From Actinomycetota bacterium (GTDB taxonomy: Bacteria > Actinomycetota > Acidimicrobiia > Acidimicrobiales > Ilumatobacteraceae), in contig WLJO01000021.1 in assembly GCA_009701715.1 (NCBI GenBank), forward strand, positions 1 to 41,557: 41,557 bases of DNA, given 5' to 3'. A program made the translations under genes and the position numbers. How positions within the stretch are numbered: the stretch's first letter is position 1; each line of letters begins with the position of its first letter. Below are positions 1 to 41,557 of this stretch, one piece after another. The notes below the pieces were generated by a model that worked only from the letters and a program-made list of their open reading frames with translations, was not told the DNA's origin and did not search any database.

Positions 1-920
1 ACCGTGCGGAAGATCCGGCCCACGCCGGAGGGTCCGAACACCTTCACGATGCCGGTCACGGTGTCCGCAGCAGCCGTGCCGAAAAACTTCACTCCCTCGC
101 CGACACCCTCAACCGGGTTGCGCTGGATCGTCCCGGTCTGCGACGCGGGCCGCACGCCGAGGTACCCCTGCGAGGCACACCCCTCGCGCGTGCCGAGCAG
201 GGCCGTGAGCGTGAGCAGTTCCCCGTTGCGCTCCACGACGATCGGAACCGACTTATTCGGCCTCGAGCGCACGATGTCTCCGACCTGCCCGTACGACCCG
301 TTCGGGTCCACGGCAACACCGTCGATCGACGTGACCACGTCCCCGCTCTGCAGACCCGCTGCGATTGCCGGGCTGGACGGATCACCCTCGAGCGCAGCCA
401 CCTCGACGACGGGGAACGAACTGATCAGCGTCGGCTCGTCGAACACCGAGAACGCCACGCAGAAGCCGACAAGGGCGAGCAACAGGTTCATCGCCGGCCC
501 GGCGAAAATCATCAACGCTCTTCGGGAGGATGAGGCCGCCCGGAAGGTTCTCGGCTCGTCTGCTTCGGGCAAGTCCGTCTCGAGGTTCGTCATCCCCGGC
601 GTCTTCACGTATGCGCCAAGCGGAATCGCCTTGAGGCCATATTCCACCTCGCCCCTGCGGTAGCTCCAGATCCGCGGGCCGAAACCGATAAAGAACTCGG
701 TGACCTTCATCCCCGCCCTGCGGGCCACGATGTAGTGCCCGAACTCGTGGGCGATGATCGACACGATAAAGAGCAGGATGAAAAGCAGGACCGACCACGA
801 GGCGATACCGGCAACCGTCAGACCGGCCATGACCAGAGCAAGACGCGTCAGCGTCTGTGCCCTCGTGTAGCGGCGCTCCGGTGCATCCGGCCGGGCGGCC
901 ATGATGGTTCCGACTGTCAT
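1..920 (-). CDS. rseP: Site-2 protease RseP family (M50), 3' part cut by window edge
   Basis: Intramembrane zinc metalloprotease that cleaves membrane-anchored regulators such as anti-sigma factors. An uninterrupted frame of 306 codons runs from the ATG at 920 to the left edge, so the C-terminus is missing. After a basic N-terminus (about residues 1-25) come hydrophobic stretches at about 28-57, and the second contains the catalytic HEFGH (His58, Glu59, His62). A further membrane segment lies at about 137-160, followed by a PDZ-like domain at about 172-245 (GLQSGDVVTSIDG). The second zinc-ligand motif (NxxPxxPLDG) must lie outside the window. The start overlaps the dxr stop by 4 nt (ATGA), which suggests translational coupling. 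dxr-rseP adjacency is typical of actinobacteria. The call is firm; the exact substrate is unknown. Confidence 0.93.
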   Translation of the reverse strand, partial: MTVGTIMAARPDAPERRYTRAQTLTRLALVMAGLTVAGIASWSVLLFILLFIVSIIAHEFGHYIVARRAGMKVTEFFIGFGPRIWSYRRGEVEYGLKAIPLGAYVKTPGMTNLETDLPEADEPRTFRAASSSRRALMIFAGPAMNLLLALVGFCVAFSVFDEPTLISSFPVVEVAALEGDPSSPAIAAGLQSGDVVTSIDGVAVDPNGSYGQVGDIVRSRPNKSVPIVVERNGELLTLTALLGTREGCASQGYLGVRPASQTGTIQRNPVEGVGEGVKFFGTAAADTVTGIVKVFGPSGVGRIFRT

Positions 921-2068
921 TGGTGAAGAAGGCTACGGGCAACGTCGCGTGCACGGGCGTCAACCTCGACGACGTCATCGACGGTGACGAGTGACCGCGG
1001 TTCGTGAACGTCGAGCGCGGCCGAGAGGACGGCAGCGATGTCCAGCCAGCCGATCCGCCCACCGAGGAACGCCTCGACCACCACCTCGTTGGCCGCGTTG
1101 AGCCAGGCGGGGGCAGAGCCCCCCTCCCGTCCTGCGGCGTAGGCGAGGGAGAGGCAGCGGAACGTGTCGGTATCGGGTTGCTCAAAGTCAAGCCGCCTCA
1201 GTGCGGTCCAGTCGATCCGGCCGAACGGTGTTGCGATGCGGTTCGGATAGGCGAGCGCGTACCCGATCGGCAGGCGCATGTCGGGCATCGAGAGCTGCGC
1301 GATCGTGGAACCGTCGGTGAACTCCGCCATCGAGTGCACGACCGACTGGGGATGCACCACCACCTCGATCTGGTCGTACCCGACACCGAACAACTCATGA
1401 GCCTCGATCACCTCGAGACCCTTGTTCATGAGGGTGGACGAGTCGATGGTGATCTTCGGGCCCATCTTCCAGGTGGGGTGCGCGAGTGCCTGCTCGAGGG
1501 TGATGTGCCTCAGGTCATCGACCGTACGGCCCCGGAACGGACCCCCGCTCGCCGTGAGCACGATCCGGGATACCTCTCGCTCCGGCCCCACCGAGGACCG
1601 GAGGCACTGGTGTATCGCGCAGTGCTCGGAGTCCACGGGAACGAGTTCTGCCCCAGGGACGGAGCGCAGGGGACGCACGACCGGCCCCCCGGCGATGAGG
1701 CTCTCTTTGTTGGCGAGGGCAAGGCGACGTCCTGCCCGCAGGGTGGCAACCGTGACACCGAGACCGGCGAAGCCAACCACCCCGTTGACCACTACGTCCG
1801 CCACCTCGACGAGGTCCGTGAGGTTGCCGGTCACCTCGCAGAACGGCAGAGCAGCAGCGACCTCGGCGCGTCGGGTCGGGTCCGCAACGGCGACAAGTCG
1901 CGGACGTAATACCTGCGCCTGGGCGATCAGTGCATCGACCGAGCTACCGACGCCGAGCGCCACCACCTCATAACGGTCACGCTCGGCAAGCACGACCTCG
2001 ATCGTCTGTGTGCCGATCGACCCGGTGGAGCCGGCAATCGCCACCCTCACCGGAGCGTCGGGCTTCAC
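917..2068 (-). CDS. dxr: 1-deoxy-D-xylulose 5-phosphate reductoisomerase
   Basis: Second step of the MEP isoprenoid pathway: NADPH-dependent rearrangement and reduction of DXP to 2-C-methyl-D-erythritol 4-phosphate in the cytoplasm. The 383-aa length is normal. Residues 12-18 (GSTGSIG) form the NADPH-binding loop, and LANKESL (118-124) is the family signature. VDSEH (about 145-149) supplies the metal ligands Asp146 and Glu148, and NKGLE (about 215-219) the third acidic ligand. The SGG loop at about 174-176 and the KMGPKITIDS stretch are also conserved. The gene lies 7 nt downstream of cdsA and overlaps rseP by 4 nt, so the three are probably co-transcribed. Confidence 0.97.
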   Translation of the reverse strand: MKPDAPVRVAIAGSTGSIGTQTIEVVLAERDRYEVVALGVGSSVDALIAQAQVLRPRLVAVADPTRRAEVAAALPFCEVTGNLTDLVEVADVVVNGVVGFAGLGVTVATLRAGRRLALANKESLIAGGPVVRPLRSVPGAELVPVDSEHCAIHQCLRSSVGPEREVSRIVLTASGGPFRGRTVDDLRHITLEQALAHPTWKMGPKITIDSSTLMNKGLEVIEAHELFGVGYDQIEVVVHPQSVVHSMAEFTDGSTIAQLSMPDMRLPIGYALAYPNRIATPFGRIDWTALRRLDFEQPDTDTFRCLSLAYAAGREGGSAPAWLNAANEVVVEAFLGGRIGWLDIAAVLSAALDVHEPRSLVTVDDVVEVDARARDVARSLLHQ

Positions 2069-2075
2069 GTGGGGC

Positions 2076-3437
2076 TCAACGCGTCCAGGGCTGCAGGACG
2101 ATCAGTGCGTAGTAGGCGAACGGCAACGCGAACAGGAAACCGTCGAAACGGTCGAGCACGCCGCCGTGGCCCTTGATCACCGTGCCGAAGTCCTTGATGT
2201 CCAGATTGCGTTTGAACATCGACTCCGTGAGGTCGCCGATCGGGGCAAGGAGTCCGACGCCGAGGCCGAAGAGCAACACGTTGCCCTTGCCGTTCCACGT
2301 GCCGTTCTTCACCGAGAAGATCGACACAGCGGTGATCGAGGCGAGGAGGCCACCGATGAAGCCCTCCACCGTTTTGGCCGGGCTGATCCACCCGCGCAGC
2401 GGTGTGCGGCCAACCGCCTGGCCGACGAACAGGGCCCCCACATCGGCTGCAACTACGCCGACCACGAGCAGGAACATCGTGTCGGTACCGACGTCTCCAT
2501 ACTTACCGCCGCCCGCGAGCACGAGGCCACCGAACGAGCCGAGCAGCCCGAGGTACATGACGCCAAGGTTGGTCATCGCCATGTTGGGCAGCGGTCCGCT
2601 CTGCAGACCGGGGGACGCGATGAACACGAGCGCCGAGGCAATAAACGCAAAGGTCAAGGTGAGCACCACGCCGGTCTCGCCAAGGTTGTACGCAGCGAGC
2701 GGGCCGAGCGTGATTGCCGCAATCCCGACCGCGGTAACGGGGTGGTAGCCGCGCTCGGTGGTCTTGGTGAAGAACTCCGTGGCCCCGATCGCCATGAACA
2801 CGCACACGAGGATCGCAACCATCCAGGCACTGCCCAAGACGTTGAGGATCACGAAGAGCGCAGCCAGACCTAATCCGACGCCGACCGCCGTCGGCATGTC
2901 CCGGCCCATCTTGTGATCGAGCGAGCTCTCGCCCTCGGGCCGCTGACGACCGCCAGAACCCGCACGCGGGCTGCGCGCCGGGCGGTTGCCGGGCCGTTCG
3001 CCGCGGGGAGCAGTACCGCGTCCGCCGAGACCGCCGCCAATACCGCGCCGGGGCGGCGTGCGCATGCCGGACGTCTCGCCGGTGTTGTCCCGTGCCTCGC
3101 TACCGCGGCCACGCTGGCCGCGGGCGGGCGGGAACTCTTCGCCGAGGAACGGGTCGTTCTCGTCGTCGCCGCCGTAGGAACCCCAGGATTCGTCGCCCCC
3201 GCGCTGAACCGGAACCCGCGGGTTGTCACGGCTCGGCGGATCGCTCCAGTGCGGCAGGTCGGTCGCGTCACCGCCGCAGAAGCTCAGACCCGATGTTGCG
3301 GCTGTGGTGCCGTCGGGACCCGTGCCGTCCACAGCGCCCGCGCCATCGTCGGCAAAGCGGACCGCCCCGAACTCATCATCGATGTCGTCGAAGGGATCAC
3401 GATCACCTTCGTTGCTCCCCCATCGGTCATCACTCAT
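2076..3437 (-). CDS. cdsA: Phosphatidate cytidylyltransferase (CDP-diglyceride synthase)
   Basis: Makes CDP-diacylglycerol from phosphatidate and CTP, the precursor of membrane phospholipids; an integral membrane enzyme. The protein is 453 aa, clearly longer than the usual roughly 270-300. The first about 165 residues are a low-complexity Asp/Glu/Gly then Arg/Gly/Pro-rich tail with no membrane segments. The rest carries multiple hydrophobic helices and ends with the CdsA signature near residues 399-431, S-M-F-K-R followed by IKD and GHGGVLDR, which holds the metal- and substrate-binding residues. Start ATG at 3437; a 36-nt gap separates it from frr. The long disordered N-terminus is presumably cytoplasmic, with unknown role. 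Confidence 0.95.
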   Translation of the reverse strand: MSDDRWGSNEGDRDPFDDIDDEFGAVRFADDGAGAVDGTGPDGTTAATSGLSFCGGDATDLPHWSDPPSRDNPRVPVQRGGDESWGSYGGDDENDPFLGEEFPPARGQRGRGSEARDNTGETSGMRTPPRRGIGGGLGGRGTAPRGERPGNRPARSPRAGSGGRQRPEGESSLDHKMGRDMPTAVGVGLGLAALFVILNVLGSAWMVAILVCVFMAIGATEFFTKTTERGYHPVTAVGIAAITLGPLAAYNLGETGVVLTLTFAFIASALVFIASPGLQSGPLPNMAMTNLGVMYLGLLGSFGGLVLAGGGKYGDVGTDTMFLLVVGVVAADVGALFVGQAVGRTPLRGWISPAKTVEGFIGGLLASITAVSIFSVKNGTWNGKGNVLLFGLGVGLLAPIGDLTESMFKRNLDIKDFGTVIKGHGGVLDRFDGFLFALPFAYYALIVLQPWTR

Positions 3438-3473
3438 GATTGCTCCTCAGCCATCACTCCCGGCCCGCGTCGC

Positions 3474-4031
3474 TCAGACCTCGAGCAGTTCGGCTTCCTT
3501 CTTCACTAGGGCTTTATCGATCGCCTCGACGTGGTCGTGAGTGATCTTTTCCAGTTCTTTCTCGGCGCGCTCGAGATCGTCCGAGGAGATCTCGTGCGCT
3601 TTCTCCATGGAGTCGAGCGCCTTGCGAGCGTCCCGTCGGACGTTGCGCACTGCCACCCGACCATCCTCGGCCATGTTCTTGGCCACCTTGACGTACTCCT
3701 TGCGCCTCTCCTCGGTGAGCGCTGGGAGTGCGAGCCGAATGATGACACCGTCGTTACTCGGCGATACGCCGAGATCACTGTCCCGGATCGCCTTCTCGAT
3801 CGCCGACAGCGACGCCCGGTCGTGCGGCTTGATCACCAGCACGCGGGCCTCGGGCACCTGGAAGGTGGCGAGCTGCTGCAGCGGAACCTCCGCGCCGTAA
3901 TACGTCACCAACATTCGGTCGACGAGCGCCGGGGTGGCGCGGCCAGTTCGCACCGTGGAGAACTGGCCCTGGGTGTGCTCGAGGGCCTTGTCCATCTTGT
4001 CGATGGCTTCGAGCAGGGTGTCGTCGATCAC
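3474..4031 (-). CDS. frr: Ribosome recycling factor
   Basis: With EF-G, splits post-termination ribosomes into subunits. The 185-aa length is exactly that of the family. Conserved stretches are visible: [18 protein letters not shown] near residues 21-38, [15 protein letters not shown] in the centre, and the late helix RRDARKALD. The start is GTG at 4031, overlapping the pyrH stop in a GTGA arrangement; the next Met is residue 13, which would cut into the first helix, so the GTG is preferred. The pyrH-frr pairing is one of the most conserved in bacteria. Confidence 0.97.
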
Positions 4032-4774
4032 CCGACCAGCGTACCGATCGGCTTACCCTCCAAGATGGACCGCAGGTTGCCCGGCTGCAGCAGGTCGAAC
4101 ACGACGATCGGGATCTCGTTATCCCGGCAGAAGGCGATTGCCGTGGAATCCATCACCTTGAGGTCCTTCGCCATCACCTCGGCGAAGGAAACGTGGTCGT
4201 ACCGGACTGCATCCGGGTCCTTCTTCGGGTCCGCGTTGTAGACCCCCTCGACCCCCGAATGGGTGCCCTTCAGGATCACCTCGGCGTCGATCTCGGCGGC
4301 CCGGAGGGCAGCCGCTGTGTCCGTGGTGAAGAACGGGTTGCCGGTGCCGGCGGCAAAGATCACGACTCGGCCCTTGTCGAGATGGCGCATGGCCCGCCGA
4401 CGGATGTAGGCCTCGGCCACCCGGGGCATCTCGAGCGCCGACTGGACACGCGTGTCCTGGCCGAGCCGTTCGAGTGCGTCCTGGAGCGCCAGCGCGTTCA
4501 TCACCGTGCCAAGCATGCCGATGTGATCCGACTGGGTGTGATCCATACCCTCGGCTGCTCCCCGGGCACCGCGCCAGAGATTGCCGCCACCCGGCACCAC
4601 CGCCACGGCGACGCCGAGGTTCTGGCACACGTCGTGGATCTCGACGGCCAGCTGGTGGACGACATCGACGTCGATTCCGCCGCGGCCCGGTTCCCCGAGC
4701 GCCTCGCCGGACAACTTGAGCACCACCCGCTTCCAACGCGGGCGTGCTGCGAGGTTGGAAGCAGTGGTGTTCAT
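4028..4774 (-). CDS. pyrH: UMP kinase
   Basis: Phosphorylates UMP to UDP in pyrimidine nucleotide synthesis; hexameric amino acid kinase fold. Motifs: [10 protein letters not shown] near the N-terminus (phosphate binding), [10 protein letters not shown] (glycine-rich loop), [17 protein letters not shown] (UMP pocket) and [21 protein letters not shown] (nucleotide site). The frame also opens at a TTG two codons earlier (4780); the ATG at 4774 is chosen because it is the better codon and still precedes the first beta strand. It begins 6 nt after the tsf stop, so its ribosome-binding site would lie inside the end of tsf. About 248 aa. Confidence 0.96.
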
Positions 4775-4780
4775 GTGCAA

Positions 4781-5569
4781 TCAGCCGATCGTGACTTGGG
4801 ACCAACGGATCACCTTGGCGCTGCCGAGGAGGTCCTTGATGGCCTTCTTGTCGTCCTTCGCGTAGGGCTGCTCGAGGAGCACGATGTCCTTGAAGTAGCC
4901 CTGGATCCTGCCTTCGACGATCTTGCCGACGGCCGCCTCGGGCTTACCCTCGTTGCGGGTGATCGTCTCGAGCGTTGCCCGCTCCTTCTCGATCTCCTCG
5001 GCCGGCACGTCCTCTCGGTTGAGGTAGGTCGGGCGGGCGAAGGCGACGTGCACGGCGATGTCGTGGCCGAGCTCGGCGTTGCCGCCCTCGAGCTCGAGCA
5101 ACACGGCGTTCACTCCGCGGCCACCCTGGATGTGGGTGTACGACTCGAGGAGATTTCCGGCGGCAGCCTCGAAGCGAACCACCTGACCGAGCTCGATCTT
5201 TTCCTTGAGGGTGATCTTCATGTCCTCGAGCTGGGCGTTGCGCTCGGCCACAGCGGCCTCGCTCTTCGAAATGACGAGCTCCGCGAGGGCGTTGGCCTCG
5301 TTGACGAAGGCCTCTGACGAGGCGACAAAGTCGGTCTCGCACTTCAGCTGGACGATGGCCCCGACGTTGCCCTTGATGAGCAGCGTCACGACACCCTGGT
5401 TGTTGTCACGGTCGTCGCGCTTGGCGGACTGGGCGAGACCCTTCTCGCGCAGCCACTGCTTCGCGGCTTCCATGTCGCCGTCGTTGGCCTCGAGGGCCTT
5501 CTTGGCATCCATCATCCCGGCGCCGGTGGACTGGCGCAGCGCCTGGACATCTTTGGCAGTGAACGACAT
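4781..5569 (-). CDS. tsf: Elongation factor Ts
   Basis: Guanine nucleotide exchange factor that regenerates EF-Tu-GTP. At 262 aa it has the usual bacterial length. The N-terminal UBA-like module reads AKDVQALRQSTGAGMMDAKK (residues 5-24), and the core contains the EF-Tu-contacting TDFVA (CETDFVASSEAF, about residues 78-89). Start ATG at 5569, 6 nt after the rpsB stop, so rpsB-tsf form the expected transcriptional pair. Confidence 0.97.
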   Translation of the reverse strand: MSFTAKDVQALRQSTGAGMMDAKKALEANDGDMEAAKQWLREKGLAQSAKRDDRDNNQGVVTLLIKGNVGAIVQLKCETDFVASSEAFVNEANALAELVISKSEAAVAERNAQLEDMKITLKEKIELGQVVRFEAAAGNLLESYTHIQGGRGVNAVLLELEGGNAELGHDIAVHVAFARPTYLNREDVPAEEIEKERATLETITRNEGKPEAAVGKIVEGRIQGYFKDIVLLEQPYAKDDKKAIKDLLGSAKVIRWSQVTIG

Positions 5570-5575
5570 GGGGGG

Positions 5576-6442
5576 TCAGCTCTCCGTTGACTCAGCCGCA
5601 TCGGCGGCATCTGCGGGGGTGGTCTTGGTGGCAGCAAGGCGGGCGTCGCGTTCGGCCTGGGCCTCGGCGGCCTGACGGCGGGCGTCGGACTGAGCCTGGG
5701 CGAACGCTGCCTCGTCCTCCTCGGAGCGCTTCGGCGCTGCGGCCGGGTTGCGCTTGGAGGCGATGTAGCGGCCCTCGAGGATGGCCTCGGCGATCACGTG
5801 GCACATGAGCGAGGTGGAGCGGATGGCGTCGTCGTTACCCGGGATCGGGAACGTGATGACATCGGGATCGACGTTGGTGTCGACGACTGCGATCACCGGG
5901 ATACCGAGCTTGTTGGCCTCGGTAACGCCGATGTGCTCCTTCTTCGTGTCGAGCACGAACACGGCTGCGGGCAGCGACTTCATGTCACGCATGCCGCCGA
6001 GGTTCTTCTGGAGCTTCTCGAGCTCACGGGTGAGCAGAAGGGCTTCCTTCTTCGGCATGGCCTCGAACTCGCCCGAGGCGCGCATGCGCTCGTACTCGAG
6101 CATCTTGGACACGCGCTTGGAGATCGTCTCGAAGTTGGTGAGCATGCCACCGAGCCAACGCTCGTTGATGTAGGGCATGCCCGTCTTCTCGGCATACGAA
6201 CGGATGGGGTCCTGCGCCTGCTTCTTCGTGCCGACGAACAGCACGCTGCCGCCGTTCGCGACGAGGTCACGGGTGAAACCGTAGGCGGTCTCGATCCGCT
6301 CAAGGGTCTGGTTGAGGTCCAGAATGTAAATGCCGCCGCGCTCACCGAAGATGAAACGCTTCATCTTCGGGTTCCAACGGCGGGTCTGGTGACCGAAGTG
6401 AACTCCGGCATCCAGCAGTTGACGCATCGTGATGACGGCCAT
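5576..6442 (-). CDS. rpsB: 30S ribosomal protein S2
   Basis: Small-subunit ribosomal protein needed for S1 binding and 30S assembly. From the ATG at 6442 it is 288 aa, starting [19 protein letters not shown], the canonical S2 N-terminus. Conserved internal motifs include [20 protein letters not shown] and the block containing [10 protein letters not shown]. The last about 45 residues form an Ala/Glu/Arg-rich tail beyond the S2 fold, common in actinobacteria. The frame stays open upstream to 7357, but that part is antisense-like Arg/Pro-rich sequence over the M23 gene and is not coding; the strong Shine-Dalgarno before 6442 fixes the start. Confidence 0.97.
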
Positions 6443-6453
6443 GGTGAAACACG

Positions 6454-6459
6454 CTCCTT
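6454..6459 (-). promoter_or_regulatory. Shine-Dalgarno of rpsB
   Basis: AAGGAG read on the minus strand, 11 nt upstream of the rpsB ATG. It decides the start of rpsB against the much longer open frame upstream. The 134-nt gap 6443-6576 before the M23 gene is the likely place for the rpsB-tsf promoter; I see no convincing -35/-10 pair by eye. Confidence 0.75.
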
Positions 6460-6576
6460 GTCTGCGGTTGCGGGCACACGACCTCGCGCCTCTCCGGTGA
6501 ACCGGTTTGGCGACCGCAGGGGGGTCGTGCGCTGGTGGATTACGGTTCGGGCGGGTGCTCGGACCGTCGACCGATG

Positions 6577-7140
6577 TTATCGGGTGGCGTCGCGAGCCGT
6601 ACAGGTGAACCTGCGAGGTGTGCCCAGCCGTGGGTTCCGGGCCGGGGAGCCGTCGGTCGGCACGAGCCGGGCCGGCCCCACCAGTCGGGCGAGGAACCGC
6701 GCCGGGTCGAGGTACCCGCCGCCGAGCCGAACCGGGGCCCGCACCCCGAAGAACAACCGGGCACCGGCGGTCCCCACCGGCCCTGCCGCCGGGACGCTGA
6801 CCCCGATGCCGAGGCCAACCGAACTGAGCCTGCCGTAGGTGGTCCGCAGCCCGGACGGATGCTCGATCACCACATACAGGGTGCCCGCAACCTCTCCGGA
6901 GAACCGCACCACCCCGCCGGCCGCGGCCCGCACCGACGTTCCAGGCACCGTGGCGTACTCCAAGCCCCGGTTTCCCCTGCACCAGAGACACCAGGGGGAC
7001 CGGTAGCCGTCGGCAACGGGGGCGCGAACCGGGGCGAGCAGACAGGGGCTTGGCGGGGATGCTGGCGTATGCACTGCACCCGGCAGGGGGCCTGCGAGCG
7101 CGACCGCGATGCCGATCAGCAAACGACTGAGCAGTCCCAC
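6577..7140 (-). CDS. M23/LytM-fold protein lacking zinc ligands
   Basis: 187 aa from a GTG at 7140, 2 nt after the xerC stop. Hydrophobic residues 1-22 form a signal peptide or anchor. Residues about 50-150 follow the M23 (lysostaphin-type) layout of the protein encoded next to rpsB in mycobacteria, including [30 protein letters not shown] and the C-terminal YLDPARFL. The zinc ligands are altered: the HxGxD segment reads NRGLE (57-61), and the LHW/HLH segment reads RLFFG (128-132). It is therefore probably not an active endopeptidase; degenerate LytM domains are known to act as activators of amidases or as cell wall binders. A frame continuing upstream to 7920 overlaps xerC and is not coding. 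Confidence 0.8.
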
Positions 7141-7142
7141 GG

Positions 7143-8072
7143 CTAGGCGCGCGGGTGGGTGTCCCGGTACACGGCCTTGAGTCGTTCCTTCGACACGTGG
7201 GTGTACCGCTGGGTGGTGGCCACGTCCCGGTGCCCGAGCAGTTCCTGCACGACACGCAGGTCCGCCCCGTGGTCGAGCAGGTGGGTGGCAAAGGTGTGGC
7301 GGAGCGCGTGGGGATGAGTGGGCGAGGCGCTGCGCCGGTCGATGATCCGCCGGACATCGCGAGGGGTCAGACGGTTCCCCCGTTCGTTGACGAACAGCGC
7401 CGTTGAGGCAGCCTCGGCCACGGGGGCCTCGTCGCGATGCCGGAGCCAGCCCCGCAGGGCGTCCGCGGCGGGCTCGCTCACCGGCACGCGACGCTCCTTG
7501 GCTCCCTTGCCCCACACGGTCGCGATGCCCACGCGAAGGTTGAGGGCATCCACGTCGAGGCTGCACAGTTCCGACACACGCACGCCGCTTCCATAGAGCA
7601 TCTCCAGCACTGCGTCGTCCCGGAGTCGCTTCCACACAGTCTCGTCGTCTCCGGCGGGAGCGTCGAGCAGCGTGTCCAGTTCGCCGGCGTCGAGGATTCG
7701 CGGCAGCCTTGCCTCCCCGGCCGGTGCACGCAGACTGCCGGTTGGATCCGCCTCGATCAGACCGCGCCGGCGGGCCCACCCGAAGTAGCGACGGAGACCC
7801 GATGCATGCCGTGCGATCGACCGCTTGGCGAACCCCCGTGTGGTGAGGTACGCAAGATAACGGCGCAGGACGATGCGGTCGACGGGTTCCGGGCCCTCGA
7901 TATCCATTCGCCCAGCCCATTCGGCGAAGTCTGTGATGTCCCGGCGGTAGGCCGCAACCGTGTTCACGGACGACGCGGTGAGCGACTCCACGAACTCGTC
8001 GATGTGCCAGGCCACGGTGGTCACCGTACCGAAGTGTGTTGACAGGGTTGCGTTCACCTCAGCACGAACCAT
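7143..8072 (-). CDS. xerC: Tyrosine recombinase XerC
   Basis: Site-specific recombinase that resolves chromosome dimers at dif with a partner XerD. 309 aa with an N-terminal SAM-like core-binding domain (about 20-105) and a C-terminal catalytic domain. The full catalytic set is visible: Arg165 (GVRVSEL), Lys189 (GKGAKER), His255-x-x-Arg258 (HALRH), His281 (LLGHRD) and Tyr290 (QRYTHVS). ATG at 8072 overlaps dprA by 19 nt. Its place between dprA and the M23 gene is the standard actinobacterial one, so it is a core XerC and not the integrase of a mobile element. Confidence 0.92.
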
Positions 8073-9184
8073 CCGCCCGAGCGCTCAACCCGACCGGCCG
8101 ACTCGAGGCGCCCGAGGCAGACGGCGACATCGGTAAGTGGCAACCCAGAGCGGAGCACGAGCTCGTCGATCGTCACGGCATCGGCTCCGATGAGGTCCAG
8201 CAGGTGTTGCTCGTCCGGGGCAGCGGGCGGCCGCGGATCGAAGCGCCTGCTGCTCGCACGGCGCGTGTCGAGGCCGAGCGCAACAAGCACATCGGTGGTG
8301 TCGAGCAGCATTGCCGCGAGTCCGTCACGCAGCAGTTCGTTCGTGCCCTCGCTCGCCCTGCTGGACAGCGAACCGGGCACTGCCATCACCGTGAGATCGC
8401 GCCGCAGCGCCTCCCTCGCCGTGATGAGCGAGCCGCCGCTCGACCGGGACTCGACCACGACGACGATCTCGCAGAGCCCGGCAAGGATTCGGTTTCGCTC
8501 GGGGAACGACATCGCCTGCGGGCTCGCTCCGGGCGGCCGCTCGCCGAGGAGCAGCCCTTCGGTGGCCACCTGCTCCCAAAGCACCCGGTGCTCCCGGGGG
8601 TAGACAACGTTGAGGCCGCTCGCCACCACCGCAACCGGGCGCCCGGCTTGACCAGCGAGCGCACCCCGATGCGCCGCCCCGTCGATACCGCGCGCCAGAC
8701 CGGACACCACACGGATCCCGTGACCGGCAAGTTCCCGTCCGAGGTCCGTGGCGAGCCGGAGCCCCCCGGCCGTCGCGCTCCGGGTACCCACGATGCCGAC
8801 GCGCCTTGCAGTGAGGATCGACAGGTCTCCACGGTGGAACAGCACGCTCGGGGCGTCGGGGTCGTCCAGCAAACACTCGGGATAGCCGGACTCCCCCCAG
8901 CACACCGCTCCCATCCCCGAGGCGAGAAAGGCCTCGTACCGCTCGGCGACGCCGCACCGGTCCAGTTCGGCGCGCCAACGCGCGAACCAGTCCGTCGGCC
9001 GTTCGTTGCGTCGCCCGCGCGTGCGCAGGTGCTCAGTGAGCACCGGGTCACTGTGCTCTCCGCGCACGACGGCGAGCGCAGTGCCCGGCTCATTGCGGCG
9101 CAGGAGTAACCGCAGGCGTGCAGGCGTCATCCCCTGCAGACCGGTCAGCGCGATTGAGGTTGCCACGGCCGGCAGGGAGTTCAC
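8054..9184 (-). CDS. dprA: DNA-processing protein DprA
   Basis: Loads RecA on incoming single-stranded DNA during transformation. The GTG at 9184 overlaps the comM stop (GTGA) and gives 376 aa. An N-terminal helical region is followed by the Rossmann-like DprA core: [47 protein letters not shown] and [15 protein letters not shown]. The last about 60 residues form a winged-helix (DML1-like) domain. The frame is open further upstream to 9901, but that stretch is antisense-like over comM. Together with comM this hints at competence, though no uptake genes are in the window. Confidence 0.93.
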
Positions 9185-10704
9185 GCGCCCCTCCCGGCGG
9201 GTACGGCGAGATCGACGCGCATCTGGAGCGCGAGCAGGATCTCGGTGCTGCCGATCACGTGGGCACCGCCGCTCAAGTCGGCGATCGTCCGCGCGACGCG
9301 GCGAACACGGTGCAACCCGCGGCCCGACAAGCGACCCCGGTCGAGTTCGGCGCGCACGATGTCGAGTGCCTCGGGCGCGAGCGGGGCGACCTCGTCGAGG
9401 GCCGAGCCCGACAGCGTGGAATTCGGCCCGTGCCCACGCTGCTCGGCCAGGGAGCGCGCGGCGATCACACGCTCGCGCACGACAGCCGAACACTCCCCCG
9501 GTTCGGTGTCGAGCAGTTGTTCGGGCGTCGGTCGGCCCACCCACACCCGAAGGTCGAAGCGATCGAGCAACGGGCCCGAGAGCCTGCGGAGGTACTTGGA
9601 CTTCGCGGTCTCGCTGCACGAGCACTCGCCGGGTCGGCCGCCGCCGCACGGGCAGGGGTTGGTGGCACCGATCAGCAGGACGCGGGCCGGCATCTCGGCG
9701 TGCGCACGGGCCCGGCTCACACGCACCACGCCCTCCTCGAGCGGTTGGCGCAGTGCGTCGATCACCACCGGCGGGAACTCGCCGAGTTCGTCCATGAACA
9801 ACGTGCCTCCGTGTGCCAACGAGATCTCTCCCGGCCTCAGCGCCGCACTTCCCCCGCCCACCATGGCGATGAGCGACGCCGTGTGGTGCGGTGCCCGCCA
9901 CGGCGGCCGGCGAACGAAGCCCCCGGGTGGCAGCGGCACACCGGCGGCCGACTGCACCATCATCGCCTCGATCGCCGTGCGGTCGTCGAGGCGCGGCAGC
10001 AGGCCGGGCAACCGCTGGGCGAGCATCGTCTTTCCGGACCCCGGTGGCCCCGACAGGAGCAGGTGATGGTGACCGGCCGCGGCGACCTCGAGAGCCTGTC
10101 GGGCGAGCGGTTGTCCGCGCACCTCGGCGAGGTCCGGTTCGGCAGCAGCGGTGACGACAATGTCTTCCGCAGGCACGTCCGGCCAGGGCAAGCCGTCACG
10201 CAGTACCGACACGAGATCGACCAGCGTGGTGGCTGTCTCGACGCGGCCCTCCACGACAATGCTCGCCTCGGCCACGTTGGCAACCGGAACGACCGGCACG
10301 AGCCCGGCCGCCTCGCTGCGGATAGCGGCAACCATCGGCGCCACCCCGGGTACACGTCGCAGCGTGCCGTCGAGCCCGAGTTCCCCGATGAAGCAGTACG
10401 GCGCGAGCCGATCCGCCGGGATGACCTCGGAGGCGGCGAGGATGCCGACGGCGAGGGGCAGATCCAGCCCAATACCGCTCTTGCGGAAGCCGGCCGGCGC
10501 GAAGTTGACCGTGATCCGCCGGTTGGGCCACGGCAGTCCACACGTGAGGATGGCGGCACGGACGCGGTCCCGGGCCTCCCGGCACGTCTCGTCGGGTAGG
10601 CCGACCATCGTGAACCCGGGCAGGCCGTCGCCAACGTGCACCTCGACGGTGACCGCCCGACCTGTGGTACCCACCAGATTGGCGGAACGGACAGAGGCAA
10701 GCAT
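9181..10704 (-). CDS. comM: ComM/YifB-family AAA+ ATPase (Mg-chelatase-like)
   Basis: Hexameric helicase-like ATPase; in Vibrio, ComM promotes branch migration during natural transformation. 507 aa: an N-terminal Lon-protease-like fold (about 1-180), then the Mg-chelatase-type AAA+ core with Walker A GPPGSGKT (219-226), Walker B in GGTLFMDELGEF, a Cys-rich NPCPCGGGRPGECSC insert, and the C-terminal chelatase helical domain. ATG at 10704 is preceded by GAGGAG at good spacing. First gene of the minus-strand block; its promoter should lie in the 143-nt divergent gap 10705-10847. Confidence 0.93.
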   Translation of the reverse strand: MLASVRSANLVGTTGRAVTVEVHVGDGLPGFTMVGLPDETCREARDRVRAAILTCGLPWPNRRITVNFAPAGFRKSGIGLDLPLAVGILAASEVIPADRLAPYCFIGELGLDGTLRRVPGVAPMVAAIRSEAAGLVPVVPVANVAEASIVVEGRVETATTLVDLVSVLRDGLPWPDVPAEDIVVTAAAEPDLAEVRGQPLARQALEVAAAGHHHLLLSGPPGSGKTMLAQRLPGLLPRLDDRTAIEAMMVQSAAGVPLPPGGFVRRPPWRAPHHTASLIAMVGGGSAALRPGEISLAHGGTLFMDELGEFPPVVIDALRQPLEEGVVRVSRARAHAEMPARVLLIGATNPCPCGGGRPGECSCSETAKSKYLRRLSGPLLDRFDLRVWVGRPTPEQLLDTEPGECSAVVRERVIAARSLAEQRGHGPNSTLSGSALDEVAPLAPEALDIVRAELDRGRLSGRGLHRVRRVARTIADLSGGAHVIGSTEILLALQMRVDLAVPAGRGA

Positions 10705-10847
10705 GTGAACTCCTCAACGGCTGGTGCCACGGCGCACGGCGCACGCGACATCACGGAGGAGGACGGCCGGTCCCCGATCGGTGCATCGGACGCTACCGGC
10801 AGGGGCGCTGCCACCGTCGGCACGCGCGTGACTGGGAGACTGTCGCG

Positions 10848-11309
10848 ATGAACCCCCAGCCCGGCAGACCGAGGCGCCGGAACCGCTCGGGTGTCACTGG
10901 TGCACTGCTCGTCTCGGCCGGGGTCCTCGTGAGCGCGCTCGCCGGCTGCGGCAGCGGCGACCCTCGGGGGCTTCCGGGCTTCTGTAGGCTCCTGCGAGAA
11001 CGCGGTGCTGCGCTCACAGATACCTCCGACCCCGGTGCGCTCGAGGATCTGTACCGGGACCTCGATGCCCGTGCCCCGCTACAGATCAAAGACCAGTGGC
11101 ACGAGGTCACCGAGTTGATTGAGCGCGTCAACACGTTCAACCCCAAGAGCGAGGAGGACACACAGCAGATGATCACCGAGTCATTGCGTGCCCAGTCCGC
11201 TGTACGCGCCGTGGGCGAATGGGCTGACACCAAGTGCAAGGTGGCGCTCGGGGGCATCACCGTGCCCGGGGATTCGGTTCCCGTGGGTGTCGGGCCACTC
11301 GGTTCCTGA
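10848..11309 (+). CDS. Small secreted lipoprotein of unknown function
   Basis: 153 aa. A basic N-terminus (PRRRNR) and hydrophobic stretch end in a lipobox LAGC (Cys at about 34), so it should be lipid-anchored outside the membrane. The mature part has two further cysteines and is mostly helical and charged, with no domain I recognise. It is the only plus-strand gene between comM and clpP and is divergent from comM. It converges on clpP with stop codons 11 nt apart inside a palindrome. Confidence 0.7.
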   Translation: MNPQPGRPRRRNRSGVTGALLVSAGVLVSALAGCGSGDPRGLPGFCRLLRERGAALTDTSDPGALEDLYRDLDARAPLQIKDQWHEVTELIERVNTFNPKSEEDTQQMITESLRAQSAVRAVGEWADTKCKVALGGITVPGDSVPVGVGPLGS

Positions 11310-11324
11310 CGTCGACGACGTCAG
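11306..11324. terminator. Palindrome spanning both convergent stop codons
   Basis: CTGACGT-CGACG-ACGTCAG: 7-bp arms around a 5-nt centre. The left arm contains the TGA of the lipoprotein and the right arm the TGA of clpP. It could act as a weak bidirectional transcript end, but there is no T-tract on either side. Confidence 0.4.
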
Positions 11325-11908
11325 ACGATCTGGCCGCGCTTCACAATCACGTGGTCGCACAGGCCGTAGTCCTTGGCCTGCGGGGCGGTGAACCAACGGT
11401 CGCGCTCGGAGTCTGCCTGGATCTCCTCGAGGGTGTGGCCAGCGTGGCCAGCGATCAGTTCCGCAAGGCGCCGCTTGGTGTACGTGAGCTGTTCGGCCTG
11501 AATGGCAATGTCGGAGGCCTGACCACGCAGGCCGGCGAGCGGCTGGTGCATCATGATGCGGGCGTTGGGCAGCGTGTAGCGCTTGCCGGGGTGGCCAGCG
11601 GTGAGCAGGAACTGCCCCATCGAGGCAGCGAGGCCCATGCATACGGTCGCCACATCGCAACTGACGAATTGCATGGTGTCGTAGATCGCCATTCCTGCAG
11701 TCACCGAACCGCCGGGGCTATTGATGTACAGCCAGATGTCGGCCTTCGGGTCCTCTCCCTCGAGGTAGAGCAACTGGGCGCAGATCTGGTTGGCCATGTC
11801 GTCATTGACGTCGGTCCCCAGCATGATCACCCGGTTCTTGAGCAGTCGGGTGAAGATGTCGGAGCGGGAATCTGCACCAGGGTCGAGGGCGAACGGCAGA
11901 GCGGTCAT
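11321..11908 (-). CDS. clpP: ATP-dependent Clp protease proteolytic subunit
   Basis: Serine peptidase that forms the barrel of the Clp protease and works with ClpX or ClpC. 195 aa from the ATG at 11908 ([19 protein letters not shown]); the frame extends further, but the added residues lie antisense to the carbonic anhydrase gene. Catalytic Ser lies in [11 protein letters not shown] and His in MMHQPLAG; Asp is in the ERDRWFTA segment. The INSPGGSV oxyanion loop is intact. Only one clpP is in the window, although actinobacteria usually have two. Confidence 0.95.
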
Positions 11909-11942
11909 GAATCCAGAGGCTATCGCTGCCACACTGTGGGGC

Positions 11943-12494
11943 GTGCCAGACGACTTTGCCCCGAACGCCGACGAACTGCTGGCCAATAACCGGGAGTACG
12001 CCCGGGACTACCACGACCAGGACCTCGTCCTGCGCCCCAAGCGCCATCTAGCAATCGTGGCGTGCATGGACAGCCGGATGGACATCTTCGAGATGCTGGG
12101 GCTCGCCCACGGTGATGCCCACGTCATCCGGAATGCCGGCGGGGTGGTGACCGACGACGTCGTGCGCTCCCTTGTGCTCAGCCAGCGCCTGCTCGGCACC
12201 CGCGAGATCATCCTCATCCACCACACCGACTGCGGCCTCCAGAAGGTGTCCGAGGACGACTTCAAGTCACAGCTCGAATCCGAGTTCGGCATCAAGCCCA
12301 GGTGGTCCCTCGAGGGGTTCAAGGACCCGTACCTCGACGTGCGCCAGAGCATGAGCCGGCTCCAGCGGGTGCCGTACCTCAACGACAAGGCGCATATTCG
12401 CGGCTTCGTCTACGAGATGCTCGACGGACTGCTCCACGAGGTGGAGCCCGACCCCCGACACCTCAGTGCCGGATCCTCCAGCGTCGACATCTGA
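11943..12494 (+). CDS. Beta-carbonic anhydrase (Rv1284-like)
   Basis: Interconverts CO2 and bicarbonate. From the GTG at 11943 it is 183 aa. Zinc ligands by position: Cys41 in CMDSR with its Asp43-Arg45 dyad, His94 and Cys97 in HHTDCG. The blocks [18 protein letters not shown] and [12 protein letters not shown] match the short mycobacterial CanA type closely. The frame also has an in-frame ATG at 11907, whose start codon would overlap the clpP start codon on the other strand; the GTG is preferred because it matches the length of relatives. At most 34 bp separate the two divergent starts, so they must share a very compact promoter region. Confidence 0.9.
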
Positions 12495-12500
12495 GCGGCG

Positions 12501-13835
12501 TCAGCGCACGACACCGGTGAACAGCACCACGACGTTCTCGTCGGCGTGCACGTCGTTACGGACCGTCAGCAGGCCGGCAAGCCCAGCGGTGGCCGTCGGT
12601 GTGGCACGGATACCTGTGGACGCACAGCCAAGTCGGTGCGCCTCACGAACCAGCATCTCTGGGGCCACAACGGGATAGCCGTTGCTCGACGACATGGCCT
12701 CCACGATGGGCAGCCAGTCGTAGGTCTCGTCGTCGAGTATCCCGTCAGCAGTGCTCACCGGCTCGTCCTCCCACGGCCACATGCATTCGCGCCAGTGGGC
12801 CCCCGCTGATCCGACACCGCCGGGGAGTGCCCGGGCACGGTGCCAGGCCCGGGCAAGCGGCGCGCAACCCTGCGTCTGCACGGCGTGAAGACGCGGAATG
12901 TTGGCCCGGTCGGCAGCACCGGACCACGCACCGGACGCAAGGGCGCCTCCACCGACCTGCACAAAGAGGCGGTCGAGTGCGCCCGGTTGCTCCCGGTGCA
13001 CTTGTGCCGCCTCGAACTGCAGTGCGAGTTCCCACCCGATCGTGCGGCCGCCGTCGTGGCACCACGCGTTCTCCGGTCCCTGAACGGCAAAGGGGATCGA
13101 ACCGCTGGCGACCGCTTCGCGGAAGCGGAGCACGCACGGGTCCCCGGGCGGATCCGTGTCACGGCGCGGACAGCGCACGACGGTGGCGCGCAGGCTGTCG
13201 AGCCGCTGGACAACAGACTCCTCGGACCACTGTGGCACGAATACCGAGATCGGCCAGCCCATCGCAGCGGCGATCGTGCTCGCCGCAATCGCAGCGTTCC
13301 CGCAGGACGCGATGGCGAGGTGGGGGCGCTCGCCGACCGAGTGCCACGGCACGAGACCCTGCTGTTCGGCGACGAGCAGGTGGAGCGCGATCGTCATCAG
13401 GTGGCGGGCCTTGTGGCTGCCGGCCACGTTGCCCGTGTCGTCCTTCACCCACACGCCGCCCCGGTCCGAGAAGCCCAGTGCGTCGGACAGCCCATCGGAG
13501 CGGGCGAAGGGCGTCCAGCGGAATCCGGTGCCATCGACCGCCGCGATCGACGCGTCGAGCGAGCGGATCACCTGCACCCGTTGCTCAACGCTCAGCCCGG
13601 CCGCGGCAGCGAACGCATCCCACGCGAGGTACGGACGGAATGCCACAAAGGGGTTGGGGTCGTCCCCGGCACGCAACGGCGCAACGCCGCGCTCGAATCG
13701 GAGCAGGTGGGGTTCGCCCGACACCGCGCCGGGGCACTTCCACGTCAGCGGCGCTCCGATGCCCATGCGGGTACCACAGACGGCGCAGCGCATGCCCGTG
13801 ACCACCGGGTCCACGACAGGCGCCGCCGTGGTCAC
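12501..13835 (-). CDS. Threonine synthase-like PLP enzyme
   Basis: Fold-type II pyridoxal-phosphate enzyme of 444 aa. The GTG at 13835 overlaps the preceding stop in GTGA fashion; the longer open frame upstream covers that neighbour and is rejected. The N-terminus has a zinc-ribbon-like CxxC (Cys17, Cys20) plus Cys34, as in threonine synthase-type proteins. The PLP lysine should be Lys142 in [11 protein letters not shown], and SCGNAAIAA is the phosphate-binding loop. Sequence around the active site departs from true ThrC, so beta-elimination or replacement on another amino acid is possible. It is co-transcribed with the next PLP enzyme. Confidence 0.72.
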
Positions 13836-15352
13836 GACTTCGCGGCGACTTCGGCGTTGAACTCGGAGATCATGCCGTCCCACACCGCGAGATAGCGGCG
13901 CAGCCCGCGCCAGAACTCCTGCGAGCGACGGGCCTCGAACACCTCGAACTGGGTGCCCTGCTGCTCGACCCACGTGTAGTAGCCGAGGTTGAACACACGA
14001 TTGCGATCGCGGTGCGTGCACTCGATCATGTCGGACGTATCGGCCGCGTCAATGTGGCGGCCGTAGACCGAGCCCGCGTCAAGGTCGGTGAACGAGCCAC
14101 CGAAGCGCTCGGCGAGCGTCTTGCGGTACTCACTCGGGTAGAGCGCCGCACCGTCGGTTGCCACGGTGAGCACGGCGTCGTCCGGCCCGAGGCCGAGCAA
14201 CTTGGCCGTCTTGATGGCAGCGAGCACGTTGCAGATGGCCGACAGACCGAAGTGGTCGAGCGTCGCAATGACATCGTCGGGAACACCGCGCGCCGAGAGG
14301 AACCGGCGGCCGGCGTCGCTCGTGAACATTGCTCCGAGTTCGTCGGTTGCGTGGTCGCTGACGGCGCAGACGACATCGGTGTTCATCACGTTGTGGATAA
14401 GCGGGATGTGCTTGTCGCCGATGCCTTGGATGTTGTGCTCGCCGTAGCCGTTCTCGAGCATCGTCGGGCACTCCAGCGCCTCGACGGCAACAATCTTGGT
14501 GCCGAACTGTTCCTTCAGGCGGTCGCCCGCCGCAATGGTTCCTGCCGAACCGGTTGCCGACGTGAACGCCGCGAGACGCAGTTCCGGCCGGCCCATCGCG
14601 CTGCGGACGTGTTCGAACACATGACTGAACGCCCTACCCGTGACCTCGTAGTGGCCGAGGTGGTTCGCGAATTCGCAGAACTGGTTGAACACGAAGTTCC
14701 CCGGGTCCTTCGCGAGCACGTTGCAGGCGTCGTAGATCTCCTTGACATTCGACTCCGTGCCGACGGTCTTAATGACGTCCTCGGCGGGGTTCGAGCACCA
14801 CTCGTCGAGCCAGTCGAAACGCTCCTGGCTCATGCCGGCGGGGAGGATGGCCACACCGCGGCTCGCCATAATGCGGCTGATCGCGATGCCGCCGCGGGCG
14901 TAGTTGCCGGTGCTGGGCCAGATGGCACGGTGACGGGTGGGGTCGAACTGCCCGGTGATCACCCGCGGTGCGAGGCACGAATACGCGGCGAGCACCTTGT
15001 GGGCAGTGATCATCGGGAAGCGATCGCCGAACACCACGATGATCGGGCTCTCGACACCGGTGAGGCTTGAGGGCAGCACGATGTGATCGGGGACCGAGAC
15101 ACGCTTACCGGCGAGGTTGTTGTACCAGTGCACCCGGAAGAGGTTCCCGGCGTCAGGAGCATTCTTGTCCGCGTTCCCCACCGCCCCTGCCGGGATGGTG
15201 GAGGGGTCGGCGAGCTGCCCGAAGGTGGGTAGGACGACTCCCTGTTCGCGGAACCGGGTGATGGAGCGGGCCCGACTCTCGGGGTCGACGATCGTGTCGG
15301 CGAGTCCGAGTTGCCCGGCGAGCACCTGGGGATCGAGCGTGTGCGCAGTCAT
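13832..15352 (-). CDS. Cysteine synthase-like PLP enzyme (about 500 aa family)
   Basis: 506 aa from the ATG at 15352. Fold-type II PLP domain: candidate Schiff-base lysine Lys119 ([10 protein letters not shown]), substrate-binding STGNYARGG (147-155), GSAGT-type phosphate loop ([13 protein letters not shown]) and a C-terminal [15 protein letters not shown] matching the end of cysteine synthases. It is much longer than CysK/CysM (about 310 aa), and a real CysM lies elsewhere in the window, so routine cysteine synthesis is not its likely job. The substrate cannot be told. First gene of a two-gene operon; a palindrome lies just upstream. Confidence 0.7.
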
Positions 15353-15386
15353 TGGTGAACATGTTGCCAGCCCGAATCGGGGTTTT

Positions 15387-15403
15387 GACGTTTCGTAAAC
15401 GTC
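15387..15403. promoter_or_regulatory. Palindrome upstream of the PLP-enzyme operon
   Basis: GACGTTT-CGT-AAACGTC, perfect 7-bp arms, 34 nt upstream of the start at 15352. Position and symmetry fit an operator for a dimeric regulator. The 97-nt gap 15353-15449 also holds a short CCCGA-A-TCGGG hairpin. Confidence 0.5.
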
Positions 15404-15449
15404 TCCCCCCGACGGCCGGGCCGGCAGCGCGTTCTCCTCGGTGAAGCGA

Positions 15450-16013
15450 TCAGGCCAAACGGGCACGCCGGCGGGTGGCGCCAACGGCAATCCCGCCAAG
15501 GCCCAGCAGACCGAGAGCAGCCCAAACCAGGCCGACAGAACCACCGGTGAGCGGCAGTGCGTCATTGTCGAGCACCGTCACCCGGCCGGTGTCGGACGTG
15601 TCCACGGACCCTGCGAACTCGGTGACGCCGACACAGTCGATCCGCGAGACCAAGACGGTGAAGGCCTGCTCTACCTCTGCCTCGAAATCGTCAATGATCG
15701 GCACGAGCACCGTCGCCGAGGAATCCCCTGCGGAGATGGTAACCCACTGGCCCGACTCAGCGACGTAGTCGTTGTCGGCGAGGGCGGAGTCGCCCTCCAG
15801 ACCGACGGTCACCCGCAGGCACAGCCCGCCGGACGGTGCCACCTCGCTGAGCGTGAGGGGCACAGACGCTGTCGGTTGCGCCCCCTCGTTCACGGTGACC
15901 GAACCGACGGTGACCACGTACGTAGCCTCGGCGGCGTGGGCCGATGGGGCCCACAGGAGTGCACCGGAACCCAGTGCGGCGAGTGCGATGGCTGTTTTGG
16001 TCATTCTCTTCAT
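15450..16013 (-). CDS. Secreted Calx-beta-like protein with LPxTG-type anchor
   Basis: 187 aa. ATG at 16013 is chosen over an upstream start because GGAGGG precedes it and it opens a clean signal peptide ([20 protein letters not shown], cleavage near AHA-A, residue 27). The mature part resembles a Calx-beta domain: acidic, beta-rich, with [16 protein letters not shown] and [19 protein letters not shown], in which Asp/Glu pairs could bind calcium. The C-terminus is a sorting signal: LPLTGG, hydrophobic helix, then RRRARLA. It should be covalently attached to the wall or membrane-anchored; no sortase gene is in the window. Monocistronic by appearance. Confidence 0.75.
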
Positions 16014-16103
16014 GATCGTCCCTCCACGATTCGGCGTGTTCACGCCCTGTGGTTATACCGACACGTCGAGAGGTTGTCTAGGAAAGATTCTGGGAAGGTC
16101 CCT

Positions 16104-16135
16104 CGCTCAGTGCGTTGTTGTTCGCGCACTGAGCG
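16104..16135. terminator. 11-bp stem inverted repeat in the 16014-16228 gap
   Basis: CGCTCAGTGCG (16104-16114) and its exact reverse complement (16125-16135) enclose a 10-nt loop. It lies downstream of the DUF2461 gene on the minus strand and upstream of the LPxTG gene. It fits a transcript-end hairpin, although no T-run follows on either strand, so an operator role is also possible. The rest of the gap shows nothing else. Confidence 0.5.
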
Positions 16136-16228
16136 CGATTGTTGCAGGTAGATGACGAAAAGAGACACCCTCTGCTTTGTGGCGGAGTCCAAGCAGAAAT
16201 TTTCCCGGACGGACCAAATCGGCCCTGT

Positions 16229-16933
16229 TCAGAGGCCCTCTGCATCCTCGGGGGGCAGCGTGGAGGGGCCCACGTGGGTGTCCAGCCACTCACACACCGG
16301 GGCCAGCCCATGCCAGACCGCCAGCACCCGGTCCGCTGCCTTCGGGGACTGCAGCCATGCACCGGCCGCCCAGGTCTTGGAGCCCATGAGCCCCTTGCGA
16401 CGGATCAGTCCGATCCGCGGATGGTCCTTCGGGTAGCCGCGGGGTGCCGTCTTCAGTTCGCTGATTGCCCCCATCGAATGCCCGGCCTTCTTTGCAGCCT
16501 TCACCAGGATCTCGATCTCAGCCCCTCTTGCCCCGTCGTCGACGGCCCGACGGAAGCGGTCCAGTTGGTCCGGTGCCATGGCGTAATACCCGGCGGCCAC
16601 CAGCAGGCCCGCAGCGCTCAACTGCACGTAAAAGCCGGCCCCACCCTCGGACTCGCCGTAGCCGCCGATGTGGGTCTTGTACGGCGCCTTGTTCTTTGAA
16701 AAGCGCGCATCGACATACGGACGAAAGACGTGGAACGGTCCGAACTCATCGTCGAACCGGGACAGCAAGGCTTCCATCGGGGCCCGCACCTCACTCTGGT
16801 AACGATGCTTGTTGGCCTGCCAGTACGACTTGCTGTTATCCGCCTCGAGCCCGTCGTAGAAGGCAAGCGCGTCGGCCGGGAACCCGGTGAAGCGCGCCGG
16901 CGACGACGGTGATCCCTTGCGAGTTGCTGCCAC
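16229..16933 (-). CDS. DUF2461 family protein
   Basis: 234 aa from a GTG at 16933. The family signature is clear: an FPADALAFYDGLEADNSK start, W-x-x-x-K spacing, FRPYVDARFSKNKAPYKTHIG, GAGFYVQLS and, late, APRGYPKDHPR. DUF2461 proteins (TIGR02453) are widespread, soluble and of unknown function, so no activity is assigned. The gene is followed on the minus strand by the 16104-16135 hairpin. Confidence 0.85.
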   Translation of the reverse strand: MAATRKGSPSSPARFTGFPADALAFYDGLEADNSKSYWQANKHRYQSEVRAPMEALLSRFDDEFGPFHVFRPYVDARFSKNKAPYKTHIGGYGESEGGAGFYVQLSAAGLLVAAGYYAMAPDQLDRFRRAVDDGARGAEIEILVKAAKKAGHSMGAISELKTAPRGYPKDHPRIGLIRRKGLMGSKTWAAGAWLQSPKAADRVLAVWHGLAPVCEWLDTHVGPSTLPPEDAEGL

Positions 16934-17007
16934 GCCGCGAACGGTAGCCGAGCGCTCGCCAGCGAAGCCGCAGGACGCACGGCAGGTACGCTCGTTGGGC
17001 CAACCGA

Positions 17008-17090
17008 GCGGGTGTGGCGGAACTGGCAGACGCGCAGGATTTAGGTTCCTGTTCTCCGGAGTGAGGGTTCGAGTCCCTCCACCCGCACCA
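17008..17090 (+). tRNA. tRNA-Leu (anticodon UAG)
   Basis: 83 nt with encoded CCA. Acceptor GCGGGTG (17008-17014) pairs with CACCCGC (17080-17086), followed by A and CCA (17088-17090). The anticodon stem CAGGA/TCCTG encloses TTTAGGT, anticodon TAG at 17042-17044. A class II variable arm follows, and the T arm has GGGTTCGAGTCCC. It converges with rdgB, whose stop is 12 nt away. Confidence 0.96.
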
Positions 17091-17102
17091 AGCCTCGGTG
17101 CG

Positions 17103-17768
17103 TCAGTCGCTCGGCGGCGGCACGGCGGACCAGTGCCCAGTACCGGGCTCGGGGAATTCCGCGAACATCTTCACAAGGTTCCGGAACGCCCGGCCACGGT
17201 GCGACACGGCGTTTTTCTCGGCATCAGACATCTCGGCAAACGTCCGACCAGTCGGATCGCTGTCGGGAACGAACAACGGGTCGTAGCCAAAACCCCGTGC
17301 GCCACGTTCGTGCTCCGCGATGTGCCCTTGGCACACACCCCGGGCGACCACCGAAGCACCGTCGGGCCAGCAGACCATCGCAACCGTGGCGAATTCGGCG
17401 CCGCGGTCGGTCGAACCGGATGCGGTGAGTTCTGCAAGCAACTTGAGACGGTTGTCGGCGTACGTTGCATCGGGTCCGGCGTAGCGCGCCGAGTACACGC
17501 CCGGCGCGCCGCCGAGCGCCGTCACCTCGAGCCCGGTGTCGTCCGCTATCGCCGGCAGTCCGGATGCTGTCGCTGCGGCCATCGCCTTGAGCCGGGCATT
17601 GCCCTCGAGGGTGTCGGCATCCTCGACCACCTCACCGAGGCCGTCGGGGCGTGGCAGCAACTCGATGGTGATCCCGTACTCGCGACCGGCGTCGTTCAGC
17701 ACTGCTGCGATCTCCACCACCTTGTCGGGGTTGGCCGAGCCGCAGACGAGCCGGAGGTGGCGTGTCAC
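17103..17768 (-). CDS. rdgB: XTP/dITP diphosphatase (RdgB/HAM1)
   Basis: House-cleaning enzyme that hydrolyses non-canonical purine triphosphates (dITP, XTP) to monophosphates. GTG at 17768 overlaps the rph stop (GTGA) and gives 221 aa. Motifs: [12 protein letters not shown] (substrate loop), ADDTGLEV (metal), [20 protein letters not shown] and SHRGRAF. The open frame continues upstream to 18386 over rph in another frame and is not coding. rph-rdgB pairing is standard in actinobacteria. Confidence 0.95.
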
Positions 17769-18547
17769 CGCTTCGCGGAGCCGATGGCCCGACGGTCCGG
17801 CGCAATGGAGGACATCTCCGCCTGCAGCGCAAAGATCTCGGCGAGCCCGCCCGAGGCGAGCGAGAGCAGGTCGTCCAGCTCGCCCCTCGAGAACGCCATG
17901 CCCTCGGCAGTCCCCTGCACCTCCACGAAACGCGTCTCGCCACCGTCGTTCGGCTGCAGCATCACCACGTTCATGTCCACCTCGGCGGTGGAGTCCTCGA
18001 TATACGGGAGGTCGAGCGCCGGGACGCCCTTCACCATGCCCACGCTGATCGCTGCGCAGCGGCTGTGCAGCGGGTGCGCCTTGATATTGCCGTTCTGCAC
18101 GAGACGGGTGACCGCATCGTGGAGCGCGAGGTAGCCACCGCAGATGCTGGCCGTGCGCGTACCGCCATCGGCCTGCAGCACGTCGCAGTCCACAACGATC
18201 TGGCGCTCGCCGAGTACACCCATGTCGCAGGCAGCCCGCAGCGAGCGCCCGATGAGTCGCTGGATCTCGACGGTCCTCCCGCTCTGCTTGCCCCTCGCTG
18301 CCTCGCGGTCCACGCGTTCGGGTGAGGAGCCGGGGAGCATCGAGTACTCCGCGGTGACCCATCCCTTGCCCGAACCCCGCATCCATCGGGGGACGTCTTC
18401 GTCGATCGATGCCGTGCAGAGCACCTTGGTCTTGCCGAATGTCACGAGCACTGAGCCGTCGGCCATCTCGGTGAAGTCCCGCTCGAACGAGATTGGGCGC
18501 AGTTCGTCGTGGGCGCGGCCGTCGGGACGTGAAGAAGCAGTTGACAT
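17765..18547 (-). CDS. rph: Ribonuclease PH
   Basis: Phosphorolytic 3'-5' exoribonuclease that trims tRNA precursors. 260 aa from the ATG at 18547; a GTG three codons upstream (18556) is the alternative. The RNase PH core is intact: [42 protein letters not shown], the GRSLRA stretch and [17 protein letters not shown], where the phosphate-binding residues lie. Operon with rdgB downstream; 20 nt downstream of the EamA transporter gene. Confidence 0.96.
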
Positions 18548-18567
18548 GGCGCTCACGCTAACGACCG

Positions 18568-19434
18568 TCAGCGGGCGACGACGAGCAGCACGATCCCACC
18601 GGTGATGAGTCCGGCCGCCGCATACCGCCGGCGCGCATCGCCCTCACCGAGGAAACGCACCCCGATGAGCGCTGCGATAATCACGCTGGACTCGCGCAGG
18701 CCCGTGACGTAGCCGACGGGAGCACGGCGGAACGCAGCCACGACGAGGGCGTACGTCACCACGGTGGCGACACCAGAGAGCGCCATCATCACCGAGGAAC
18801 GGGGCGCGATAGCACCGTTAGTCCCAACGAGTGCACGACGGAGCGAGGGTGTCTTGCCCATTGCGAGGGCGTAGATCGAGACCGCGATTGCGAGCAGCAC
18901 GAACTCGACGAGCACGTATGAGGCATCTGATCGGGCGATTCGGGACCCGTGGGCGTCGCTCGTCGAGTAGATGCCGATGGTGAGCGCCACGACGGACGCA
19001 TCGCCGGCAGCACTCGTGAGGCGGATCCTTCCCCCTGCACCCAACCCGAGCCCGATGATCCCGGTGGCAATGATGCCGAGCGCCACCCACGGGAGCACGT
19101 GCAGACGGTCGCCGAGGAAGAGCACGCCACCCACCGCCCCGACCAGCGCGCCGCCACCGCGCGCCATCGGGTACGCGGCAGAGAACTCGCCCCGGTCGTA
19201 GGCACGTCCGAGGAACACGACATAGGGGATGTGCACCACCCCGGACAGCGCTGCGAACCAGAGCGAGCGCGCCGCGGGGAGTCCCGCTACCGAGAGGGCG
19301 ACTGCCGAGAGCACACCCGCAACGAGGAACTGCCCCCAGAGCGCACCGAAGCGGTCGGCGCTGCGCTTGGCCACCAGGTTCCAGCCGGCATGCAGTACCG
19401 CTGCGGCGAGGGCGAGCAGCGTCGCAGCGAGCAT
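18568..19434 (-). CDS. EamA/DMT-family transporter
   Basis: 288 aa from the ATG at 19434 ([19 protein letters not shown]). About ten hydrophobic segments in two halves, each with the EamA pattern: [11 protein letters not shown] in TM1, [22 protein letters not shown] in the first repeat, [23 protein letters not shown] in the second. Drug/metabolite transporter superfamily proteins export amino acids or metabolites; the substrate is unknown. A longer open frame upstream lies antisense-like over cysM and is rejected. It follows cysM by 11 nt, so export or import of a cysteine-related metabolite is an attractive but unproven idea. Confidence 0.8.
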
Positions 19435-19445
19435 GGCACCGCAGC

Positions 19446-20393
19446 CTAGAAGTAGATGATCTTCTCGGCCCGGGCCTCGGCCTCGTCGAGGTCGTCGGTG
19501 TATGCGCCGGTGGAGAGGTACTTCCAGCCACCGTCGCAGACGATGAACACAATGGTGCCCTCGGTGATCTCGCTGGCCACCTTTGCAGCACCGGCAAGCG
19601 CTGCACCCGTGGAGATTCCGGCGAAGATGCTGCATTCCTTCACGATGCGACGTGTCCACTCGATCGATTCGCGTGGGCGCACGACCCGCTTCCGATCGAG
19701 GATTCCCTGGCCGCCCCAGCTGTCGAACACCGGGGGGACGTAGCCCTCGTCGAGGTTGCGCAGACCCTCGACCTGCTCGCCCAGCGGCGGTTCCACGGCG
19801 ATCACCTTGATTGCGGGGTTCTGCTCCTTGAGGAACCGGCCGGTGCCCATGAGCGTGCCGCTCGTGCCGAGGCCGGCCACGAAATGGGTGATCTCGGGGC
19901 AGTCCCGCCAGATCTCCGGGCCTGTGCCCTCGTAGTGGGCCAACGGGTTCGCGTCGTTCGCGTACTGGTACGGCATGTACCACTCGGGGTGCTGCGCATG
20001 CAGGTCGAGCGCACGCATCACCGCACCGTTCGAACCTTCCGCACCCGGCGTGAGAATGATCTCAGCGCCGAAGATCTCGAGCATCTGGCGCCGCTCGATC
20101 GACACCGAGGTGGGCATGAGGATCTTGATCGGGTAACCCTTCACCTGAGCGATCGCAGCGAGCGCGATACCGGTGTTGCCCGATGACGGCTCGACGATCT
20201 GCTGCCCCGGTGCGAGCAAACCATTCTTCTCCGCCGTCACGATCATGCTCTTCGCGATGCGGTCCTTCACGGACCCGAAGGGGTTCTGGCTCTCGAGCTT
20301 GGCGATCAGGCGCACACGAGGATTGGGCGAGAGAACACTCACGTCCACCATGGGTGTATTGCCGATCATGTCCAGCACGTTCTCGTAGACCAT
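19446..20393 (-). CDS. cysM: CysM-type O-phosphoserine sulfhydrylase
   Basis: PLP enzyme making cysteine. 315 aa: Lys43 in GSVKDR binds PLP, SSGNTG near residue 71 is the substrate loop, and GTSGTLMGTGRF holds the phosphate. Several stretches match the mycobacterial CysO-dependent CysM rather than CysK: the loop LRNLDEGYVP, which in M. tuberculosis carries the arginine that recognises O-phosphoserine, ITHFVAGLGT, and the C-terminal GGWKYLSTGAY with its closing tail. The adjacent upstream gene is a Mec-like peptidase, the partner that frees cysteine from CysO. A very strong Shine-Dalgarno precedes it. The substrate (O-phosphoserine with protein thiocarboxylate) is inferred by family. Confidence 0.88.
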   Translation of the reverse strand: MVYENVLDMIGNTPMVDVSVLSPNPRVRLIAKLESQNPFGSVKDRIAKSMIVTAEKNGLLAPGQQIVEPSSGNTGIALAAIAQVKGYPIKILMPTSVSIERRQMLEIFGAEIILTPGAEGSNGAVMRALDLHAQHPEWYMPYQYANDANPLAHYEGTGPEIWRDCPEITHFVAGLGTSGTLMGTGRFLKEQNPAIKVIAVEPPLGEQVEGLRNLDEGYVPPVFDSWGGQGILDRKRVVRPRESIEWTRRIVKECSIFAGISTGAALAGAAKVASEITEGTIVFIVCDGGWKYLSTGAYTDDLDEAEARAEKIIYF

Positions 20394-20400
20394 TCTCGAA

Positions 20401-20408
20401 CCTCCTCC
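20401..20408 (-). promoter_or_regulatory. Strong Shine-Dalgarno of cysM
   Basis: GGAGGAGG on the minus strand, 7 nt before the cysM ATG, near-perfect anti-SD complement. One of the strongest ribosome-binding sites in the window. Confidence 0.8.
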
Positions 20409-20453
20409 CGTGCTCGCATAAAGCCGACCTAGTACGTCGGGAATGCTACCGGC

Positions 20454-20879
20454 TCAGGCGATGACGAGGCCCACCTCGGAGATAGCACCCTCCGCGATGC
20501 GGTAGCCACGCAGTTCGGGGGCGTCGCGCTTGAGGCTCACGATGATGTAGCACCACGTGGGGTCCGGGGCCTGGGCAACGTCGGTGGGGCTCGGGTATGG
20601 CTCGGTATGCGTGTGCGAGTGCACGCAGCCAAGGATCTCCCAGCCCCGGTCCTCCGCGTCTCGCTCGGCGCGCAGGTAGTCCTTCGCATTGATCGTGTAC
20701 ACCTTCGCCGAGGCGGCGTCGTTCGCACACGGGTAGAAGTGCGCTGCGTGTCCGTCGCCCGGCACACCGGCAATCAGGCCGCACATCTCCTCGGGGAAGC
20801 ACGAGTACGCGTGCGCCACCATGCCGGTCCTTGCTGCAGCCGAGAGGCTGAGACGGTCAGTATCGGTCGGGTCGCCCAC
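20454..20879 (-). CDS. mec: Mec-type JAMM/Mov34 metallopeptidase (M67)
   Basis: Zinc peptidase that in mycobacteria cuts cysteine from the C-terminus of the sulfur carrier CysO. 141 aa from a GTG at 20879, close to the mycobacterial length. The full JAMM motif is present: Glu31 (EEMCGL), His87-Ser-His89 (HSHTHTEPYPSPTD), Ser97 and Asp100. It lies 60 nt upstream of cysM on the same strand, but no cysO gene sits between them as it does in mycobacteria. Divergent from smpB. Confidence 0.88.
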   Translation of the reverse strand: MGDPTDTDRLSLSAAARTGMVAHAYSCFPEEMCGLIAGVPGDGHAAHFYPCANDAASAKVYTINAKDYLRAERDAEDRGWEILGCVHSHTHTEPYPSPTDVAQAPDPTWCYIIVSLKRDAPELRGYRIAEGAISEVGLVIA

Positions 20880-20927
20880 GGGCTCGGAGGTTACCGCTCC
20901 CCCTCGCTGGCTAGCCTGACGACACTC

Positions 20928-21401
20928 ATGTCCCCTGCCGGCACCAAACCCGTCGCCTCCAACCGCAAGGCGTACCACGACTACTCAATCCTCGACGAGG
21001 TCGAGGCGGGACTCGTGCTGCGCGGCAGCGAGGTCAAGAGCCTCCGGCTCGGCATGGGGCGCATCACCGAGGCGTTCGGACGCGTATCCGACGGTCAGGT
21101 GTGGCTGGAGGGCATGCACATCCCCGCATACAGCCACGCCACCGGGGTCGGTGCCCACCTGCCGGACAACCCGCGCAAGCTGCTCATGCACCGGGCGGAG
21201 ATCGACCGGTTGGCGGCGCGGATGAACCAGGAGCACCTCACGCTCATCCCTCTGTCGCTCTACCTGAAGGACGGTCGCGTGAAGGTACTGCTCGGGCTCG
21301 CCAAGGGCCGTACCCGGGGCGATAAGCGCCAGGCCCTCGCCAAGCGGGATGCCGACCAGGACATCCGTCGCGAACTCGGCCGTCGCAACAAGGGGATGTA
21401 G
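20928..21401 (+). CDS. smpB: SsrA-binding protein SmpB
   Basis: Binds tmRNA and delivers it to stalled ribosomes for trans-translation. 157 aa from the ATG at 20928. Family blocks are clear: NRKAYHDYSILDEVEAGLVLRGSEVKSLR, the WLEGMHI strand, DNPRKLLMH and the basic C-terminal tail KGRTRGDKRQALAKRDADQDIRR that occupies the mRNA channel. An extended open frame upstream runs over mec and is not coding. Its RNA partner ssrA is encoded about 6.4 kb downstream on the same strand. Confidence 0.97.
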   Translation: MSPAGTKPVASNRKAYHDYSILDEVEAGLVLRGSEVKSLRLGMGRITEAFGRVSDGQVWLEGMHIPAYSHATGVGAHLPDNPRKLLMHRAEIDRLAARMNQEHLTLIPLSLYLKDGRVKVLLGLAKGRTRGDKRQALAKRDADQDIRRELGRRNKGM

Positions 21402-22073
21402 GTGGAGTTCGCCCGCCAGTCCGAGCGACGACTGCTCCTCACCTGGCGTGCACCGGCGATGCGGCGCCTGCTCGTGTCGGGTGCGGCAGGTGGCGTGGCA
21501 ACGCTGATCGCCGGCCTCACCGGGGCGCCGTGGCAGTTGACGCTGCTTGCCGCCTGGAACACGGCCGGAGCCGCGTACCTGTTCCTCATCTGGCTCACGA
21601 TCGCCCGGTTCACCGCCCTCGAAACCTCCGCCATGGCAACGGTGGAAGACAACAGCAGGCACTGGAGCGGTTTCGTCCTTCTAGCCGCCTCCACGGCGAG
21701 CCTCGTCGGTGTGGTGTTCTGTCTCCACAAGGCGAATCTCTCTCACGGGGGCATGCGGTTCTGGATGACCGCCGGGGTGATCACCGGTGTGATCCTGTCG
21801 TGGGCCGTCGTGCACACGGTGTACGTGCTCCGGTACGCCCACATCTACTACTCCGCCGGGGGTCATGGAATCACCTTCCCGGGTGACGAGGAGCCGGACT
21901 ACATCGACTTCGCCTACGTCGCGTTTACGCTCGGCATGACGTTCCAGGTGTCCGACAACGCCTTCACCTCGCGCCGGATCCGTCGCACCGCGCTCGAGCA
22001 CTGTCTGCTCTCCTACCTCTTCGGCGCAGTCATCATCGCCACGTCGATCAACGTGCTGGCTGGTTTGGTCTAG
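21402..22073 (+). CDS. DUF1345 family membrane protein
   Basis: 223 aa, GTG at 21402 directly after the smpB stop with no gap, so translation is likely coupled. Five to six hydrophobic helices and the family stretch HTVYVLRYAHIYY, then DYIDFAYVAFTLGMTFQVSD. DUF1345 function is unknown. The stop codon overlaps the stop of the convergent adaptor gene in the sequence CTAG (22070-22073). Confidence 0.82.
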   Translation: MEFARQSERRLLLTWRAPAMRRLLVSGAAGGVATLIAGLTGAPWQLTLLAAWNTAGAAYLFLIWLTIARFTALETSAMATVEDNSRHWSGFVLLAASTASLVGVVFCLHKANLSHGGMRFWMTAGVITGVILSWAVVHTVYVLRYAHIYYSAGGHGITFPGDEEPDYIDFAYVAFTLGMTFQVSDNAFTSRRIRRTALEHCLLSYLFGAVIIATSINVLAGLV

Positions 22074-23449
22074 GCAGACGGTGCGAGCACAGTCAGGCCG
22101 TCCACCAGCCCGGTGCCGATGACGCCTGCGTCAAGACCGGCGACACCAACGAGGGTGACCGAGAGCCAACTCACCGAGCGATCGGCGGCCTGCACCTGCA
22201 GCGCGTAGGAGCCATCAAGACGGGAGACCAACGCCTGGGCCGGAACGACAAAGACATCCGTGGCAACCTGGAGATCGGCGTTCACGGTGACGGTGGTGCC
22301 GTTGTCGACCGAAGCGATCGGAGTGTCGGGCACGATCACGGCCTGAACGACCGCTGTGCTGTTGCGGTTCACTGACTGGAGCAACTCCACCGTGCCGGTG
22401 CCACCGGCGCTCAGCCGCACCGAGAGACCGGGCACGAAGTACTGCTCGTCGCCAGCAGGTACGTCGATGATGACGCGTTGGGATGCACCAGCGAGGGTCA
22501 ACATCACGTCTGCGTCACCAACCGAATCACCCACCGCGCGCGCGACGGCCGCAACCGTCGATGTCTTGGGGATGAACACCACGGAACCCAAGGTGACTGT
22601 TCCACTGGCGGTGATTCCGAGCCCGGTCTGCCAACGCTTCACCATCGCCTCGGTTGTGGCATCGAACTTCTCGTCGACCGTGACGGTGCCATCTGGGTCA
22701 TAGCCAAGGTCCACGAGGGCCTGTTCGAGCTGCTTGATATCGCTTCCGTTGGCCGAGGACACGGACACCGTTCGCCACTCGGGGATCGCTCCAATCAGTG
22801 CGAGTACGGGCTGGCTGTCGATGGTGTACAGCACGTCGCCGTTCCCGATCGTGGTTCCCGTCGCAACGATCGACGTAACGATCTGCGTAACCCGGGCAAT
22901 GGAGGCCGCCGCGGATCCCGACGAGCGCGAGGAGCCACCACCCGGTCGCGTTGCGCCGCCACCGCCGCGTCCCCCTCCACCCGATGAACACGGGGCAGCG
23001 GTTGCGGGTGCCACTGCACTCGACGGCGGTGCGGAACTCGAGGGCGCCGTGCTTGAGGGAGTACACGCTGTCGTGGTGGTGACGGAATCTGCGCTGGCGC
23101 GATGAGGTGCCCTCGGCAAACCGCCCTGCGGAACTGCGTTGCGACCACCCGCCGGGGCGGTCGAGGCTGCCGAGGCGGACGTCGTCCGTGCAGGTTGTCC
23201 AGAGATCCGGTGCCAGACCGTCAGCGTGTCGGAGTACTGGAGCGTCCCATCCACCTTGTCGGTCTTCACGAGCGCGCCCCGTGTAACCGTTGCCGGCGAG
23301 AGCGGCGACACCGTCGTTACGGGTGCCGACGTACCGCTCTCGGTTGCCCTGGAAACAACCAGCACGGCTGCAACAATCACCGCCGCTGCGGCGATGAGGC
23401 CCGCAACTGCGCGGAGCGCTGCGCGCGATCCCGTGGACATCAGGCTCAT
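22070..23449 (-). CDS. Membrane-fusion adaptor with peptidoglycan-binding domain (adaptor 1)
   Basis: 459 aa. An N-terminal membrane anchor (about 10-33) is followed by the start of a beta-barrel, a long Ser/Pro/Thr then Gly/Arg-rich low-complexity insert (about 90-180) where the coiled-coil hairpin of MacA would sit, and a PG_binding_1-like domain (about 233-290, DIKQLEQALVDLGYDPDG). The MacA/HlyD-like beta-barrel and membrane-proximal domain form the C-terminal half. Last gene of a five-gene operon, 1 nt after the permease. It probably couples the exporter to the cell wall. The role is inferred from architecture and context. Confidence 0.78.
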   Translation of the reverse strand: MSLMSTGSRAALRAVAGLIAAAAVIVAAVLVVSRATESGTSAPVTTVSPLSPATVTRGALVKTDKVDGTLQYSDTLTVWHRISGQPARTTSASAASTAPAGGRNAVPQGGLPRAPHRASADSVTTTTACTPSSTAPSSSAPPSSAVAPATAAPCSSGGGGRGGGGATRPGGGSSRSSGSAAASIARVTQIVTSIVATGTTIGNGDVLYTIDSQPVLALIGAIPEWRTVSVSSANGSDIKQLEQALVDLGYDPDGTVTVDEKFDATTEAMVKRWQTGLGITASGTVTLGSVVFIPKTSTVAAVARAVGDSVGDADVMLTLAGASQRVIIDVPAGDEQYFVPGLSVRLSAGGTGTVELLQSVNRNSTAVVQAVIVPDTPIASVDNGTTVTVNADLQVATDVFVVPAQALVSRLDGSYALQVQAADRSVSWLSVTLVGVAGLDAGVIGTGLVDGLTVLAPSA

Positions 23450-23450
23450 C

Positions 23451-24671
23451 TCAACTCCCCCTCAGGGCATCGGTCGGGGCAAGACGAGAGGCACGGGCTG
23501 CTGGGTACAACCCCGCGAAGCCACCGATGACCACCGCCGCCACGAAACCGCCAAGCAGTGCAATAGGGGGGATCACCACCGCCCAATGCTTGATCGATGA
23601 ATACACGGCCGTCACCCCGGCTCCGAGCGCCACACCGACCACCCCACCCGCGCCGGCCAACAAGATGGCCTCGGTGAGGAACTGCCGCCGGATGTGCGCT
23701 CGGGTTGCACCGAGTGCACGTCGCAGTCCGATCTCGGTGCGCCGTTCAATGACCGCGATGACCATGACGTTCGCGATACCGATACCGCCAACAAGGAGTG
23801 CAACCGCACCCAACCCGAGCAGCAGCGACGTAAACGTGTTGTTTGCAGCGTTCTCGGCAGCGAGCGCGTCCGACGGGCGGGAGACCTGCACCTCGTCTGG
23901 GGTCTGCGGATTCACGGTTGCCGCAAGCACGGTGCGAACCTCGTTCATCGAACCATCGAGCGTCCGCAGGTAGATGGTCTCCGGGGGGATGTCGGCGGAG
24001 GTGAGATACGTCTGTGCAGCCTTCACACCGACCACAGCAGCGCGGTCGAGGCCGGTTGCGACGGTGTTCGGGGACATGATGCCGATCACGGAGAACCAAT
24101 GGTTGCCGAGGTATACCCGCACGCCATCACCGATGTTCGTAATGCCGAGCTTTGCTGCCGCAGTCGTGCCAAGCACGACGGCCGGATAACTCGAGGTGGC
24201 GTCATCGAACCAACGACCTTGCAACATCGTGGCGCGCAGGGTGGTCAGCAGCCCTTTGTCGACAGCGAAGACCGAGATCCCTCCGGTGATCCCGTCCGAC
24301 ACCGCGTCGGTGCGGCGCACGTTCACGTCGACCGTGGCAATCGAACTCACTGCAGTCACCGGACCAATGCGCCCGATCATGCCGACTGACGTGGTGGGAA
24401 GGGTTCCACTACCGCGACCCAGACCCTGACCGGCCTGGACCTGCAACAGGTTCGTCCCAAGCGCGCGGATCTTGGACTGGAGATCCTCCCGCGACGAGGC
24501 GGAGAGACCGAGAACACCCACCATCGCGGCGATCCCGATTGCCACGCCGAGCGTGGAGAGCCCGGTTCGCAGCCTGCGGGTTCGGAGCCCGAGCGAGCCG
24601 ACACGCAGCACGTCGCCCACGCGCAGGCGTGAACGCGGAATGTCGTTGCCGTCGACGAATGCCGAGGTCAT
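23451..24671 (-). CDS. MacB-like ABC transporter permease
   Basis: 406 aa, FtsX/MacB topology: one N-terminal TM (about 30-55, LRTRRLRTGLSTLGVAIGIAAMVGVLG), a large extracytoplasmic MacB_PCD domain (about 60-270), then three C-terminal TMs with the conserved IANVMVIAVIERRTEIGLRRALGATRAHIRRQFL coupling region. ATGA overlap with the ATPase gene upstream. Such mechanotransmission permeases drive export of peptides, lipoproteins or antibiotics from the outer leaflet instead of across the membrane. Confidence 0.9.
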   Translation of the reverse strand: MTSAFVDGNDIPRSRLRVGDVLRVGSLGLRTRRLRTGLSTLGVAIGIAAMVGVLGLSASSREDLQSKIRALGTNLLQVQAGQGLGRGSGTLPTTSVGMIGRIGPVTAVSSIATVDVNVRRTDAVSDGITGGISVFAVDKGLLTTLRATMLQGRWFDDATSSYPAVVLGTTAAAKLGITNIGDGVRVYLGNHWFSVIGIMSPNTVATGLDRAAVVGVKAAQTYLTSADIPPETIYLRTLDGSMNEVRTVLAATVNPQTPDEVQVSRPSDALAAENAANNTFTSLLLGLGAVALLVGGIGIANVMVIAVIERRTEIGLRRALGATRAHIRRQFLTEAILLAGAGGVVGVALGAGVTAVYSSIKHWAVVIPPIALLGGFVAAVVIGGFAGLYPAARASRLAPTDALRGS

Positions 24672-25375
24672 GTGAGCGCTGCTTTCACGTCGTCGGACTC
24701 AATCGAACCGTCGCGCATGCTGATCTTGCGGGGCAGCGACTCCGCAAGATCACGGTCGTGCGTAACCACGAGAATCGTCCGGCCCTCAACATGGAGCTCC
24801 CGCAGGAGCTCCATCACCCCTGCGCCGGACTTCGTGTCGAGGTTTCCGGTCGGCTCGTCCGCAAGCACGATCGATGGCCGGTGAACGATCGCACGAGCAA
24901 TCGCCACTCGCTGGCGCTCGCCGCCAGACAGTTTGCTCGGGACGTGGTCGAGGCGGTTGGCAAGACCGACCCTCCCCAGTGCTTCCCTCGCGAGGTCTCG
25001 ACGCGCGCTCGGTGCGACACCCCGGTAGAGGAGTCCGTTCGCAACGTTCTCCAGCGCCGACACACCGTCGATCAAGAAGAACTGCTGGAACACGAACCCG
25101 ATCAGCTGGGAGCGGACTGCCGACAGATGACGGTCCGACAGGTGAGAGACCTCGACGCCGGCGATGCGCACCTGGCCGGTGGTTGGCCGGTCAAGGGTCC
25201 CGATGATGTGTAGCAGCGTGGACTTGCCAGAACCAGACGGCCCGACGAGCGCTGCGAGTTCTCCCTGCTCAACGCGCAGCGAGACGGCGTCGAGGGCACG
25301 CACGGGCGGTTCGCCTGCGTACTCCTTGACGACGTCGAGCAACTCAAGGGCAGGCGCGTGCTCCTCGGTGTTCAC
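24668..25375 (-). CDS. LolD/MacB-type ABC transporter ATPase
   Basis: 235 aa from a GTG at 25375, overlapping the adaptor 2 stop (GTGA). Complete nucleotide-binding domain: Walker A GPSGSGKS (45-52), Q-loop in QLIGFVFQQFF, signature LSGGERQRVAIARA, Walker B IVLADEPTGNLD and the H-loop in VVTHDRDLAE. The DEPTGNLD form and short length are typical of the LolD/MacB/FtsE subgroup. Works with the permease encoded immediately downstream. Confidence 0.93.
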   Translation of the reverse strand: MNTEEHAPALELLDVVKEYAGEPPVRALDAVSLRVEQGELAALVGPSGSGKSTLLHIIGTLDRPTTGQVRIAGVEVSHLSDRHLSAVRSQLIGFVFQQFFLIDGVSALENVANGLLYRGVAPSARRDLAREALGRVGLANRLDHVPSKLSGGERQRVAIARAIVHRPSIVLADEPTGNLDTKSGAGVMELLRELHVEGRTILVVTHDRDLAESLPRKISMRDGSIESDDVKAALT

Positions 25376-26913
25376 GACGGAACCACAACCTTGAGACCTT
25401 CGCTCAATTGCTTTCCGATCACTGCGACGAATCCGTCGGCGAACAGTCCGGTGGTGACACCAACGAGGTGGCTCACGAACGTGCCATCGGCCTGTGTCGA
25501 ATCGACAGCCTCCACTGCGTAGCCGCCCTCCGCGAGTGCCACGAGCGCGCTCACCGGCACGACGAACGCACCCTTGGCCTCGTCAGCGACGACGCGCAGT
25601 GTTACTGGGATCTGCACGAACGAGTCCACTGTGCTCGGGATCTGGTCGACCCGGATGTTGATCGGCACGCTCGGCGTGGCCCCCGGCGTGTTCGAGCTAT
25701 TCGTTGCGGTGGTGCCGACGTCCACGACCGTCCCCGTTTGACGGGTGCCATCGGGGAACTCGACCTCGATTGACGCACCGAATACAAAAGTGGCGTCGCC
25801 AACCGGCGCCGTGGTGCTCACCTCGCGTGCCGGGGCAGTGAGCGTGCTGACCACCGTGTCGCCCGCGATCGTCGTGCCGTCGACGACGAGTGCTGTGCCG
25901 GCCAGGAGTCCACTCGGCACAACGACGAAGGACCCCTTAGGAACCGTCACCGTGTCGGCGGCAGCCACACCGATCTTGGCCTGCCATGCCTGAACGACAT
26001 TCGCAGTCGTCGCGTCGAAGTGATCGTTCACGGTCATCGTGCTGTCAGGGTCGAACCCGAGATCTACCAGTGCCCGCTCAAGCACCTTTACGTCAGCGCC
26101 GTCCGTCACCCCGACTTTGAGTACGCGACCGAGTGCCGGCAATGCCGCCGAGTCGCCCTCGACCGCGATCACCGGGACACCGTTGTCGGTGAAGAGCACG
26201 GTGCCGGTGACCACCGGCGTGCCCGGCGAGACAACACTTCCGATAGCGCCGTGCTTCGCGACCGTCGACGCCAGGTAGACCTTGCGCTCCACCACCCGAC
26301 CGGCGGCGAGCGAGCCGCCGGAGGCAACGTGGCTACCAACGGTTGCCGCCACCGTGTCGACCAACAGGCGCCCCGACACGTACACCAGACGGGTCTTGGG
26401 CACCGCGCCGTCCTCGGTGACACCGAGCTCGGCCTCCCACAGTTTCACAGCAGCGGTGGTGGCTGCGTCGAAGTGGTTGTCGATGGCGATCTTCGCCTTG
26501 GGGTCGTAACCGAGTAGCACGAGGTTCTGTTCGAGTTGACGGATGTCTGAACCGTCGGTGGACGTCGCCGACAACGCCCGGAACGTGGGGATGTCACCCA
26601 CCAACGCAACGACCGGCGCACCGTCGAGATACGCAACCACCGTCCCCGAATCGATGGTGTCACCAACCTTGACGATCGAGGTGACCGTGCCGTCGAGTGG
26701 GGAGGACAGTGCGGCCGTGGCGACGAAGCCGAGCGTTGCGGTGGTCTCGTTATAGGTGACGAGATCCTTGCGCTCAACGGTCGCCGTACTCAGGGACACT
26801 GGCGACGAACTGGCTGTCTGCTGAGAATCACGGTTGACCGCCCAGGTGATCACGCCAGCGGCGACGCCACCGACGAGCGCAACGGCCACCGCTGCCTTGG
26901 TGGTAGCGCGCAT
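25372..26913 (-). CDS. Membrane-fusion adaptor with two peptidoglycan-binding domains (adaptor 2)
   Basis: 513 aa from the ATG at 26913; the frame opens further upstream but MRATTKAAVAVALVGGVAAG is the natural start of a signal anchor. Two PG_binding_1-like domains are visible, DIRQLEQNLVLLGYDPKA (about residue 120) and DVKVLERALVDLGFDPDS (about 260), each with a following helix ending in a VKLWEAELG or VQAWQAKIG pattern. HlyD-type beta segments surround them and a MacA-like barrel closes the C-terminus. 2 nt after the lipoprotein gene. Paralogous to adaptor 1 but with two wall-binding units. Confidence 0.78.
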   Translation of the reverse strand: MRATTKAAVAVALVGGVAAGVITWAVNRDSQQTASSSPVSLSTATVERKDLVTYNETTATLGFVATAALSSPLDGTVTSIVKVGDTIDSGTVVAYLDGAPVVALVGDIPTFRALSATSTDGSDIRQLEQNLVLLGYDPKAKIAIDNHFDAATTAAVKLWEAELGVTEDGAVPKTRLVYVSGRLLVDTVAATVGSHVASGGSLAAGRVVERKVYLASTVAKHGAIGSVVSPGTPVVTGTVLFTDNGVPVIAVEGDSAALPALGRVLKVGVTDGADVKVLERALVDLGFDPDSTMTVNDHFDATTANVVQAWQAKIGVAAADTVTVPKGSFVVVPSGLLAGTALVVDGTTIAGDTVVSTLTAPAREVSTTAPVGDATFVFGASIEVEFPDGTRQTGTVVDVGTTATNSSNTPGATPSVPINIRVDQIPSTVDSFVQIPVTLRVVADEAKGAFVVPVSALVALAEGGYAVEAVDSTQADGTFVSHLVGVTTGLFADGFVAVIGKQLSEGLKVVVPS

Positions 26914-26915
26914 GA

Positions 26916-27641
26916 TCAGTTGGCGACGGTGGTCGTGGTGGCCGCCGCGTTCGTGATCGACGCGGTGAGCGCCGGTTGGCAAGCGGCCACGGCAGCCGTC
27001 ACCTTCGGGTCCGTCTCGTCGAGGTTCAGCTGGCGCATGAGTCTCCGGGTCGGGTTGAAACCCTGGCCGTCGCGGGGACCGGTCTCGCCGGGCGGCGGGC
27101 CGAACCCGTCACGCGGACCCTCGGTGCCACTCGCACCGTTGCCACCATTCCCGTTGCCGTTGCTGCCGGGTCGACCGAACGTGACATCCTCAACGTCGAG
27201 GCCTTGGGAACGCAGGCACGAGGTGAAGTCGTTGAAGGCTGCTTGCATCTGCTCCGGGTTGAACCGACCACCTCCCGGTCCGAGTCGTACGTTTCCGACG
27301 AGGCCCCGGCACGTCTCGATTGCCGCTCGGACGTTGTCGCTCCGAGGGTCGATTGCCCCGCCGCGCTCGAAGATCCGGCCGTCGAGATTGCCGTTTGCGT
27401 CGAACTTCGGGTCCGGCACGTCGAGACCTTCATCGCGTAGACACGAGGCGAACTTCACAATGGAGGCCTGATCGCTCAACGGTTCCGTGCTGGCGGTGGC
27501 GTCTGTGCCGGCGGGCCCCGAGGAGAGCGAGGCCACCTTGGCGGTGCTGGCGGCCGCACCGCCACAGGCGCTTAGCGCGAGAGCGAGGCCGGTTCCGAGG
27601 AGGACGAGGAGGGTGGGTCGGCGACGAGCGCGGGGTGCCAT
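26916..27641 (-). CDS. Lipoprotein with internally repeated Cys motif, first gene of the exporter operon
   Basis: 241 aa from the ATG at 27641 (MAPRARRRPTLL). Signal peptide ends in a lipobox, LSAC. The mature protein contains two related units: FASCLRDEGLDVPDPKF followed by ETCRGLV, and FTSCLRSQGLDVEDVTF followed by VAACQPAL, so each has a CLR-x-x-GLDV core and a second cysteine, probably a disulfide. A Gly/Asn-rich linker separates the second unit from its C-terminal cysteine segment. Leads the operon with the adaptors and ABC exporter; it may be an extracytoplasmic partner of the exporter. Function unknown. Confidence 0.75.
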   Translation of the reverse strand: MAPRARRRPTLLVLLGTGLALALSACGGAAASTAKVASLSSGPAGTDATASTEPLSDQASIVKFASCLRDEGLDVPDPKFDANGNLDGRIFERGGAIDPRSDNVRAAIETCRGLVGNVRLGPGGGRFNPEQMQAAFNDFTSCLRSQGLDVEDVTFGRPGSNGNGNGGNGASGTEGPRDGFGPPPGETGPRDGQGFNPTRRLMRQLNLDETDPKVTAAVAACQPALTASITNAAATTTTVAN

Positions 27642-27767
27642 GGGTGTCAGTGTGCGGCACCCGCCTTGCGTGGTGGTGCGAGGAACCTTGGGGTTTCCTG
27701 TGAAATTCGGTGGTTGCCGAAATGGCGTGACACCGGGCCGGTAGCGTGACTTCTGCAAGCAAACAAT

Positions 27768-28150
27768 GGGGCTGACAGGTTTCGACGTCAGTTTCGGTGT
27801 CCGAGCGTGCGACCCGAGTTGCTCAGACTCGAAAAACGGGGCAAAAACATAACTGCCAACACGCAGTTTGCTGTTGCTGCCTGATTTTCAGGTAACAACA
27901 GACATCGTGAGCCGCAAGGCCGCACGGGGCCAGCTCCTCGCAGCCCGGCAACAGAAGCGGGGGGTGACGGTGGGAAAGACCACTGGAGGCGTGGAAGAAC
28001 GCTGGCCGGACGGAAAGACGTCCCGGTGACCCTCTCGTAAGAGTGGGTCAGTCGACCCGCCGATGACGCGCCGTCGCGTCGAAGTCGGGAATGGTCGTAT
28101 CACGGGCGGTTCCCGCCTGGCGGACGGGGGTTCGATTCCCCCCAGCTCCA
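27768..28150 (+). ncRNA. ssrA: Transfer-messenger RNA (tmRNA)
   Basis: 383-nt one-piece tmRNA. The 5' end GGGGCTGACAGGTTTCGAC and 3' end TTCGATTCCCCCCAGCTCCA are the canonical termini: GGGGCT pairs with AGCTCC, A at 28150 is the discriminator, and the T-stem is GGGGG-TTCGATT-CCCCC. The next three bases are CGA, so CCA is not encoded and must be added. The mRNA-like part starts at the GCC at 27855 and ends at the TGA at 27882-27884. The 126-nt gap 27642-27767 should hold the promoters of ssrA and of the divergent lipoprotein operon; I see no clear consensus boxes. Confidence 0.95.
27855..27884 (+). other. tmRNA tag-peptide reading frame
   Basis: GCC AAC ACG CAG TTT GCT GTT GCT GCC TGA, encoding ANTQFAVAA. 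It is preceded by CATAACT, comparable to the nucleotides that set the resume codon in other tmRNAs. The -AVAA end is a Clp-type degron variant of the usual -ALAA. At nine codons it is shorter than most. Confidence 0.8.
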
Positions 28151-28226
28151 CGAAGGGATGTTCCCGGAATAGCCGGGTGGCATTTCCGAAATACTTTGGT
28201 CAGTCCGGCTCTTCGGAGCCGGGCTG
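28148..28226 (+). repeat. 79-bp direct repeat, copy 1, at the tmRNA 3' end
   Basis: Starts with the last three bases of the tmRNA (CCA) and runs to 28226. It is identical base for base to 29226-29304; after a single mismatch, five more bases agree. It contains two hairpins, CCCGG-AATAG-CCGGG and a stem with UUCG loop (28205-28222). It may be an att site of an element integrated at ssrA, or a small structured repeat. The 86 nt from 28227 to 28312 hold no other feature. Confidence 0.9.
28205..28222 (+). terminator. UUCG-loop hairpin downstream of ssrA
   Basis: CCGGCTC-TTCG-GAGCCGG: 7-bp GC-rich stem with the very stable TTCG tetraloop, about 55 nt after the tmRNA end. No T-run follows, so it may be a processing or pausing signal instead of a strict intrinsic terminator. 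The same hairpin recurs at 29283-29300. Confidence 0.5.
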
Positions 28227-28312
28227 CACCGAGGCTTGGTCCGCGCTGCAAAGCATGGTGAGGATTCGGACCATGGTCGAAGCGGCAGCGCCGGTGGACG
28301 ACATACCATCTT

Positions 28313-28912
28313 GTGGTGGACATCTTGAACCGCATACTGCCTTGGGATGGCTGGGGCGGCCGGATCATGGCGACAGTGATGGCAACTGGCAACGCGGACA
28401 TGGAGATCGCAGCGGTCGAGTTGGTGAACCCGAGACCTGACGCCAATGTCGTGATGATCGGTTGCGGACCAGGTGTCGGTGTGGTCGCAGCTGCCCGTCG
28501 CGCGCCGAACGGCAGTGTGATCGGTCTCGACCCATCGGCGGTAATGGTCGAGCGGACCCGCACTCGGTGTCGCCGGGCTCGACTCGAGCACCTCACGAGG
28601 GTCGAGCGGGCTGCAGCAGAGTCGCTCCCCCTAACAGATCGTTCACAGGATGCAGTCGTCAGTGTCAACAACATCCAACTGTGGAGTGACCGGTCGGTCG
28701 GTCTCGACGAATGTGTTCGCGTCCTCGCTCCCGGCGGTGTTGTGGTCGTGCTCCTACACACGTGGGCCATCCCGAACGCCTTGCCCAATGACGAGTGGGT
28801 CACACAGTTGAGCGCAGACCTGTCGGCCCGTGACGTGCGGGTCGAGCCGCCGCAGACCCGACGCTTTCGATCCGGACCTGCCATGGTGCTCCTCGGACGG
28901 ATGGCGGAGTGA
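28313..28912 (+). CDS. Class I SAM-dependent methyltransferase
   Basis: 199 aa from a GTG at 28313. Rossmann-type methyltransferase: motif I VVMIGCGPGVGVVAAA, motif II acidic residue in VIGLDPSAVMVERT, post-motif ESLPLTDRSQDAVVSVNNIQLW (motif IV region) and the Methyltransf_11 ending RVLAPGGVVVVLL. Substrate unknown; small-molecule C- or O-methylation is usual for this group. It is the only gene between the two 79-bp repeats, so it may be the cargo of a small insertion next to ssrA. Confidence 0.82.
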   Translation: MVDILNRILPWDGWGGRIMATVMATGNADMEIAAVELVNPRPDANVVMIGCGPGVGVVAAARRAPNGSVIGLDPSAVMVERTRTRCRRARLEHLTRVERAAAESLPLTDRSQDAVVSVNNIQLWSDRSVGLDECVRVLAPGGVVVVLLHTWAIPNALPNDEWVTQLSADLSARDVRVEPPQTRRFRSGPAMVLLGRMAE

Positions 28913-29225
28913 TTGCTCCGCCGTGTGCCCCTGATGGCCGCCTGGAACCAGCCCCCACGATCTGAACCGCAATCGCGCCGACGTCCCTGAGTCACTCAAT
29001 CGTCAATTCGGAGTGATGCGACGCTCTCCTGGGGCTGCCCGCACGCGGAGCCAGGCCAAGCAGCGTTCGTCTCACCGCCGGTCAGCACCTCGAACCAGGC
29101 GATGCGGACACGATCCCGTTGGCTGGCGGACCGTGTGAAATCTCATGCACCGATGTGTGAAGCCGCCCCACCCGTCAATGCGTCGAACCACCTCTGTCCT
29201 GCGGAAACTGAATTGTGGGAACGCC
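28913..29225. other. Gap without recognisable gene
   Basis: 313 nt between the methyltransferase stop and repeat copy 2. Short open frames exist on both strands, but none shows a plausible start, composition or similarity. The further stretch 29305-29477, before the toxin gene, also holds nothing I can support. Confidence 0.6.
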
Positions 29226-29304
29226 CCACGAAGGGATGTTCCCGGAATAGCCGGGTGGCATTTCCGAAATACTTTGGTCAGTCCGGCTCTTCGGAGCCGG
29301 GCTG
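29226..29304 (+). repeat. 79-bp direct repeat, copy 2
   Basis: Exact copy of 28148-28226, 1078 bp further on and in the same orientation, including both hairpins. The sequence immediately left of it does not resemble the tmRNA acceptor/T-arm, so the shared part begins at CCACGA. Confidence 0.9.
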
Positions 29305-29477
29305 AACCGAAGTCTGAGCCTCACCCCAAGCATGCGGCGAGGCGAGACCGTCCGGGAAACTTCCTCCTTGCTCGCCGCAACGACTTCATCACGGACACTG
29401 TGGATTGAGGTCGGCGGCGGCTCCACGTTCAACGTCGGTGGTAGCGCATCTCGGCAGATACGCGCGCGACCTGTCTC

Positions 29478-29888
29478 TCAGACGGAGACGACTTCGACGA
29501 GGTTGTTAAGGGCGAGGAAGTCATCTGGATTGCGGGTGTAGAGCGGAAGCCCGACTGAACACGCAGTCGCTGCGAGCAGTAGGTCGACGGCTCGCGCTCC
29601 GGGCGCTTTCCTGCCGCCTGCAACAACGGCGGCGTAAACACGACCATACGCCCGTGAGGCCTCGGAGTCGAACGGCAACGGGTCGAAGGCTGCCTCGGCG
29701 CGCTGAAGCCGGTCTTGCCGTCGAGCCCGCTCGTTGGGGTCCTGAGTCGCATGAGGACCCGCAGCGAGCTCGGCCATCGTGATCGCGCTAATCGCCGACT
29801 CGATCGGGAGATCTGCAGGGTCGAGGCGTTCGAGGTCGATGATGACCGAGGTGTCGAGCAAACCCCGAGGCCGGCGTTGGTCAGCCAC
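29478..29888 (-). CDS. vapC: VapC-like PIN-domain toxin
   Basis: 136 aa from a GTG at 29888, overlapping the antitoxin gene by 8 nt. PIN ribonuclease acidic residues are in place: Asp in LLDTSVIIDL (about 12), Glu in TMAELAAG (about 39), Asp in ARAVDLLLAATA and the late TRNPDDF. VapC toxins cut tRNA or rRNA to arrest growth. Order antitoxin-toxin and overlap are typical for type II systems. Located in the accessory segment behind ssrA. Confidence 0.88.
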   Translation of the reverse strand: MADQRRPRGLLDTSVIIDLERLDPADLPIESAISAITMAELAAGPHATQDPNERARRQDRLQRAEAAFDPLPFDSEASRAYGRVYAAVVAGGRKAPGARAVDLLLAATACSVGLPLYTRNPDDFLALNNLVEVVSV

Positions 29889-30135
29889 GAGGCGCCGCGT
29901 CCTGGTCCGCTATGTCGTCAAGGTCGGCGCGGAACCGGTCAGCGTCGACGGTTGGCGCGTTGCGGAACATCGCGAAGACGGCGTCGGTGGACACGAAGCG
30001 ATGACGGCGCATCGGAGTCAGCTCTCCGACGGGTGTCCCGTTGCGGGTGACGATGAAGGTCTCTCCCTGATCAAGGCGGCGCATGATCTCACCGCTGTCG
30101 TTGCGAAGCTCGCGCTGTGTGATTACTTGTGCCAT
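29881..30135 (-). CDS. vapB: Phd/YefM-family antitoxin (VapB role)
   Basis: 84 aa from the ATG at 30135 (MAQVITQRELRNDSGEIMRRL), the typical Phd/YefM N-terminal DNA-binding fold with GETFIVTRNGTPVGEL. The C-terminal tail (about 50-84), rich in Asp and Arg, should wrap the PIN toxin. It represses its own operon through the palindrome 9 bp upstream. A longer frame upstream crosses the operator and is not coding. Confidence 0.88.
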   Translation of the reverse strand: MAQVITQRELRNDSGEIMRRLDQGETFIVTRNGTPVGELTPMRRHRFVSTDAVFAMFRNAPTVDADRFRADLDDIADQDAAPRG

Positions 30136-30144
30136 ACCCACAAC

Positions 30145-30161
30145 GTAGCACGGCGTGCTAC
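30145..30161. promoter_or_regulatory. Operator palindrome of the vapBC operon
   Basis: GTAGCACG-G-CGTGCTAC: 17 bp, perfect 8-bp arms around one base, 9 bp upstream of the antitoxin ATG. Position and symmetry fit the autorepression site of a type II antitoxin; it would overlap the promoter or transcript start. Confidence 0.7.
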
Positions 30162-30301
30162 ACCCGGAAACCTCCCAGCGCCTATCGGCAGTTCGGCGCG
30201 GGTCGGTCAAACTGGACCGATGGAACGACCACTCATGCGTGTCTCGGGTCCAACCCTCGTTTGCCGACAACCCTCTGACTACGATCCGTTCAGGAGGTCC
30301 A

Positions 30302-31054
30302 GTGGCGACGAATCAGAATGCGTCAGGTGACATCGATCGGGCTCCAGGCCGGCAGCAACAAGTGCTCGTGGTTACCGGACACGTTCCGCGAGCATTTCCA
30401 TCTCGCCACTTGTCCTACGAGCAATTTCGTTCTCTTGGTGATCAACTGAAAAGTGCTGCGGTTGGTCGAATCGTTGCTTTCGACGAAGAGCGGTCCGTCA
30501 ACGATCTTTGGGCGTATCACCTGCTTGAAGCGAATCCGAATCTGATGCCCGCTGATCCCAATCCGCCGTCAGATCGATTCGATGGACCGGCCGATGCGGT
30601 GATCTCAAACATTGTTTGTCACGAGCGATTCGAGTGGGTGCGCCGAGCTGCCGAGTTGCACCCCGACGTCGATGTCTTCGTGTGGATTGATTATTCGGTC
30701 TTCAAGCAACCAGGGGTAACAGCCGAGGTCATTCGTGACTATCTCAATGCGATCGAAACCACTGCAAGCGATGCTGTGATCGCTCCAGGGGTGTGGCCGA
30801 AGGTGGCAATCAATGATTCGCGCCCACATTGGCGATTCGTCGGTTCGACGTGGATTTGTCCTCGCGACCTCGTTGCTCCGCTCGCCGATCTTGCGAATCA
30901 TGTGCTTCACATTCGAACAACTCACACGGGAAAAATCACGTGGGACGTAAATACGCTGTCCTATGTTGAGCTTCTCGATGTTCTGCCGTTTCGGTGGTAC
31001 CTCGGCAACCATGACCAAACACAATTCACTGGATTCGTCGAGTTGTCTCTCTGA
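30302..31054 (+). CDS. HtrL/YibB-like putative glycosyltransferase
   Basis: 250 aa from a GTG at 30302, just behind AGGAGG (30292-30297), which decides against the longer frame. Pattern: VLVVTGHVPRAFPSR at the N-terminus, VFVWIDYSVFKQPG (about 125-138; a D in the place of a sugar-nucleotide metal motif), and a C-terminal KITWDVNTLSYVELL followed by RWYLGNHDQTQFTGF, which resembles HtrL/YibB and some capsule glycosyltransferases. The match is by eye and partial. Base composition is clearly more AT-rich than the core genes (27 of 60 G/C in 30421-30480), which suggests recent transfer. Confidence 0.5.
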   Translation: MATNQNASGDIDRAPGRQQQVLVVTGHVPRAFPSRHLSYEQFRSLGDQLKSAAVGRIVAFDEERSVNDLWAYHLLEANPNLMPADPNPPSDRFDGPADAVISNIVCHERFEWVRRAAELHPDVDVFVWIDYSVFKQPGVTAEVIRDYLNAIETTASDAVIAPGVWPKVAINDSRPHWRFVGSTWICPRDLVAPLADLANHVLHIRTTHTGKITWDVNTLSYVELLDVLPFRWYLGNHDQTQFTGFVELSL

Positions 31055-31204
31055 CAGTCGATGTCATGTCGGGTGGCCATCAACGCTTGTGGTTTTTCGA
31101 CTTACCTGCGAGCTGGCGGGGCAAAGGAAATGTCGAGTGAGCGCAGGTACGTCTCCAAACCGGCATCTTGGATCGGAATAATCCGGCCCGGTCGTAGGCC
31201 GGAA

Positions 31205-31218
31205 TTTCCCGCGGGAAA
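31205..31218. repeat. TTTCCCGCGGGAAA palindrome, copy 1
   Basis: Perfect 14-bp palindrome in the 264-nt gap before the DUF222 gene. It lies in the open upstream extension of that frame, where it reads FPAG. Also found at 32324-32337 and 41152-41165. Confidence 0.85.
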
Positions 31219-31318
31219 ACTGGACCGATCGCTGTTGACGCTTGCAAGGCCCGAGAATCCCCTACGCACAAGGGGTTTTCGATCTTTCTGTGTCACACCC
31301 CTCGGTCACGATGGGTAC

Positions 31319-32509
31319 ATGGATCTGACCGCTGTCCCCACCGAATACCTCGAGGCCGAACTGGTCTCCCACGCTGCGTTCGAAGCAACCGGAATGGCGC
31401 GCATGCTGGACGTCCTCGCCGAGTTCGACCGGCGCCGCGTCTGGGATTCGTGGGGCTGCGCATCGCCGCAGCAGTGGCTCGGCTGGAAGTGTGGTCTTGC
31501 GTACGGCGCCGCATCCGAGCGGCTGCGGGTAGCACGGGCGCTCAACGGATTGCCGGCAATCCGAGAGGGTCTTTCCAGCGGGAAACTCTCCTACTCCAAG
31601 GTCCGTGAGCTCACCCGTGTTGCAACCCCCGATACCGATGATTCCCTCGCCACCATCGCTGGCTGCGCCACCGCTGCACAGGTCGCCATGATCGTGCGGT
31701 CGCTGCGCAAGCGCACCCCGAAAGACGTCGCCCGTCAGGTCGATTCCCGAGGTCTGCGGTGGGCGGTCGATGAAGAGGACGGGTCGATGGTGTTCACGCT
31801 GCGCCTGCCCACCGAGACCGGCCAGGCCGTCGCCGCAGCACTACAGGTCGTCACGCAGGTAGAGGCGGGAGTTCCCGCCCACCAGTCCCGAGCAGACGCC
31901 TGTGTCGCTTTGATCTGCGGTGACGACGAGGTTCGCGCACGCCCCGAGGTCATCGTCCATCTCCACGCCGACACCGCTGCCTTCGAAGACTCGACTGCGG
32001 TCGCCCCCGAGATCGTCGAGTGCCTCGCCTGCGACGGCGCCGTCACCACGGTGGCCGACACCCCGGTCGGGCCGATCACCATCAAGAAGGACCCCCCGCC
32101 GTCTCGCACACAGCGCCGCTGGCTGAAACTCCGTCACCGAACCTGCCAGTTCCCCGGCTGCCACCACACCGGTTCGTTCGACGCGCACCACGTCGTGCAC
32201 CGCGGCCAGGGCGGCAAGACCCGGCTCAGCAACATGGTGCGCATCTGTCAGTTCCACCACCGGTTGGTGCACATCCTCGACCTCCGGCTCACGCTGCACC
32301 CGGACCGCCGGCTCGACGTGACATTTCCCGCGGGAAATCCGATCGACCGCAGCATTCCGTACTCGCCGTTCGTCGCACCAGTCCCTGCAGACCCGAACCT
32401 CATCAGCAGCACGTGGAGCGGCGAACGCCTCCAACTCGACTATGTCCACCTCGCCGTCACGAGCATCGGGCACTACACGGCGAACCCACGAGCAGCAGTC
32501 GCGGCCTGA
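31319..32509 (+). CDS. DUF222 / HNH endonuclease-like protein (13E12 family)
   Basis: 396 aa from the ATG at 31319; the frame is open from 31061, but MDLTAVPTEYLEAELVSHAAFEATG is the usual DUF222 start. An N-terminal helical DUF222 domain (about 20-280) is followed by an HNH nuclease module: CQFPGCHHTGSFDAHHVV with the Cys pair and His-His, Asn in TRLSNMVRIC, and HHRLVH. These proteins are multicopy in actinobacteria; some accompany mobile DNA, but their function is not established. The 16-bp palindrome 32323-32338 lies within the coding sequence. Confidence 0.88.
   Translation: MDLTAVPTEYLEAELVSHAAFEATGMARMLDVLAEFDRRRVWDSWGCASPQQWLGWKCGLAYGAASERLRVARALNGLPAIREGLSSGKLSYSKVRELTRVATPDTDDSLATIAGCATAAQVAMIVRSLRKRTPKDVARQVDSRGLRWAVDEEDGSMVFTLRLPTETGQAVAAALQVVTQVEAGVPAHQSRADACVALICGDDEVRARPEVIVHLHADTAAFEDSTAVAPEIVECLACDGAVTTVADTPVGPITIKKDPPPSRTQRRWLKLRHRTCQFPGCHHTGSFDAHHVVHRGQGGKTRLSNMVRICQFHHRLVHILDLRLTLHPDRRLDVTFPAGNPIDRSIPYSPFVAPVPADPNLISSTWSGERLQLDYVHLAVTSIGHYTANPRAAVAA
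32323..32338. repeat. ATTTCCCGCGGGAAAT palindrome, copy 2
   Basis: 16-bp perfect palindrome inside the DUF222 gene, coding FPAGN near its C-terminus, after the HNH module. Confidence 0.85.
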
Positions 32510-32540
32510 TCGCGGTCAGGCCGGTACCTCAGACGGCGAA

Positions 32541-32583
32541 ACCACCGCCGCACGACGCCGCAAACCCGCCGCCCAGTAACACC
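32541..32583 (+). pseudogene. Fossil 3' end of a delta-60-type surface protein gene
   Basis: 43 nt that differ from 35621-35663 at only two positions. Read in the same frame it gives TTAARRRKPAAQ and a TAA stop (32577-32579), against TTVARRRKPAAQ at the end of the delta-60 gene. Nothing upstream of it resembles the rest of that gene. It lies in the 99-nt gap between the DUF222 gene and the 555-aa gene and looks like what remains of a second copy after deletion, or one arm of a recombination event. Confidence 0.75.
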
Positions 32584-32608
32584 GGGGCGGCCCTGAGCCA
32601 CCCTTGCG

Positions 32609-34276
32609 TTACACCGTCGTTCGGAGGTGTTCCTCACGTGCGGCGAGGGCCGATGCGGCGGTAACGAGCCACTCGGATCGCTCGATACCGCTCGGGTCGG
32701 TGGGTCGACCGCTCGCCTCGCGGTGGTGCTGCTGCGCAATGTCGTACGGCTCGACAGTCCCCGCATCGAAATACTTGGGCTGCTTGGTGTGACGCCCCTG
32801 ACCGCCTGCGTTGATGGTGCACACGGCGCGTCCCTCGCTCAGTCGGTACTGCGGCAGCAGGCCGCGCTCCCAGATCACCTCATCGACTCGGGTCACGAAC
32901 CAATAGACCGGGATACCCACCGTTGCCTCGGCGCCACCATCAGGATGGGTGACCGCTCGGGAGGCTGCGGGGAACCGCTTGGTGACCCACGCATGGCTCG
33001 CCACCCGCGCCACGCCCGAGATCGTCGCTCGGCGGCGATAGGTGTGGTCATCGGAGACCACGAGTGCGGAACGGCGGTTTGTCCAGAGCTTCGCGGCGTG
33101 GCCGTGAATCGCATTCCCTGGGTGATACGGGATAAGCACATACTTGCGCCCTCGTCGCATCCCGATGAGGGCCGCACCACCGATCTGGCCGTTGCGCGGC
33201 GAGGCGCCCGGTAGTCCGCTCGAGTCCACGGTGACCTGCAGCGACTCGAACTGTGCGGCGAGCAACTGCTCGAGGGACACCGGCGCTTCGGTGGCAACCT
33301 CGGGAGGGGCCTCAGCAGCCACGTCGGCTGGCTCGGAGACAAGTTCTTTGACGAACAGGTTCTGCGAGCACTGGGTGAAAACCTCTTCAGTTCCACCGAC
33401 CAGATACCCGAGCATTGCGTTCTCTGCATGCGCGTACGCCCGGTGACTCTCGAGGTCGGAGTCCACAAGGCCGTAGTCGCGCACGAGTTGCTCCGGCCGG
33501 ACGCCTTCGACACCGAAGAGCGTGATGTGGAGGCCCATGGCGTCGGGATCCCGCTGGTGCAGCGCAAGGAGCGCAAGGTTGCCGGTGGCACGGACTGCGT
33601 CCACGAGCGCAACAACGCTGCCGGTGTGGTCGCGCAGCAGCGTTTGACCGATACCGGGCTCGCTGGCCTGCTCCTCGCCACGCAAGACATCGGCGAGACG
33701 ATCTGGCAGTGCCGCCCCCTCGAACATCCACTGCTCGACCGCGAGATCGCTGCCCGGGTGGCCGGTTCGCGGGAGGTACACGGCAACGGCCACCGCGCCA
33801 TCGTTGAGGACCAGGATCGGTCGAATACCCGTTTCGCCGTGGCGCGGCAGCATGGCTGCGTGACACTCGCGGTGCCTCCCCCACAGGACGCCTCGAGCGG
33901 TGGAGCCACTTGCCGCGAGCACCTGCGTCGCCGTTGCGGCGAACGCTCCCATCACCGCGCTGCACCGGGGCCGGTACTGAGAACGGTAGAAGAAATCGGC
34001 TTGCCCGACATGGACGGGTTTGCGCGGGCCCCGGGGCTCACCGTCGGGTCGGATGGCATCGCCCGGGTCGTCGGCCCGTCGGCGCGCGAGGGTGCCACTG
34101 ACGAGGTATTGCTGCACGTGCTCTCCCGCAGGGCCCGGCTGACCGGGCCGGCGCAGGTGTTTCTCGGCAAGGTGACCGCACAGCGCCGGGGGCAGGGCGG
34201 CAAACAGACCGAGCAGCCGGAGCCGCCGCGACGTCAATTGATAAGCCCAATGCCCAGTTGATGGCTTCGTTGTCAT
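32609..34276 (-). CDS. Unrecognised 555-aa protein
   Basis: 555 aa from the ATG at 34276 (MTTKPSTGHWAYQL); two in-frame Met codons lie slightly upstream. I do not recognise the family. Visible features: a basic, Arg/Pro-rich first about 100 residues, a mixed alpha/beta central part with hydrophobic strands (RPILVLNDGAVAVAVYL, GLHITLFGVEGV), an Ala/Pro/Glu-rich linker (about 310-340, PADVAAEAPPEVATEAPVSL) and a conserved-looking C-terminal part with RRGRKYVLIPYHPGNAIHGHAAKL. No signal peptide or membrane helix. It is long, consistently coding-like, and divergent from the delta-60 gene. Its position between the delta-60 fossil and the delta-60 gene puts it in the accessory region. Confidence 0.65.
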   Translation of the reverse strand: MTTKPSTGHWAYQLTSRRLRLLGLFAALPPALCGHLAEKHLRRPGQPGPAGEHVQQYLVSGTLARRRADDPGDAIRPDGEPRGPRKPVHVGQADFFYRSQYRPRCSAVMGAFAATATQVLAASGSTARGVLWGRHRECHAAMLPRHGETGIRPILVLNDGAVAVAVYLPRTGHPGSDLAVEQWMFEGAALPDRLADVLRGEEQASEPGIGQTLLRDHTGSVVALVDAVRATGNLALLALHQRDPDAMGLHITLFGVEGVRPEQLVRDYGLVDSDLESHRAYAHAENAMLGYLVGGTEEVFTQCSQNLFVKELVSEPADVAAEAPPEVATEAPVSLEQLLAAQFESLQVTVDSSGLPGASPRNGQIGGAALIGMRRGRKYVLIPYHPGNAIHGHAAKLWTNRRSALVVSDDHTYRRRATISGVARVASHAWVTKRFPAASRAVTHPDGGAEATVGIPVYWFVTRVDEVIWERGLLPQYRLSEGRAVCTINAGGQGRHTKQPKYFDAGTVEPYDIAQQHHREASGRPTDPSGIERSEWLVTAASALAAREEHLRTTV

Positions 34277-34501
34277 GCTGCGCATTCTCCCACCCGGACT
34301 ATTGGACAGGCGGTACAAACCGCTGCGATCGCCACAATCTTCGAACACGCGCAGGTGAAGGGATTCGTAGATCCGGCGCTCGGAAGCAACTCCGGTTGGC
34401 GCGTCCCAGGCATTTTGACCACCGCGTGAGTGTGTACGCTCAAGTCAGCTTCGCTGGTGTTGATCCCCTCCCGGTCGAGCCTGATCGAAGGGCCACAGCA
34501 C

Positions 34502-35659
34502 ATGATCCGCCACAGCACGAAACGTCTCTGCGCCGCCCTTGGTGCCGCACTGGTTGCCGTGTGCGGCACCACCCTGCTCACCGCCACGCCCGGCACCGCA
34601 CAGACCGTCGCCGACGGCAGCATCGACACCACCTTCACCCCACCCACCCTCAACGGCGAAGTTTTTTCGGTGGCGGTGCAGGCTGAAGGCAAAGTCCTCG
34701 TCGGAGGTGACATCAACGGGAAGATCAAACGCCTCTCTGCCGACGGCAGCATCGACACCACCTTCACCCCACCCGCCCTGAGCAACTACTATCCCGTTCG
34801 CTCGGTCCTGGTGCAGGCCGACGACTTGATACTGGTAGGCGGCTCGTTCACCGGGAAGATCAAACGGCTCAACACTGACGGCACGAACGACACCAGCTTC
34901 ACCCCACCCGTCCTTAACGGCGAAGTTTTTTCGATGGCGTTGCAGGCCGACGGTAAGATCCTCACCGGCGCACTTGGCGAAATTCGGCGGCTCAATGCCA
35001 ACGGCACGAACGACACCAACTTCACCCCACCCGCCCTCAACAATTACGTGCTTTCGATTGTTGTGCAGGCTGACCGCAAGATCCTCGTAGGCGGCGACTT
35101 CACCGGACGCGTTAAACGTCTCAATGCCGACGGCACGAACGACCCCAACTTCACCCCACCCGTCCTCAACCAAGCGGTGTACTCGGTTGCGCTTCAAGCC
35201 GACGGCAAGATCATCGTCGGCCACGTCAACGGCACCGTCCGGCGCCTCAATGCCGACGGCACGAACGACACCAACTTCACCCCACCCACCCTCACCGCAC
35301 GGGTGTTGTCAATTGCGTTGCAGGCTGACGGCAAGATTCTGCTTGGTGGAGAGTTCACTGGATATGTCACGCGCCTCAATGCCGACGGCACGAACGACAC
35401 CAACTTCACTCCACCCACCCTCACCAACCGAGTGTCGTCGATTGCGTTGCAGGCTGACGGCAAGATTCTGCTTGGCGGCTACTTCGCCGGATATGTCAAG
35501 CGCCTCAATAACGCCCTGCCGACACCGCCCAACGCTGGCACGATCCTGGGCGGTGGCGGCAGCAACAACGCCGTGTGGATCATCGTGATCGCCGCAGCAG
35601 GCCTCGTTGTCGCCGGCGGCACCACCGTCGCACGCCGCCGCAAACCCGCCGCCCAGTAA
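34502..35659 (+). CDS. Secreted delta-60 repeat beta-propeller, membrane-anchored
   Basis: 385 aa from the ATG at 34502 (MIRHSTKRLCAALGAALVAV), chosen because it opens a signal peptide (cleavage near GTAQT). Seven tandem units of about 40-45 aa follow, each with the form FTPPxL...SxALQADGKILxGGxFTGxxxRLNADGTND, the delta-60 (TIGR02608) pattern, so a seven-bladed propeller is likely. The end is a Gly/Asn-rich linker, a TM helix (WIIVIAAAGLVVAGGTTV) and RRRKPAAQ, with no LPxTG. Probably a surface protein. The 225-nt gap before it (34277-34501) should hold its promoter and that of the divergent 555-aa gene. Confidence 0.85.
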   Translation: MIRHSTKRLCAALGAALVAVCGTTLLTATPGTAQTVADGSIDTTFTPPTLNGEVFSVAVQAEGKVLVGGDINGKIKRLSADGSIDTTFTPPALSNYYPVRSVLVQADDLILVGGSFTGKIKRLNTDGTNDTSFTPPVLNGEVFSMALQADGKILTGALGEIRRLNANGTNDTNFTPPALNNYVLSIVVQADRKILVGGDFTGRVKRLNADGTNDPNFTPPVLNQAVYSVALQADGKIIVGHVNGTVRRLNADGTNDTNFTPPTLTARVLSIALQADGKILLGGEFTGYVTRLNADGTNDTNFTPPTLTNRVSSIALQADGKILLGGYFAGYVKRLNNALPTPPNAGTILGGGGSNNAVWIIVIAAAGLVVAGGTTVARRRKPAAQ

Positions 35660-35663
35660 CACC
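35621..35663 (+). repeat. Parent copy of the 43-bp repeat (3' end of delta-60 gene)
   Basis: Encodes the final TTVARRRKPAAQ and TAA stop plus four bases; near-identical to 32541-32583, 3080 bp upstream in the same orientation. The two copies bracket the 555-aa gene and nearly all of the delta-60 gene. The 171 nt from 35660 to 35830 hold no gene I can support. Confidence 0.8.
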
Positions 35664-35830
35664 TCGGTCCCGACGTTCGTCGAATCAGCAGGCACGCGGG
35701 AGCTTTCGAGCCCGAATGCCCTGGGGAGGGCGAGGTGGACGGGACGATCAGCGCCTACGCGATCGGCGCCAAGGCGACCTGAGGCACAGAAGCGAGTTCG
35801 GGAGGCCACCATCGGTCAGAATTGTTGACA

Positions 35831-38800
35831 GTGCTGCCTGACTCACACGTGCCCAATGGAGCGACGTTCGCAACCGGCTTCCAGCGATCAGTTGCGCTCG
35901 CGTCGCTGGCAGGCCGCGAAGTGCCGATCTTCGTCGAGCAATTCGTCCTCGAATGTCCGGTTGACTACGGCGCCACCGCGTTCCAAACAGCCTGGGCTGC
36001 GGTGCTCAAGCGCCACCCAGGCCTGTCGGCCCAGTACGACTTCTCGGGCGCCCGGCTCGTCTACCGCCAGCTCCCCGCCTGGGACGGAATCCGGTCGTTC
36101 GAGACGGCAAACGTTCCGACCGCCACCGAGGCCGAGGCCGAACGAGTATGCGCTGACCAGTACCGCGCCTTCAGCATTGGCAGCGACGAGCCGCTGTGGC
36201 GGGTCGCGACGATCGACGTCGCAGGCACCTGGTGGCTCTGCGTCACCTTGCACCATCTGATCTTCGACGATCGTTCTTGGCAGATTATTCGCCGGGACTT
36301 CGCGGAGGCGCTGCGAAACCCCGGCAGCGTCGCACCTCCCCCGAGCGCCTTCGTGGACTTCCTCGCCAGGAGAGCCACGTACGTTGGTATCGATGGGGCG
36401 AACCGGGACCGCGCGGTGTCGGAATGGAAGAATCTCGCCGACGGGCTTGAGGGACCGACTGCACTGCCCTCGCTTGCACCATTCGCCGACCACCCAGGTG
36501 GGCACCTGGGCAACCGCCGCTTCCCTGTAACCCTCCGCTCGGGGTTCCCCGAACGTCTCCGGGAGTTACTGCACGATCGGAGCCTCACTGCCAACAGCGT
36601 CGGACTCGCTGCATGGGCCCTCGTGTTGAGCCGGCTCTGCCGTACCGATGTCGTCTGTTTCGGGCAGACCCGTCATGGGGTTCCCGCCGAACTCGCAGAT
36701 GCTGCCTCGATTGTCGGACCGATGGTTGACACGTTGCCCTTCGTCGTTCCGGTCGCTGACGACGTGAGCGTTAACGATTTCCTCGCCGACGTGGCCTTGC
36801 GCCATCGGAGGATGTACTCCCTCCAGCCACTCGAGGTGTCCGAGCTCCTCGCCGGCGCCTTCGCTCCGGGAACCGACGACGTGATGTCGACAGTCGTCAA
36901 CCACGTCCGAGACGCTGACGGCTTCAACGACCCAGCCAGCGACCTGCCCATCGTGCGTCAGCGCAAGAGCGCGGCGCTCCAACCGACGTTGACTGTGCTT
37001 GAGGGCGAGCAAGTCCGCTTCGAGATCGTGACGTCCACCCGGCACGCCGAGTTCGGACGTGTGGCTGCTTCAGCGCTCGGGTCCGTCCTTACCCAGATCG
37101 TCGAGCAGCCTCTGGTGTTGGCCGACATCTCGATGACGAGCCAACAGGGAGACCAACGCGCCGAGTTGCGCGGCCCGTCGAGACAGTTCGGCGCAACATC
37201 ACTAGCGGAGTTACTCGAGACCTCCCTGCGCGCGAACGCTGAACGCGCAGCACTGGACGGGAAGGAGCGGCTCACCTACGCCGAACTGGACCTCGCATCA
37301 CGCTCCCTCGCTCACAACATCGGCCTGACGGCCCGAACGGAACAGGCCTGCGTGGCCGTTGTTGCCCCACCCGGCAAGCACGCCGTGATCGCCGTCGTGG
37401 CCGCCATCCGCTCCGGCCACTCGTTCGTGTGTATCGACCCGGCCCGGCCGCCGGCCGAGATACAGATCCTTCTGGACCTCATCGGTCCCGATGTCGTAAT
37501 CGACGCCGCCGCGCAGGATGCCGTCGGGGTCCCACCACCAGGACCCGAACCGCAGCCGCGACGCGCCCGCCCCGACGACCTCGCCTATCTCGTCGCCACC
37601 TCCGGCTCGACGGGAGTGCCCAAGGTGGTGGAAATCGAGCAAGCCTCCGCAGTGAACGCGATCTGCTCGCTCATCGAGACGTACGGCATGACGCCGGACG
37701 ACCGTCGCCTGCGGAGTGTGTCGCGGCCCGGTGCAGACGTGTTCATCGCCGAACTGTTGGTGCCGTTGTGCTCTGGCGCCACCCTTGTTGAGGCGATCGG
37801 GGACCGGCCGCTCGCACCCGCGCAGTTCTTCTCGCTGCTCGACCGGGAGCAAATCACGATTGCCGGGGCTGCCAGCTCGTACCTTGCAGAACTCGTCGAG
37901 TCCCGGGTGGACAGGGGCGCAGTGCCAGCACCGCTCACGCTACGCATGATGACCACCGGCACGGAAGCGGTCGACCCGAACATGGTCGCCACGTGGAAGC
38001 GGGCGTTCGACGGGAGTATCACACTCCTGAACGTGTACGGACCCGCAGAGGCCACGCTGGTTACGACGACGTGCCGCTTGAGCGAGCTGACCGTGCCGAT
38101 CGTCGGCACCGTGCCGATCGGGCTACCGCTCCCCAACACCACGGTGATGCTGCTCGACCGTGCCGGCCATCCCGTGCCGATGGGTGCCGTTGGTGAGATC
38201 TGTGTAGCCGGTCCCGGTGTGATGCGTGGCTATTGCGGCCTCGAGACCTCGACAATCGTGCCAGCCAACCCGGCACATTCTGCCGAGCGTTACTACCGGA
38301 CTGGCGACCTCGGACGCATCGGAGCCGACGGTCAGTTGGTGTTCGGAGGCCGGAGCGACCGTCAGGTGAAGATTCGCGGCCACCGAGTTGAGCTCGACGG
38401 CGTGGAGGCCCGACTCCGCGCGGCCACCGGTGGTTCCACTGTGGCCGCAGTAGTTGCCCAACGCGCCGGCCGCTTGGTCCTCTTTGCGGCCGTTGAGTCC
38501 GACGGTCCGGTAGACGATGTCGGGATTCGCTCGCGCATGGCAGCCGGCGGCAGCCCCGCCGAGGTACCCGCCGCCGTGGTGGGCATGGCCCGTTTGCCGC
38601 GACTTGCGAACGGGAAACTTGACCGCAGAACGATCGCCGCAGAGATCGCTGCATCGCTGTCGAGCACCTCCCCGGCAACAACCCGAGCGCTCACCGATGA
38701 GCTTCCAAGCGGCCCGGCTGCGTTCGAGCTATCGGCGATGCTTGCCCTGTGGAACGAGCTGTTCGAGGTGAACGACTGTCACGCGCTCTCGGATTTCTTC

Positions 38801-39721
38801 GACTTGGGTGGCGACTCGTTGCTCGCCATACGACTCGCGGCCGAGGTGGACGTTCGCTTCGACCTCGCGATGGACCTCGATCTGCTGTATGGGCTACGCC
38901 GGCCGGGTCCCTTGGTGTCAGCTATACAGGAGCGAATCCTCAGTCTCGCTCAGCACCAGGTGATCCGTCCGATCAACGTGAGCGGACGAGATGCACGGGT
39001 GTATTTTATGCACGGCGCCCACGGCGAGACGCACCAGTGGTCCTCGATCGCAGCGCGCCTCGCTGATGACTTCGACAGTTGGGGAATCGCGGGGCGTGTT
39101 GCCCACAGCAAACCCGTTTCCGCCTCGGTTGCGGAGGCTTGCGCTCAGTACTCCCAGGCTCTTGTTCAACACTGCCTCGGTGAGGAACTCGTGATTGTTG
39201 GGTTTTCGGCGTCTGGTGTGCTCGCCTACGAAACCGCTCGGCTCGCGCGTGCGGCGGGACTGCCGGTGCGCGGCATTGTCCTTCTGGAGACGGTGCCGCC
39301 TGATTTGCCGCGAGCGGTCCGATGGCTTGCGACTGCGTCGATGATACGACGACGACGCTCCACCGTGGCTGCAGCCGTGTGGATTGTGCGCAGCGCAAGG
39401 CACGCTGGGTTAGGGGCCTTCAGGCCGAGACGTCGGCGCAATCAGGTTCCGGTCGCGAAACGAACCAATGTTCCGTTTATCGACTTTGTCGAGGGCCACC
39501 GCATCAAACGGGACAGGCTCCGGGTGACTTCGGTCGGTACACGTGACGCCGTGGTTCTACTTGATCTGCGCCTTGTATGGGGCTACATCACCGGTCGCCG
39601 AGTGACTGGGCCCGTGCTCAACCTCCCTATGCACATTCAACTCCTCGACGAAGATCGCGCCCCAGAGGTAGCAGCAATCATCCGCGAGTTCGCTCATCAC
39701 CAGAGTGGGGACAGGCAATGA
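35831..39721 (+). CDS. Single-module nonribosomal peptide synthetase, C-A-T-TE
   Basis: About 1296 aa from a GTG at 35831 (TTG at 35822 or 35825 are alternatives; no clear Shine-Dalgarno decides). Condensation domain about 15-430 with HHLIFDD for HHxxxDG. Adenylation about 450-940: A3 TSGSTGVPKVVE (about 588), A4 core ADVFIAEL (Asp235 equivalent kept), A5 NVYGPAEAT, A7 YRTGDLGR, A8 GRSDRQVKIRGHRVEL, A10 NGKLDRR. Thiolation DFFDLGGDSLLAIRL (about 990, Ser for phosphopantetheine). Thioesterase from about 1040: GFSASG (about 1124) with a candidate His near 1267; the acidic triad position reads Glu (VLLETVPP). By-eye specificity code, GrsA order: D V A G M T V L V K; I cannot assign a substrate. 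A leading C domain implies an acyl or peptidyl donor from elsewhere. ATGA overlap with a methyltransferase. Confidence 0.93.
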   Translation: MLPDSHVPNGATFATGFQRSVALASLAGREVPIFVEQFVLECPVDYGATAFQTAWAAVLKRHPGLSAQYDFSGARLVYRQLPAWDGIRSFETANVPTATEAEAERVCADQYRAFSIGSDEPLWRVATIDVAGTWWLCVTLHHLIFDDRSWQIIRRDFAEALRNPGSVAPPPSAFVDFLARRATYVGIDGANRDRAVSEWKNLADGLEGPTALPSLAPFADHPGGHLGNRRFPVTLRSGFPERLRELLHDRSLTANSVGLAAWALVLSRLCRTDVVCFGQTRHGVPAELADAASIVGPMVDTLPFVVPVADDVSVNDFLADVALRHRRMYSLQPLEVSELLAGAFAPGTDDVMSTVVNHVRDADGFNDPASDLPIVRQRKSAALQPTLTVLEGEQVRFEIVTSTRHAEFGRVAASALGSVLTQIVEQPLVLADISMTSQQGDQRAELRGPSRQFGATSLAELLETSLRANAERAALDGKERLTYAELDLASRSLAHNIGLTARTEQACVAVVAPPGKHAVIAVVAAIRSGHSFVCIDPARPPAEIQILLDLIGPDVVIDAAAQDAVGVPPPGPEPQPRRARPDDLAYLVATSGSTGVPKVVEIEQASAVNAICSLIETYGMTPDDRRLRSVSRPGADVFIAELLVPLCSGATLVEAIGDRPLAPAQFFSLLDREQITIAGAASSYLAELVESRVDRGAVPAPLTLRMMTTGTEAVDPNMVATWKRAFDGSITLLNVYGPAEATLVTTTCRLSELTVPIVGTVPIGLPLPNTTVMLLDRAGHPVPMGAVGEICVAGPGVMRGYCGLETSTIVPANPAHSAERYYRTGDLGRIGADGQLVFGGRSDRQVKIRGHRVELDGVEARLRAATGGSTVAAVVAQRAGRLVLFAAVESDGPVDDVGIRSRMAAGGSPAEVPAAVVGMARLPRLANGKLDRRTIAAEIAASLSSTSPATTRALTDELPSGPAAFELSAMLALWNELFEVNDCHALSDFFDLGGDSLLAIRLAAEVDVRFDLAMDLDLLYGLRRPGPLVSAIQERILSLAQHQVIRPINVSGRDARVYFMHGAHGETHQWSSIAARLADDFDSWGIAGRVAHSKPVSASVAEACAQYSQALVQHCLGEELVIVGFSASGVLAYETARLARAAGLPVRGIVLLETVPPDLPRAVRWLATASMIRRRRSTVAAAVWIVRSARHAGLGAFRPRRRRNQVPVAKRTNVPFIDFVEGHRIKRDRLRVTSVGTRDAVVLLDLRLVWGYITGRRVTGPVLNLPMHIQLLDEDRAPEVAAIIREFAHHQSGDRQ

Positions 39722-40545
39722 GATCACCCTTCGATCCGGGCCCAGGCGACGAGGCCGGGGCCGTGCAGCGGATCTACGCGCAGCAAACACCACCGCTGCT
39801 CCCATCGTCGGCAGATCTGGCCGCGCACGAAGCCGCGCTGGCGCTCGGCAGCACCCCGCTCAACGTCCTCATGCTCGGGGTGACGCCCGCCGTCTATCGC
39901 TTGCCATGGCCGCCCCACTCGGCGATTCAAGCCGTCGACCGGTCGCTGCCGATGATCCAGCACGTATGGCCCGGACCCGTCGGCTCTGCGCAGGTCGGCG
40001 ACTGGACTCACCTGCCGTTCCCTGCCGAGCGCTTCGACCGTGTCATCTCCGATGGCGGCATGTTGTTTTTGGGACCGGCCTCGATCGACGAGCTGAGAAC
40101 CGAGGTTGCCAGGGTGCTCCGACCCGACGGGTTGTTCGTCACCCGCGTGTACGTCTGGAACCAGAGCGAGACGCTCGATCGGCTCATCGACGACGTAGAG
40201 CGCGGTGCACTCAGCACAGCGAACGAGATGCGCATCCGCTCCTGGTCGGCCCTGCAGACCTCGCTTGATGTCGGCATCCCACTCAGCACAGCGTTCGACG
40301 AACTCTTGGTCCGGATGGGATCTATCGAGAATCTCGTGGAGCGATCTGGCCTCGCTGCGGAACAGTTCGTGCCATTTCTTGCAACCGCTGGATCGACACT
40401 GCGGTACACCATGTGGCCGACCCACGACATCATCGCCGCCTGGACTAGCCACGGTGATTTCGAGCACGTGAGCACCACGATTCCTGGGCACCAACTCGGG
40501 AGCCTGTGCCCCGTTCTCGCGTTTCGGCGGAGAGGTCCAGCCTGA
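39718..40545 (+). CDS. SAM-dependent methyltransferase coupled to the NRPS
   Basis: 275 aa, ATG at 39718 overlapping the NRPS stop (ATGA), so translated together with it. Class I fold: strand 1 NVLMLGVTPAVYRLPW, where the usual GxGxG is replaced by GVTPAVY as in some methyltransferase subgroups; then QAVDRSLPMI (acidic residue), GDWTHLPFPAERFDRVISDGG and RVLRPDGLFVTRVYVW. The C-terminal half (about 150-275) is a longer cap that probably binds the substrate. It most likely methylates the NRPS product or its precursor; the site is unknown. Confidence 0.82.
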   Translation: MRSPFDPGPGDEAGAVQRIYAQQTPPLLPSSADLAAHEAALALGSTPLNVLMLGVTPAVYRLPWPPHSAIQAVDRSLPMIQHVWPGPVGSAQVGDWTHLPFPAERFDRVISDGGMLFLGPASIDELRTEVARVLRPDGLFVTRVYVWNQSETLDRLIDDVERGALSTANEMRIRSWSALQTSLDVGIPLSTAFDELLVRMGSIENLVERSGLAAEQFVPFLATAGSTLRYTMWPTHDIIAAWTSHGDFEHVSTTIPGHQLGSLCPVLAFRRRGPA

Positions 40546-40566
40546 TCGCGCTGGCGACGACTCTGG

Positions 40567-40971
40567 TCAGCCGGCCTTGCTCGGCTTTTCCCCCACCGGA
40601 CCGTCGGCCTGCTTCCATGCGGTGAAGCCGCCCTCCACGTGCGCGACATTCGTCATCCCCATGTCGACGAGCGTCTTGGCGGAGAGCGCACTGCGCCAGC
40701 CACTCGCACAGTAGAGAACGAACTGCCGGTCCTCGGCGAAGATCGGCTTGTGATACGGGCTCGCCGGGTCCACCCAGAACTCGAGCATGCCGCGCGTGGC
40801 GTGGAACGCACCGGGCACCATGCCGTCACGCTCCAGTTCACGCGGATCGCGCAGGTCCACGAACGTCACGCCGTCCTCGCCGAGCATCGCGATGGCCTCG
40901 GCAGTCGGCACCGTGCGTACGGCCTCGTTTGCCTCGGCGAGCAGTTCCTTGATTCCCTTGGTGACCGGCAT
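40567..40971 (-). CDS. Rhodanese-like sulfurtransferase
   Basis: 134 aa from the ATG at 40971 (MPVTKGIKELLAEANEAV). Single rhodanese domain: VDLRDPRELERDGMVPGAFHA, active-site loop LYCASGWRSALSAKTL with the catalytic Cys, and HVEGGFTAWKQADGPV. The loop CASGWRS fits a sulfurtransferase rather than a phosphatase-like form. A GTG at 41010 is an alternative start. It converges with the methyltransferase (21 nt) and diverges from the serine hydrolase. Confidence 0.9.
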   Translation of the reverse strand: MPVTKGIKELLAEANEAVRTVPTAEAIAMLGEDGVTFVDLRDPRELERDGMVPGAFHATRGMLEFWVDPASPYHKPIFAEDRQFVLYCASGWRSALSAKTLVDMGMTNVAHVEGGFTAWKQADGPVGEKPSKAG

Positions 40972-41022
40972 GTGCAGATCGTAGGCCGAGCGGGCCCTTT
41001 GACGCTCCACTAATCTCCGCGC

Positions 41023-41557
41023 ATGTCCGAGGCCGCCTCACCGCTCGTTGCCATCAACCTCTTCTCCGGCCAACCGCAGCACGAGAACTTCAACCGCCTG
41101 CACCACATCCTCCCGAGCAGCCGGCTAACCGCAAGCCGCGCCCCCCACCGATTTCCCGCGGGAAATTCCGTCGGGCTTCCTGCCTCGTTCGACGTTGGCG
41201 GCAAGCAGGTGGACACCGAGCACTTCCTCGACCTCACCGACACCGCAGCGCTGCTCGTGCTCCACGACGGCAAGGTGGTGCACGAGCAGTACCGGCTCAC
41301 GGGCGGGCCGAACGTCCAGTGGATCTCATGGTCGGTTGCCAAGAGCTTCACCGCCGCACTCGTCGGCATCGCGGTGGAGCAGGGACACATCCGGTCGATC
41401 GAGGAGCCGATCAGCAACTACATCGACACTGCTCCCGGCTCGGCATACGAGGGCACGCGCATCAAGGACATCCTGCAGATGTCGTCCGGTGCCCGCTGGA
41501 ACGAGGACTACAGCGACCCCGACTCCGACATCGTGCGCCTCGGGCACGCGATGAGCA
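41023..41557 (+). CDS. Beta-lactamase-fold serine hydrolase, 5' part cut by window edge
   Basis: 178 codons are present, from the ATG at 41023 to the right edge. The SxxK motif SVAK (Ser104, Lys107) in SWSVAKSFTAALVGIAVEQG, followed by IEEPISNYI and the ILQMSSGARWNEDY stretch, marks the class C beta-lactamase/esterase family (Beta-lactamase PF00144); the YxN motif and the late HxG lie outside the window. No signal peptide is obvious. Substrate unknown; such enzymes are esterases, peptidases or amidases. The palindrome at 41151-41166 lies in its coding sequence and reads FPAGN. Confidence 0.85.
   Translation, partial: MSEAASPLVAINLFSGQPQHENFNRLHHILPSSRLTASRAPHRFPAGNSVGLPASFDVGGKQVDTEHFLDLTDTAALLVLHDGKVVHEQYRLTGGPNVQWISWSVAKSFTAALVGIAVEQGHIRSIEEPISNYIDTAPGSAYEGTRIKDILQMSSGARWNEDYSDPDSDIVRLGHAMS
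41151..41166. repeat. ATTTCCCGCGGGAAAT palindrome, copy 3
   Basis: Same 16-bp perfect palindrome as at 32323-32338, inside the serine hydrolase gene in the frame reading FPAGN, in a segment before the catalytic domain that looks poorly conserved. Confidence 0.85.

Follow-up and report, generated by a model that had tools for sequence, protein, structure and literature searches.

A two-gene nonribosomal peptide synthetase-methyltransferase pair at the far end of an ssrA-adjoining variable region in a member of the Ilumatobacteraceae

The contig analyzed here, a 41,557-bp stretch that we refer to in its entirety as the window, carries a pair of genes encoding a one-module nonribosomal peptide synthetase (NRPS) and a class I methyltransferase. 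We consider the chances about even that this pair is a discrete, lineage-specific cassette, probably acquired horizontally, in a variable region adjoining the tmRNA gene ssrA, and that it specifies a complete one-module synthetase and a methyltransferase working as proposed below. The product would most likely be a small N-acylated amino acid derivative methylated by the partner enzyme, with enzyme activity and acyl donor both being predictions. This type of layout is known; what is new is the delimitation to two genes, the ssrA-linked location and the list of altered residues. The two genes and the domains of the synthetase are as follows.

35822 to 39721, forward strand: one-module NRPS, condensation-adenylation-carrier-thioesterase (C-A-T-TE), 1299 aa, TTG start; GTG at 35831 is an alternative start (1296 aa)
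35867 to 37171 (approximate limits), forward strand: condensation (C) domain, HHLIFDD at 36251-36271
37202 to 38656 (approximate limits), forward strand: adenylation (A) domain, binding-pocket code read as DVAGTGVLVK
38729 to 38926 (approximate limits), forward strand: carrier (T) domain, phosphopantetheine Ser 999 in GGDSL
38984 to 39706 (approximate limits), forward strand: thioesterase (TE) domain, putative triad Ser 1129 (GFSASG), Glu 1156 and His 1271
39718 to 40545, forward strand: class I methyltransferase, 275 aa, start overlapping the NRPS stop (ATGA), non-canonical motif I VLMLGVTPAV

The synthetase frame (35822-39721) runs through 1299 codons without an internal stop or frameshift. 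Pfam matches to all four domains, each over Pfam's cut-off, lie in order on the single chain: Condensation at residues 31-342 (E 5e-28), AMP-binding at residues 466-804 (E 6e-55), PP-binding at residues 974-1032 (E 2e-8) and Thioesterase at residues 1060-1161 (E 2e-8). GC content by codon position was of the coding type for both genes, and single-sequence structure models of the two proteins were poor (mean pLDDT 39.9 and 42.4). An earlier note on this DNA had described a lone C-A-T-TE synthetase, and the intact frame, the four ordered domains and the fact that this is the sole C-domain match of the genome bear that description out; the interval given there, 35831-40545, differs from a start at 35822 only through the choice of start codon.

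The C domain retains HHxxxD (H144, H145 and D149), but aspartate replaces the glycine that follows, giving HHxxxDD, and other motif residues are also altered. The canonical HHxxxDG motif is described as essential in the relevant passages of a review (PMC8949500). In addition, valine (V287) replaces an arginine conserved in 96% of the other domains compared. This arginine pairs with the motif aspartate in solved C domains; a literature search on it found no paper. A lost active site, which the earlier note had said would change its picture, is therefore not what we found in HHxxxD itself, and the exchanges of Gly for Asp and Arg for Val amount to a partial loss around it. When we compared conserved columns across 49 domains, having omitted 19 of the 68 tree rows that were of the E type or had at most 380 residues, the window domain matched 21 of its 43 filled columns, out of 48 conserved at at least 70%, which was the lowest share of the set. 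It also formed the longest end branch of the 68-row tree (2.18 versus a median of 0.48) and joined no supported group, so that the phylogeny suggested by the earlier note as a means of separating starter from LCL domains reached no class. The tree was built by a quick method from rows that include no domain with an experimentally known acyl-CoA starter function, and its type labels were taken from domain order rather than known products, some of them wrongly; one domain labeled E (L077_m_8883_934) groups among condensation domains. Among the rows in which the motif was found, HHxxxDD is shared by one other domain, L077_m_2654_328. The nearest solved C domains by sequence are those of PvdL (E 3e-21).

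The A domain is better preserved in its core, with 48 of 60 columns conserved at at least 85% retained (eighth lowest of 70 rows) and with both the mapped amino-binding Asp and the Lys of NGKLDR present. Because the amino-binding Asp is kept, an alpha-amino acid is probably loaded. We mapped the binding pocket by an alignment anchored on EntF, in which the EntF residues read DVWHFSLVDK, in agreement with the code of that A domain. The window domain reads DVAGTGVLVK, and the alignment chosen decides whether positions 299 and 301 are M and T or T and G; a hand reading, DVASMTVLVK, was ruled out by the anchored alignment. On the specificity that the earlier note wished to see predicted, this code has no clear match, and we assign no amino acid to it. 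By sequence, the nearest solved A domains are those of linear gramicidin synthase (E 4e-85). Five of nine conserved columns are retained in the T domain, which ranks third lowest of 62, and 7 of 11 in the TE domain, the lowest of 16. In the TE, GxSxS (GFSAS) stands instead of GxSxG and Glu 1156 occupies the usual Asp position, while Ser and His are kept; glutamate instead of aspartate is also readable in the aligned TE of PDB 7r0x.

These departures could mean that the synthetase is decaying or partly dead, with a C domain, and perhaps a TE, that no longer condenses, so that the protein would at most load and release an amino acid, or do nothing. We regard this as possible but doubtful. The low conserved share, long branch, V287 and HHxxxDD of the C domain, the altered TE and the poorly conserved T domain all point toward decay, as do the failure to find an Sfp-type transferase in the genome and the lack of an ortholog among the sampled genomes. 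However, the frame is uninterrupted and coding-type in its GC distribution; HHxxxD, the carrier Ser, the Ser/His pair of the TE and the greater part of the A-domain core are retained; and two of the exchanges recur elsewhere, HHxxxDD in L077_m_2654_328 and Glu for Asp in 7r0x. Either the pair is functional and divergent, from a lineage of which no relative has been sampled, or it is drifting; the intact frames favor the former and the missing Sfp-type transferase the latter.

The methyltransferase matches Methyltransf_11 (E 3e-7) and Methyltransf_25 (E 6e-6), both over Pfam's cut-off, and is thus of class I. It lacks a recognizable glycine-rich SAM motif I, as the Pfam match starts only at position 21 of the 95 in the model; VLMLGVTPAV is found there, within residues 48-60. 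For comparison, the methyltransferases encoded at 28313-28912 of the window and in the congener G001 match the Pfam model from positions 3 and 1. A motif expression for VLMLGVTPAV matched no other compared locus, save one unrelated frame in the window. The translational coupling proposed in the earlier note is plausible: the methyltransferase ATG does overlap the NRPS stop codon in ATGA. Protein searches for orthologs returned only the genome itself among 120 relatives (E 1e-10) and among 395 genomes of the class (E 1e-8), and only the genome itself and G798 among 396 genomes of the phylum (E 1e-8); these search sets overlap with one another and with a set of 397 genomes of the order, in which partial matches at E 1e-4 occurred in 50 genomes, including its own. 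We rejected the G798 protein, an ordinary methyltransferase with a canonical motif that matches at 41% over just 81 residues, and likewise the G001 methyltransferase, in which 34% over 92 residues reflects family likeness only. Plasmids gave no match at E 1e-3 and 18 records at E up to 5, phages gave 6 at E up to 5, and a scan of genome and viral contigs with six exact 8-residue patterns, an insensitive method, gave none. The closest solved structures matched at E 0.001.

The host genome (2.8 Mb, 97.35% complete, in 96 contigs) contains one condensation-domain match, that of the window NRPS itself, and no modular polyketide synthase or modular ketosynthase was found in it at that completeness. 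There are seven matches to the PF00109 ketosynthase model, one of them strong, in a 460-aa ORF right after a small carrier ORF on contig C47, and six short and weak. The seven PP-binding matches comprise the window NRPS, two adjacent A-T-TE proteins on C2, another A-T-TE protein on C36, a carrier on C11 and small ORFs on C29 and C47. On C11, the carrier is separate from, and preceded by, a stand-alone A domain of the amino acid type (code DLHFLCLIAK, with the amino-binding Asp). AMP-binding matches number 36 and may include enzymes that make acyl-CoAs, which, like the C11 pair, would be candidate sources of a donor; none lies on C29 or C47. The one phosphopantetheinyl transferase (ACPS) match, on C65 (L032), reads as AcpS-type, and we found none of the Sfp type in the genome. 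Several NRPS-type carriers thus stand against a sole transferase match that is AcpS-type by reading.

Based on this inventory, we propose the following route. The carrier would be primed by the sole phosphopantetheinyl transferase found, the AcpS-type enzyme, and the A domain would activate an alpha-amino acid and load it onto the carrier. The C domain would then acylate the amino group, drawing on general metabolism for the acyl thioester; since no upstream module was found in the genome, acyl-CoA or acyl-ACP would be the simplest donor. The TE would release the N-acyl amino acid, and the methyltransferase would O- or N-methylate the product at the carboxylate, a side chain or the amide.

A different donor, which we consider quite unlikely, would be another amino acid that the C11 A domain and its free carrier provide in trans, giving a dipeptide or diketopiperazine-like product that is then methylated. 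This A domain does carry the amino-binding Asp, no AMP-binding match accompanies the other two carriers outside NRPS-type chains on contigs C29 and C47, and in L095 a free A domain and carrier adjoin an NRPS. Yet C11 is a separate contig, nothing was seen that links the two loci, and free A domain and carrier pairs can serve other pathways.

The A-T-TE proteins of the same genome, encoded in tandem at 6129-8897 and 8955-11426 of L026 (C2) and at 6413-9031 of L027 (C36), resemble the window NRPS in being small, carrier-bound and TE-ending, but have no C domain. The tandem pair is followed by a phytanoyl-CoA-dioxygenase-like gene. Unlike in the window NRPS, the amino-binding position of their A domains seems not to be Asp, in a poorly aligned region, and they may activate other acids.

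Among characterized systems, the synthetase resembles by description, not by sequence, FrsA of FR900359 biosynthesis, a stand-alone C-A-T-TE enzyme that makes an N-acylated amino acid and whose starter C domain takes propionyl-CoA, according to the relevant passages of the report (PMC7794379). As described there, FrsA yields only traces of acylated leucine before the amino acid is hydroxylated and depends on an MbtH-like partner, and the TE joins what FrsA makes, by transesterification, to the product of a second NRPS (PMC7794379). Neither a hydroxylase nor an MbtH-like partner was seen here, where a methyltransferase is present instead, and there is no partner NRPS. EntF (enterobactin, Escherichia coli K-12) likewise has C-A-T-TE in a single chain, but the A-domain codes of the two proteins differ (DVWHFSLVDK versus DVAGTGVLVK), and the EntF C domain falls in a nine-row group of N-terminal domains (support 97) outside which the window domain lies, its placement being unsure given the long branch. 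No aryl-acid or hydroxamate genes were seen among the 20 window ORFs scanned. Two further one-module C-A-T-TE genes, each about 30% identical to the window gene, were found in the order among 20 regions fetched: L084 (5320-9204, genome G020, same family), followed by an Fe-S (CCG) protein gene, and L076 (3345-7244, genome G089, same order), near a lysine/ornithine N-monooxygenase gene and with a C domain that belongs to the EntF group.

We found no ortholog of the synthetase in the genomes sampled. Among 120 relatives, 35 genomes matched at E 1e-20, including its own, the best other at 223 bits and 28% identity; among 396 phylum genomes, 5 matched at E 1e-72, including its own. The best of these, G130 (30% over 988 residues), was rejected as an ortholog, being a C-A-T protein that apparently belongs to a multigene NRPS locus. 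Plasmid matches were below 60% identity, and six exact 8-residue patterns, again an insensitive scan, found nothing in viral and genome contigs. Highly divergent biosynthetic clusters are reported from the actinobacterial class Acidimicrobiia in the relevant passages of one study (PMC8692599). Our literature search came upon no such NRPS-methyltransferase pair by name, a negative of little weight. The synteny comparison suggested by the earlier note identified no ortholog of either gene in the genomes sampled, but did show that G001 lacks the pair between matching flanks. Contig C18 of G001 matches the window at 20492-28169 (76%), 35729-35782 (91%, 54 bp, the end of a truncated methyltransferase gene) and 40567-41557 (89%), which delimits the following features.

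35681 to 35782, forward strand: 3' remnant of a methyltransferase gene (last 33 codons and stop), whole in G001 (L070, 15749-16588)
35783 to 40566, no strand: segment missing from G001, 4784 bp versus 6 bp there, holding only the NRPS and methyltransferase genes
40567 to 41010, reverse strand: rhodanese gene of the right flank, G001 protein 94% identical

The extra segment starts 39 bp upstream of the first start codon and ends 21 bp past the last stop. As the matching flanks are only 6 bp apart in G001, the pair appears to be a discrete unit, and the junctions could be assembly artifacts. The window is an entire contig that ends at 41557, and the right side is therefore readable only through G001, in which rhodanese and serine hydrolase genes directly adjoin the site. 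The additional NRPS or PKS genes beyond the right edge that, in the words of the earlier note, would have altered its picture are thus not what follows the site in G001, and its minimal self-contained two-gene unit is upheld by this comparison and by the lack of another C domain or modular ketosynthase in the genome. That the pair is the tail or a fragment of a larger cluster missing from the assembly is very improbable: the contig does end 1 kb past the pair, and the assembly, in 96 contigs, reaches 97.35% completeness, but the G001 right flank and the segment edges, so close to the two genes, argue against it.

Inside the 4.8-kb unit we saw no ORF for a regulator, a transporter or an MbtH-like protein. 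The earlier note had extended this statement to the whole window, which does not hold for transporters: an ABC transporter and an FtsX/MacB-like permease are encoded at 23451-25375, in a stretch common to the window and G001. MbtH was sought by a sequence motif in the window, in five loci of the same genome and in L093, and was found in L093 alone, whose record lists an MbtH protein.

The variable region starts at ssrA, the 3' end of which is a classical integration site, and the cassette lies at the opposite end of the region.

27768 to 28151, forward strand: tmRNA (ssrA) gene; homology to G001 stops just past it, at 28169
28148 to 28226, forward strand: 79-bp exact direct repeat, first copy, starting at the tmRNA CCA end
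29226 to 29304, forward strand: 79-bp repeat, second copy; about 1 kb between the copies, with a small methyltransferase ORF (28313-28912)

The alignment of the window with G001 shows nothing in common between 28169 and the 54-bp piece. Over 28170-35680, the window encodes a PIN-domain/Phd-type toxin-antitoxin-like pair, a DUF222 protein that weakly matches HNH and a beta-propeller protein; the counterpart region of G001 encodes an RCC1/fibronectin-type protein and the whole methyltransferase. An ORF at 30155-31054 is low in GC and has no Pfam match. The 79-bp repeat brackets only 28148-29304, not the NRPS gene, and could be an att-like duplication or an assembly artifact. Of the 24 ORFs listed in the variable region, 7 were scanned and showed no integrase; for this reason, and because the repeat does not bracket the NRPS gene, we do not call the region a mobile island.

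Codon usage scores of the NRPS and methyltransferase genes (-1.155 and -1.18) lie at the low edge of, or just beyond, the range spanned by 13 reference genes from this contig (-1.155 to -0.745), whereas the right-hand neighbors are typical (-0.88 and -0.86); the least typical part is the last sixth of the NRPS gene, in the TE (-1.38). These values fit a foreign origin of the pair without proving it. Since no relative examined carries the pair, a gain in this lineage is favored over a loss in G001, a comparison of two genomes that cannot by itself be polarized; four more distant rhodanese loci show neither neighbor in their short flanks, and no rhodanese was matched in G002, a third member of the genus. 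We also put forward, as an unlikely reading, that an unclassified C domain (HHxxxDD, without the Arg) and a methyltransferase whose SAM site has been rebuilt act jointly on a carrier-bound substrate, as a compact pair that has moved as a unit at ssrA-linked regions.

If active, the pair would make a small modified amino acid with just two genes, in a genome in which no other C domain was found, and a single heterologous expression could yield the product. Such a pair would also be a test of how much divergence from the consensus a C domain and a methyltransferase can bear without losing function, and of whether an NRPS can make do with an AcpS-type transferase.
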